Below, one piece after another: positions 1-64,000 of a DNA stretch of 64,000 nt. A program made the translations under genes and the position numbers. The notes under the pieces are model-generated. The model was not told the DNA's origin. It was given only the letters and a program-made list of their open reading frames with translations, and searched no databases. Source of the stretch: Leuctra nigra (lineage: Eukaryota > Arthropoda > Insecta > Plecoptera > Leuctridae). The stretch covers positions 50,369,411 through 50,433,410 of the forward strand of contig OW203762.1 in NCBI GenBank assembly GCA_934045905.1, in the 5' to 3' direction. Each line of letters starts with the position of its first letter. The stretch's first letter is position 1.

Positions 1-1024
1 TATTAAAATTGTGTAGGACAAAATTGAATTGACATATAAAAACCTTTAAATATGGAGATCAATAGGTACAACTAAAATTATTTGTATGTTTCCGTAATGC
101 AATTACCCTCTTCTACAGAATCTGCTGCAAACAACTTAAATTATTTGGAAAGAGAGAGAACTGCGAATGGAGTGACGCGTAATGCAGAACGTTTTTACTT
201 TTTACATGAGTGTTAGTTCATTAAGAGACACAGTTACATTATTGCATTGCATGTTAAGAAATTGGTACTTACCCTGCAATTAACAATTGTCTTCTGGTAT
301 GTAGCAGTTGATTGGCAGTAGTATCTTTCTTCTTGTAGTGCAGCGTCAAAAATCAAACTTGTAGTCACGATAAAAACCGTTGGAGTTTGACTGCTTGAAC
401 TCCCTCCCCTCCCTCTCTCACAACCCCATCACGAACCCTCCCGAAGGCCGAAGGGCGACGGCCGAAGACACGAGTCTTTACTCTCTACCCTTCGTTTTAG
501 TTTGAAATAGCCAACACAAAACAATTTATTTAAATTTAATTGTGCGATTTTCTAAAATTACTGTTGGTGTTTAATAATCTATATGAAATAATCTATATAT
601 TTATATAGCTTCACCTTGATAATTGATGTGCTGAAAAGTGCAATTGAAAGATAATTGATTCTTGATGTCATCTTTGCATCGGTCTTGCACTGGGCCAGCA
701 TCGTGCGGACACAACAAATTTTAAACTGATTTAAAACAAATATAAATGGGTAAAACTTCAATCAAAAGTTATAAAATGTATTAGAAATACAAAATCTACT
801 CTATTTTGCAAAATCAGACTGTTTCGTTGCAATATGAGGCATATTTCTTGATTTTTGTTTCACTATTAAATTCTTCTAAATGATGCATGAAAATGCTATA
901 GGCCGCGATGGTTTGTGTTAGGGAATTGAGAGTGTCATATTTGTGTCCAACGAGTGTCGGGCCGGCATAAGTCCGACGGCGATGCGACGGCACGTAAAAA
1001 ACATGTTCGAAACGCGCGCGCTCC

Positions 1025-1275
1025 CGCCGACACTGGCCCGGCATCATGTGGACACCGTTCAGACATATCCGCAGAGTGTCCGCCAGTAGACACCGTCCCG
1101 ACACGGACATGGTGATACCTCACGGACATATCTGAATAGTGTCTGTCAACAGACGCCGGCCCGACACCGACATTGTGTCACACGCGGATATATCTGAATA
1201 GTGTCAGCCAGTGCGGCACTGGCCCGATAGCAGAACACTGTCCGAGTGCTGATATATCCGCTTGTCAGTAGTGGG
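1025..1275. repeat. Diverged tandem repeat, period 62-64 bp
   Basis: The motif gacatatcYgaatagtgtc (with gatata variants) recurs at 1062, 1125, 1187 and 1251, spacing 63, 62 and 64 bp. Between occurrences the common core is agtagacaccggcccgacac with variation. The copies are about 70-80% alike by eye, so this is an old satellite-like array. GC is higher than in the surroundings. Confidence 0.65.
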
Positions 1276-2013
1276 CCGGCATCAAATCGGTATCTTCATG
1301 CGACGCACCATCGCCGTTGCCGACACTCCGTCATCGGTATGATACAGGTCCGGCATAGAACTGACAGTCGTGTGTTTGCTGGGATTCTATCTACCATCTT
1401 TGCTATCTACTCTTGTTTTTATATACAGCGATGTCAAGAAAATATTATTGCCTATATTATAATATTATTTTAACTATATTATAAAGTAACAATAATTGTT
1501 TAAATAGGTATAATGTTTTACCAGTCCCTTTAATAGAAAATTATGCCTGAACCATAATTAAATTTTTCATGTCTATTTATTAGGTCCCGTCTCAAGAGGC
1601 TATGGGACTGTGAGAAAGCCAAACAAGAGTAATCAATCAGTTTTATTGGAATTGTAATTTTATGGATTTTACTAAGGGGTGTTTTCTTATTGTTGTAAAT
1701 TTTAACAGGGACTCACATTCAAAATCTATTAAATTCTTTCATTAATCAAGCCATTACCCGTGGTCCATATCAACACAGTGAAAAGTATTTGGAATTGTCC
1801 CCACACAATGTATCCGAAATTGCCAAATTTGTATGAGGAAAACGGCCTTCCCCATGCAAAACCTCGAAAGCTTTTCTTTAATGGTGTACCAATATTAGGA
1901 ACATATTTCATAACAATACCTACTAAAAGACCACGACACCGAAGTCGTGAGTTTAACGCTTATCCGGATCACAGAAACATGATTGAAACTGAATGAGTTG
2001 CCAATATATAATA

Positions 2014-2560
2014 ATTGAGCGAGCGTATCGAGCGTCACCACGGTACTCTTATGGCACTTTCTCTGTTTGTATTTTTTTTTTCTTCACAGCTCAGGTTAAA
2101 CCGCACATTCAATCGATCTGAAACTTTGCACATATGCTAACGTAATCTATGTGGTCTCTGGGATCGTTTTTAAACGGGCTCCTGTGATTGGCTCAAGTTT
2201 AAAAAAATTATCTTTCGATCAATTTGAAATTTAGCAAAAACATTGCAACCAACATTGTACGCAATCATACAAAGTTTCAGCCAAATCCCCCCATTGGGTA
2301 AAATTTAAAACCATTTTTCATGTGATTTTTGAAATTTAAACTAGAACAGATTGACCGATCAACATAAAACTTCGCATGGACATTGGTGCTAACATTTTAG
2401 GTATTTTTGCCAATTTTCAGTCTTATCTATCGTTATTTTCAAAAGTTTTTGTCATTTTAGGGACATTTTATTCGATAATCTTTAAATATTTGAAAAATGT
2501 ATATCATCCCTGCCTTCTTTAAGCATCTGCTCCAAGGCCTGTAGAGCAGCAATGCAATCA
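2014..2560 (+). mobile_element. Dispersed GAGCGAGCG element, copy 1 (truncated)
   Basis: It starts with ttgagcgagcgtatcgagcg and continues through caccacggtactcttatggc and the same AT-rich body as the copy at 6712. Similarity runs to about the gcctgtagagcag motif and then stops, so the right end (tgctcgctcatcaacgcgtt) is missing. No coding capacity was seen. See the full copies at 6712-7645 and 9512-10375. Confidence 0.7.
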
Positions 2561-2713
2561 TTTTTTGAGCTGGCGCATCAAATTGGATGCAGGTTTACCC
2601 CAAGTGGATCGAGACCCTCATAATATGTAGTATGTACTAAGAAAACCAGGTGTCCACATTTACTTGACTGTGAATATATTTTGCTTGAATACCTATTTTG
2701 TATGAATTTCCAG

Positions 2714-3030
2714 GCGTGGCAAGCCCCGTCCTAATGAAGACATTCGTTAACTTGATCACCATCCCTGAGTGCCATGAGGCATTCCTGAGGAAGAACGCCA
2801 ACCTAACACTGAGCGAGAACCAGATATGCGCTGGAGGCGACGGCGTCACCGACTCCTGCAGCGGCGACAGCGGCTCGCCGTTGAAGAGGTTCGAAGACAA
2901 CAGCGAGAAATACACGCAATATGGAATCGTATCGTACGGGACAAGTCGTTGTGCGATGAAAGGGCTGCCTGCCATTTACACCTCCGTCAGCAAATACATC
3001 CCGTGGATTCTCGACAATATCCATGCGTGA
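2714..3030 (+). CDS. CLIP-domain serine protease A', last exon only (partial at left)
   Basis: This is the terminal exon of a trypsin-like serine protease. It follows a splice acceptor (aatttccag) and enters in phase 1, exactly as the last exon of gene A. It encodes the catalytic Ser region CSGDSGSPL, with Asp six residues before the Ser (trypsin-type S1 residue), two further cysteines, and ends WILDNIHA then TGA. After the first few codons the protein is the same as gene A residue for residue. The other exons of this gene must lie left of the window, or the exon is an isolated duplicate. The usual GDSGGP is GDSGSP here, a change shared with gene A. An AATAAA follows at 3256. Confidence 0.8.
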
Positions 3031-3255
3031 TCGCTCACATAACACCTCCTTGCCCTTCTCTTCATTGGATCTTGTACCCCCTGACTATATCTGAGCCTCA
3101 GCCATCTGAACCTTGCAAGCGTCAGTTGTGGAGAGGTCTGTGGGAATTACAGCAAACCAAATTATCAAATAACAACTTAACGCTTTGCTGAGCGGGTTTC
3201 TCAAAAGAAGCCCATATTGTGTCATTGTATTGTGTGTCTTTCTGCTCTTTTGCTC

Positions 3256-3261
3256 AATAAA
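3256..3261 (+). promoter_or_regulatory. Polyadenylation signal AATAAA of gene A'
   Basis: AATAAA in tgctcaataaattattt lies 226 nt after the TGA of the A' exon. The same context with AATAAA is kept at 12401 after gene A, which supports function. Confidence 0.5.
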
Positions 3262-3813
3262 TTATTTAAAATGTTAACAATTCATTTACTCTTCTTTAAA
3301 ATATACTCTTCACAGAAAATATGGTGATTCGGCTTGAGGCAGATTACATCGCGATACTTGATGGTTATATTACAGATCCGGACGTACTTCTCTTCTCATA
3401 TCGATTGAAACAGAATGTTTTCAGCAGCAGAAAGAGGAAATTTACAAAGTTTATTAGCGTGATTTCGAAACAGTATAAATATTTTTATCAACATAAGTTT
3501 ATAGAAGTATAAATTCTTAATCCGCTATTTTACTTGTCATGTCTCCTTGAACTATCATCATAATCAGTATTAAGCTCGCAAATAGAAACATAGGAAGAGG
3601 CCAAAACATATGGCCGGTCATAGCTCAAGATTACAAAAGAAATAAACTTGACCAAGATACAATTATCTATGTACTACAGAAATTCATCACAGTGCTAGTA
3701 AGAAGTGCCACAAAAAAATTTAAGTCTTAAACCGACATAACTTCATGCCGGTTAAATAAAGTTTATAATATGTTTTAATATCCCACTTGTGGAATCTTTA
3801 TATTCCGTTAGTG

Positions 3814-4210
3814 CAGGGGTCGGCAAACTTTTTTGGTGAAGGAGCCAATTTCCCCAAAAAAGTAATAATTTATATAATAATGGGAGCCGCAGTCACTTTA
3901 GGGGCCCTGCCCCGCGGGGCGTTTTAGTTTAGAATGTCAACAATTTAAGCTGATTCTGGACTCTAAAGTGAACAAATTGAATCAAATAACTTTCCAATTG
4001 TAGCCCCGCATGGCGTTTTTTTTTAGTTTTAACAATTTAAAGTGATTCTCGGACTCTTAAATGAACAAACTGAATCTAATAACCTTCCAATTGTTGCCTT
4101 GCAGGGAGTTGAATTTTTTTTCGAATTTTCATATGTTTCGATTCCTGATCTTTATTTAAATTAAAGAGCCATGCAAGAACCACCCCGGAGCCGCAGGTTG
4201 CCGACCCATG
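3814..4210. mobile_element. hAT-type MITE, 397 bp, with 8-bp target duplication
   Basis: The termini are caggggtcggcaaac and, inverted, catgggtcggcaac, typical of hAT elements. The flanks are an exact 8-bp duplication, cgttagtg, at 3806-3813 and 4211-4218. The inside has repeats of a tgccccgcRgggcgtttt motif followed by tttaaRgtgattctggactc. There is no transposase, so it is non-autonomous. The intact duplication suggests a fairly recent insertion. Confidence 0.92.
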
Positions 4211-4585
4211 CGTTAGTGATTATAATATTAATATAAAATGAAAATACTGAAGGAAAATCTCGTCCTGAAATACTCGATAATTTCCATTGCATACAGTTTG
4301 TTCAAATCTTCTGTACAATGATTATGGTGGTGAAGATGGCAACGAAAATGATGTACTACGCTAGCACCAACACAACAAAATGAAAATCAGCTAGAACTAG
4401 GTGGCACATTCAAGTTAGCGGATTTTTTTTGGAGAGTTTAGGTTGGCAAAGTGTGAATTCAGATGGAAGGTCTGGATGGTGCTGCTTATTTACACCCTAA
4501 CGGCGTTGTAAGCGTAAATTGAACAGCCTATAGACTGCAATGTTTCCCACTATCTCGGTAGGTCCAAGGGTTAACTCCGTGGAGC

Positions 4586-5298
4586 CAGTGGCGTAACTAT
4601 AATTTCAGGGCCCCCCCGCGAGATATCTTAAGAGGCCCCCCCCCCTGCAATTACATTTTTTTTCTATGCGATATTTGTCTTACTGTAGGCTGTCAATGGA
4701 GATCCATTTTTTGGGATTTCATCTCAGCAAAGCTGTTAATTAGAGTTTCCACTTTCATCTTCTTTACTCTTGCAGCTTCTATACTTAACAGTCCTAATCC
4801 TAGTTGTCTTTCTTGTCACATAGAATTTCGAACATGGTTTTTTATTATCTTTAATTTTGAAAATCACTAGTACCACTTAGGTCGCTAATCGGCTTGCTTA
4901 GACTCATGGTAACTCGAAAACGCAAAGAGCAAACAAAGTTATAAGAATCACTAAGAAAATTGAACAAATGTTGTCTCACAGTTATACAGGTAGAACGCGA
5001 TACACACTCACAAGAGACACAGGGAATACTGAAACATTATAGTCAAGTTTCAATTTGGGGCTTGGCAAGGATTTGGTAATGTATACCTTCTGCCACAAAA
5101 GTTGAATATTTGACTTCCGATCGTCAGCAGGGTATCTATAATGACAACGTGAAAGTCGTGTTCAAGAAGTCAAATCTATTTTCTAGCTTCGTTAAAATCA
5201 ATTATATATAGTCTTTGATGGTAAATTATTTTCGGGCACCCTTGGTCCTCGGGCCCCCCCGCGACCGCGGTCCCCGCGATCCCCTAGTTACGCCACTG
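4586..5298. mobile_element. hAT-type MITE, 713 bp, in the 5' flank of gene A
   Basis: The ends are cagtggcgtaactataat and, inverted, cagtggcgtaactagggg. The 8-bp target duplication cgtggagc lies at 4578-4585 and 5299-5306. C-runs (ggccccccc) lie just inside both ends. There is no coding capacity. Its right edge is 80 bp from the start codon of gene A, so it separates the proximal 5' flank from anything farther upstream. Confidence 0.93.
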
Positions 5299-5377
5299 CG
5301 TGGAGCTTCTTGCTGATTATCCGATGCACTCGGGTTGCCGCTCAGAGTGAGAGTCGTTCTCTTGGCAGACGGACACG

Positions 5378-8300
5378 ATGTCGATCATGCGCGCTGTCGT
5401 ACTTCTCGTCCCCCTGGTGCTGGCGGCGGTGCTGACCTCGACCTTAGCTGCGACCAGTAAGTCATACCATAGTCCTGGGGATATATTCTGCTTTCCAGGG
5501 AATATTTCTACAGCGTCTTAAGATTCTTAAACGAAGTATAATAACCGTTAGCTTCGGTCATACTTAACAGAGCGGGTTTGCTTTGGCAGTAAACCGTTTT
5601 CCGCGTTTTCCGCAACCGTTTATGGTCTCGTAGCGCTGTCGTAAGAGAATATTGAAAATGAAAAGTTCATAAGTCTATCCATGCTATTCGCAACGGTGAA
5701 GGATCTAAACTAATGTTAAATTTGTGTAACGTCGCCTGTTGTGAGTGTGAGGAGCTACTTTTCTCCTGATATAAGATAATGTTGAAGTCAAGGTTATGAC
5801 TCTTCGCGTATCAAATCGCTCTCTTAGAGAAAATAATTCAATTTTCTATTTATTTATTATCAATTTAATCTCAACTGAGTTACTCTGCAAGGTGAAATTT
5901 TTACGCATAAAAAAGAAAATTCTGTTGGGCAGTCTATCTACAAAATACAATTACGTAACAACTGTTCTTCCTTCTAGGAGCAAAGCCCGTCGGCACAAGC
6001 TGTCAAATGCCGAACGGCACAGAGGGAGCGTGCAAATCATTAAACGAGTGCCCAGAACTACTCGCCTTAGTGCAGTTACCAACCTCTGTTAGGCCTAAGG
6101 AGTTCTTGCGTGGATGTTTGTGCGGCAGCTATGTTGGTAGAGTGCCTGTGGTTTGCTGCCCCAATCCTATGCATGAGAGGCCTGAGCCGCCCACCACTGA
6201 GCCGCCCACCACTGAGCCGACCCCCGTAGAGACGGCTCGACATCCCAAGCTGCACCTGATAAACAAGCCGGGATGTGGCGTGGCGTTCACTGATAGGATA
6301 ATCCGAGGCCAAGTGACAGAGCGCAACGAGTTCCCATGGATGGCGGTTCTCAACTATCAAAGTAAGTAGGCTTGTTCGTCGGGCTGATGGGAACTGTTCC
6401 AAGCAGCTACAACAATAACAGGGCTGGTGCAAGTTGGGGTAACTTGGAGCAGTTCAGCTACGAACAGGTCTTTATTTGCGTAGTTACAGTGGCAACGTGT
6501 TGACACTTTCTTGGAGAGCTATTAACACAATTTTTTTTCACGCCCTGCCACTTGCCAGTCTATAAATTAAGGCTGTCAATGACAATTTGTTATGTGTTGA
6601 GTGTTTGTATTGCATGAATAGAAGTTGATCAACACAATACTTTCTGAATAATTAATTCAAATTTCATTTGCTCTCTCTATACGCTTATTTTATGTAACTT
6701 CTGTTCCTTCATTGAGCGAGCGTAGCGAGCGTCACCACGGTACTCTTATGGCACTTTCTCTGTGTGTGTGTTTTTTTTTTGTTTTTTTTTTGTGGTTACA
6801 GCCCAGGTCAAACCGCTCAAGCAATCGATCTGAAATTTTGTACACATACTAACGTAATCTATGCGGTCCCTGGGATCGTTTTTGAATGGGCTCCCGTGAT
6901 TGGTTCAAATTTAAAAAAAAATTATCTTTCGATTGGGTGCTTCGATCAATTTGAAATTTAGCAAAAACATTGCAACCAACATTGTACCCAATCATAAAAA
7001 GTTTCAGCCAAATCCTCTTATTGGTTCAAATTTAAAACCATTTTTCATGTGATTTTTAACATTTAAACTAGAACAGATTGACCGATCAACTTGAAACTTC
7101 GCGTGGTCATTGGTACCAACATTTTAGATATTTTTGCCAATTTTCAGTCTAATCTGTCGTTATTTTCAAAAGTTTTGTCATTTTAAGGTCATTTTATTCC
7201 ATAATCTTGAAAAATGTATACTAAATTGTCATCCCTGCCTTCTTTAAGCTTCTGTTCCAAGGCAAGGCCTGTAGAGCAGCCAAGCTATCTGGTTTAAGTT
7301 TCAATAATGTCTTCTGATTGGTCGACAATAAAAATGTTCACATTAAGTTCAAATTTTGCATGGTGATCAAGACCAACTTAATATTAAATTTTACATATTA
7401 TTGTAAGCCCAATCAAAGTATTAATTGTAATTTTACGAGTTTAGTATGGGATGTCACAAGAGATTTCTGGAGAAGGTATGTAGGTAAGACTTCACGACAC
7501 AATGGACCTGTTATTCATCCAGAGTATTATGGAGATTGAAAAATTGCAGAGAAAATCGTCTTGTGCCGTGTCGTGCATCGTTACTATGGGGATGTTGCAT
7601 GTTCTGTGCTCGCTCATCAACGCGTTACACTGAGCGTTTTCCTAGTTGTACATAATGAATAGCTCTTCATTGTCCACTCAAATTTCTGCTATTAGAACGT
7701 CGTTCTACTTCCTAGGATTTAAAGAGGAGATATTTTGTCCCATCTCGTTGACTGTCTTGATGAGGAATTTTTTTAATTTTGAATAATAATCATTAATCAT
7801 CCAGGCAACTACTATAGTGTAGCTGTAAAGTAATCAGTAATCACTGTAAAAATACGCTGGGTTTTCCAAGAATGTATCAGGCAAACTTGGTCTCCTGAAC
7901 CAGGAGAAAATCTAAACACAACATAAATTATTGGTGCTATTTACTGGTAAATTTGTTTTGAACGAGATCCTGTGATGTATTGAAAACTAAAAAGGAACCT
8001 ATTGATCCTTCACCTTGAATATTGAATACCCTTACGAAACAATATACGTCACAATAAGTATATTGTGTTCTGTGAGAAACAGTACATTCTTGGAATATTC
8101 AAAGTCAGTGGCTATTCAAAGTTCTCCCTGGTACAGTGACTGTAAATGGCTGCTGGCCCAGTAACATACTAGGAAAAAACTAATCAAGGTTGCCTATAGT
8201 TTTCATATTTGTTTCGACAGTGAGGGGCATGCCTATAGGCACGTTCCAAGACGAATGCGGCGGTTCGCTGATCACGCCTCGGTTTGTCCTCACGGCCGCT

Positions 8301-11300
8301 CACTGCATTAACCATCGATTGTGAGTAGCCTCAACGTACGTCAACATTGTAAGAAATTGTACATTCTTTAATCGAGTTGCGTGGCGGCCATGATGTCGTT
8401 TGTCGACACGCAATTTCAAGTCCATTCACCATAAGAATGGTGACCTTGAAATCTACTGTCAAGCCATGGTCTTTTAGCTAAATTTATAATAAAAATGTTT
8501 AATGACTGCAAAATATCTTAAACAGTACTTATAATGTTAATAAATCGTTTCTAATAGATTGTTGGATGGAAATCTAATAAAATGGCTTGACTTTGTGTTC
8601 CAAGGTCGATCATTCTTACAGTGAATGGATTTTACTTACAAATTGTGGTTTATTGGTGATGTTTTGTAAAATGGATGACCCTTATGCATATTAGAGATCT
8701 TTCTGCAACCGACAACAGAACTGCAAGGAACAATACTTACCAAAAAACACAGATAATTGACTGTCATTCTTCCATGTGTCGACAAATGGCCGCCGAAATA
8801 ATACACAACGTCACATACAAGATATGAGTACGTGACATTTATGTTTGCTGCAGAGAGAATTTAGGGTATTAATTAAATTAGGGTCAGTTTTTCAATGCTC
8901 TGCTTGATGTTGCCATGTCAATATAGTCCAAATTAACCGTTTAAAATTTATCAGAGTAGGTACTGGGGTGGGATTACATAAAATGAGAACTACCTAGTCA
9001 CGGTGACAAGCTTCTCATCTCAATGTTATTCACGGCCTTCTATGGTCTTGTCACCGTGATAAGTAAGTTATCATTTTATGTGATCGCACCCCTGAAGTAG
9101 AAATGGAAGTGGAATTGTGGTATGTCCTACTTGTCAATTTACAGGAAACACATACGTCTAGGAGAGCATGACGTCAGAACAGACCCAGATTGCGAGCAGA
9201 CATTTGGTGAGGAGCGAGACTGCTCCCCTCCAACTCAAAAGTTCACAATCAAGAATACTTTCAAACATCCGAAGTACAGCACGAGGACCCACGTGAACGA
9301 CATCGCTCTGATCGAGCTGAATCAAGCGGCAGATATCCAGGTCGATTACGTCCAGACCATCTGCTTGCCCCTGCAGGACACCAGTCCGGGGCCTCAAGGC
9401 ACCAACTTCACGGTAGCTGGTTGGGGGATCACGGAATTGAGTAAGTGGCTAGAGCCTTCGATATGGCAGTCAATCTACTCTCCTTTCTACAGCGATGTCA
9501 AGAAAATATTACTAGGAAAACGCTCTGAGTAACGCGTTGATGAGCGAGCACGGATACGCGGAACACCTCGAACCGAAATTCTGTCTATCGAAAATATCAT
9601 TAAAAGACAATAATTCTTGAATTTCGTCAGACTTGAATAAAAATCTCTAAATATTCCTAAAATGTTATTTTCAACCTTTATGATTGAACTGTTCCTTGTT
9701 AATAATCAAAAATCACAGGACCTCTTTAAAAAAAATATACCTGGGACCACTCAAATCATATGATATTATAGTGTCTACACAATATCATATCTACTGTTGA
9801 ACGGTCGTTTCATATGCGTTTGAAAGTTTCTGCTCTAACTACCTTGCCTTGAACTGAAGATTCGAAGTCGCCGTGAATTTGACAGCCAACACGCAAATGT
9901 CCCTAAAATTACAAAAACTTTTGAAAATAACGACAGATTTGACTGAAAATTGGCAAAAATACCTTAAATGTTGGTAGTAATGACCATGCAAAGTTTTTAG
10001 TTGGTCGGTCAATCGGTTCTAGTTTAAATGTCAAAAATCACAGGAAAAATGGTTTCAAATTTGAACCAATGGGAGGATTTGGCTAAAATTTATTATGATT
10101 GGGTACAATGTTAGTTGCAATGACTTTGGTAAATTTCAAATTGATCGAACCAACCAATCGAAAGATAATTTTTTTAAATTTGAACCAATCAGGGGATTTC
10201 AAAAAAATTAGGGTCTGCAACGCCCGGAAATGGTCAGTACATGTGTGCAAATTTTCAGCTTGATCGAAGAAAAACTGTGACTTGTATATCGTCAGTAACA
10301 GAAAAAAAAACACACAAAAAAAACAGAGGTCCGTGCCAAAAGAGCCAAAAGGAGACGCTCGCTTCGCTCGCTCAATTACCCATATTATAATATTATTTTA
10401 ACTTTACCGGGTGGCCCAAAAATAGTCCAATGGGCGTGACACCGCTGTGAAGAAACTACTGCAGATACTAGTCGTAACATTTCACATGTTATAAAAAACA
10501 TACCAATGTTTGATGTGTGAAACTTTCAAAAACATTTCTTTAGTAGGAAAAAAGTTACGGCCGTTCGAATTTTCTTGTCGAAAAATCGATTATACGGAGC
10601 TCAAAGAGCGCGCATTCAGAAAAAGTCCGATGGCAAGGGCACATTTATTTTCAACACTACTGATGATATTAGGCTGAAAATTTCAAATGTTATTAAAAGC
10701 ATTTGACTATCTATTGTATACAAATTTCAATAGATTTGAATCATTGGAACGAAAGTTATAGTATCTTGAATTTAAGCTTAATAACAGAAAATACGGGAGA
10801 TAATTTCACTTATAAAATTAACATGTGAAATAAAACTTGAGAAATAATCTCTGTAGTGTATTCTGCTTTTTAAGCGCGACTTCTAGATACGATAACTTTC
10901 GTTACATTGATTCAAATGAATTGAAATTTTTGCACAATCGATAGTAATATATTTTGAATAACATAATAAATTTTCAGCTTGATATCGTCAGCAGTTTTGA
11001 GTAAACAGCGTCCCGGCCATTGGACATTTTCTGGACGCGTGATTTTTGAGCTCCGTATAATTGATTTTTCGACAACTAAAATCGAACAGGTGTAACTTTT
11101 TTCCCATCAAAGTTATGGTCTTTAAACTTTCACATATTATACCATATTACTTATGTTTAGTATAATTGGTGTAATTTTCAGCCCGATAACTACAGTAGTT
11201 TCGTCACAGTGCAATCTCGCCCATTGGATGTTTTAATGGGCCACCCTATTTTCTTATACGCTCTTGGAGATCCGGTTTCCCAATAAATTTAGGAAAAATG

Positions 11301-11880
11301 CAATGGAAAAAAAAATTCCGTGGCCATTAGCCTCGCTGCAGATCAGTGCGACGTTAAGCTCCAGACAAAAAAATGCAAGGAAAATTTTGTACGGTTAATA
11401 TTGACAATCACTCTAGCATGACCATAGACACATAGTCACATACATAGTGAGTATATATGTCTATGAAATGACCCTCAAAATATGTATTTAGAAAACCAGG
11501 TGTCCACATTTACTTGACTGTGCATTTACTTTGCTTGAATACCTATTTTGTGTGAACTTCCAGACAAGACAAGCCCCGTCCTATTGAAGACATTCGTTAA
11601 CTTGATCACCATCCCTGAGTGCCATGAGGCATTCCTGAGGAAGAACGCCAACCTAACACTGAGCGAGAACCAGATATGCGCTGGAGGCGACGGCGTCACC
11701 GACTCCTGCAGCGGCGACAGCGGCTCGCCGTTGAAGAGGTTCGAAGACAACAGCGAGAAATACACGCAGTATGGAATCGTATCGTACGGGACAAGTCGTT
11801 GTGCGATGAAAGGGCTGCCTGCCATTTACACCTCCGTCAGCAAATACATCCCGTGGATTCTCGACAATATCCATGCGTGA
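5378..11880 (+). CDS. CLIP-domain serine protease A (5 exons, 391 aa)
   Basis: Exons: 5378-5456, 5978-6361, 8221-8320, 9145-9440, 11564-11880. All introns are GT-AG with phases 1,1,2,1, and the joined length is 392 codons with stop. Exon 1 is a signal peptide (MSIMRAVVLLVPLVLAAVLT...). Exon 2 holds a Cys-rich CLIP domain (first Cys in TSCQ, last pair VVCCP), a Pro/Thr linker with EPPTTEPPTTEP, the inter-chain Cys (PGCGVAF) and the activation site DR-IIRG. Exon 3 has the His motif LTAAHC, exon 4 the Asp motif NDIALIEL, exon 5 the Ser motif CSGDSGSPL. Asp six residues before the Ser predicts trypsin-like cleavage. Family knowledge: secreted zymogens in haemolymph cascades. Which cascade is unknown. 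The odd point is GDSGSP instead of GDSGGP. Confidence 0.9.
6712..7645 (+). mobile_element. Dispersed GAGCGAGCG element, copy 2 (near full length), intron 2 of gene A
   Basis: It begins ttgagcgagcgtagcgagcg and ends tgctcgctcatcaacgcgtt followed by acactgagcgttttcctagt. The first and last blocks are partly complementary (TTGA-GCGAGC). The body is AT-rich with the shared phrase caatcgatctgaaattttg. There is no meaningful ORF. Four copies in the window share these ends, so this is a non-autonomous family of roughly 0.6-0.93 kb. Confidence 0.8.
8383..8794. mobile_element. Foldback/MITE in intron 3 of gene A
   Basis: Outer arms ggcggccat...ttgtcgacac (8383-8410) and gtgtcgacaaatggccgcc (8776-8794) are inverted. 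Inner arms tccattcacc.taagaatg (about 8422-8470) and cattcttacagtgaatgga (about 8585-8630) are also inverted, as are the ctgtcaagccat and atggcttgac blocks. No ORF is present. Confidence 0.65.
8965..9092. mobile_element. Short MITE, 128 bp, just upstream of exon 4 of gene A
   Basis: The ends are ggggtgggattacataaaat and, inverted, ggggtgcgatcacataaaat. Internal arms cacggtgacaag and cttgtcaccgtg pair near the centre. It sits about 50 bp before the exon 4 acceptor, so it may lie close to the branch point of that intron. Confidence 0.75.
9512..10375 (-). mobile_element. Dispersed GAGCGAGCG element, copy 3 (864 bp, inverted), intron 4 of gene A
   Basis: Read on the minus strand it runs from ttgagcgagcgaagcgagcg to acgcgttactcagagcgttt and cctag. 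The unfilled counterpart is visible at 1427-1475: the flanking sequence is continuous there except for a few bases, and here it is split at aaaatatta / cccatattat. This indicates insertion after the A'/A duplication. Confidence 0.82.
10407..11246. mobile_element. TA-flanked long-palindrome (foldback) element, copy 1, 840 bp
   Basis: The left end is ccgggtggcccaaaaatagt after TA. The right end is its inverse (aatgggccaccc then TA). Pairing continues inward over most of the element: ctgtgaagaaactactgcag with ctacagtagtttcgtcacag, and cggagctcaaagagcgcg with its inverse near 11040. Tc1/mariner-like elements duplicate TA, so this is probably a non-autonomous member. No transposase was seen. Confidence 0.85.
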
Positions 11881-12000
11881 TCGCTCACATAACACCTCCT
11901 TGCCCTTCTCTTCAAGGAAGAAGTCTCTTTAATCACTCTTTAATTTTATTTATGACGTATAGTGATATCTCCTCTGTAATCCTAAGCATTGGATCTTGTA

Positions 12001-12210
12001 CACTCGGCACAACAAAAATTGATCGTTGAACAAATTTGAATGACTGCTGGTCATGTTCCATACCAATCAAAGCTTGTTATTATCATTTAAATGTGAGATC
12101 ACCTACTAGAGTGAGGCAAGGAGATCGCTTGGACTGACTTCTGATGGTGCGTACTGACATTTATCAGCCTATCAGATTTATTGAACGATCAATTTTTGTT
12201 GTGCCAAGTG
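12001..12210. mobile_element. TA-flanked MITE, 210 bp, 3' flank of gene A
   Basis: The 24-25 bp terminal inverted repeats begin cactcggcacaacaaaaatt and cacttggcacaacaaaaatt. TA flanks lie at 11999-12000 and 12211-12212. The paralogous site near 3079-3080 reads ggatcttgta then ccccctgact with no insert, which is a natural empty site. A second copy with about 90% identity lies at 51983-52191. Confidence 0.93.
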
Positions 12211-12400
12211 TACCTCCTGACTATAACTGAACCTTGCAAGCGTCAGTTCTGGAGAGATCACCAAATTCCATTATGTCTGTGAGAACTCGGGTATTACAGC
12301 GAACAAAATGATCAAATGCCTACTTAACGCTTTGCTAGCGGGTTTCTCAAAAGAAGCCACATTGTGTTATTGTATTGTGTGACTTTCTGCTCTTTAGCTC

Positions 12401-12406
12401 AATAAA
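12401..12406 (+). promoter_or_regulatory. Polyadenylation signal AATAAA of gene A
   Basis: AATAAA in tttagctcaataaatgattt lies 520 nt after the TGA of gene A. It corresponds to the signal at 3256 in the duplicate. The distance is larger because of the extra sequence and MITE at 11915-12210. Confidence 0.5.
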
Positions 12407-12769
12407 TGATTTAAAACTTGGACTTCACTTACTCTTCTTTAAATTTACTCTCCCCAGAAAATATGGTAACTCGATACTTGATGGTTACAGATCTGGATAT
12501 TCTTCTCTCCTCATATCGATTGGAACAGAATGTTTTTTAGTAGCAGAAAGAGGAAATTTACAAAGTTTATTAGCGTGATTTCGAAACAGAATAATTCATT
12601 TTTAAACCTTTATTAAAGTATACATACCTAATCAGCTATTTTACATGTCTCCTTGAACTATAGGTCATCTCAAGCGCGCAAAGAAGAGAAGAGGCAAAAC
12701 ATATGATGGCCGATCAAAGCTCAAGATTACAGAAGAAATGCACTTGACCAAGATACAATTACCAAGTAC

Positions 12770-12972
12770 AAACTTTACCACCAAAGATTTTAAGCCCTAA
12801 ACCGGCATAACTGTATACAATAACTCAACTATCGGACTATTACCATGATACAGCTTACTAATAGTTATGTACATTTAACATCGTTAAGTTTTACCGGTAA
12901 AACATTGTATAGCTAATATTGCATAATAGCTTTATTGGTAGCCTTGGTACTTCGTTGTGAATCTAGTCCAAG
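12770..12972. repeat. Diverged relative of the 18.5-kb MITE
   Basis: The order ttttaagccctaaaccggca, attaccatgata, ttaccggtaaaacat, and tacttcgttgtgaatctagt matches 18499-18740 in the same order. The outermost terminus is degraded. It lies between the convergent 3' ends of genes A and B. Confidence 0.6.
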
Positions 12973-13112
12973 CAAAGTGGAATAGTATAATATTTGATTT
13001 TATGGTATTCCAAATTGTATTCGTCTCTTACAATGCTTCTAAAACCAAAATAATTCCTCTTTTGAATCTACGACCATCGAACACACTTCACATTTAAGCA
13101 TCGAGATGTATA

Positions 13113-13946
13113 CCGGGTGGCCCAAAAAAAACATCCAACGGGCGAGACATCACTGTGGCGAAACTACTGCGTATATCGGGCTGCAAAAAACACCAATTAT
13201 ACCAAACATACTAAGGTCAAATAAGTGAAACTTTGAACAGCATAACTTTTATAGGAAAAACGTTGCAGCTGTTCGAATTTCGTTGTCGAAAAATCGTTTA
13301 TACGAAGCTCAAAAATAATGCGTCCAGAAAATGTCCAATGGCTGTGACACTGTTTACTCAAAACAGCTGACGATATCAAGCTGAAAATTGCATATGTTAT
13401 TCAGAATATATTACTTTCGATTGTGTAAAAATTTCAATTCATTTGAATCAATGAAACGAAAGTTATGTTATCTAGAATATACGCTTAAAAAGCATAAAAC
13501 AAAAGAGATAAATTCTCAAGTTTTGTTTCACATGTTAATTTTAGAGGTGTATCTTCCCAATTTCCTGTTTTTAAGCTCAAGTTCAAGAAACCATAACTTT
13601 CGTTCCACTGATTCAAATATATTGAAATTTGTATACAATAGAAAGTCATATGTTTTGAATAATATTTGAAATTTTCAGCCTGATATCATCTGTAATCTTG
13701 AAAATAAAGGTGCCCATGCCATTGGACTTTTTCTGAATGCGCGCTCTTTGAGTTCCGTATAATCGATTTTTGACAACCAAATTTGAATAGCTGTAACTTT
13801 TTACCTACAAAATAAATGTTTTTGAAACTTTCACACATTAAACGTTGGTATGCTTTTTATAACATGTAAAATTTTCGGACTTATATCTAAAGTAGTTTCT
13901 TCACAGCGGTGTCTTGCCCATTGGACGTTTTTTTTGGGCTACCCGG
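13113..13946. mobile_element. TA-flanked long-palindrome (foldback) element, copy 2, 834 bp
   Basis: The left end is ta then ccgggtggcccaaaaaaaac. The right end reads gggctacccgg then ta. The arms match the copy at 10407-11246 across nearly their whole length, so this RNA or DNA strand could fold into a very long hairpin. TA lies at 13111-13112 and 13947-13948. The small ORF inside (13388-13669) is low-complexity arm sequence, not a gene. Confidence 0.88.
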
Positions 13947-14121
13947 TATTAGAATATTTGAATAAATATTTCATAAATAAATAAAATACTTTAATTAAAA
14001 CTGAAAGCTTGGTTTCAATAATGTGTGGAAAGTCTTCCAATTTGTACCATGATAAAAACTAGGTATTTACCCATGTATTTACCAAAGGAAATTGACGCTT
14101 CTATTTCTTCTTGCTCTCACC

Positions 14122-17100
14122 TCAGTCTTCCATATTATCAAGAATCCACTCCAAGTACGTTTCGACCCTCGTGTAGACCGACGTCCCGACGTCGTCGCAC
14201 TTCCTGGCCGGCGCCGCGAGGACGCCGACGAGATAGCTGATCCGCGTGTTGACATTGTTGCCCAGCGTCGTGATGAGAGGCCCGCCGACGTCGGCCTGGC
14301 AGCTCGTCTTAGACGTCGTCTGGACGCCGGTGCACAGATCGCCGCGAGGAACTTGGCGACCGACGCGCTCCTCACAGATGGGGCCGGCCATTGGCGCCAC
14401 CGATGACTTGAGGAGGACGTCAGTGCGAGGGGCGAAGACTGAAACAAGATTACTTGGTGGCAGGTGGTGGGATGGACAGATGTGTGACACTTGTGGAATG
14501 CACATTGCTTGTAATCTTCACTTTCCTTTTATTTACACATTTTTATTTAATTTCACTTTGCATTACGTATCATTTTAATAGTAGACGTATTCAATCTCAC
14601 ATTATCATGACTTTTTGGGATCTAAGGCACCAAGTATCTAGCCAACCGTTTTGTAGTATTTCCATATTTCTATAATCTGCGAATAAACTTTCTTTTTTAA
14701 CTTTAAATCTTGTGAGATAAAATCCCAGAGTTCAAGAGTCGCCATGAAACTCAGAGCCTACTTGTGTCAGTGATCCCCCAACCAGCGGCGACCAGTCTCA
14801 AGGTCAGCACTTCGCCGTCGTCACTTGCCAAACTCTTCGTCGGGAGACAAACAGGAACCACGAAATCTGCAATGCAAAACATCCGTTGTGTTAACCTTTT
14901 ACATACTAAATATTAACAACAATAATAAGTAAAATTTTGGTAATATTATTATAATATTATTTTATAATATTATTATTAAAACAGATTTGCATACAGTGTA
15001 CACGACACGGTGTCTGAGTAAGCCATTTCTAAGAAGTTACGAATTATTGTTTCCTTAAGGCTTTAAATTAAAGTAAGATTACAATTAAAAACTACAGGAC
15101 TATGGTCGGTGACAGGCAAAGATGAACCCTGTTTAGCATTGCCAGGTATAGGCCGGCCCATGCTAGCGCGGGTTCATCTTTGCCTGTCACCGACCTTAAC
15201 ATACTAATAGCCTCAAGCCATTGGTATTTCATCAGAAAATACTCCCGTCAATCTATTCCACTCCACAATTCCTCATCCAATTGCTGAATTGCTTCCATAT
15301 TTAGATTTTAAACCCTCTCGAAATATTTTCCACCTATGGTCATTCCTCCCTCTATATATATCGGGTCGTATCGTATCTTCTAGATCTTCTAGTTCCTTCT
15401 AAAGTTTTAATCCAGTAACTGCTCGGTAAATTTTTGTTAGTCTAGATATTCTTATTCTCTCTTTAAGTGGTTCCCAATTCATGCTCTTTACCAAGTTTGT
15501 TACAATATTATATTTCATAGTTTGAGTGGGACATCCCTCATGCTTGACACCATCTTGTTGGAACCATTCAGAATAGTGTAATTCGTTTTCTTTGTTGCAA
15601 TATTTGATAGTTTTAATTAGTTACCTACCTCGGCAATAGGCTACTGAGAATTCTTTAATACCAAGACGAATCACTTAATAACAAAGCATCGATTTACCTC
15701 AATTTGAACGATAAAACTGACCTGTCAACGTGCCAATATACCTAATGTCCACTTTAGAGGAAAAATTCATTTTTGCATTATAAAACAAAAGCATTCGTGC
15801 AACCTGAACTGCAACGGTCGGCTTAAGCCTGATGCACAATTGAATTAAGGTTTATGGTTTAGTGTTTAGTGTTTAGTGTTTAGTGTTTAAGAGAAATGAA
15901 AGGTGCTGTTATAACGTTACCATGCACAACTGTCATAAGCGTTATAAGGTTTAGTGTTTAAGGTTTAAGCTGAAATAAGAAATCAACAAAATCCATTTCT
16001 TATTGCAAAACACTATTTCACCTTATGACGAACCAATCAGAAGAGAGCAGAGTAAATGTCAATGTCAAATATGTACGGGAAAATGAAAAGTCGTCTGAAT
16101 TAATGTCATTGGAAGCATTTTAATTTGATATTTGTGCCTAATCTTGCTCATAAATTTGTTTCCATATCATTTTTCGATCAATTATTTAATTTTATCACGT
16201 GGTGAAATAACCTCGTGAAATAAGCAATTGTGCACTGGACTCTGTTATAACATCTTAAACACTAATCACTAAACATTAAACCATAAACCTTAATTCAATT
16301 GTGCATCAGCCTTTACCCATGCGTTAATACTACTGATTTTAAAATTAAAATTCTATACATTTTCCAAGCTGGATATTTCGTGGAAAGAAGTTCGCTTTCA
16401 CTTTCTCGATCATTGAGATGCATTAGTTAGTTTAGAACTTTCTTGGAAATTGGTATCAACGCAGATGCAATGTAATATGAACATTTTAATACACATTTTA
16501 ATTATCCATATAGATCGTATCTTAGTGATATAGGACCTATATTAAACTTTGTATTTCCTTATAAATAACTGACATCACAAGAAAACCTCTGCGCGTGCTG
16601 CTAACGAAGATATCGTCTTGACCTGGAGGCCAAGTCTGAAATATACGCTTTCAGGACGCAAACGCTCTCGGACGTCAATAAGTCCCATTTTACTGCAAGA
16701 ATGATCGACATTGAAACATAAAGTCATGCAACTTATTTGATTACCATCCAGCAATCTATTTTAAACAATTTATTAACATTATAATTATTATTACAGATAT
16801 TATACAGTCATTAAAAATTAAGCTAAACAGTTGACAGTTGATTTCAAGGTTGCATTCTTACATTGAACAGTACTTATTGACGTCCGAGAGCGTTTGCGTC
16901 CTGAAAGCGTAAGTTTCAAGACTTCATGGCCTCCTCCGAGGAGACCTACGCGGTTCGAAGACGACCTTCTCGCGAAGCCTGACGAGCGCGATGTTGTTGC
17001 TGAGCGAGTCCGACGACTCGTAGCGTGGATGTCGGACGATGCGACGGACGCGGTACTCTTGCGGAGGGCGTCGGTTGCACACCACGACGCCCTCTTCGTC

Positions 17101-20100
17101 CTCGACGCCGTTCAGCTCGCAGTCGTGCTCCATGTTCACGTTGTACTCGCCCAGCCGCACGCTCACGCTGACGCGGAACAGAATGCTTCTTCTCAAGGAT
17201 CAGGCTTACAAAGAGTAATCAAGTCTCATAGCAGAATGCAGTTCTACTCAAGGATCAAGCTTACAAAGAGTAATCAAGTCTCATAGCAGAATGCAGTTCT
17301 ACTCAAGGATCAAGCTTACAAAGAGTAATCAAATCTCATAGCAGAATGCAGTTCTACTCAAGGATCAAGCTTACAAAGAGTAATCAAGTCTCATAGCAGA
17401 ATGCAGTTCTACTCAAGGATCAAGCTTACAAAGAGTAATCAAGTCTCATAGCAGAATGCAGTTCTACTCAAGGATCAAGCTTACAAAGAGTAATCAAGTC
17501 TCATAGCAGAATGCAGTTCTACTCAAGGATCAAGCTTACAAAGAGTAATCAAGTCTCATAGCAGAATGCAGTTCTACTCAAGGATCAAGCTTACAAAGAG
17601 TAATCAAGTCTCATAGCAGAATGCAGTTCTACTCAAGGATCAAGCTTACAAAGAGTAATCAAGTCTCATAGCAGAATGCAGTTCTACTCATTAGATTAGA
17701 TTAGATTAGTTTGGTTTAACGGCGCGTCAACGACGAGGTTATATTGCGCACATTAATTTTATATTTAACTTTGTTGAACATAATTGGAGGACATGGGGAG
17801 GGGTCAACCTAACGGGCACGATCCGGGGGAGTCCAGCACTGGTGGGAAGGCCAGGCCGGAATGGGGACAGACCGGGGGGGGGGGGGAGACTTCGGGCCGG
17901 TGGGACCCGATTTCAGGGGGATCACCATTTCGAGGGGGGTGGCCGGCCCGAGGGGCCCGCGAATTAGGGGAGGGCATGGGACTAGGTCGACCCTGGACTG
18001 CACTTGGTTGGGGCCAACTCGTATGTGAGCCGGCCCCTTAAGCCCCACCACCACGTCAAGGTGGCAGTCCATTGGTGGGGGCAGTTCTACTCAAGGATCA
18101 AGCTTACAAAGAGTAATCAAGTCTCATAGCAGAATGAAGTTCTACTTTATAAATAATTAATGCGACAATATTATGCCCGGAAGACTCTGATTTTTGTATT
18201 AGTTTCGAAGTATTCCAAATCATTCATTCTCTGTATGTGCCACCTGATTGTAAACCATTATTGCACTGTGTTAATAAAGATTTTATAAAAAGACTAAGGG
18301 CCGTTATTACACAAGGTAAACTATGCCAGATTAACGACACATTGGACACAGCACAGCTAATAAGATTCTTCACGAAGGCCGGGGTTTCAATGTCCTGCTA
18401 CACCAGTACCTAGTTCAGTTTTAAACGGTCATTCAAGGAAAGTCATTGGTTGATGTCATGACAATATCTTCTCCTAATCATTAGTATACAATTCATCAGG
18501 GGCTGGATTCACAAAAGGTTTTAAGCCCTATACCGGCATTACTTTATGCCGGTATAACAATAAAACTACCAATATATCTATTACCATGATATTATCATGT
18601 CAACACTTGGTATTTTATCATTTTAAATGGTGATCTGCATAATTATATTCATAAAGATATGCCGGTAAAACATGGTAATTGCTAATATTGATACTAGTTT
18701 TTTCGGTCATAAAGTTATACTTCTTTGTGAATCCAGCCCCAGAGTATTGAAAAACTGACCCTAAAACAGTTGAATTTAATCGAAAGGTTAGGTAATCCAC
18801 CACAATTTAACATTGTCTATAATGATCATATTCATTTACTGATTGAACATTTGTCCAGGTCCAGGATTTCATCACTGCAAATAGAAAGGAAAGCTACCTA
18901 ACTGTTTTTATCTTACCACAGCAAATATCATAATGTCGACTTACAGTTGCTTGGAGAAGTCGTCAGGCCTGACACAATGTGCCGACGTCAGCACGTAGTA
19001 CTCGGAGATTAGAGTTCCTGCACATCGGTACTCTGTGTCCCCACCGCCCACTGAAAACATCACATGCAAGTACATAAAGATCAGTGGTCACATCGCACAT
19101 CCTGACATGTTTAGACACATCATTGTCTTCAATTCAGTCGATTTTTATTTTCCTTGCGTTGTTTTTCAACTAACTTTATTTATATTGCAATCTCATTTGA
19201 CGTCACTCAGCTGACTAAAATTTAACTGGGACCCTATTCCAGAACGGTTTCCCAATTCCATCCTAATGGAATCCGGTCACGGCTAAAAGGATTAACATTG
19301 CATGGAATCGAATTCCAATCAAATGAGGATTTTAAAAGTTCGGGAATAGGGTCCCTGGGGGCAGATGCTCTCAGTAAGTAAGTTAAGTACTCGGTATTTC
19401 TAAGTATTTAAGTATTTCTTAATATTATATCCTTTCTTTCATACTTTTTTTTTTTTTTTTAATCTTTCTTTCACAACTGTATTTAAGACGATACACAATT
19501 TATATACAATTAAACTATTGAAAATTGCCTGTCCCCCAGTAAATCAATTCACCAAGATTGAGGTCTGTTACCATAGCAACCATAGCAACCAGTGATATTA
19601 TATTAAACTTATTGTATTTCCTTATACATTACTGACAATCGAAGATAACGACTTTACCTATATGCAACCTAAATGGGACTGATGCAATGCAACTGTACCC
19701 AATTTGCCGTGGTTTTCTCAGACGAGAGGCACCGGTCTTCTCAGCTATACGAATACTTTTGGGACGTTCAAACCGTGTTCCAGGACACTGCTTTTAAACT
19801 TAGGTATATGGCAGGCAATCATCTGACATCACAAGCTGACCAACATCTTACGGGAGGACTTGATTTAATTTCCTCACCTATTTTATTTTATACTTCTCCT
19901 GTCTTTCTTTTTAATAACTTTCTTTCACAACTGTATTTAAAATACAATTGAACTATTGAAAAATTGCTTGTCCCCTAACAATGAACAAGATTGAGGTATG
20001 TTGTTACCAAGCAACCAGGGTGAAGCAACTACCCTCTACCTTGATATTGCAACAGAGCGAGCCAAGGAAACTCTCCAGGAACTGTCGCTTCTTTCCCCAG

Positions 20101-21117
20101 AATCCTGTTCTTGATCCCGACGCCGCAGTCGTGGTGATTGACAAGCCGCAGATTCGGATGTCGGACGTCGGAAGTGTTCTTCGCGACGCCCTCCTCGTCG
20201 TCCGCGTCGGCGCCGTCGAGGTTGGTGCCGTCGCCGCCGACGCGCAGCAGCGTGAACGCCTCGTGGCAACACACCTCGAGGAGGCCGTCGTGGAGGCCGC
20301 ACAGGTGCTTGCGGAAGAGCTCCAGCGCCGTCGGCAGGTCGAAGGCGCGGTGCAGGAGGCGCGATTGGCGGGGACATTGAGTCAAGGACGTGCAGATGTA
20401 CTTGTTCGGACAGCGTCGGTAGCGGATGTCTGTGGACACACATTCAACAGGTTACTTAGGCAGTGAACTGGTTTTATTGAATAATAAACATCATTCATTC
20501 AAGGGTAACGCTAAAAGTCACATGCGGATGAAACTGAGATAAACGAGGTTTTATGTTGAAACGTGTATATCTTCCATACAAATCGATAATTCAATTGAGT
20601 TCTTCAAGACTTTTTGGCAATATTTTCTAGAAACCGAGGGTATATTCTGAAAGCTCATAAAAAATTTCAAGATTACAGCTAAACTAATTTTTCTACTAAT
20701 GGACTCATAGCGTTATCTCCCTGTGCTCTTCAGTTTCTTTTTGAACTGCTTCTTCAAATGTCTAAATGTTCAAGTAGGATGGCGACGGAAGAATGATTAT
20801 GATTATAATGATGTTGGGGAAATGATGATGAAAAATAGATAGGGAAGGAGGCGGTCACAGTCAGGAAGTAAAGGACGTCCGAGAAAATCGAACCCGGGTC
20901 CTTTAGAGTGCCAGTATATAGGGTGTTGATAGCTGAGCGAACCCTGTAAGTTCAGTTTATCGAATTCCTTCTCCACAAAGTGTGAAGACGAGAAGTACCT
21001 GATTGGACACCCATCCACGCACTGGCCTCATGATGTGAACTCACATGTGGATCGAGCGCTGATCAAATGATGTCCAAGAACTGAGACAATCAGCGACAAA
21101 ACAAGTATTTTGACCAT
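14122..21117 (-). CDS. CLIP-domain serine protease homologue B, catalytically dead (6 exons, 402 aa)
   Basis: Exons in transcript order: 21117-21045, 20429-20040, 19050-18945, 17167-16950, 14866-14762, 14438-14122. Phases are 1,1,2,1,1, and the joined length is 403 codons with stop. Exon 1 is a signal peptide (MVKILVLSLIVSVLG...). Exon 2 has the CLIP domain (RRCPNKYICTSLTQC ... EVCC), a DDEE-rich linker, the inter-chain Cys HDCGVG and cleavage site NR-ILGK. His is kept (LTSAHC), but the Asp motif reads NNIALVRL and the Ser motif reads CQADVGGPL, so Asp and Ser are both lost. Family knowledge: such homologues act as cofactors or regulators of protease cascades. Compared with A, C and D it has one extra intron (16949-14867). 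It is convergent with gene A. Confidence 0.88.
15104..15195. repeat. Short perfect inverted repeat, intron 4 of gene B
   Basis: Arms ggtcggtgacaggcaaagat+gaaccc and its exact inverse (26 bp) enclose about 40 bp. It looks like a tiny MITE or a stable hairpin. No clear target duplication was identified. Confidence 0.75.
15826..16312. mobile_element. PIF/Harbinger-like MITE, 487 bp, intron 4 of gene B
   Basis: The terminal inverted repeats start agcctgatgcacaattgaat and aggctgatgcacaattgaat and continue through taaggtttatggtttagtg. The 3-bp flank TTA lies at 15823-15825 and 16313-16315, as expected for PIF/Harbinger. A (gtttagt)n microsatellite lies just inside the left arm. No ORF is present. 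Confidence 0.88.
16625..16940. repeat. Inverted duplication of the 5' end of intron 4, gene B
   Basis: The left arm (16625-16690) and right arm (16865-16940) share acgctttcaggacgcaaacg and ctctcggacgtcaataagt as inverse copies, plus a weaker ggaggccaagtct / aagacttcatggcctcc pairing. The right arm ends within about 10 bp of the exon 4 donor (GTAGGT at 16949). Confidence 0.8.
17187..17690. repeat. 55-bp tandem repeat array, intron 3 of gene B
   Basis: About nine near-identical units of tactcaaggatcaagcttac + aaagagtaatcaagtctcat + agcagaatgcagttc, spacing 55 bp (for example 17245 and 17300). A further unit continues at 18081-18145 beyond a SINE insertion. In transcript orientation the array ends about 20 bp before the exon 4 acceptor. 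Confidence 0.93.
17691..18080 (-). mobile_element. SINE-like retroposon, 390 bp, inserted in the 55-bp array
   Basis: It has a perfect 13-bp target duplication gcagttctactca at 17678-17690 and 18081-18093. On the minus strand it ends with a (tctaa)n tail, preceded by acgcgccgttaaaccaaact, a 3' end typical of target-primed retroposons. It is GC-rich, with a G/C homopolymer near 17874-17886. No box A or box B is obvious. The small ORFs here are spurious. Confidence 0.85.
18499..18740. mobile_element. MITE, 242 bp, intron 3 of gene B
   Basis: The inverted termini ggggctggattcacaaaagg and ggggctggattcacaaagaa enclose an AT-rich body with taagccctataccggcatta. A diverged relative lies at 12770-12972. 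No ORF is present. Confidence 0.85.
19228..19355. mobile_element. Small MITE, 128 bp, intron 2 of gene B
   Basis: The ends gggaccctattccagaac and (inverse) gggaccctattcccgaac, with inner tggaatcc / ggattcca-like pairing. Confidence 0.7.
19462..20022. repeat. Direct repeat pair of about 115-130 bp, intron 2 of gene B
   Basis: 19462-19592 and 19908-20022 share tctttctttcacaactgtat, caattRaactattgaaaaatt, gcttgtcccc, and caagattgaggtRtgttRttacca. The second copy ends next to the exon 2 donor, so intron sequence adjoining the 5' splice site has been copied downstream. Confidence 0.7.
20800..20960 (-). mobile_element. tRNA-derived SINE-like sequence, intron 1 of gene B
   Basis: On the minus strand tcgctcagctatcaacaccc ... 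ggacccgggttcgattttct resembles a tRNA-like head, with a good box B (GGGTTCGATTT). A trinucleotide-like AT tail follows at 20800-20830. No target duplication was identified. Confidence 0.45.
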
Positions 21118-21139
21118 GGTGAATGCACTTCGCAAACTG

Positions 21140-21185
21140 CAACGACTGAATGGTGCATCCACTGCACTCCATGCACATTTAAAGA
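21140..21185 (-). promoter_or_regulatory. Core promoter candidate of gene B
   Basis: On the minus strand a TATA-like ctttaaat (21183-21176) lies 30-36 nt before an arthropod-type initiator tTCAGTc (A at 21147), which itself is 30 nt before the ATG at 21117. Spacing fits a TATA-Inr promoter. Confidence 0.45.
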
Positions 21186-21899
21186 CCTCCCTTATTTCCT
21201 GTGTCAGGAATTAAATCACACATCCGTGTAACAAGGAAGTGCGAAGTAAAAATCCTCGGCCGCAATCGGTTGAACTGCATTTAGGACAGATGCAGGAGCA
21301 ATGCACTTGCAGCCACCTGCACTATCGTTCTATTGCACTTACTTGCCACCCACAACATCTACCAATCTGCATTGTACGGGAACTTTTAAATCATTTTTGT
21401 GGTTGAGATGAAATGTTAAATATTTCGAGATGTATTAGTGTAGCAAATACCTCGTCTATTCTGTGAACCAATAATTTAGTATTTATGATTTTAATTTAAA
21501 ATCATAAACTATGATGTGAATTGTTGTGGATGGTAATTTTATAAGCAATAGATATTTCTTATCTATTTAAGTATTATTGCGAAGAATTTGTATCAAAATG
21601 GAAGGATCAACAGTGTCCAGGGAGGCAATGTGATCTGCTATTAGCAACAGGTTGGGGCTCGCTAAACAGTACGGAACATTCAAATACTAAAAAAATATAA
21701 TTTCAGAAATTTTGATGATCCTATTTTTAACCAACGTATTATTATTATTAGGGCGTATTGCATAACATGCATGATTGTTGAGCTTAGCCAACCAACATTA
21801 TTCTCAATTGTTCTTAATCATCTCCCTTACAATTCCAATATAAACTCACTTTGGTCAACTAAAACAATTCTGGACTATTCTCGACTTACTGACAAACTG

Positions 21900-22030
21900 G
21901 ATTTTTAAGGAAAACTTAGTGGATTCAGGTTGATAGGAATGGACGTGCGACGTGATAATTAACCGACGAATCGGGGCTCGAACCCGGAACCTCTAACTTC
22001 CCGGGCGACTTCGCACATTCCTTCAAATCA
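21900..22030 (-). mobile_element. tRNA-derived SINE-like sequence
   Basis: On the minus strand agaggttccgggttcgagcc then ccgattcgtcggttaattat has a clear box B (GGTTCGAGCCC) in a tRNA-like arm. It lies between the gene B promoter and the minisatellite. The rest of 21186-22330 shows no gene. Confidence 0.4.
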
Positions 22031-22339
22031 TCCATGACGTGATTGAGCACGGTCTAAGCAGAGAGGAGATGATTGATTGACAATGTAGTAGCTAACGGAA
22101 CGGAAACGTCTCATCAACTTCTGGCATATTTATTGGATTACTGAGCGTCTTCTGTGTGCTGTGACAGTAAGGTGGTGGCGGGGGCTTCGCGACATTCAAT
22201 GCAACAGCGAGGAGCAATCAGCACATCTTTATAGATCGGCAGGTTAGTTTCTGTTTTAGACGTCGAGAATCCCAACTATGATTGGAAAAATCAATATTAA
22301 TAAATGTCTCCCGACTCCCGAGTATGTATATTTGCCATT

Positions 22340-22469
22340 CACTTGCCAATGACAAGTGTGAACAGACGAGGCAGTGTTATATCATACCTCAATGACAAGT
22401 GTGAGCAGACGAGGCAGTGTTATATCATACCTCAATGACAAGTGTGAGCAGACGAGGCAGTGTTATATC
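22340..22469 (+). repeat. 43-bp minisatellite, left block (3 units)
   Basis: Units of cctcaatgacaagtgtgaac agacgaggcagtgttatatc ata. The block ends at gttatatc, where the LINE begins. It continues at 27806 with atacctcaatg, so the LINE split one array. Confidence 0.95.
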
Positions 22470-22579
22470 GCAGAAGATGGCGATGTCGGTATTAGTGGAT
22501 GGAGCCATGAAGGAGTTAAAACAATTAGGTATATAAGGGTGAAATACAAGAGGAGTTAAAGAAGAGGGGAGTTGGCAAT

Positions 22580-24532
22580 GTGTGCGGAAAAAAAACGAAA
22601 TTATTAAGTATATTAACGGGGTTGGTAAATAACGATACAGAAGCAGAGGACACTTCTAGTGACGGTGATGCAAGTGAGGTTAGGTTAGGCGGGGATGCAA
22701 GTGAGGGGGCGGACAATGGCGAGAGTCATGAAGTGCAAGTGTCAAACAGTGAGATAGAAGTAGAAGCATTGCAAACTAAGATCGAGAGGCTCCAACAGCA
22801 ACTGCAGGCAGAAAGTGTAAATAATGTATGTAAAGAAAATCATGAAGATGACGGGCGCCCTGCTGGAGAGCCGGCAACACCTCTGATTCAAAGATGTGGC
22901 AGCTGCGAGGCGTGGAAAAAAGCTACAAAAATGGCCAGTAAGGTAATCGAAGAAATGAATAAGAGTTATAAGTTACTGGAAGAACGGTATGAGGAGCTAA
23001 AAATATCACACCTAGGCTTGGAGAAATCATTGACAAAGCATGATGGTGATGAGTATAGACTAGGGGCTGGGGTGAAGGGGGCGAGCGCGGTACCTGCTTC
23101 GAAATATCAACTACAGGTAGCGCCCCCTCTTGGTGAAGGAGTGACACCTGGCGGACAAAGGGGGACAGCTGCTGGCGCGGGTCAATCGCGCCAAATTCAA
23201 ATTCAAATGGAGGAAAATAGTTACAAAAACTACCACAGCCAGTTTCAGTTCCAACAGCATAAGCAACAGCAAGTACAGAAACCACAATTAGTTATGAAAC
23301 AGCAAGTACAGCACCCCGAGTATGTTCAGCAGCTCAAGCAGCAGCAGCAGCAGCAAGGTCAGCTTTTTCAACAAAGCCATCAGCATTGGCAACAGGAGCA
23401 GCAGTTACAATTACAACTACAGCAACAATCTCGTATCCAACAACAGCAACAAGAACATCACCAACATCACCAGCAGCAGCAACTGCAACTGCAACAACAA
23501 CTACAACAACAACAGCAACAGCAACAGCAACAGCTACAACAACATCAACAGCAGCAACAACAGCGACAACTACAACAACATCAACAGCAGCAACAACAGC
23601 AGCATCAACAACAACAGAAGCAGCAGCAGCTGGAGAAGGAAGACAAACAGAAGCAGCAAGCAAAACATCAAATGCACAAGCAAAGCCTTCTTCTTGAACT
23701 AAGGCTAAATCACAAACGGGATCAGCAACAACAGCAACAGCAAAGCGAAATGCTGCTGCAGGAGGTACAAGAAGAACAGGGACAGCAACCTCATCAACTC
23801 CTGCAGACACCACAAGAACAACAACAACAAAAACAAATACAGCAGCAGCAACAACAGCAACAGCAGAATAGCGAGCAGAAACAGATTCTGAAACAAAGGA
23901 GGGAAGAAAGATTTCGCCGCATCCTGGAGCTGAGCAAAACACCACCGAGAAACAGCAGCAACAGTGCAACATTGATCGTGTGCGACGAAGGAGAAGTTCT
24001 GGTTATGGGGGACTCTCTAATAAGAGGTGCAGGTGTCGTCTGCAGGAAAAGTGGGTGTGCGGTGGACGTGTTTCCAGGCATTCGAATTGCTGAACTAGGA
24101 AACATGTTAAAGCTGATGGAGAGGACAATCACTCCAAAAGTAGTAGTTTTGAACGTCGGAACAAACAATGTTCGTGTCGGAAGGAGTCGATATAGCGGAA
24201 GTTCTGAGCGCCACCTCATGGTGGAGATGGAAGAGCTTCTTGGGGTGGGAATGGCTAAATACCCTGAAGCCCGGTTTATAGTCAACGGGATGATGTACAG
24301 AGCAGACGTACATGACGAAACAATGGACAAACTAAATGAAAGTGTTTCGTGGCTGTGCGAAGAGTTGGGTGCCAAGTTCGTCCCACTAAGCCACGAGTTC
24401 CCAAATAATTTCGCATCAGGGGACGGGCTGCACCTCAACACGGCGGGGGGAGAGAAGCTGGGTAGAATTATTGTAGAATGTATTCAAAAGGAGCTGGGGA
24501 ATAGTGAAAGGGCATCAAAAAACGAATTGTAG
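22580..24532 (+). CDS. LINE ORF1: coiled coil, Gln-rich region, SGNH hydrolase
   Basis: It encodes about 650 residues, open from 22529. The N-terminal part is acidic, with coiled-coil heptads around residues 57-78 and 118-150 and a CGSCEAW Cys pair. Residues about 215-440 are Gln-rich, with long pure Q runs from mixed CAG/CAA. The C-terminal third is an SGNH/GDSL esterase: GDSLIRG (Ser, about residue 478), VGTNN, and DGLHLN (Asp and His, about 615-618). Family knowledge: CR1 ORF1 proteins carry such an esterase and bind nucleic acid. The first in-frame codon at 22580 is GTG. A likely true start, ATG 22477, is in another frame and hits TAA after 18 codons, so a small frameshift near 22525 may have broken the N-terminus. 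Confidence 0.88.
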   Translation: MCGKKTKLLSILTGLVNNDTEAEDTSSDGDASEVRLGGDASEGADNGESHEVQVSNSEIEVEALQTKIERLQQQLQAESVNNVCKENHEDDGRPAGEPATPLIQRCGSCEAWKKATKMASKVIEEMNKSYKLLEERYEELKISHLGLEKSLTKHDGDEYRLGAGVKGASAVPASKYQLQVAPPLGEGVTPGGQRGTAAGAGQSRQIQIQMEENSYKNYHSQFQFQQHKQQQVQKPQLVMKQQVQHPEYVQQLKQQQQQQGQLFQQSHQHWQQEQQLQLQLQQQSRIQQQQQEHHQHHQQQQLQLQQQLQQQQQQQQQQLQQHQQQQQQRQLQQHQQQQQQQHQQQQKQQQLEKEDKQKQQAKHQMHKQSLLLELRLNHKRDQQQQQQQSEMLLQEVQEEQGQQPHQLLQTPQEQQQQKQIQQQQQQQQQNSEQKQILKQRREERFRRILELSKTPPRNSSNSATLIVCDEGEVLVMGDSLIRGAGVVCRKSGCAVDVFPGIRIAELGNMLKLMERTITPKVVVLNVGTNNVRVGRSRYSGSSERHLMVEMEELLGVGMAKYPEARFIVNGMMYRADVHDETMDKLNESVSWLCEELGAKFVPLSHEFPNNFASGDGLHLNTAGGEKLGRIIVECIQKELGNSERASKNEL

Positions 24533-24540
24533 ATGGGGGA

Positions 24541-27432
24541 ATGAAAATAGGACCAATGGACAGAAGGACGGGGGAAATAAAGAAAAGTGTAAAAATTGTA
24601 AATAGATATAAGTTACGGTTTTTAGAAGTAAATTGTAGAAGTGTATTTCCTAAACAGCTTCAATTCAGCTCACTAATTGACTGTCATCAGCCTGATGTAT
24701 TCATTGGCGTTGAATCCTTCCTGGACCCCGATATCCGGGACACAGAAGTGTTTGGTGCCGGTTTCAGGATATTCAGGAGAGACCGAAACCGTCATGGAGG
24801 TGGAATATTTATCGGGGTCAGGGAAGGATTAAGATGCAGAGTTGAGTGGGTTGAAAAGGAAGTAGAGATGATGTGTGTTGAAGTAAAAGAAAGAAATGTG
24901 GTCCTAAAGATTGTTGCGGGGTATAGACCGGGAGGAATCCAGCTGTTAGAGAGACTCAACGAAAGGTTGCAGGAATGGAGTGAAGAGGCGAGAGTGGTGA
25001 TTGGAGGGGACTTTAATCTACCTGGGGTTCTGTGGGACATGGGCGATGAAAGTGTGCCACATAAGACGCAAGCCCTGGTACATCAAATAATGAACCAGGG
25101 TTTTGTACAGACGGTGCAGGAGGGAACGAGAGGTTATGGGAACAACAATAGGTCAAACCTCCTAGACGTCTTCCTCGTTCGTCCACCGAACCTATGGTTA
25201 GGAGGGGAGGTAGTCGAGGGAATAAGTGATCACCAGGTACCAATTTTAGACATAGATTTTGTAAATAAAAGTGAGGAAAAAGCAGAAACATACAAAGAGA
25301 TTTGGCTGTACAGAAAGGTAGATAAAGATGGAGTAAAAAAGTTCATGGGAGAAATGTTCGATGATTGGTCTTGTAAAGAGGAAATTTGTGAAGTTAGATG
25401 GGAAGCGCTCAAGGACCTATTAAACACATGTAGGGAAAAGTTCGTGCCGCGTAAAATCATTCGTCCAAATAGCGATCCGCCTTTTTACAATAAATCTGTC
25501 AGAACAATAAAGAGAAAAGCGAGAGTACTGCATAGAAAGAAGGGCAGGTTAGAAGAAAATGAATGGAGAGTGAAGCGTAAAGCTATTAGAGAAGAGCTTA
25601 CTGGTGCTAAGAAAGATGCCAAAGATAAATATATGGAGAGACTGTTTGATGAGCAGGACATCAAAAGTAGCTGGAGAAAACTTTATGCCCATATTAGAGG
25701 GCAGAAAGGAAGTGGCAGAGACATTCCTGGTCTGAAGGACGATAATTCGGAGGCAGATAAGGACGAGGATAAGGCAGAGATGCTAAGCACTCAGTTTTCC
25801 AGAGTTTCTCAAGCAAAGGACAGGGAATATATTGGAGGGAGAAATGAAAAAGCTATGTGGGAAAGTTTGAATATAACGACAACAGATATATGGAAAGAGG
25901 TCAGAAAAATAAAGAGTGGAAAGGCAGAGGGGCCAGACAATATTTCAGGGGATACTGTAAGGATGGCAGGAAATAGCATAATTCAATATTTGGATGAGCT
26001 TTTCAGAATATCTTTTGCCACAAATACGTTACCTCTAGAATGGAAGCAAGGGACGGTGGTCCCAATATTCAAGGCAGGGGAGAGAGGTGATCCCAGAAAC
26101 TACAGACCGGTTAGCCTTACCTCTGTGATCTGCAAGACCATGGAGGGGGTCATAGCCAAGTACGTTCGGGGTCACCTAGTGAAACTGGGATGGCTAAGGA
26201 GCGAGCAACATGGCTTCCGACCGGGACACTCGTGTGAGTCCCAGTTAGCGGGTTTATCGGAGGACCTTCATGAGGCGTTGGATAAAGGCGAAGTCGTGGA
26301 CGCAATCTTGATTGACTTTGAGAAGGCCTTCGACAAGGTGCCTCATGGGGAGTTGTTGGGTAAGCTTGGCAGCTTGGGACTGCACGAGGGAGTGGTGGAC
26401 TGGATAGGCAGTTTCCTTCGCAACAGATCACAGAGAGTTAGGGTAGGAAAATGCCTATCCAGGAGAGTAGCTGTTACATCAGGGGTACCCCAAGGAAGCG
26501 TGTTGGGTCCCCTGCTGTTTATAATATATGTAAATAATATTGGGGAGGGCGTTACAGCTAAGGTTCGATTATTTGCAGACGATCTGATTCTGACCAAACT
26601 TATAAGGTGTGATCAGGACAGAAGGGAGTTGCAGGAGGATGTATATAAAATAGAGACATGGGCGATTAAAAATAAAATGGTTGTGAATGCAAAAAAATGT
26701 CAGTATGTTAGATTTTCGAGGGCACGGAATGTAGATAGTGGAAGTTACCAAATGGGAGGGGTGCTATTAGACAAACAGGATAGCTGTAAATACCTTGGTG
26801 TGGTGCTAGATCGAAAGATGGACGGGGACTTACAAATCGGATCGGTAGTCGCAAAATCATCAAGGCAGTTAGCGTTTGTGATGCGAAGCTTGAAGGGCGC
26901 AAGCCATAGAACCAAAGCAAAAGCGTACACAACGCTAATCAGGCCCATCGTGGAATATGCTGGAGCAGTATGGGACCCTTACAAAAAGGGACAGATCAGG
27001 GCGATAGAGAATGTTCAGAGAAGAGCCGCTAGAAAAGTAACGGGCAAAACAAAATACAGAAAGTGGGTCATAGCAAACAAAGGGCATAAGGTGGGAAGTG
27101 AGTTCAAGATCACACTCCAACGGGTTCCCGAAAGTGTAAGCGAAATGCTAAAGGAGATAGAGTGGGAATCGTTGGAGGATAGGAGGAGGAAGGCTCGCCT
27201 TTTAAACATGTACAGAGCGTTAGTCGGGAAGGAGGCTTGGAAGGAGGTGGCGAGTAGGTTTGCGATGCCGGACTACTACAGCAGGAACGACCATTCGTGG
27301 AAAATCAAGGAGAGAAGGTCGCGTACTGAGGGTGGTAGGCATTCGTTCGTGAACCGAACCATTAGAGAATGGAACTCGATGGATCTCCGGGAATTTCCAG
27401 CCGACTTGGCCGAGTTGAAAAGCTTAGTTTAG
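24541..27432 (+). CDS. LINE ORF2: APE endonuclease and reverse transcriptase, 963 aa
   Basis: ATG follows the ORF1 stop by 8 nt in a different frame. The N-terminal endonuclease shows FLEVNCRS, ESFLD, GGDFNLPG and SDHQVP. The central reverse transcriptase has NYRPVSLTSVICK, QHGFRPGHSCESQL, IDFEKAFDKVPH, GVPQGSVLGPLLF and the catalytic LFADDLIL, then NAKKCQ and YLGVVLD. The C-terminal part has the CR1-like LIRPIVEYAG and VQRRAARKVTGK block. No stop or frameshift was seen, so the enzyme may be intact. It acts by nicking the target and priming reverse transcription on it. Confidence 0.95.
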   Translation: MKIGPMDRRTGEIKKSVKIVNRYKLRFLEVNCRSVFPKQLQFSSLIDCHQPDVFIGVESFLDPDIRDTEVFGAGFRIFRRDRNRHGGGIFIGVREGLRCRVEWVEKEVEMMCVEVKERNVVLKIVAGYRPGGIQLLERLNERLQEWSEEARVVIGGDFNLPGVLWDMGDESVPHKTQALVHQIMNQGFVQTVQEGTRGYGNNNRSNLLDVFLVRPPNLWLGGEVVEGISDHQVPILDIDFVNKSEEKAETYKEIWLYRKVDKDGVKKFMGEMFDDWSCKEEICEVRWEALKDLLNTCREKFVPRKIIRPNSDPPFYNKSVRTIKRKARVLHRKKGRLEENEWRVKRKAIREELTGAKKDAKDKYMERLFDEQDIKSSWRKLYAHIRGQKGSGRDIPGLKDDNSEADKDEDKAEMLSTQFSRVSQAKDREYIGGRNEKAMWESLNITTTDIWKEVRKIKSGKAEGPDNISGDTVRMAGNSIIQYLDELFRISFATNTLPLEWKQGTVVPIFKAGERGDPRNYRPVSLTSVICKTMEGVIAKYVRGHLVKLGWLRSEQHGFRPGHSCESQLAGLSEDLHEALDKGEVVDAILIDFEKAFDKVPHGELLGKLGSLGLHEGVVDWIGSFLRNRSQRVRVGKCLSRRVAVTSGVPQGSVLGPLLFIIYVNNIGEGVTAKVRLFADDLILTKLIRCDQDRRELQEDVYKIETWAIKNKMVVNAKKCQYVRFSRARNVDSGSYQMGGVLLDKQDSCKYLGVVLDRKMDGDLQIGSVVAKSSRQLAFVMRSLKGASHRTKAKAYTTLIRPIVEYAGAVWDPYKKGQIRAIENVQRRAARKVTGKTKYRKWVIANKGHKVGSEFKITLQRVPESVSEMLKEIEWESLEDRRRKARLLNMYRALVGKEAWKEVASRFAMPDYYSRNDHSWKIKERRSRTEGGRHSFVNRTIREWNSMDLREFPADLAELKSLV

Positions 27433-27805
27433 ATGTCAGAATTATTGAATGTTAAAATTATTGATAAGAATATTAAGTATTAAGAGTATTAAGAGTATTA
27501 AGAGTATTAAGTATTAAGTATTAAGTATTATTGAGTATAAAGATTATTAAGAGTATTAAGAGTACCTATTAAGTCGGCGAATTAACAGTTAAAAGCGATC
27601 TAGCATTAATATTCACAGTAATAGTTATAGTTATATTTATATTTATATAAGTATTTATTTTTATTAATTTATATAAATTACTTTAACCTATAAGATTGTT
27701 TTAGTTGTATTTTAATTTGACTTAGATTCTAGAAAATATTTAGTATTAAGACCTCTACCACCTGTTCAATGTAACAAATTGTAGAAAAATAAACATACAT
27801 ACATA

Positions 27806-28682
27806 CATACATACCTCAATGACAAGTGCGAACAGACGAGGCAGTGTTATATCATACTTCAATGACAAGTGTGAACAGACGAGGCAGTGTTATATCATAC
27901 CTCAATGACAAGTGCGAACAGACGAGGCAGTGTTATATCATACCTCAATGACAAGTGTGAACAGACGAGGCAGTGTTAAATCATACCTCAATGACAAGTG
28001 TGAGCAGACGAGGCAGTGTTATATCATACCTCAATGGCAAGTGTGAGCAGACGAGGCAGTGTTATATCATACCTCAATGACAAGTGTGAGCAGACGAGGC
28101 AGTGTTATATCATACCTCAATGACAAGTGCGAACAGACGAGGCAGTGTTATATCATACCTCAATGACAAGTGCGAACAGACGAGGCAGTGTTATATCATA
28201 CCTCAATGGCAAGTGTGAACAGACGAGGCAGTGTTATATCATACCTCAATGACAAGTGTGAACAGACGAGGCAGTGTTATATCATACCTCAATGATAAGT
28301 GTGAACAGACGAGGCAGTGTTATATCATACTTCAATGACAAGTGCGAACAGACGAGGCAGTGTTATATCATACCTCAGTGACAAGTGCGAACAGACGAGG
28401 CAGTGTTATATCATACCTCAATGACAAGTGCGAACAGACGAGGCAGTGTTATATCATACCTCAATGACAAGTGTGAACAGACGAGGCAGTGTTATATCAT
28501 ACCTCAATGACAAGTGCGAACAGACGAGGCAGTGTTATATCATACCTCAATGACAAGTGCGAACAGACGAGGCAGTGTTATATCATACCTCAATGACAAG
28601 TGTGAACAGACGAGGCTGTGTTATATCATACCTCAATGACAAGTGTGAACAGACGAGGCAGTGTTATATCATACCTCAATGT
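27806..28682 (+). repeat. 43-bp minisatellite, right block (about 20 units)
   Basis: Same unit as 22340-22469, with variants at gtgtgaac/gtgcgaac/gtgtgagc and single substitutions. Spacing is 43 bp (for example 27971 and 28014). 43 is not a multiple of 3 and frames are not conserved, so it is not coding. Confidence 0.95.
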
Positions 28683-28773
28683 CAACGAGATCTAATTGTA
28701 AAGAAACAAATAAAGGAAACACGTCTTTGAATGAATGAAATATGATTTTACTGAATCCCTCAGTTAGGTGAAT

Positions 28774-28853
28774 GTTAATAAATACCAACTGCAATGTGAA
28801 AAGATTTTCCTCGAGTGGAAAATCTTTTCACATTGCAGTTGGTATTTATTAAC
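28774..28853. repeat. Perfect palindrome, 37-bp arms and 6-bp loop
   Basis: Arms gttaataaataccaactgca + atgtgaaaagattttcc (28774-28810) and the exact inverse (28817-28853), loop tcgagt. A short direct repeat cgtctttgaat flanks it at 28721 and 28853. The arms are identical, so this is either very recent or a hairpin-mediated or assembly event. Confidence 0.9.
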
Positions 28854-28859
28854 GTCTTT

Positions 28860-29718
28860 GAATATTGATGATTTTATCTATTTGCGACTGGCAAATGTGT
28901 TTAATAATGATTTTTACTCTCAGATCAATGACCCAATAAGTGTTAAGAAACTTAAGTGCATATCTCTCGTTTTCATGATTAAACGATTATCAATTTATTA
29001 GGGGATTTTTCAGTTTTCTCTGGCGTCATTTAATTGGTCCGGTGATCGTGTGTAAAAACCCTCTCCTCCAGCATGACATCACTTCGTCACGTGATTCAAT
29101 GCTACCAATCTACACTCGACCTTTGACCTTTATTTCGATCTTCAAATCAATAGGAAGAAGTGTAATTCCATATTTCTCTGTTGATCGCGTTTCCAGGAAT
29201 ATCGTTCTATTAATTTCATACTATATTACGCATATTACGAGACAAGTGTTCGCATAGTTTTCATTCTCATCAGTTGGTTAATGGTTAGTTGATTTGACAA
29301 TATTCAGCCAATGACACACTTTACTTTCTGTTATTGACTTGAGATGAGCTGGTGCGAAGCGGGCAAGTATATCTTACTCCTACCAGTTTAAATAACATCG
29401 CGTTAATTCTAGATTATCATTTATCATCCTAGAGCTCTTACACAGTGAAGGTCATCTGTGGTCAACAGTTTCCAACACAGGTTTTCTAGAGAAGTATCTT
29501 GTTGTTAATGATTGGATTATGTAGTGAGGTAAATTGCCTCGTGTTTATGCACAAGTTCCAGCAGACAGCTGTTCGACGATGTGGTGTGCAGTGACTTTGT
29601 AACAGGTTGGCTTCAGGTGAATGCTGGCGCGAGAGAATGTCCAGAGAATTACTAATAGTTTGAGTGTCGTGAGAAGTCTCAAGTCTCATTACAATCGAGT
29701 GTTCGTTGCCTTTCAGAG
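28860..29718. other. Upstream flank of gene C, no gene seen
   Basis: AT-rich with no coding potential on either strand. The 5' UTR and promoter of gene C should lie at its right end, but no clear TATA or initiator pair was identified. Confidence 0.4.
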
Positions 29719-32700
29719 ATGATGAAGAAGATTCTGCTGGTGATTGCGTGCGCATCGCTGCTCAGAGGTAACATTGTTTTCCCACCAACATCATTAACAT
29801 GGCAATTCACACTGCACATAACCTTAGACTAAACGAAAGCTGTATTTGCTCTCATTGTGACTCAACCTGTTCCACTAAATTGGCTCCACTCCTTCGAATT
29901 CAGGTTCAAGTATTATTTTGGTAGCCGTGATTTCACATTCGACAAGAATATCTCCATCTTTCTGCTTGACAATATATAGTTGTTTCTAAGCAAGTTCAAG
30001 GAAGTTTTTTATTACTATTTTCAAACACTCTCCTCCTCTGCCACATTTATTTTCGGTCGTAAATGAATTGTTTATAGAATCACAAAACGTTTCATTCAAT
30101 AATACAACAAAATACAAAGTAGTGAGCAGTAATTATTGATAATTATATAAAATTCACAATTATGAACCATAACATTACAAGTTACAAAAAAGGAAAAACA
30201 TTTAATTACTTTTAATTTTAATATGGAGACCGGCTCATACCTTTGGCAATCACTGTACCTACTTAGTCATGGTTTCAATAGCCCGCTATGTAACACATTG
30301 GTTCATTCTTTCTGCATGAATTAGTTCAATTATTGTTGTTGAGAAAATAGGGACGGAACATATTTTCTTTGCTGAAACTCGAATTCATACCCGATGATGC
30401 GAAATCCACTTAGTAAAAATCCAATAGAACTCCACTCAATTGTCCGTCCGTTGTGTCTGGTAAATGTCGGGAAAATTCCGAATGTAAACCCAAAGCCATT
30501 TCCCAACTGATCTGCGCCTCTCGCAACAGATTTCACCTCCGCGAACTCTGATGGCTGCCGACCGCCGGCAGAGTGCGTCACGACGACCGAGTGTTTCCGA
30601 CGCCACGGCAACGCGCAGTCCGTGCTGTACCCATGCGACCGCGGCGTCTGCTGTCCCTCGCCGACGCCGACGCCGACGAGCCCGACGCCCACGCGGATCG
30701 GGGACATCATGCAGCACAATAACATGAAACTCCTGCCCCAGGACTGCGGCCTTGCTTCGTCCGACAGGATCATACAGGGAAAGAACGCATCCCTCGGCCA
30801 GTTCCCTTGGATGGCTTTGATAGGAGTCAAAGGTAGGTAATAATTAACAAATTATGTATGTAAATTATAACCTCGTGACTCGTATACTGATATTAATGAC
30901 CATTACCTAGAAATTGTTATGATAAATTGATGACCATTTAAAAAAATCATGATTTCAAGATTTATTTTTCCAATGTGATATATTATGGTAATTTACAATA
31001 ATAATGATATTGTGTACATGCCCCTATAGCTTGTGACAGAATGCTTTTAAATTATAGGTATGTGTTATACTTGTCTTGGCCATTAGGAACAACATACCAG
31101 GTCTACATTACCTAGTAAATGTGTCACAGTAGACTCTTAGAAATGAAAGCGTAGTAGGTATGCAGTAAGAAGGTACTTATACTTGGTATAGCAAAGAAGC
31201 GCAAACCAATTTTGTGAAGAAACGGGTGATTGCAAGTTATTAGTGAACGACAAGTATTCATATTCATATTCAGTATTCTATTCATATTTATATGAATAGA
31301 AATACATACAAGGTTTTCTTGAGTTCTCGTTCGTGGCCCATAGTTTACTTACATACATAACATGCTTGAATATGAATAAAAAGCCGGATATCTTTACTCG
31401 AGCTATCTACCAAAATAAAATATTGCACTTCAAGTAGGCCATCGTGCTGACCATCCAGAGGCAGAGGTGAAGTTGGCATTCAGCCAGACGCACCACCACC
31501 ACTGAACGTCATCATGAAGTTGGATACTTGTGCCTCCATGATCACACCAATCAGTGAGGAGAGATGGATTGGTCCAAGACATCTTCAGAACCGGATATTC
31601 TCTTGTCCCATTGCTAATGAGACTCTGTGTTTGCAGCGAGGAGACAAACGACGGTGCAATATATCTGCGGGGGGAGCGTCATCAGCAGTCTGTACGTGCT
31701 AACAGCAGCACATTGCGTCCGAGATCCAGACAAAACTGTGTGAGTAATACATAGCACAATACTCAGCGCAATACATAGCACAATACTCAGCGTGGACAGA
31801 TCACGCGATTTATAAATAATTTTTAAATTATCATTTCAAATGTCTGCGGTCGTGGAGTCAACTACCCGTGCATATGACACAGCAAATAACTTTTTCGTTT
31901 ATTACAACTATATTTAAGTATACAATTATCATTTGATGTCATGAAGCTTGCAACTCCCATCCAATGAGTTTTGAATTATATGTCTTTTGAGAATGAACAA
32001 AATGGGAGGTACCTATAGGAAAATCACTTCGAATTTTGTTTCTATCTTTTAAAATAGCACACGTTGGTATTATTTCAATTTTTTCCTGAAAGTATGTCCA
32101 TATCTACCAGAATCTACCACAAAGCTAATCGTACAAAAAAGGATTTTCATCCTAAAAATGAAATGACACGATTTTACTTTATTGCCATAGGATTATGTAT
32201 GGCATGATTCTCAATGACAATAAGTACACAAACAATTATGCAGATCTGAGACCATGCCTCCAGTGAAACGACCAGGGATTGAAGATCGCAGAAAAGAGTA
32301 AAGTAGATCTGAGTGAAGATCTGAGTAAAGTATTGATCACATTAAAACCATTCGGATCTAGACTGTCATGGAAAGTATAGTTGTGGAAATGTTTTTATGT
32401 GATGTGTATTTGTCAGAGTGATCGTGCGTCTGGGGGAGCACGATCAGAACACGAACCCCGACTGCGAGCAGAACTCCATCGACGAGCCTCCGGTGTGCAC
32501 GTCAGTGGTCGACATCGCCGTCAAGCAGGTGACTGCGCATGAGCGGTACAACAGCACCACGTTGAAGAACGACATCGCGCTGATCCGACTGTCGAAGCCC
32601 ATCGTCTTCAACACCGTCTACATCTCCCCCATCTGTCTGCCGTTCGGAGTCACAGACACGGGGGCGGAGGAGAAGAACTACATCGTCTCTGGCTGGGGAA

Positions 32701-35700
32701 AACTCAACGGACTCAGTGAGGATGGCAATATCTCAAACACAGAACTAGAAAACTAGATATTAAGCAATCTTATTAATATTTATAGTTCACCACCGTGTGT
32801 CTGTCCTGACTTGCGAATTACTTGTCTTCAGGGACCGAGAGAGGCAGTCCCTTGCTGCAGTGGGCCACCGTGTCTGTCCTGACTTGCGAATGACTTGTCT
32901 TCAGGGACCGAGAGAGGCAGTCCCTTGCTGCAGTGGGCCACCGTGTCTGTCCTGACTTGCGAATGACTTGTCTTCAGGGACCGAGAGAGGCAGTCCCTTG
33001 CTGCAGTGGGCCACCGTGTCTGTCCTGACTTGCGAATGACTTGTCTTCAGGGACCGAGAGAGGCAGTCCCTTGCTGCAGTGGGCCACCGTGTCTGTCCTG
33101 ACTTGCGAATGACTTGTCTTCAGGGACCGAGAGAGGCAGTCCCTTGCTGCAGTGGGCCACCGTGTCTGTCCTGACTTGCGAATGACTTGTCTTCAGGGAC
33201 CGAGAGAGGCAGTCCCTTGCTGCAGTGGGCCACCGTGTCTGTCCTGACTTGCGAATGACTTGTCTTCAGGGACCGAGAGAGACAGTCCCTTGCTGCAGTG
33301 GGCCACCGTGTCTGTCCTGACTTGCGAATGACTTGTCTTCAGGGACCGAGAGAGGCAGTCCCTTGCTGCAGTGGGCCACCGTGTCTGTCCTGACTTGCGA
33401 ATGACTTGTCTTCAGGGACCGAGAGAGGCAGTCCCTTGCTGCAGTGGGCCACCGTGTCTGTCCTGACTTGCGAATGACTTGTCTTCAGGGACCGAGAGAG
33501 GCAGTCCCTTGCTGCAGTGGGCCACCGTGTCTGTCCTGACTTGCGAATGACTTGTCTTCAGGGACCGAGAGAGGCAGTCCCTTGCTGCAGTGGGCCACCG
33601 TGTCTGTCCTGACTTGCGAATGACTTGTCTTCAGGGACCGAGAGAGGCAGTCCCTTGCTGCAGTGGGCCACCGTGTCTGTCCTGACTTGCGAATGACTTG
33701 TCTTCAGGGACCGAGAGAGGCAGTCCTTTGCTGCAGTGGGCCACCGTGTCTGTCCTGACTTGCGAATGACTTGTCTTCAGGGACCGAGAGAGGCAGTCCT
33801 TTGCTGCAGTGGGCCACCGTGTCTGTCCTGACTTGCGAATGACTTGTCTTCAGGGACCGAGAGAGGCAGTCCCTTGCTGCAGTGGGCCACCGTGTCTGTC
33901 CTGACTTGCGAATGACTTGTCTTCAGGGACCGAGAGAGGCAGTCCCTTGCTGCAGTGGGCCACCGTGTCTGTCCTGACTTGCGAATGACTTGTCTTCAGG
34001 GACCGAGAGAGGCAGTCCTTTGCTGCAGTGGGCCACCGTGTCTGTCCTGACTTGCGAATGACTTGTCTTCAGGGACCGAGAGAGGCAGTCCCTTGCTGCA
34101 GTGGGCCACCGTGTCTGTCCTGACTTGCGAATGACTTGTCTTCAGGGACCGAGAGAGGCAGTCCTTTGCTGCAGTGGGCCACCGTGTCTGTCCTGACTTG
34201 CGAATGACTTGTCTTCAGGGACCGAGAGAGGCAGTCCCTTGCTGCAGTGGGCCACCGTGTCTGTCCTGACTTGCGAATGACTTGTCTTCAGGGACCGAGA
34301 GAGGCAGTCCTTTGCTGCAGTGGGCCACCGTGTCTGTCCTGACTTGCGAATGACTTGTCTTCAGGGACCGAGAGAGGCAGTCCCTTGCTGCAGTGGGCCA
34401 CCGTGTCTGTCCTGACTTGCGAATGACTTGTCTTCAGGGACCGAGAGAGGCAGTCCCTTGCTGCAGTGGGCCACCGTGTCTGTCCTGACTTGCGAATGAC
34501 TTGTCTTCAGGGACCGAGAGAGGCAGTCCCTTGCTGCAGTGGGCCACCGTGTCTGTCCTGACTTGCGAATGACTTGTCTTCAGGGACCGAGAGAGGCAGT
34601 CCCTTGCTGCAGTGGGCCACCGTGTCTGTCCTGACTTGCGAATGACTTGTCTTCAGGGACCGAGAGAGGCAGTCCCTTGCTGCAGTGGGCCACCGTGTCT
34701 GTCCTGACTTGCGAATGACTTGTCTTCAGGGACCGAGAGAGGCAGTCCCTTGCTGCAGTGGGCCACCGTGTCTGTCCTGACTTGCGAATGACTTGTCTTC
34801 AGGGACCGAGAGAGGCAGTCCTTTGCTGCAGTGGGCCACCGTGTCTGTCCTGACTTGCGAATGACTTGTCTTCAGGGACCGAGAGAGGCAGTCCTTTGCT
34901 GCAGTGGGCCACCGTGTCTGTCCTGACTTGCGAATGACTTGTCTTCAGGGACCGAGAGAGGCAGTCCCTTGCTGCAGTGGGCCACCGTGTCTGTCCTGAC
35001 TTGCGAATGACTTGTCTTCAGGGACCGAGAGAGGCAGTCCCTTGCTGCAGTGGGCCACCGTGTCTGTCCTGACTTGCGAATGACTTGTCTTCAGGGACCG
35101 AGAGAGGCAGTCCTTTGCTGCAGTGGGCCACCGTGTCTGTCCTGACTTGCGAATGACTTGTCTTCAGGGACCGAGAGAGGCAGTCCCTTGCTGCAGTGGG
35201 CCACCGTGTCTGTCCTGACTTGCGAATGACTTGTCTTCAGGGACCGAGAGAGGCAGTCCTTTGCTGCAGTGGGCCACCGTGTCTGTCCTGACTTGCGAAT
35301 GACTTGTCTTCAGGGACCGAGAGAGGCAGTCCCTTGCTGCAGTGGGCCACCGTGTCTGTCCTGACTTGCGAATGACTTGTCTTCAGGGACCGAGAGAGGC
35401 AGTCCTTTGCTGCAGTGGGCCACCGTGTCTGTCCTGACTTGCGAATGACTTGTCTTCAGGGACCGAGAGAGGCAGTCCCTTGCTGCAGTGGGCCACCGTG
35501 TCTGTCCTGACTTGCGAATGACTTGTCTTCAGGGACCGAGAGAGGCAGTCCCTTGCTGCAGTGGGCCACCGTGTCTGTCCTGACTTGCGAATGACTTGTC
35601 TTCAGGGACCGAGAGAGGCAGTCCCTTGCTGCAGTGGGCCACCGTGTCTGTCCTGACTTGCGAATGACTTGTCTTCAGGGACCGAGAGAGGCAGTCCCTT

Positions 35701-36150
35701 GCTGCAGTGGGCCACCGTGTCTGTCCTGACTTGCGAATGACTTGTCTTCAGGGACCGAGAGAGGCAGTCCCTTGCTGCAGTGGGCCACCGTGTCTGTCCT
35801 GACTTGCGAATGACTTGTCTTCAGGGACCGAGAGAGGCAGTCCCTTGCTGCAGTGGGCCACCGTGTCGGGTCTGTCGACTGACGACTGCAACGCGCTCGC
35901 GGGAAGCGCCGTGAAGCTGGACCAGAGTCAGCTGTGCGCCGACGACGCCTTCGGCTCCGACGCCTGTCAGGGGGACAGCGGAGGACCCCTCATGGTCGTA
36001 CACAAACTGCCCTCCAGAGAATCACCACAGGCGTTCGTCCTCGGCGTCGTCTCGTTCGGCTTCAGGAATTGCGCCACTCAGAATGCTCCCAGTGCTTACA
36101 CCAGAGTGAACCATTATCTCCATTGGATATTGGATCATATGTCGAAATAA
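29719..36150 (+). CDS. CLIP-domain serine protease C (5 exons, 359 aa)
   Basis: Exons: 29719-29767, 30530-30832, 31637-31739, 32417-32715, 35825-36150. GT-AG introns, phases 1,1,2,1, 360 codons with stop. Exon 1 is a signal peptide ([16 protein letters not shown]). Exon 2 has the CLIP domain ([21 protein letters not shown]), a Pro-Thr linker from an acgccg repeat, inter-chain Cys PQDCGL and activation site DR-IIQG. His: LTAAHC. Asp: KNDIALIRL. Ser: CQGDSGGPL with Asp six residues before it, so a full triad and trypsin-like specificity are expected. Family knowledge: a secreted, activatable haemolymph protease. Intron 4 consists almost entirely of a 73-bp array that repeats its own 3' splice site. 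Only the last acceptor, at 35823-35824, gives an open exon 5. Confidence 0.92.
32793..35867 (+). repeat. 73-bp tandem array of the intron 4/exon 5 boundary, 42 units
   Basis: Each unit holds accgtgtctgtcctgacttg, cgaatgacttgtcttcag, then the first 35 exon bases (ggaccgagagaggcag...gggcc). AG positions run from 32830-32831 to 35823-35824 and differ by 2993 bp, exactly 41 x 73, so the total length shows no net indel. Every unit has branch-point-like tgac sequences and a pyrimidine tract before AG. Read from any upstream AG in the exon 5 frame, translation stops at the tga of gcgaatga. Variants: agtccc versus agtcct in ten units, one gagaca unit, one gaatta in the first unit. Confidence 0.97.
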
Positions 36151-36151
36151 A

Positions 36152-38087
36152 CTCCGCTATTTTACTCTCATCCAACGACTGTTGATGCAGATCACTGACT
36201 GAGGGATTCAGCAAGATGCAGATGATGGTTCTTTTGAACACGCTCCGAGAGTTGTTCAGAAGTCAGGTTGTTTATTTGGTACAAATTGTATTGAAACAGG
36301 TGGTAACATCAAACTAATGATCAAACTGAGGATTCTTATAGTGTATATTACATTACAGTTTGGGATGCTTTGTCCCGACGTGTCAGCAGACCCCCCCCCC
36401 CCCCCCCCCCCCCCCAAATGGTCCAGCAAAATTTTTTAAGCGAGCAGGTGGTGGTTTGAGTCTCGCAGTAAAACATTTTTTTTTGAAAAAATAGGGTAGT
36501 AAGCACAATTCTATTTCAATAATCTAACAATATAGAGTACCTACATTACGACCTCTGGGGAACGTTCTCAAAATAGTATGTATTATTATAGAATTTAACG
36601 TTTTAAGGACGTTACAGAGGTCGTAATGTGTTATGTGTGGGGTATTTAGTTAAAAGTTAGATATAATTGTGCGTTTTTGGCTAGATTTTTTTAAATTTTA
36701 TTCAAACTAAAAAATTAAAAAAGACAATTTGAAATGCCGCGTCCGATACATTCTCAATGCTTATGGCAGTGAGGATGTTAGTCGCCACTTGATTCAACTG
36801 TGTCTTCTTATGCCGCCCCTCGACAGTTTGCTGACACGGCGTGAAAAACAGCTCTCTTGAGGACCAATAAGAGTAAGACTAAGAGTAAGACAACATCTCT
36901 CTGAGCGTGTAGAAAAGAATTAGCAACTGCATGCACATCATTCTCAATTATTCTTTTTAACATTATCAACATATTTCTGATTATGATCAGAAATTCATAA
37001 TTATATGATTTAAAAATCATGGAACTGAAGTAAAGAATCGATGAGGTCCGAAAATACATAATTATGCATCACAGTCGGCTGAGGAAAGCACAAGCCAAAA
37101 TATCCCCTGTTTATGTTTCGAAGTTGACTAATATTATTGCCAAGTGCGCTGTCACTCACTGCTTGGGAGACGTCACTTAGAAATAGGATCACGCCAGAAA
37201 GAATATTGTGATAATTATTTAATTCCATTTTAATACAATATTTTTTATAATATGTCATTGCAGAAATGTCTTAATTATGAATAAAGAACTTGCAGCACAA
37301 TTGCCACGACTTTAATATCGACAGTTACTTTCCACTACACCCCTATTTGGTAGATATGGAAAACATCCATTATAGATGTTGATTATGTGAAAATCCTGAT
37401 TATGGAAGATCAGTCTAACCCGGAATATCGATTTTTTTCTCTTTGTAAACAAAAGTAAATATTAATTGGAATTGAATAAACATCTCCTGGTACAGAGCCA
37501 ATGCACGATCCAAATATCCCGGGCTCACGCCGTTAAGATTAAATTAAATAAATATCAGTCATAAACTATGCCAGTACATCGAAGCAAGCAAGTGATGTAA
37601 CATGAACTCTGACCTGACCTCGGTAACACTGCATCTCTGACGGGATTTGCAACCCGCAGCCATATCTGCCGCTGCTGTACAGAGCTGTCAAATATACACG
37701 GTAAGATCAGATCTATATTACGAACCATAGGTTTGAAAACTATTATGACATAGTGTTTTGAACCTTGGGGGTTTGTGTTCAATATTCTTGAGGTGAAATA
37801 AGAAATTAGTTTGTCTGCCTTCACCCAAACTTATTTCTAATGGTGGTACCAGTATTTTGATTGAAAGAGAATGCATTAACTTATTTGTTGGCTGCAGTCA
37901 ATTTAAAATCGATAGAGGCGTGATTATACATTATTACAAATAAGTGTCGAACATAAATCGAGAAAATGGATTTTCGGCCTTCTGTTTTTATTTCCTTGTG
38001 ACGTCACATCAATTGAACCGTGAAAAGTGTTTTTATCGCATACGATGGAACTTATTATTTAGATTTTATTCATATGATTTCAGGAGA
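36152..38087. other. Intergenic region between genes C and D
   Basis: No coding exon was found. It contains a C homopolymer (36391-36415) and a short inverted repeat acattacgacctctg / cagaggtcgtaatgt (36543-36629). The end of the region (tatgatttcag before the ATG of gene D) looks like a splice acceptor, so gene D may have a 5' UTR exon upstream. Confidence 0.4.
36391..36415. repeat. C25 homopolymer
   Basis: Twenty-five consecutive C bases after tgtcagcaga. Length is likely polymorphic and assembly-sensitive. Confidence 0.9.
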
Positions 38088-41000
38088 ATGAATTCGCCAT
38101 GGTCGAGTCTGATGATATTCACTCTTCACATGCTATATTGCGGTAAGTATTGTCACGTGATCATTTAACCTCCATTAAAACTGCACGTGCTCTGCTAGTT
38201 TAGCGAAATACACTTACAGAACGAGTTACGCTGAATTCTTATAGCATAAATAAATACCAGGGCATATCGTTCGTAACTATTTTTCCCGGATTTTCAACAT
38301 GATTTTTCACATTTCTTCTTTCATTTTGAAAAGTCTGATTGGTTAAATAAAAGTAGGTAGGTACCCCATTCCCAATTTCATTTGAAGCTCTGTACAATTT
38401 TCAAAACATTCAGTACTGATAGGAAAACGCAAATGGAGAATAAACTATTGTGATGTCTTTAGACTTCTTAATGATGAGCACGGGTGAGGATGCAGAAGGA
38501 TGAATAAGATTTAGACTGCTCTGTATGAAGGTACATTTACTACTGTCAGATCGTACGATACATCCTGCAGTCCCAGGTTCGACCGGACCTGACGTCACTA
38601 GTCACTGCACTAGTCAAGTCATGGTACTGACATTACATTTCTCCCCTTTTTAAATTTGTGTGTCATAAAGGCAATGATACAATTTACAATTATTGACATG
38701 TACAATGTTGATACAATCAGTTCACGTGTCGACAGTCAGAAACATGATTTATAAACCTACACCTATGAGTTCCTGTATCCTAAACCCATAAAAAACACTT
38801 CGTGTAAAAATACCAGCCAAGTCTCTTCAACTAAAAAAAAAATATGAAATCTAAAAATTCTGCACTGAAAAGTAATGATATCAAAAAATTTGCCAAGTCA
38901 AAACTTTATTTGAAAATCAAAAAATACTTGGCGCATCGTGTACATAAATAGCTTGGAAGTATAAGCCAATTATAAATTATACATGAAATATACATACATA
39001 GTATACCTATAATGCCCTAAAAAAAACGATGCGCCAAGTATTTTTTGATTTTCAAATAAAGTTTTGACTTGGCAAATTTTTTGATATCATTACTTTTCAG
39101 TGCAGAATTTTTAGATTTCATATTTTTTTTTAGTTGAAGAGACTTGGCTGGTATTTTTACACGAAGTGTTTTTTATGGGGATATCACTCCTTTTTTTAGT
39201 TTATTCTAACAACTTGTGACACATATGAAATGAACAATTATTAAATTCTTTTAAAAAATCATCACCCTTTACAATTTCGTTACCACTAATGAATAGCAGC
39301 GTATGGTCCTAAATAATTGCTTTAAATGATCTTTCACGAAGAATAGCAAAGGTTTCATTCCAATCAGTCAACCCAGTTCCGAGATATGGAAACACTTCGG
39401 TTTTCAAAATGGCTGCTGAACTTACTGCACTGCCACATAGAATGTATATCTATAAATGATGTGTATCATTTTAGGCTTTCTGAATACGTATTTATTATAT
39501 AGGAGGGGATTATAATAATTTTTTAAATTTGAATGACGTCATTTCCGGTCTCATAAATAGGAAAATTCTATTTGTACTGTTCATATTCCATAGAGATGGC
39601 CATCCAAATCGTTTGGCGCTAGTTTCATACCGATTTGTCTACCAGTTTTTGAGATATGACGTTACTTCCGGTTTAAAAATGGCGGCTGAAATCTCTGACC
39701 CCTTGAAGTATATTTGAAACATGATTACATTTTATTATAAGCTGTCTGAAATAGTATATTTATTGCATCAACATGTAAATTTGTGAGATTATTAAAATGT
39801 GTGACGTCATTTCCGGTTTAGGTATGGGAAACTGCAAATATTATTGATGATAATACATAAAGTTGACCGTCTAAATTGTTTTGCGCTGGTTTCGTTGAAA
39901 TCTATTTAGCCGTTATTGAGATATGATGTCACTTCCGGTTTCAAAATGGCGGCTTCCGGTTGATTTATAACAAGTCACATGAGACGTCAAAAGTACATAC
40001 GTTACATAAATATCAAAATAATCGGATCAACCTTTGTTTTTCAAATTTCATTACGTCATTTCCGGTTTCTTTAACATAATGTTTAGCCTTTTGCTACTTA
40101 TAATGCATATAGATGACCGTCTGAATCGTTTGGCGCAAATTTCGTTCCGATCGGGCCAACCGTTGACGAGATATGACGTCACTTCCGGTTTCAAAATGGC
40201 GGCATAAAACCAGTTATAGCAAAAGGCACCTCAGACGCCAAAAGTGCATATGTGGTAAAAATTTCAAATCAATCGGTTCAGCCGTTTAGGCTGTGGCCTG
40301 TTTACCATATTTTAGCTCCACCCTACTACTACTGAGATTATTATTATGAAAACCGCCCTAAAACACTGTTTTCACGGCCCTCTAGCGCGCAAAGGGCGTA
40401 ACCTATTGTTCCCAAATTTGGTATATGTGGTGGGGTGGGCCATAGCTCGAAATTTAGATATTTCGCAACAATGTGAGATTTTCCAATTTTAAGATCCAGT
40501 AGGCCGAAAATGCCACTTTGATGCTTACAGTAAAAGTGGGTTTGCTCCAGCCTTTATATGGGAGTGTGCACGCGCCGTACGACTTGGCTGGCGTGGGGCG
40601 ACCGCTCCACTAGATTATACTAAATTTATTTTCTTCTTAATGCAATCTACTATAAGAATGCAATCTACAACCAAAAATACATATTTTTTGACTTTAGCAG
40701 AAGTTTGGTTCTAGGCTATTTCTTAGAAATTGCATGGTACTACAAAATAATAATTACAAGTTGACCAATTGGTATTCTCAAAATTCCAAAATACACATGT
40801 AAAACAATGCAGGGTACAAAACAATAATTACAAGTTGATCAATACTCTCAAAATTCCAAAATACACAGTAACAGGTAAACAATCAGCTAGGCAGGTACAT
40901 GCCTGTAACTGAACAATTTACAGGTCCAATTTCTGTGGAACTTTTCTTGCTCTTTGAGGTCTCTGTATTGGTATACTGGGGTTTTGAACTTGAGATGGTA

Positions 41001-44000
41001 TAGCACTGGGGAATGGCATATTTGTCGCTTGCTTCCTTCGGGGGCGCATCTGATCACTGTGCACAAATCTGATACGATTTTTTACCTCTACTAAGTAGGT
41101 CACAGCACTGATAACTTGCTTAATTTCACCTTTTTCCCATTCACCTTTATCTTTGAGAATTTTCACCCACACGAGATTTCCTACAGCGTAGTGTTGCTCG
41201 ATGGGTTGCGAATGACCCTGGAAATTCCGCGTACTGGTCTGTTGCTGGTCTTGAAGTTGCTGTGTGACATCTGGTTTCAGTAGTTGAAGCTGCGTACGAG
41301 GCTTCAGCCGAAGAAGGATATCGGCCGGACTGAGGCCGGTGACTGTGCTCGGGGTGTTTCGGTAACTGAACAGAAAATTGCTAACTTGATCTTGTATGGA
41401 CAGTGTAGTACCAGACTTTTCTTGTCGGGCTAAGTTACGTTTAAGTAAGCCGACAAAATTCTCTAACCCGTTAGATTGGGGATGGTAAGGCAGGGAATGG
41501 ACTAACTTGATCCCTACCCGGTTGCAGTAGTCGGTTAACTCAGTGGAGTCGAATGGTGGTCCGTTGTCTGTGACGATCATCTCGGGGATACCGAAGACCG
41601 CAATGGTTTGTCGCAACTTGTTGATCACGTTGCCGGCGGTGGTGGAGGACATCTTCCACACTTCCATCCATTTGGAGTGACTGTCTGCTAACACAAGGAA
41701 TTTAATACCGTTCCTTTCTGCAAAATCTAGATGAATTCGTTGCCACGGCCGGTAGGAGACGGGCCAACTGTGCAACGGACCCGGTTTCTTGTTAGGTAGA
41801 ACACTCTGACATGCCACACAAGTTGCTGCTAGTTCTTCAATGTCATTATCAACAACAGGCCACCAGAAATAACTACGACATAACATCTTGGAACGTACTA
41901 CTCCCGGATGCTGAGCGTGGAGTACTTGCAAAACATCCTCTCGGAGGCTGGGGGGAATGACCACTCGATTTCCTAGGGTTAGACATTGGAAATCAACTGA
42001 CAACTCCTTCCTTCTTGAGAAATATGGTTGTAAGTTTACGTCGTCGATGTGCCCAGGCCAACCTGTCTGGGTATATTGCAACACCTTAGATAAATGGTGA
42101 TCCTTCCTCGTCTCTCTTGCAATATCTTGCGCAGTGAGGGGCGTTGAACCCTCCTCTCGAAGTAAGTTTACCGTCATGGACACTGGTGATGCCACATAGG
42201 CACAACGCTCCGCCTTCCCAGGCACCGGCAGTCTAGACAGTGCGTCGGCGTTTGCTAGCAGCGCTCCCTTCCGATACTCTACTTCATACGAGTAAGCTGA
42301 CAAGATAATAGCCCACCGCTGTAATCGTGCTGCGGCCAATGTCGGTATGGCGGTCTTGGAACCAAATATTACTTTCAAGGGTTGGTGGTCTGTAATGAGG
42401 GTGAATTTCCGACCAAATAGGTATTTATGAAACTTCTTGACTCCGAAGATCAAAGCCAGAGCCTCTCGCTCTACTTGCGCGTAATTCTTTTCTGCGTCAT
42501 TTAGGGTTGAGGATGCGAACATTACAGGTCGTTCAACTCCGTCGATGACATGTGACAGAACGGCACCCACTCCATAGGGTGAGGCATCACATGCTAACAG
42601 GATTGGTCGAGTTGGATCATAATGGGCAAGTAGTTGGTTATTCAACATTAACTGCTTACTATGTTGGAAGGCATCCTCACATTCATCTGTCCACGACCAT
42701 GGTTCTTCCTTCTTCTCTAACCGGTAGAGGGGTTGAAGGTTGGTGGATGACATGGGTAGGAATTTATGGTAGAAGTTCAGCAATCCTAGGTAAGATTGAA
42801 GCTGCTTCAAGTTTGACGGACTAGGGCAGGACGTTATGGAATCGATTTTCTCTTGAGTTGGATGTAATCCTTGAGCATCGATACGATGACCCAAGTACTG
42901 GACTGAACTTTTCGCAAAAACGCACTTCGGAACATTGATGCGTAAGTTGTTTTCTTGCAACTTCCTCAGAACTAAAGAAAGTGTTTCTTTGTGCTCTTCC
43001 AGGGACTTGCTAATGATGAGTATGTCATCTAGGTATACACAAACATTTGGAATACCTTTCAAGACTCTTTCCATGACAGATTGGAATATGGCTGGAGCAC
43101 ATTTGAAGCCATACGCGAGACGAGTGTATCTGAACAACCCCATGTGAGTGTTGACGGTTAACAAGGACTGGGATTGCTTGGAGACGGTTAATTGCAAGTA
43201 TGCATTTGACAGATCTAGTACACTGTAGACTATTCCTCCGGCCAATGTGGCGAAGATATCCTCTGGACGGGGTAAGGGGTAATGTTCCGTTTCACAGACC
43301 CGGTTCAGGGACACCTTGAAGTCAACACACAACCTCACATCGCCAGACTACTTTGATACAACTACCAGGGGCGAAGCCCAGTCGCTGCGAGTTACCGGAA
43401 CGATGGTGTTATTCGCTACTAACCGATTTAACTCGGCCTCAACTTTCTCGAATAGAGCGTATGGGACAGCATACGGCTTACAGAAAATTGGAGTCGCATC
43501 TGGTTTCATGACTATGTCTGCCTGGTAGTTTGCAATAGGAGGACCCTCTTTTGCAAAGACGGAGGGGAACTTCCCTTTCAAATCCTCAACTAGACTTGAA
43601 TCAGGGTTAGGATTGACTTGAGACGACCTCCCTGACTTGGGACTACGTTCCCTGAGGACACTTTTCATTTCCAATTCATTACGCCACTTCGGAACAAGCT
43701 CGTCTAACCAGGTTCGACCTAACAGACTTGGCATGGTATTTGACAGTGACACCACAACGGGTAAGACCTTTCTGCCTCCGAAATGATCGACTGACACTTC
43801 AATTTCTCCAAGTATCTCAATGGGCTGACCTTGGACAAACTTCAAGGAAAGACTAGACTTCTTACACGGAATGTGCTTAAACAGCTGACTGTAAGAATAC
43901 TTCGAAATTATAGTGCATGCTGCACCTGAATCTACTTCAAAGGGTACTTTATGGCCCTCCACGATCATCTCTGCTACCATCGGACTGTTTGAAGCTAGGT

Positions 44001-47000
44001 GATTTACCGACCTGATGTGACTGATGTCTCCGCAGAACTCTGCATCCGAGGAATCGGACTCATCCTCGTAGGGCGATTTCAATACATTTGAAATGTTACC
44101 TCGTTGCTTCTTGCATACTCGAGATGTGTGTCCCTTCTGCTTGCACGTGAAGCACTGCCATTGTCGGGCGGGGCACGTGACTTCGGCATGACGACGGCTG
44201 CAACGACGACAGGGTTCAAACTGTTCTCGTGGACTTGCATTTGGAACTGTAGACTGGTAGTCCTGAGTGCGAGACTTCCGCTGACTGGGTTGACTAGAAG
44301 ACGGTTTTCTGGAACTACCCATTCGATTACGACTCGCAGACTGGCTGCGACGTCTTGGCGTCAGCTGGTTGATCTCGTGGTCCTTCTGAGCAGGTTGTAA
44401 AATGGCGGCATTTTCAGTAGCTAATTCGTGACTTTTAGCTAACTGGGTTACTTGTTCTAGAGACAACTGGGATTTCTCAAGTAATCGCTTTTGAAATGCC
44501 TTATCCCTAATTCCTACCACAAATCGGTCCCGAAGAGTATCTTCAGCAGTGCCAGGAAATTTGCAGTAATGAGCTAATTGATTAAGCTCAACCAAATACT
44601 CGGACATAGTCTCTTTTTCCTGTTGCACTCTTCGGTTAAATTTAAAACGTTCCATAATTACCGACTTTTGTGGTGAAAAATGCTGCTTTAGAAGAGTGAT
44701 TAACTCATCATAAGACTTGGTCTTGACTTCACTGGGTACACATAGCTTCTTAAGTAGTCTGTACGTCTCCGGCCCTATCAAAGTGATAAGTAAATCAACT
44801 TTACCTTCAGCTTCGATGGAATTTACCTTCAAATAACTCTGGAGGCGCTCTTCATACTCTTCAAATTCTTCCAACGACTTGTCGAAAGCTACCATGTGGC
44901 CCAAGACCCGGTGCGACGCCATTTTAAACTCGATTTTTACGTCAACTTCTTCCTCTTCTGTGGACTCAAATATCGTGTCCAATGATGGTTTCTCGGAGTT
45001 CTCATATCCTCGTCGCCAGAATGTGATGTCTTTAGACTTCTTAATGATGAGCACGGGTGAGGATGCAGAAGGATGAATAAGATTTAGACTGCTCTGTCTG
45101 AAGGTACATTTACTACTGTCAGATCGTACGATACATCCTGCAGTCCCAGGTTCGACCGGACCTGACGTCACTAGTCACTGCACTAGTCAAGTCATGGTAC
45201 TGACATTACAACTATAAATAAATTATCCAATGAAACTAATTGAATGATCTCTCTAGAAATCGTTGGAGAGGCGAATTTTATAGCAACAGATATTTGCGAA
45301 AAAAAGACATGCACGACATGTTTATTTCATTTGATCTGTAATGTGAAAACAACACTCAGACACACAAATCGGAGATTCGAGCCAGAATGGAGAAGTGTAC
45401 CACGTGATCTGGAACTTGCAGGATGCGAGGTTGCCAGGTCGCCAGTGCGCGAGACCCGATGCATCGGGCTGTACGACTGCATCGCCTCGACGACGTGCAC
45501 AGACAAGCATCGCGACGCCAACTCCGACGCCCTTGCCAACAGGCTCATCTTCCGGTGTGGACCTCCAGACGCCGACACGGTCTGTTGTCCTGTCGTTGAC
45601 GATCCCGACAGGAACAAGCACAGGAACAGGGGGCTCTTCGACGGGAACTGCAGCTCGGCGTTTGGAAATAGATTATTCGGCGGGGATGACGCTTCTTTGG
45701 GGCAATTTCCTTGGATGGCGCTGATCGGAGTCACATGCAAGTAGTTGCCTTATTTCCATGGATGAGATTGGCAGCAAGCTAGATTCTGTTCAATTCTGTC
45801 AGTAGCTACCCCGGAACGTTTAAAAGTTAGAACAATGCTGTATTTTGCTCTAATAAAACTTCGAACCAATACCGTTTTGTTTAACTTTCAATATAAAAAT
45901 GAATTCTGAAACAATGTTAACATTGTTCTTGGATGTTGAGATTCTTTCGACAGAACCACGAAAACTAACATTGTGCTTTCGCCAGCGTCTATTTTTCAAG
46001 TTTTCATGCATTTTCCTATGATTTTCATGTACTGCAAATGATTGTTCAGTTTGAATATTTGACAGTAATATGATCACTATTGACATACTATTTTATCAAC
46101 AGAAGAACTAATGTCTTTTGTTGCAGCCAAGGAATATTCGGGTGTTCAGTACATATGTGGAGGCAGTGTAATCAACAATCGCTATATTTTAACTGCAGCC
46201 CATTGCGTCATCAATGTAACAAAAGTGTAAGAAAATGTTACCAATAAACTCAAACACAACTCACTAAAATCACACAATGTTCCTGGATGTTTTTTGTTAA
46301 TTGAGCGAGCGAAGCGAGCGACTCCTTTTGACTCTTTTGACACGGACCTCTGTTTTTCGTTTTTTTGTTTTGGCTGCTATCTGGAGCAATAGTAGTCGCA
46401 CCGTTTCACCGATCGATCTGAAATTTTGCACACATGTAGAGACAACCTTTTCTGTTTGCAGACCCAATTTTTTTTGAAATCCATTCATTGGTTAAAATTT
46501 AAATAAACATCACCTGATAGGTTGAAAAATGAAAATGGTCTTCGATAAATCTTATCAAACTCATATTTTGCATGATCATTATGACCAACATTGTCTCTTA
46601 TTTTACAAATTTTCATCCCTATCAGTTAAGAACGTATGAACTTATTGACAGTTTTAATAGCTGTCATAAATGAAGTATCGAAATGAATGTTTTCCAGTGC
46701 CAATTGAATTGAATCTGATTTGCTATATGTCAGGGTGCTTAGATGCTATTTCCAAGTTTCGATGAAAAGCATATTATACTTTTATGTTGATTGAGTGGAT
46801 CACATTTCAATTCAATATGGGTGAATATGTTTTCTGTGCTTTGTGTACGCATTTCCGGTTCGAGAATTTACACGTACCCGTGCTCGCTCATCAACGCGTT
46901 TCACTGAGCGTTTTCCTGGTATTCTGTGTGAACACTTCATAATTCATAAACGTACACGTAATGTGACATGTCAAGTGATGTCATGACATGTCATGTGATG

Positions 47001-48197
47001 TTATGATGTCACGACATGTCAAGTGATGTCATGATGTCAAGTGATGTCATGTGATGTCATGATGTCACGAAATGTCAAGTGATGTCGTGACATCATGACA
47101 TGTCAAGTGATGTCATGATGTCAAGTGATGTCGTGACATGTCAAGTGATGTCATGACATGTCAAGTGATGTCGTGACGTCAAGTGATGTCGTGACGTCAA
47201 GTGATGTCGTGATGCAGACATGCTGTGCGTCTGGCCGAGCACGACCTGAGGAACTTCACGGACTTCGAACCCACTTTCACGGAGGTCATCAGCGTGAACG
47301 CTACGGAGGTGCGCTCCAGCCGAGTCCACATCCATCCCGACTTCAACGACATGACTCTGCGCAACGACGTCGCGCTCATCAGACTGAAGACCCCGATCGT
47401 CTTCGGCGAATACATAAAGCCCATCTGCTTGCCGTTCGGGATGGATGACATGGCCGAGACGGAGAAGCAGTACTTGGTGGCAGGATGGGGTCTGACAGGT
47501 GAGGGAATATCGCATGCTTTCCGCTCCGCGTTATATTAGCCTTTGGCTGACTACAATATATTAGCATGAACAATATTTTGTGGAAAATATATTGTCAAAT
47601 CCAAGAGAAACTATAAGGGAAACTGGGACCATAAGAATCGACTCTGTTTGAGCGGAATTGAATACTACTAGAATAAAAAAAAACATTCGAATCGGTTTAG
47701 TCGAGTTTTAGAAAAGGGAATAGTGAAAACTAGTTTTTGATTTTAATTGATATACCTTTCCTTTGTTCGTGAAATATTCACATTCATAAATTGAATACTG
47801 TTCGCTCGTGTCAGCTCAGCTAAGTTTGAACTGGATTTCGTTAAAAAAAACTATTCTCTTCCTCTCCATTTCGCCAGGATTCGCATCACCGAGAAGCAAT
47901 ATCCTGCAGTATGCGTCTATCAACAGCACTGACCCGGAGGAATGTGACTACTTGGCCCCGACACGCTCTCTAGTGGCGCGAGTGGACAACAGCACCCAGA
48001 TATGCGCATCCTCGATCTCGGGCGGCGTCGCGTGCAGGGGAGACAGCGGTGGACCACTCTTCATGATCTACAACAACAAGTACTTCGTCATTGGAGTCGT
48101 CTCGTTCGGATTGCGCATGTGTGATGACATCCACTCAGCGAGCGTCTTCACTAGAGTGCATCCTTACCTCAACTGGATTCTGGACACTGTTAGATAA
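38088..48197 (+). CDS. CLIP-domain serine protease D (5 exons, 356 aa)
   Basis: Exons: 38088-38142, 45422-45736, 46127-46226, 47218-47498, 47878-48197. Phases 1,1,2,1, 357 codons with stop. Exon 1 is a short signal peptide (MNSPWSSLMIFTLHMLYC). Exon 2 has the CLIP Cys pattern (GCEVARSPVRETRC, YDC, TVCCP), inter-chain Cys DGNCSS and cleavage site NR-LFGG. His: LTAAHC. Asp: RNDVALIRL. Ser: CRGDSGGPL. The triad is complete, but the S1 residue six before the Ser is Val, not Asp, so it should not be trypsin-like. Intron 2 uses a GC donor (GCAAGT at 45737) if phase is to be kept. The exon 4 acceptor lies against a gatgtcatgtca repeat. Intron 1 carries a gypsy element. Confidence 0.88.
38449..38637 (-). 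repeat. 3' LTR of the gypsy element
   Basis: 189 bp, nearly identical to 45022-45210. One visible difference is ctctgtatgaagg here versus ctctgtctgaagg there. Confidence 0.93.
38785..39180. mobile_element. Foldback element, 396 bp, arms of about 150 bp
   Basis: The arms start cccataaaaaacacttcgtg and, inverted, the same. They continue through taccagccaagtctcttcaa and gaaaatcaaaaaatacttgg with almost no mismatch. The loop is about 85 bp. It is nested in the gypsy element. Confidence 0.9.
39380..40290. repeat. Diverged tandem repeat, period about 250-270 bp, four units
   Basis: The phrase gacgtcacttccggtttcaa + aatggcggc recurs near 39406, 39675, 39942 and 40194. Companions are tttccggtYt, ccgtctgaatcgtttggcgc and ccgttgacgagatatgacgt. 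No ORF is present. It is part of the 3' non-coding tract of the gypsy element or an older insert in it. Confidence 0.75.
40918..44922 (-). pseudogene. gypsy gag-pol, single frame with one internal stop
   Basis: It runs from ATG 44922-44920 to TAA 40920-40918, 1334 codons in one frame, interrupted once by TAG at 43350-43348 in the N-terminal part of the reverse transcriptase. Order: gag with two zinc knuckles (CRRCSRRHAEVTC and CFTCKQKGHTSRVC), aspartic protease (VDSGAACTI), reverse transcriptase (LDLSNAYLQL, VYLDDILI), RNase H (LACDASPYGVGAVLS, ITDHQPLK), integrase with an HHCC finger (HPGVVRS ... CVACQ) and DDE residues (LDFAER, VTDNGPP, NGLENFVG). Gag and pol are in the same frame, without a frameshift site. 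The frame also stays open upstream into the LTR, but a gag start at 44922 is more sensible. Probably inactive unless the TAG is a sequencing error or is read through. Confidence 0.9.
45022..45210 (-). repeat. 5' LTR of the gypsy element
   Basis: 189 bp, with TG...CA ends, and followed on the minus strand by the primer-binding site. Confidence 0.93.
46301..46920 (+). mobile_element. Dispersed GAGCGAGCG element, copy 4, intron 3 of gene D
   Basis: It begins ttgagcgagcgaagcgagcg, includes gatcgatctgaaattttgca, and ends tgctcgctcatcaacgcgtt + tcactgagcgttttcct. The inner body differs from copies 2 and 3 and is shorter (620 bp). The terminal 60 bp match the minus-strand end of copy 3 well. Confidence 0.8.
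46962..47215 (+). repeat. Short-period tandem repeat flush with the exon 4 acceptor of gene D
   Basis: Irregular units of about 17-19 bp built from atgtcaagtgatgtcRtgac. The array runs into gatgcag, whose AG is the splice acceptor (47216-47217), so the usual polypyrimidine tract is replaced by repeat sequence. Confidence 0.9.
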
Positions 48198-48222
48198 TTA
48201 ATACAAATTGTGTTTTGTGAGA

Positions 48223-48228
48223 AATAAA
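48223..48228 (+). promoter_or_regulatory. Polyadenylation signal AATAAA of gene D
   Basis: AATAAA 26 nt after the TAA in gtgagaaataaataattatt. It is the first canonical signal downstream of the coding region. Confidence 0.5.
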
Positions 48229-48720
48229 TAATTATTTTCTTATCATCGCGATCTTTTGTGACATCTTCTACTTTAACAACTTACCTACTTTTAAAACAAC
48301 AAAAACATTATGTTACCAAAGTTTTATTTCAATTACACTAAGAATAATGAAGAATAAAACTGATTCCACCAAAACTTAATGATATTCAAAACAACAAACG
48401 GAAACAATGTTACATAGAACTCAATAACTTACATAACACAAACACCATTACGTTCCCAATACAGCAACATGCACGAACACCTACATTAAAAATAACTATC
48501 TATTCTAAGCATTAATTGGTAATTTTTAATTTACTAAATTTATAATATCTGCGGTACATTTCAACCTGAACTAATGTTTCATGTGAACATAATCGTTGTT
48601 GTAAAATTGTCTAAACTTTACGTGGTAACCGGAAGTGGAAATGTGATATTTTTGAACACCAATTTTGGTTTGACAGCATACATTGTCAGTCTTAACAACT
48701 ACTTCGCATGCGCTTGCAAC

Positions 48721-51700
48721 TCAGTTAATCTGATCAACATTATCTTCGTCCGAGCATTTCCCAACAGACAGCTCCTCGCGAATACTTTCTTCCTCCTCGA
48801 CCTCCTCCTCTTCCTCCTCCTCCTCCTCTTCTTCCTCCTGTTCGTCAGCCTTCTCGTCGACAGACTTCTGCGTCTTCTTCTCGTCATCACTGCCATGCTC
48901 GTTGTCTTCAACTGATATCTGAATCGTGTGTGGAACTGCGTTAATAGACACGGTCTTCTCCGTCGGTTTGCGACTCTTGTCCGAGCGATCGCTGCTGTTC
49001 TCGTCGAATGCGCCGGAGAACAAGTCGGGAGAACTGAACGCCAGCGACCGCTTGCGAAATAAAATGTTCGGATTGCTCAGGGACTTCTGCTCTTTCCTGG
49101 ACTTTTGACTCAGCTTCATCTGCAACAAGAAAAGGCACAACATTCTTGATCCCTGGGCCTTTCCTTGATATCGTGATTTTTAAGGCTAAACCAATTCTAG
49201 AGCGGTCTTGCTGCAGATTAAAATTATCTTTTGTTTACAAAGTTGTATCCATTTATTGACATTTTCACTTGTCCATCTGCGGACAAGTGTTAGTGAAACC
49301 TAATTTGAGGGTTATACCGGGTGGCGAAAAAAAAATCAACCTGATTGAGAGGTCACTATATCAAAACTATTATAGATTGGATTCTGAAATTTGTACACAT
49401 ATTAGAGAACATACCAAAATTTAATATGTGCAAGATTAAAAAACATTACTATTGTAGGAAAAAAGTTACAGCTGTTCAAATTTGGTTGTCAAAATATTGA
49501 TTATACGGAGCTCAAATAGCGCGCGTCCAGAAAACTTCCAATGGCCGGGACGCTGTTTCTTCAAAACTACGCACGATATCAAGTTAAAATTTTCAAATTA
49601 TATTCAAAATAGATTAAGATCGGTTGCGTAAAAATGTCAATTTCATAACTTTCGTTCCATTCATTCAAATTGATTGTCATTTTTACACAATCGATCTATT
49701 TTTGCAATCCTCAGAATCCTATTTATAATAGCATGGCAGTGGTGACAGTTTGTCCCGATGAAAGTGCTGATGGCCCTGATAAGGACCGTTCGCGACGTTT
49801 CGGAGTTGTTACACCTTCATCGCCCAACCACCTGTTCACTGGTCTCACCTGCGTCTGTCTCTGGAAGAGCGTGGGGATGAGCTCGACTCTGTGCAGCATG
49901 AGCTCCATGTCACGCTGGTGCTGCTCTCTACGCGCTGGTTCCTACAACCTGTTCACTGGTCTCACCTGCGTCTGTCTCTGGAAGAGCGTGGGGATGAGCT
50001 CGACTCTGTGCAGCATGAGCTCCATGTCACGCTGGTGCTGCTCTCTACGCGCTGGTTCCAACCAGGCTCATTCCATTCTACTTCACCCAAAGTCGTTGCG
50101 CCTAGAATTTTGATTTTTTTTATATTTTGCACAGTTGTTCCTACATATAAGCTGATGTCAAATCTCTAGTTTCAGTTCGTTTCAAGTCGGAGTACTCAAA
50201 TTACGTGTAATTAAAGATGGCGCGGACGGGAAAATCGGTGTTTTTAAGCTTCCAGGAGAAATGCTGCCATTTCCATACTATTCAAGTTAACAGAACGATC
50301 TTTGCGGCGTTTTGTTCATAAAAGATCGGTCTATAATTATGTTATTTTCAATTTTGCTGTATATGGAACCCTTCATAATGTAATTTGCCCTCAAACTTTG
50401 ACTAAAATTCTTAAATTTTTCCAATATTTGAGGCATGATTATGAATAGAAGGAAGTGATGGTTCAAATACCCAATTTTATTTTAGTTTCACCTTATATGT
50501 TAGAATAGATTTTCACACTTCATTGTTAGTTTTTATTAATTGTTTTTTACCAAAAAAAAGTCAAAACCCTAAAAAGTACAATTTTTGGTCCCATTTTCCT
50601 CAGGCGGGGGACCAGATAAAAATTTCCGCTCAACGGCAAAATAACCAGCATTACTTGATGTATAATTGCTGCAAGTTTGGACTTGTTTTTTTAACGGGTG
50701 CGGAAATGCATTTTCGCACCTGGAAATGCACGCGAAAATTCATTTCCACACCCGTTAAAAAAACAAGTCCAAACTAGCAGCAATTATACATCAAGTAATG
50801 CTGGTTATTTTGCCGTTGAGCGCAAATTTTTATCTGGTCCCCCACCTGAGGAAAATGCGACCAAAAATGGTACTTTTTAGGGTTTTGACTTTTTTTTGGT
50901 AAAAAACAATTAATAAAAACTAACATTGAAGTGTGAAAATCTATTCTTACATATAAGGTGAAACTAAAATAAAATTGGGTGTTTGAACCATCACTCCCTT
51001 CTATTCATAATCATGCCTCAAATATTGGAAAAATTTAAGAATTTTAGTCAAAGTTTGAGGGCAAATTACATTATGAAGGGTTCCATATACAGCAAAATTG
51101 TACATAACATATTTATTGACCGATCTTTTATGAACAAAACGCCGTAAAGATCGTTCTGTTAACTTGAATAGTATGGAAATGGCAGCATTTCTCCTGGAAG
51201 CTTAAAAACACTGATTTTCCCGTCCGCGCCATCTTTAATTACACGTAATTTGAGTACGCCGACTTGAAACGAACTTAAACTAGAGATTTGATATCAGCTT
51301 ATATGTAGGAACAACTGTGCAAAATATAAAAAAAATCAAAATTCTAGGCGCAACGACTTTGGGTGAAGTAGAATGGAATGAGCCACCACCTGTTCACTGG
51401 TCTCACCTGCGTCTGTCTCTGGAAGAGCGTGGGGATGAGCTCGACTCTGTGCAGCATGAGCTCCATGTCACGCTGGTGCTGCTCTCTACGCGCTAGTTCC
51501 TCTTCCCGCCGCGCCTGCACGCGCAACGCCAGGTCCTCGCGTGTCGAGTAGTTGAGAGAGCGCCATATTGGACGCCGCCGCGTGGTGTCTGCTTTCTGCT
51601 TCATCTCCTCCTGCTTCTTCACTTCTGCTTGCAGCTCGGCAGCTTCGCGCTCCAATCGCTGCCTGAGGATGCATTTCATTAAAAATCCCGTTTCTGCCAC

Positions 51701-54700
51701 CAAATGTAGAATTACAACAAATAAATTTAAATTTGTGTAGTACCAAGTAGTTTTAAGTTTCAACAACAAATAACTACCATATTAACTTCTTCTCTTTGGA
51801 TCCCTCTAGATCTAGAAAGTTATTACCTGAAAGAATCACGTATGTTTGACAATCTGTTTGACAATTGCATAACATTAACAATGAAGTGGAACCATTTACT
51901 TTAATTTCCAAGCAAATACCTGAGACCATAGGGTGCATACCATATTATGACTCTTATCGACCCGATTTCTCCATAATAGGTACACTCGGCACAACAAAAA
52001 TTGATCGGTGAACAAAACTGAATGACTGCTGGTCATGTTCCATACCGATCAAAGCTTGTTGTTATTATTGAAGTTAGTGGTTACCTTAGAGTGAGACAAG
52101 GAGATCTCTTGGACTGACTATTGATGGTGCGATCTAACATTTTTCAGTCAATCAGGTTTATTGAAACGATCAATTTTAGATGTTCCAAGTGTACAAGCGT
52201 GGAATAAAGTAGCTGTGCTGGTTGTCTCTCTCTGCTCCATATAAAAACATGTTTATGTTATGAGTCAGAGAGAGGCAGAATAACAGGGTCTTTATTCCAC
52301 CCCTGTACCTCAATGTGTTATTATTTCATGACGTAATAATCTTAATCGTTGAGACATAACGTTTTCTTGAGTCCAAATAAATGAAAATATGTCGCATGCG
52401 AATGCGTATAAGTACGGAATACCCCCAACAACTGTTTCGGCATGCATTAACATGTCCGAGCTTGTGATGACGTCATTACCTGGCCGACTGTATTCTGAGC
52501 ACCGCCGCCAGGTTGTTTCTGTTCCCCGACGTGCACAGCGCTGACCGCGGTCTCAGTCTCTCGTACGAGTAGCTCGACGAGTAGCACTCGTACGGCGACG
52601 AGCTGGTCGACTCAGATCTGCGAGCGCGACGAGTGCGCAGATGTCCCGTGCGCAGGTGAAACGGCTGCGGACTCGTCGAGATGTTCTCGCTGAGTCGCTC
52701 GTCGAGCTCGCTGCGCAGCATCTCGTGCGACTTGCTGAAGTTCGGGATGCGACGATGCGACTTGCGATGCGACGTGAGCTCCGGGGAGGCGTCGCGCAGG
52801 TTTGCCGCCTCCATCATGGACTGAGAGATCTTCTCGCGAGCCGCCATGGAGGGCGGCAGAGACGAGGACTTCAGCAGTTCTTCGGCGCGGATCTTCCGCT
52901 TCAAACATCTACACACAAATAGTGAATGTTTTTTTAATGAAATTAACAATATTTATTAATTTTTCAAACATTTCAACTATTATTTTAATATGAAATATTA
53001 ACACAGAAGTTATAGAAACAATATTTACATTTTTGTGTCTCTTTTAAAATAGCTCACGTACGTAGATATTGTTTTCAATTTTTTCCTGATAATGTTCAAC
53101 TGTTTATTAGAAAATAAGTTTTTTGTTCAAATCTACAAGAATATGTAAAGTTAAAGCGATTTCTATCGAAGATGAAATTATACGCCATTCCCTCTTTAAT
53201 CAGATGCTGAACGGAGATACCACGACAACAAGTGTATTTACTCTACCTGTAGAATTCGTCCTCCCTCATCCTCTGGTACACCTGACTGCCGAAGAGATTC
53301 CTCGGCACCGGCTTTGCTCGAAACGGTTTCGGAGAAACACTGCGGGCGTAACGCAGCTCCGGCGTCGACCGGCAAAGTAGAAACCTGCGTTGATCTTCAT
53401 CTCGCTTCACGAAGCTGAATGGTTTCATCTGTGATCGCAGCTCGGCGATGCACAGAGACTTGAGTTTGCGCCTTCTGAAAGACGAGTCCATGATTAGGAG
53501 CGTCAGTCTCGTCCCTCCATCATCGTCATCGTGTTACCTCTTGTCCTGCTCCGACATGAGCTTGTCATACAGCGGGACCCGAGCATGCAGGGGAACTGGA
53601 TTAGCCTTGAAGCATTTCTTATCCTCGCTCCGATTGGCTGAACGCTCGCCCAACTCGCAATAGAGGTCTCGTTTGATTGCATTTAAACGAGCATCTTCTT
53701 CATCCCTAAAACATTGTTCATGACCTTGGTCAATCCTGGAGGAAGCCGCATAAAATAATATCGTATTTGCAGATTTCAATAATAATTGAAGATTTTGATT
53801 AGATAGCAAACATAAGTTATACATTTAAATGTTTTAAATATTTAGTCACAAGGATAATATTATATATTATGTTCTTAGGTTATACGGGAAATTTAGCAAT
53901 CATACTAAATTAATTAATAATTCAAAATAGTTATTTTAAATTATGTACTATTTATTACAATTGCAATCAATACCTACAGTAAATGCAGGCCAACACAATT
54001 TGCATGAGTGAATTGCCAGTTAACCTCTGGTGACCGTCCTTATCACTTTCCCCGAACCCCTATCCCTATTCTATATCGCCTGACGCCTACCTCACAGTCA
54101 TGGTAAATGGCTCCGGCACGGTGATGTTGCCCTCTTTCCATCCGACAGTCTTACTGGACTTCATCGTCGGACTCCCGGGTAGACTTCGCGTGTAAGGATA
54201 ATGCACTTCCGGGAGACTGTCGCAGTCTGAGAAGAGGTAATCAGCTTTGAGCAGCTGCTCGTCCACACTGCTCTGATCCCACAGGGCTGAGCAGGGACTC
54301 TCGTGCTTGTTGGATGCAGCGGAGCGCGCTCGGTTCGTTCCCTGTCTCACACACTTGTACTGCTCCTGAGGCGATGACAGAAGACCGTGTTTCTCCTTGT
54401 ACAGTTCTTGAGGGGATGCCAGAAGACCGTGTTTCTCCTTGTACAGCTCCTGAGGCGATGACAGAAGGCTGTGCTTCTCCTTGAAGATCATGTCATTGAG
54501 TGTGGTCTGCTTGCGAAGAGGCTCTGAGCGCAAGTCTGAGTCGGACTCGGAGACGACTGGAGTCATGCGGTTGAGTTGGTTCGCTGCTTCTGAAGACACG
54601 GACAGAGTCGACGGGGTCTTCACGTCTTCGTCATCACCTTTGCTCCAACAGCGGGGCTTCTCGATTGCCGACGTTTTATGTTGATACATTTGAACGGGTA

Positions 54701-55286
54701 AATGATTCTTGTATACCGTTTCATTGTTTTTTCTCGGAAGACAATATTGACGAGCTGCAGTTTTGGATGGCAGGATTGGTTTCGTTGCATCGGATTTTTC
54801 GTGAGATGTATTTTGTTTTGTAATTTCATTTCCTTCACTGGTTTGTAATTCAGGTGAATTTCGATACAATCTTTGAGTTTCTTTCAAACGCTGCAGTTTT
54901 ATATTAAATTCTCTGTCCGACAAATGAGTGACCTCTCCGTAATCTGGAATGCTTTCGTAAAAGTTAAGAAATGATTCGAGCGGCTCTTTGCTACTCCCAC
55001 TCGTATTGCTATGTGGTGAAATAGTGACATGTTTTGGTGACGTCATGTTGACCACTTTACATTGTTCAGGTTTGTTGTAAATCGGTGATGAGGAAGTGAG
55101 AGGGCGTTGACTCCCCACCCCCTTGAAATGTGTCGTCTTTCTTGCTCTCACCCTGTTCGTAGGACTGTCTTCGGACATGTGGGTCACATGTTTTCTCTCG
55201 TACGACGTGCAGGGCAGCTGATTCTCTGGATTCACTGGCACTTTCAGACAAGAGTGGTTGAACGAAGCACCGACATGTCTGGACAT
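48721..55286 (-). CDS. FAM161-like (UPF0564) centrosomal/ciliary protein, 6 exons, 891 aa
   Basis: Exons in transcript order: 55286-54091, 53705-53538, 53474-53247, 52908-52480, 51662-51407, 49119-48721. Phases are 2,2,2,2,0, with 892 codons including the stop. The conserved core runs from exon 2: FKANPVPLHARVPLY, PFSFVKRDE, FRAKPVPRNLFG, then RKIRAEELLKSSSLPPSM, IPNFSKSHEMLR and the coiled coil RQRLEREAAELQAEVKKQEE. This is the UPF0564 pattern of FAM161 proteins, which in vertebrates bind microtubules at centrosomes and ciliary bases. Exon 1 has three tandem copies of YKEKHGLLSSPQEL-type sequence, and the C-terminus has a run of 14 Glu broken by Val. The start was set at ATG 55286, but the frame is open upstream. 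The end of exon 5 is duplicated in the following intron. Confidence 0.78.
49317..49710. mobile_element. TA-flanked foldback element, copy 3 (truncated)
   Basis: The left end ta + ccgggtggcgaaaaaaaaat is followed by the same body as 10407 and 13113 (ttacagctgttcaaatttgg, cggagctcaaatagcgcgcg). The right arm is shortened and the terminal ccaccc is not found. Confidence 0.7.
49829..50063 (-). repeat. Two tandem copies of the exon 5/donor region of gene E
   Basis: Two copies of about 117 bp (cctgttcact at 49831 and 49948) match the 3' end of exon 5 and its donor (51389 onward). Each contains the final ~85 coding bases and GTGAGA. Neither has an acceptor. They lie in intron 5, separated from the true exon by the 1.3-kb palindrome. 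Confidence 0.9.
50065..51384. mobile_element. Giant palindrome (foldback element), 1320 bp
   Basis: The left arm begins ggctcattccattctacttc and the right arm ends with its inverse. The arms of about 650 bp are nearly identical (for example ttaaagatggcgcggacggg and its inverse near 51220). The centre is near 50725, at the gcacctggaaatgcacgcg stretch. A possible 4-bp duplication is acca. There is no coding capacity. It sits in intron 5 of gene E, right beside the exon 5 donor. Confidence 0.92.
51983..52191. mobile_element. TA-flanked MITE, 209 bp, second copy, intron 4 of gene E
   Basis: The ends cactcggcacaacaaaaatt and cacttggaacatctaaaatt, TA on both sides. The body closely matches 12001-12210 (gaatgactgctggtcatgtt, gagatctcttggactgact). 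Confidence 0.9.
52194..52305. mobile_element. TA-flanked MITE, 112 bp, abutting the previous one
   Basis: The ends caagcgtggaataaag and (inverse) caggggtggaataaagac. TA lies at 52192-52193, shared with the neighbour, and at 52306-52307. The inner arms tctctctctgctcc / cagagagaggcag also pair. Confidence 0.8.
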
Positions 55287-55687
55287 CGTACAAAACACTT
55301 GTCGTCTGCAATCTTCGTCGTAAGAAAACTGTTGATATACTTAGCAACTGAGGGTTGTGTTGATCAATAAATCATCTTCACTACGCAAAAGAAATGTGGC
55401 ACTAACACCACTTAAAACAATCTGTGCATGTCTATACATTTTTTCAATTCTGACAGTAATATCTAGAAGTAAGGTGCATAAAAATTAAGGTGACGTGATC
55501 ACCTGTTCAAATGACTACATATTTGAAAATTACACATGTTAAAAATCGATCGCGTCCCCGTATCCATGGTAACCCCTATTGCATTCACTGATTGGTCAAT
55601 AGAGTCAAGGTCACACCTGTACATATCAAGAAGGCGGAGAAAAGTTCGGTTTGCACAGAAGGCAGTGGAGTGTCGTCAACAACAACA
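55287..55687. promoter_or_regulatory. Divergent promoter region between gene E and COQ6
   Basis: Gene E (-) and COQ6 (+) start codons are about 400 bp apart, head to head, with no transposon between. A candidate acceptor tatatcaacag near 55333 on the minus strand would place part of the 5' UTR of gene E here. No TATA box was identified, as expected for housekeeping-type genes. Confidence 0.45.
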
Positions 55688-56551
55688 ATGGCGCCTGTAG
55701 CAAATGTCAACAAGTGTCTGAGAGTTGCTTTACCATTTCTAAGTCATAAAAATACAGTATTTCAAAATTGTACCACGACATTCATTCGCAGTATTCACGA
55801 CCACACCGAGAAATCAGATAATGGACCAGATGGCTCGTACGATATTGTCATTGCTGGCGGTGGTATGGTCGGCACAACCCTGGCTTGTAGTCTAGGTTAG
55901 AGGTTCATTATTTTACTTCTGCCTGCTAATAATCTATATCAATATGAAGTCTGTAACTTGTACCTAGTGTAATGACATTGACTCCATATATTTACAACCA
56001 ATTTCGATTATAGGTCAAAACTCGAAACTGTCTCAGAAAAAGATACTGCTCTTGGAAGGCAGTCCCGAACAACATTGGCAACTGACAGAAAAATATAGTA
56101 ATCGTGTAGTTGCGTTAAACCCTCATACTAAAGCTCTCTTAACAAACATTGGCGTCTGGAACCACATCACTAATGCAAGATGCAGGTCTGTCAAGAAAAT
56201 GCAGGTGGGTTTGACGACGATCCTTAACCTCACAAATTGTAGATGACACAGCAATTTGTACCTAGGTACATACAAGACATTATCTTTTGGCAGGTGTGGG
56301 AAGCTCTTTCTGATGCACTTATAACCTTCAATCATGATGATTTGTGTCGTGATATTGCCTACATAGTAGAAAACGATGTTCTCCTCAATGCAGTCACAAC
56401 ACGAGTCAAAGACTTATCGAGCAATGTGACAGTGATTCATCAGGCGAAGATCAAGAACTATGAACTCCCGCAAAGAGATGGAGCCGGTTCATCCAAAAGC
56501 AATGTGAGGATTGAAATGGAGGATGGCAGAAAATATTCATGCAACTTGTTG
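55688..56551 (+). CDS. Coq6: Ubiquinone biosynthesis monooxygenase COQ6, first three exons (partial)
   Basis: Exons: 55688-55895, 56014-56204, 56294-56551, phases 1, 0, then an open GTAAGT donor. They encode about 219 residues. The first 55 residues are a basic, acid-poor mitochondrial leader. Then comes the FAD-binding fold DIVIAGGGMVGTTLACSLG, KILLLEGSP, YSNRVVALNP and YIVENDVLLNAV, which match COQ6 flavin monooxygenases. Role: mitochondrial inner-membrane hydroxylation of the coenzyme Q ring (C5), with FAD. The next part of the family (the GADG motif, later GDAAH) was not found between 56552 and 64000. Either a very long intron spans the TRPA gene on the other strand, or the gene is broken. 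Confidence 0.85.
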
Positions 56552-56839
56552 GTAAGTCTACTTTAACTAACCCTAGGACAACAATAATGTATGTAATAAT
56601 TTATTGAGCACATAAAATAGGTACATAATTGGTCTTTATTCAACAATCGAGTAGTTGATCTTCCATACATCCATCTCTTCAGCTGCTTCACCTCTTCACC
56701 GTTTACCTACTTCTTCTTAAGTTATTTGTAATAGGTAGTCACATAGTTGTGCTTCAATATCAGTTGTAATATTGGACGAACATCCAAGCATTTGCTTTTT
56801 AGCTGAGGAAAAACCACTGAAAAAACATTCTCAGCAGGG

Positions 56840-56994
56840 GGCCAATTCTTGAGTTTTCATGTTTTGAAACCATGTGTGGTTTCATTGTTTAAAACGTAAA
56901 AAAGTTGAAGACTAAGCAATAGTTGTCAACTTTTTTACGTTTTAAACAATGAAACCACACATGGTTTCAAAACATGAAAACTCAAGAATTGGCC
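56840..56994. repeat. Inverted repeat with about 70-bp arms
   Basis: Arms start ggccaattcttgagttttca and, inverted, the same. They run through accatgtgtggtttcattgt to aaaaaagttg. The spacer is about 14 bp. Confidence 0.9.
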
Positions 56995-57736
56995 TCCTGG
57001 ATGTAATCTTGATTCTTGTCTTTCAATGTCATTACTTCACGAATTCTCTTTCTTGAATTAAAAGCGAGTTTATTCTTAACGAGCGTCTTGAATGCTTTTA
57101 AACTTAGGGTCTGCTCTTCTGTTGTTGTTGTGTTGTACGCTAGTAAGGCTGAATAGGAAAAAAGTTCCTAGAAAAAAAGGGGAAAAAAGAGTTCTACTAC
57201 CTAGGTACTAGGTAGGTATCGACGTATTGGCCAGAAATTAAATGTCTCAATATGTTAAATGTAGGCTAAAAATTGATTTCAAATTGATGCATTTCAAAAC
57301 CGGATCGGATACCTACAGAATTATGTGCATAAATTCTAGATGTATTTTATATGTAAATAATACATAATAATACATAATACATAATACTACATACCTACGC
57401 AAGTTTCACATACAAGTTGTGCCACCCTATAATCACCCCAATAGCATTTGTATTTTTTTATATATTTTTTTACACTAATTGTTTTTAACTGATAAATTAA
57501 TAAGTTTTGGATGTTGAATTCTCCCTCGAAAAGGGCATAGTGTGCACTATATACTATATACTTGATGTCACATATACTTGTGTCATCACTGAACAGGAAT
57601 GAAACGTGGACCAAGTAGCACTGGGCCAATCGCTGGAGTCAGTCACGCTGGCTAAACCTGTTCTGTGACTTCAAGTTTATCAGATTGCGTTTTCAACGGA
57701 GAGTACATTTGAGCCATTAATGTTCAAGTGACGCTA

Positions 57737-57912
57737 CAGTCGGGGCGCCGAGTGTTTGAACTCTCACCAGATGGAGCCACTGTCACTTACTCTGTTAGGC
57801 GGAGAAAGACAACATTGCAAGGTGAGCGCGCAATGAAGTCTTTCTCGGCCTAGCAGAAAAACTGCCTTACAGCGCATTCTGTTGAGAGTTCAAACACTCG
57901 GCGCCCCGACAG
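57737..57912. mobile_element. TA-flanked MITE, 176 bp
   Basis: The ends cagtcggggcgccgagtgtt and ctgtcggggcgccgagtgtt continue as tgaactctca. TA lies at 57735-57736 and 57913-57914. Tc1/mariner-like by target. Confidence 0.9.
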
Positions 57913-58363
57913 TACATTAAGTTGCACCATTGAATTTATAGTAAACAAATTCTACGTGTACCTCCATGTGGGGCCTTCAGTGGAGTAGAAAAGTAGAAGG
58001 CTTTTACTGATAATGGATTAGGAATGATTCAACTGAATCAATTTATCTCTCACTTGATAGAGTATTTCTTTAAGTCAAAAGGTGTGAGATCCACTCGAAA
58101 TGCCAAGTGGGCCGTGTTATGACCAATCAAAGTTGGTACCTAAATAGCCTACCTGTAGGTAGGTGGCTTCATTTTTAGAATTGGGTAATCTTCGATTTAC
58201 AGTTATGACACATAATTTAATGCAAGGGATTTATTTATTCAAACAGTAATTAATAATTTTTCTGTAAGATTTACAATATCCATATACCTATCCCTAAAAC
58301 GTATTGTGCATTATACTGGAAGTAAAGCATAATTTTTCAAATAATTAGTGTTTAACATAAATG

Positions 58364-58864
58364 GACTAGACCTACACTTCCTCCGCCCCACCACTGGGAA
58401 GGGCGTCATCTTACCATATCTTACAATGCTGCCAATGCTAATCCTTGAAGCACAAAAAGTCATCAGAATTACTACCACAAGCGCCATCTTCCACGTGACA
58501 ATGGAAGTAAATAATTAGTCGATGGCTAAGTCGATATAATATTATTGTCATGATTCGTATAGTAAACGCATTAAATACGTAAAATGTAATTAAAAATACA
58601 TTTGTTTATGCATTTGTATATTTTATTGATAAATATGTACGTATATATTTATATAAAATATTTAAATATTTAGATTATATATACGTAATCTCAATAATTT
58701 TCTCAGTACGTAATTCTCTCAGTTCCCACCACCACAGCATTTCAGGAGCGCTGCGGTTCGTAACTCCGATTTTAGAACGATTCGTATTGGCCATTTTCAG
58801 ACCGCGAAAATCTTGAAGTTGACGCTCTTCCCAGTGGTGGGGCGGGGGAAGTGTAGGTCTAGTC
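58364..58864. mobile_element. MITE, 501 bp
   Basis: Inverted ends gactagacctacacttcctc and gactagacctacacttcccc continue through cgccccaccactgggaag. The middle is AT-rich and non-coding. Confidence 0.88.
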
Positions 58865-58870
58865 TCTTTA

Positions 58871-58986
58871 GGCTGCATTTCACCAAGATTCCAAACCCGG
58901 GTTGGAGGCGGTAAACCTGGTTTAGAGGCTCCTAAACCAGGTTTACCGCCTCTAACCCGGGTTTGGATTCTTGATGAAACGCAGCC
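58871..58986. mobile_element. PIF/Harbinger-like MITE, 116 bp
   Basis: The arms ggctgcatttcaccaagatt and ggctgcgtttcatcaagaat continue as ccaaacccgggtt and gcggtaaacctggtttag. TTA flanks lie at 58868-58870 and 58987-58989. Confidence 0.88.
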
Positions 58987-59175
58987 TTAGTGTAACATAT
59001 TCACAATATCATTTGTTACGAATCTATAAATAGATTTTCAACTCAAGTGTGCAGTTGAAATTTGGACACAAATTTCTTTCCTGATTGGAAATATTTAATT
59101 TTTTAGCATCGCTTGTCCGATGTACCGGTATTGAATATTGTTGCATCACATGAGGGCTTATCGTAACTAACGCTA

Positions 59176-59302
59176 TAGACCACATTTTAAATGATCTAGT
59201 TAGCTCTGCTTTTCAAAAAATTTCTTATATATGAGGATCACGGTACTGCATATGAAATTTTTTGAAAAGCAGAGCTAACTAGATAATTTAAAATGTGGTC
59301 TA
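59176..59302. mobile_element. Small inverted-repeat element, 127 bp
   Basis: Arms tagaccacattttaaatgat and tagaccacattttaaattat continue through ctagttagctctgcttttca and aaaaaatttc. Confidence 0.85.
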
Positions 59303-60719
59303 TTGATTGACCAGTGACCATAATTAGTGTATTACTAGAAGAATATTACATAGATATTAAATAAACTAGAATATTATAAATCATAATGGATTTACAGCAA
59401 GGTTCATCCAGAATTAATTAATAAGTTCAGTTTCAGTTTATCTTCTTTATTTGCATTTTAAACTGTTCCCTAGTCTGGGTCAATTACCTACACTTTAAAG
59501 TGATGATGCTCATAGTGATACACTAGTGATGCATAGTGATCTATAGTCTAGATGAATAAATAAGATCTAATCATTAATTAGTAATTACTACATAGGTACC
59601 TACTTTTAAGAAAAATTACACAACCAAACTTAAATTAAAATCACAGGAAAGGATGATGGCAGTAAATTTTTTATTAATTTATTGCTATTCTTAGAGATTA
59701 TAAAGGCCACAAATATATTCTTACTGTTAACCTTCAATATTTATAATTTGTATTAATAATATGAAGGCCATTACGGAACCATGAATTACTTCTTATTCCA
59801 AATAGGTAACTTACCATAGTAGGTCCATTTACCTACCTACAACATTGTACCTACATTACCATTCTTTGAACTGCTATGCAACTATAGTATTTTGCTGTGC
59901 ACTAATGGTCTTTGGTTGAAACAGCTTCTATCTCAAAAAATAACTGGAGGGATCTCCGAATTTCACTTCTGTATAGAAATCGTTAAAATTTCACATATAA
60001 ATAGATTTTTATGTTCTGCGTCATAATATGTCGAGAAAAAGTGGTCAACGTGAACTAATTTTCGAGATATATGGCTTCAAAGTTACAGCTTTTATCTCAG
60101 TTAAACAGTGCGACCATACGGAAAAAGTCATGCTGATATTTTTAAAAGCGTATATTGGACTGCTTTCCCGCGTATTTTTTTTTTTGAAAAACTACTATAG
60201 CGTGTATCAGATGCAATATTTTATTATAACATTTTTAAATGTATTCCTTCGTGGACGTTTTACCGAGCTATGAGGGTTTTACTACTTTATTTTAACGTTT
60301 TTCTATCTGAAAAGTGCAGTTTTACATGTAAAATTGTGTTGCCATGGTGAAACGGCCTTCTAGAAATGAGAAATTCTTTGCAAATTTGTAGAAATTTCCA
60401 GAAGACCGTGATTATATCACTTATCCCTCCTTAAGGGCGGTCATATATTTTTTCCCGCCAAAAGCGATTTGGAGCGGTTTTCGAGCGAAATACAAAATAT
60501 AAATAGGTACCTATATTTAACAAACGGTTATGAATATCAAAACTAGCCAGCCTAGTTATGAATTTAATAATATTTGGATTTCAACGTTAAAATGTCAAAT
60601 ACATGTATTGAACCTTTATCTACATTTTCATTGCTTACTGTCATAACTTTGCTCATACTATGCGTTCAGTATGTGTCGGGCACGAAAACACTATAAGTAA
60701 ATATACGGACTGTTTTCGT

Positions 60720-61408
60720 CAGGGGCGGATCTAGCCTCTTGTCATGGAGGGGGCGATTTTGGAAAATATGAAGGGGGTCTAGTAGAATCCCCAGCCACGG
60801 GCGTCCGCAGAATTTTTGCCAGGGGGTGGAGGTAATGCAAGGAAAACAATTTTCCCACGTACTAAGGGGGGCGTGGGGGGCAAGCCCCCCACCCTGCCCC
60901 GCAGGGCGTTTTTTGGTTTTTGGACACTTTGAATCAAATTTTGAGACGTTATGAGGTGTATTTTGTTGAACAATTCATTATTTTTTAAGCTTGGACACTT
61001 TGGGGTAGTGCCGCCACCTTGCCCCGCAGGTTATTTTTTGGTTTGTTGACACTTCGAAATAAATTTTCTGCGTTTTTTGTTTAGAAAATGAAACTATTTG
61101 TAAATAACACCGCCAAATTTGTATGCTATCCTGACATCCTTGCCCCCAGTCACCCCCGTGGACGCCCATGCTCTCAGCCGCCAAATGCCTATCGCCGAAT
61201 GCAATTTTTTTCGAAATATTGAAAAAACATTTAGTTTTAAGGTACTTTTAGAGCAAAGATAAAACCTTGCCAAAAAACAAGTCATGATTACGATATTTTT
61301 GTAAATTTGACGAAATGAAAAATCAACCTGCTGATCTTAATAGAAGGTGGAGGAGGAATCATGGGGGGGGGCGATCGCCCCTTCCGCCCCTCCCTGGATC
61401 GGCCCCTG
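60720..61408. mobile_element. hAT-type MITE, 689 bp, nested
   Basis: The ends caggggcggatctag and (inverse) caggggccgatccag. The exact 8-bp duplication gttttcgt lies at 60712-60719 and 61409-61416. It is nested in the TTAA element. Confidence 0.92.
60796..61170. mobile_element. Second hAT-like MITE nested inside the first
   Basis: The ends cacgggcgtccgc and (inverse) catgggcgtccac. The flanking octamers tccccagc and ctctcagc are only partly alike. Its inside repeats ccttgccccgcagg + ttttttggtttg, like the 3814-4210 element, which suggests related families. Confidence 0.65.
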
Positions 61409-61617
61409 GTTTTCGTGCCCGACACATACTGACCACATAGTAGGAGCAAAGTTATGACAGTAAGCGATGAAAATGTAGATAAAGGTTCAATACCTGTCAC
61501 CTCGGTCTTGCTTTTTCGATATTCATAACCGTTTGTTAAATATAGTCGTTTATATTTTGTATTTCGCTCAAAAACCGCTTCAAATCGCTTTTGGCGGGAA
61601 AAAATATATGACTGGCC

Positions 61618-63723
61618 TTAAGTTTGATAATAGTTTCCCTGATGGAACTCGTCTTGCATCAAAGTTATCTGATGTTTCAGTTGTTTCAGTTTTTCTTGCA
61701 TTTCTGCTTCATGCTCCTGAGACTCTTCCAAAAGAGCAGACATTTGTGAGAAAACTTCACTTATTTTTTGATCTCTTTCTTGCCTAATTCCATGTATAGG
61801 GCCGCCTCGATTGAATTTCATTGGAGAGCAGTAGCTGTGTGCGTGAGGGTGATGATTGTGATGATTGTGTGTGCGCTCGCTTCTTGTCGATCCGTGTTTC
61901 ATTTGATTCTTTGGTTTGTCTTTTCGCTCGGCCACAAGCTGAAATGCACTGTTGATCAGTTCACGTGGGACTCGTTTCTCTCTGGGATCGTTTGGGCGTA
62001 AGTACAATGCCCAGTGATAAGAAGAGGTCAGTAACAAGGCACTGCGCTGACATATTTTTAGTAGTTTTTGAGGGAGGCAAAAAAGTAGTCGTGAAAAGAG
62101 CATACTCTCCAACCGAGCTACCAATTGAGCTTGCCGAACCAGCCGATCTAAGCCTGCAGATTGCTGCAGCCCCTGAATGTCGCTAACTGCCAGACCAACA
62201 AGAAGATTAGTCAGTATTACGGTCACGAGGAGGACAAATGCCAGGAATATAAGATGTGATGTGTATGGGTAGAGGATTTGAGTTTGACCATCATCTCCAT
62301 AGAAAATATCTTCAAATTCCAACTCTCCTGACATCATAATTACAGTTTTCATTAACGCTAGAGTCGTGGTTTGAAATGATTTATAATTTGGAAACAACAC
62401 ACCGAAACTGAGGCCAAATGCAATTAGAAGACAGCTGTAGGCAAGAAGGAACTTTGAGAAGTTGACGGCAACTGTGGTGAACATCTGAACGTAAAGGCCG
62501 AACGTTGGGAATCTGCCAACGAGCATCATGAGCTCCAGCCAAGCGAGGAAGATGCCAATAGCTGCCACGTGATGTTGCCACTTGAGCACATCACATGTGA
62601 CCGTGTTGAAGAAACCTTTGGGATGGAAGAGGCAGAGGAACGTGCAAATAATGATCAGCCATTGCAGCCAGTTCTCCCAGTAGTGAATGTATCCCGTCCA
62701 TCCATGGCACATTTGAAATACTTCCTTCACTAGTAATATAATGTTGACTATGAGTAGCAGGATTCCAGCAATGTTTGTCACCCATGGGATTGTCGGCTTG
62801 TTGAAATCACTTGATGACATGGTCGAGTTTGCCTCAGATTCTGTGCCTAACGTTGAGTTACACATTTTGAAGAACAGTCCCATAATATAAGTAGAGAATA
62901 ATAAGACGAATATTGTATGAAACACAAGACTAAAGATAAAGAACTTTCTGATGCGACGCCATTTTAGGAACAGAAACGTCTCGCAAAGCGGATGTTTCAA
63001 AATGTGACGTTGGCCCACTTCAATGAATGTCAGAAGTAGTTCGCTTTCCCCTCGCTCCACACTCGGCACCAAGATACGGAAGTCAAGCTTGAGTTCGCAG
63101 TCCACATCGCCAATCTCATGATCGTGCAACTTGACGGCAGCGTCGAGGTTTGCAATGAACCTTGGAAGAACGTCCGGCGTCCGGCGAACAATGAATGATA
63201 ACGCCGAAGCACCGCCCTTTGTCTTCACAGTCACATCTCCGCCATATGTCAGGAGTAAATACACACAGCTGGAGAACTCGTTGAGTGCCGCGATGTGCAG
63301 AGGCGTGTAACCGAACTTGTCAGCCTTGTTGACATGAGCACCCGCGTCTAACAGCAGCTTGACACACTCGCACGAACGACTCACTTTCACAATGGAGCCA
63401 TGTAGTGGTGTGCGGCCATCTTGGTCTTCACTATTGGGGTCTCCGCCTCTCTTCAGCAGGAGCTCTAGAGTTTCTGCAGACTGCGAGAGAGCGGCTAGAT
63501 GTAGCGGAGTCTGCAGTCGGTTGTTGGGAACATTGGCTTCGGCTGCTGCGTCTAGAAGCAAGCGAGCGCACTCTGCGTTGCCGTCTTCTGCTGCCAGGTG
63601 AAGAGGCGTGACTTTACCCGAACCGAACTGCACTCGTACTCCGGCCCCGTACTCTAGCAGCAGCTTGATGCACGCTGCCGAGCCTTGAGCTGCAGCCACG
63701 TGGAGTGGAGTCTCGGTGAACAC
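61618..63723 (-). CDS. TRPA-family channel, pyrexia-like, 3'-terminal exon (701 aa, partial at 5' end)
   Basis: A single long exon follows an acceptor gtgattgcag (phase 0). Residues about 1-190 are ankyrin repeats (TPLHVAAAQG, TPLHLAAEDG, TPLHLAALSQ, TPLHGSI, TPLHIAALNE). Six membrane segments follow from about residue 262 (FFIFSLVFHTIFVLLF) to 510, with pore loop GELEFEDIF between S5 (FSKFLLAYSCLLIAFG) and S6 (LIFLAFVLLVTVILTNLLVG). The cytosolic tail is His-rich (HNHHNHHPHAHS) and ends in a coiled coil. Family knowledge: insect pyrexia is a heat-gated cation channel in the plasma membrane of sensory neurons. Assignment to pyrexia rather than another insect TRPA is by overall layout and the LFLKWRRIRKFF stretch. 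The 5' exons lie beyond 64000. The TAA stop is part of a TTAA insertion site. Confidence 0.85.
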   Translation of the reverse strand: MFTETPLHVAAAQGSAACIKLLLEYGAGVRVQFGSGKVTPLHLAAEDGNAECARLLLDAAAEANVPNNRLQTPLHLAALSQSAETLELLLKRGGDPNSEDQDGRTPLHGSIVKVSRSCECVKLLLDAGAHVNKADKFGYTPLHIAALNEFSSCVYLLLTYGGDVTVKTKGGASALSFIVRRTPDVLPRFIANLDAAVKLHDHEIGDVDCELKLDFRILVPSVERGESELLLTFIEVGQRHILKHPLCETFLFLKWRRIRKFFIFSLVFHTIFVLLFSTYIMGLFFKMCNSTLGTESEANSTMSSSDFNKPTIPWVTNIAGILLLIVNIILLVKEVFQMCHGWTGYIHYWENWLQWLIIICTFLCLFHPKGFFNTVTCDVLKWQHHVAAIGIFLAWLELMMLVGRFPTFGLYVQMFTTVAVNFSKFLLAYSCLLIAFGLSFGVLFPNYKSFQTTTLALMKTVIMMSGELEFEDIFYGDDGQTQILYPYTSHLIFLAFVLLVTVILTNLLVGLAVSDIQGLQQSAGLDRLVRQAQLVARLESMLFSRLLFCLPQKLLKICQRSALLLTSSYHWALYLRPNDPREKRVPRELINSAFQLVAERKDKPKNQMKHGSTRSERTHNHHNHHPHAHSYCSPMKFNRGGPIHGIRQERDQKISEVFSQMSALLEESQEHEAEMQEKLKQLKHQITLMQDEFHQGNYYQT

Positions 63724-64000
63724 CTGCAATCACTTCGTTGTCAAGATCCTGACATTGCATCGTACAAACATGACCAGGCGTCACATGGGTTCAGTTCTAT
63801 AAGAAACACATCAATGTGCAGACACTTGTGCTACCCAGATGCTTCCTCTAGCAGATTTTGAATCTTGGAGAAGATTGGTTTACAGATGCTGAGAGAGACA
63901 ATTCAAGTATTAAAGATCAATTCTAGCAGACAGTGAGAGAAGAGTTAACACTGATGTGAAATTGGATACTTCTTCGAATGCTGATGAACTTTGTGTCATC
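63724..64000. other. Intron of the TRPA gene (to the right edge)
   Basis: No coding exon is visible in these 277 bp on the minus strand. The upstream ankyrin-repeat exons must lie to the right of the window. Confidence 0.5.

Follow-up and report, generated by a model that had tools for sequence, protein, structure and literature searches.

A 42-unit tandem array across the last 3' splice site of a serine protease gene in Leuctra nigra

The 3' splice site before the last exon of gene C, a serine protease gene in the 64,000-nucleotide stretch of Leuctra nigra DNA analysed here (the window), lies within a tandem array of 42 near-identical units. Rather than a special switch, the array seems to represent an uncommonly long mirage, a type of repeat that was given its name in amphioxus. 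We consider it rather likely that it is a long acceptor-side mirage, in which the last acceptor is mainly used and which is removed mainly with the intron, perhaps in a leaky manner.

Gene C and the array at its last acceptor

When joined, the five exons of gene C give a single open 359-aa serine protease of secreted type, intact in all five. Pfam finds a Trypsin domain (E 8.5e-50), and the catalytic triad (TAAHC, NDIAL, and GDSGG) aligns with insect homologues. Six N-terminal cysteines ending in CC also align with homologues; the Pfam CLIP model gives no match at E values up to 0.001. Of 5118 protein matches, the first 120 include many named as insect phenoloxidase-activating factors or melanization proteases. 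The best-scoring matches listed are multi-domain proteins of a moth and ants (36–39% identity), the top identity among the first ones listed belongs to a stick insect protein (49% over 78%), and katydid, termite, and cockroach proteins are among the full-length relatives listed. Within the same genome, the exon match that scores next best is 48% identical (113 of 459 candidates scored); therefore, no close second copy of gene C is seen. The features of the locus are given below in window positions.

29719–29767, + strand: gene C exon 1, coding part, with a signal-peptide-like start (joined-exon translation; presumed start)
30530–30832, + strand: gene C exon 2, with a CLIP-like cysteine module and the activation site DR/IIQG (translation and homologue alignment)
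31637–31739, + strand: gene C exon 3, with the catalytic His (TAAHC; translation and homologue alignment)
32417–32715, + strand: gene C exon 4, with the catalytic Asp (NDIAL), ending in GWGKLNGL; donor TCA/GTGAGG (translation and alignment)
32716–32831, + strand: intron 4 as if the array had a single unit, 116 nt from the donor to acceptor 1
32797–35867, + strand: tandem array, 42 units of 73 bp (TRF and anchored acceptor count)
32797–32869, + strand: unit 1, edge variant with T at −13; left flank GTGTGTC
33673–35424, + strand: units 13–36, with C>T at +20 in units 13, 14, 17, 19, and 21, and again in 28, 29, 32, 34, and 36
35825–36150, + strand: gene C exon 5, from the acceptor of unit 42 to the stop codon, with the catalytic Ser (GDSGG; translation and alignment)
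36146–36151, + strand: AATAAA overlapping the stop codon, a possible poly(A) signal of the terminal exon

TRF reports the array with a period of 73, 42.1 copies, 99% matches, and 0% indels. An anchored count of CAG/GGACCGAGAGA gives 42 acceptors, whose first exon base falls at 32832 + 73k (k = 0–41), with a spacing of exactly 73 in 41/41 intervals. With 42 perfect periods, chance is irrelevant to the array. Each unit joins the 35 bp that end intron 4 to the 38 bp that begin exon 5. The consensus carries CTGAC (A at −23), a short pyrimidine tract, and a CAG/GG junction, and its exon part directly after CAG reads GGACCGAG. In all 42 units, AG is absent from the 20 bases upstream of the acceptor AG. 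The initial annotation had described 42 copies of a 73-bp unit over this boundary, each keeping a branch-point-like sequence, a pyrimidine tract, an AG, and the first exon codons; the agreement of TRF with the anchored count and the typing of the 42 units bear this out.

The units vary at three positions and fall into four types: 30 are consensus, 10 carry C>T at +20 (the third position of a Pro codon), unit 7 carries G>A at +13, and unit 1 carries G>T at −13. The array is thus homogenised inside, with 30/42 units identical and a −13 T private to unit 1; the last unit is consensus, and of the two edges only the left one diverges within the unit. In a genome search (best candidates scored), the 73-bp unit is found nowhere beyond the gene C locus, and all 42 unit matches lie inside 50402211–50405349 of contig C2.

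Predicted products and choice of acceptor

Translation from all 42 acceptors gives two outcomes. Acceptors 1–41 lead to a 271-aa product without the catalytic serine (41/41), which ends in TERG (or D) plus 15 residues before a TGA 19 codons past the split codon. Acceptor 42 alone leads to the 359-aa protease. The initial annotation had predicted both the in-frame TGA after the first 41 acceptors and the restriction of active protease to the last unit, and in silico both hold. Acceptor 1 would open a terminal exon of about 3.3 kb, while acceptor 42 opens a compact last exon with AATAAA overlapping its stop codon. No further AATAAA occurs between 32700 and 36300.

Several ways of making use of the array were considered and rejected. 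A coding repeat does not fit, 73 not being divisible by 3 and the frames being interrupted: each of the three + strand frames over three units hits a stop, and no open frame runs through the array. In-frame rescue by an internal donor is unlikely, no donor in the unit being plausible. On the donor matrix used, the best GT donor inside it scores 1.6 bits, as compared with 3.8–10.2 for the four gene C donors, and the only frame-keeping donor (15 nt) among its six GTs scores −4.6. A donor minisatellite of the IFI6 or ABCA7 type is likewise rejected, the unit donors (at best the same 1.6 bits) being too weak. Recursive splicing, which the initial annotation had raised, is unlikely as well. A ratchet point consists of an acceptor directly followed by a donor (AG/GT), and 42/42 acceptors read AG/GG. 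RNA hairpins that hide the decoys are rejected, most shuffles folding more stably than a single unit (z +1.87). The first intron stretch folds in an ordinary way (z −0.63), and no accessibility trend is seen across acceptors 1, 2, 21, 41, and 42 (5/42 computed).

Nonsense-mediated decay had also been suggested. Exon 5 is terminal, so splicing to a decoy leaves no exon junction further downstream, and decay of the classical exon-junction type does not fit. Decay of mRNA through a long 3' UTR exists as an alternative to exon-junction decay, and in that form the suggestion may stand.

In the mirage reading, the whole array would be transcribed and the functional mRNA would come from the last acceptor, which alone begins a compact terminal exon near a possible poly(A) signal. 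The 41 acceptors upstream would leave as intron, and some leakage would give the truncated, catalytically dead product. Terminal-exon definition is a natural candidate for favouring the last acceptor. When the acceptors are made to compete equally in order of appearance, the share of transcripts that use the last one is 1/42 at most, and fast commitment lowers it much further; this competition model is simple and its elongation rate is assumed. Therefore, either gene C is nearly dead or the last acceptor is favoured.

The former outcome, in which early acceptors are mostly taken, a truncated 271-aa protein is the main product, and gene C is a null or near-null gene in this individual or species, is possible, though in our view unlikely. 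Each unit resembles a 3' splice site that is complete: CTGAC lies at −23, and no AG intervenes. Equal competition leaves at most 1/42 of transcripts productive. Acceptor 1, the first to be transcribed, closes a 116-nt intron that looks normal; both points count for loss of function and against the mirage reading. So does an 11-unit sister gene of another protease (see below), which has lost its catalytic serine, as longer arrays could weaken genes. The first acceptor of a P450-like gene also reads through in frame, which is a further point against the mirage reading. Loss of function would, however, require the same crippling in several genes of the genome, and the frames after the arrays are still conserved in gene C and others, with the exception, in catalysis, of the 11-unit sister. 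The intact exon 5 is no proof of its use, because the array may be too young for decay.

Published systems bear on both readings. Mirages were reported in amphioxus Adh3 and in the globin genes BflGb6 and BflGb9 as minisatellite-like tandem duplications across an intron–exon boundary (PMC3087553). They are homogenised inside, with the edges excluded, and vary in copy number between haplotypes. BflGb6 has 6 and 3 units in two haplotypes, with units of 150–160 bp and 81–100% identity, and RT-PCR suggested that its regular splicing is undisturbed (PMC3087553). The gene C array shares with mirages the spanned boundary, its repeats including 35 bp of intron and 38 bp of exon, and BflGb6 likewise repeats an intron 3' end together with an exon 5' part. 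The gene C array differs from BflGb6 in having 42 units of 73 bp, in its insect host, and in its position at a terminal exon; splicing was tested in BflGb6, whereas that of gene C is predicted from sequence. Gene C is seen here in one allele; the copy-number difference observed in this genome belongs to another array, present in two near-identical duplicate genes. That amphioxus mirages appear to be normally spliced argues against loss of function, and the splicing of BflGb6, with its same geometry, would by analogy support terminal-exon definition in gene C.

The potato RdRp gene points the other way. It gained an intron via a tandem duplication across an acceptor; exon sequence from the first copy stays in the mRNA, and the new intron arose from a cryptic GTAAG donor (PMC4974935). 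As in gene C, an intron 3' end and an exon 5' part were duplicated, and the duplicated boundary implies use of the first acceptor, which again favours loss of function over the mirage reading. Potato RdRp, however, has one duplication and a cryptic donor, whereas gene C has 42 units with weak internal donors.

Two human minisatellites provide splice donors. That of IFI6/G1P3 (6-16) is reported to carry multiple donors, more than one of which is used (Turri et al. 1995, as cited in later papers); like the gene C array, it supplies several copies of a splice site, but donors instead of acceptors. The ABCA7 intron 18 VNTR has a 25-bp unit that begins with a splice donor and forms long arrays, and its length correlates with skipping of exon 19 and lower expression (PMC5954066), a cost of array length that would be in line with loss of function in gene C. 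It differs from gene C in being intronic and on the donor side, and what is aberrant there is splicing from a donor that lies one unit deeper. Finally, the scanning model holds that the first AG after the branch point is taken (PMC1431707). It is not decisive for gene C, since a branch-point-like sequence comes with every unit.

The initial annotation knew of no described system of this kind in a CLIP protease. The amphioxus, IFI6, ABCA7, and potato cases are described systems, so the statement is too broad for such arrays in general. It stands in a narrower form: neither for insects nor for CLIP proteases did the literature searched, judged by titles and abstract openings and with few subscription papers covered, list an array on the acceptor side.

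Origin and length of the array

An imperfect direct repeat has one arm at the intron-side edge of the array and the other at its exon-side edge.

32790–32810, + strand: intron-side arm of the direct repeat, CCACCGTGT-GTCTGTC-CTGAC
35858–35883, + strand: exon-side arm of the direct repeat; the array end falls inside it, with a GTGTC overlap of 5 bp

The arms are identical at 21/21 aligned bases, with two gaps. None of 2000 mononucleotide shuffles gives an equally good repeat, and 6/4000 window positions do so when the known arrays are masked; this masked control replaced an unmasked one that included the other arrays (100/2840 positions equally good). A direct repeat that was already present is therefore a plausible seed. 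The minisatellite would have arisen over the 3' splice site of intron 4, where the short imperfect repeat in the intron end and exon 5 may have let a 73-bp segment duplicate, carrying the branch point, the pyrimidine tract, the AG, and the first 38 coding bases. Unequal exchange or slippage may then have enlarged the array to 42 units, probably with one step of a 15-unit block.

The block step is suggested by the +20 variants: in a shift-15 comparison, a 15-unit (1,095-bp) pattern occurs twice in the array, and 156/200,000 random placements give such a two-fold partition. Therefore, the array grew in blocks or was so assembled. The latter alternative, a real array whose block was duplicated or mis-joined in the assembly and whose true copies are fewer (for example, 27), is improbable. 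An assembly-graph loop would yield just such a pattern twice in a row, but an array of 3.1 kb is short in relation to long reads, it stands in a 57-Mb contig, and arrays of 21 and 14 units are present in the same assembly.

Splice-site arrays elsewhere in the genome

Arrays that span an acceptor are also found in four further protease genes, one Ig-domain exon, and one P450-like gene. One protease gene, at 4.546 Mb of contig C3, has two of them, with 21 copies of a 131-bp unit and 6 copies of a 139-bp unit. Another, at 40.31 Mb of C3, has a 98-bp array with 14 acceptors (all three counts made with an extended flank), at an exon unmatched by the protease query, and also about five or more 134-bp copies over a likely donor. 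The Ig-domain exon has an acceptor array of 10 copies (Ig_2 E 0.0003, below the curated cut-off). The P450-like gene, which we take to be such from motifs such as NCIG and GHDTT, has two copies over an acceptor and about two over a donor; its 51-aa exon gives no Pfam match. Donor assignments were made by eye.

An 80-bp array accounts for the remaining two protease genes, at 50.317 and 50.331 Mb of contig C2, with 6 acceptors in one and 11 in a near-identical duplicate 13.7 kb away. Outside the array, the introns of the pair align with 954 matches, 20 mismatches, and 4 gap columns, and the last exons differ at 4 of 302 bases (3 nonsynonymous, 1 synonymous). The 6-unit sister keeps GDSGG and the 11-unit sister reads GDNGG. 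This loss could be what a cost of copy number would resemble, and a single pair proves nothing. Except within this duplicate pair, the array units differ among genes.

When all acceptors were tested, a conserved marker of the real exon was reached from the last acceptor alone in 7/8 acceptor arrays, namely those of gene C, the 131-, 139-, and 98-bp arrays, both 80-bp arrays, and the Ig-domain exon. In the P450-like array, both acceptors reach the marker, and the first adds an in-frame insertion of 26 aa.

The protease arrays come from 27 regions: 20 from last-exon matches, the three nearest paralogues, and four more. One of the four was picked as an apparent duplicate of the 6-acceptor protease gene and has an array; the other three have no array across an acceptor. 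Among the first 23 regions, 3/35 matched exons carry an array over the acceptor (131-bp and 139-bp in one gene, and 80-bp), as compared with about 0.4/35 expected from array density (P about 0.01, a rough value). The regions mostly begin some 2 kb before a last exon, and acceptors are therefore favoured over donors.

A 200-kb sample, made of 20 evenly spaced stretches of one contig, contains seven arrays with a period of at least 15 and at least 5 copies, one of which is the acceptor array of the Ig-domain exon. Of its 16 arrays with a period of at least 30 (overlapping TRF rows merged by hand), 3 span a splice site, as spotted by eye and then checked by translation; 0.9–2.3 are expected on assumed densities of one splice site per 5 kb to one per 2 kb. 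This overlap is no greater than chance would give. The data fit a minisatellite-rich genome in which some arrays land on splice sites and are tolerated.

That the number of decoy acceptors is a selected device that times or meters protease output, as the initial annotation proposed, is very improbable: only the location of the array at the decisive splice site of a CLIP-type protease speaks for it, while the recurrence of arrays at splice sites of unrelated genes (the Ig-domain exon, the P450-like gene, and other proteases) and the chance-level overlap in the sample leave it unsupported, the gene C units are near-identical and young, and the exon 5 acceptor has no array in the three nearest paralogues and gene D.

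The cases described here extend mirages from amphioxus, their only host in the literature searched, to an insect and to several gene families. They form a natural series of 42, 21, 14, 11, 10, 6, and 2 copies in one genome, and include duplicate genes that differ in copy number (6 and 11 acceptors). Such a series is a natural test of whether the spliceosome takes the acceptor closest to the donor or the one giving a compact exon. To our knowledge, the choice among equal 3' splice sites is usually tested with few engineered copies.

Extrapolation of the sample to the whole genome gives 1,700–23,500 splice-site-spanning arrays, a range built on three cases. We suggest only tentatively that this lineage has very many young splice-site arrays, perhaps thousands, and that its genes routinely splice past up to dozens of sequence-complete decoys. 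If so, the series of 2 to 42 copies would show exon (terminal-exon) definition overriding first-come acceptor choice, and the splice-site-spanning arrays would be a large raw stock for intron gain.

The window holds another minisatellite, separate from the gene C array, with a 43-bp unit (22347–22469 and 27810–28685). Judged by eye, it was probably split by a retrotransposon insertion.

Arrays across splice sites in other genes

Near-identical duplicate protease genes on the contig that holds gene C (C2) share one 80-bp acceptor-spanning unit, with a copy number of 6 in one gene and 11 in the other.

C2:50316668-50318961, protease gene L048, 6 copies of the 80-bp unit
C2:50330300-50332632, protease gene L052, 11 copies of the 80-bp unit

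In the 11-copy gene, the catalytic-Ser motif GDSGG is replaced by GDNGG.

On another contig (C3), one protease gene (L037/L056) has two acceptor-spanning arrays, and a second (L040/L057) has both a donor-spanning and an acceptor-spanning array.

C3:4546181-4550480, L037/L056, exon 4, acceptor-spanning, 131 bp x 21
C3:4546181-4550480, L037/L056, exon 5, acceptor-spanning, 139 bp x 6
C3:40306486-40310755, L040/L057, donor-spanning, 134 bp, at least about 5 copies (the array runs into the locus end)
C3:40306486-40310755, L040/L057, acceptor-spanning, 98 bp, 14 copies

Arrays of this type are also present in non-protease genes. The evenly spaced C2 sample (L014 and L028) includes a P450-like gene with tandem duplications across acceptor and donor, as well as a 10-copy acceptor-spanning array at an Ig-domain exon.

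Repeats at genes B and D

Within the window, minisatellites adjoin the exon-4-like exons of the protease genes B and D, their ends placed by eye.

17179-17690, minus strand, minisatellite, 55 bp x 9, stops 11 bp before the gene B acceptor
46976-47212, plus strand, minisatellite, 28-38 bp units, stops 5 bp before the gene D acceptor

Because they end this close to the acceptors, the minisatellites probably supply the branch-point region of both exons.

An element-like sequence with inverted repeats was also recognized by eye at exon 4 of gene B.

16627-16930, element-like sequence (gene B lies on the minus strand)

A last-exon candidate for gene B (14131-14304) reads ADVGG where GDSGG is expected, and gene B may therefore be a non-catalytic homologue or decaying.

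Other repeats in the window

Two further features lie in the window.

49830-50059, minus strand, exact tandem pair, 117 bp, with an apparent exon end and donor inside (by eye)
22347-28685, non-LTR retrotransposon (intact ORF of 963 aa) and 43-bp minisatellite

The coding sequence of the 117-bp pair has one further occurrence, in an ORF at 51344-51769 (by eye). The retrotransposon seems to have landed within the minisatellite, with about 3 minisatellite units now to its left and about 20 to its right.
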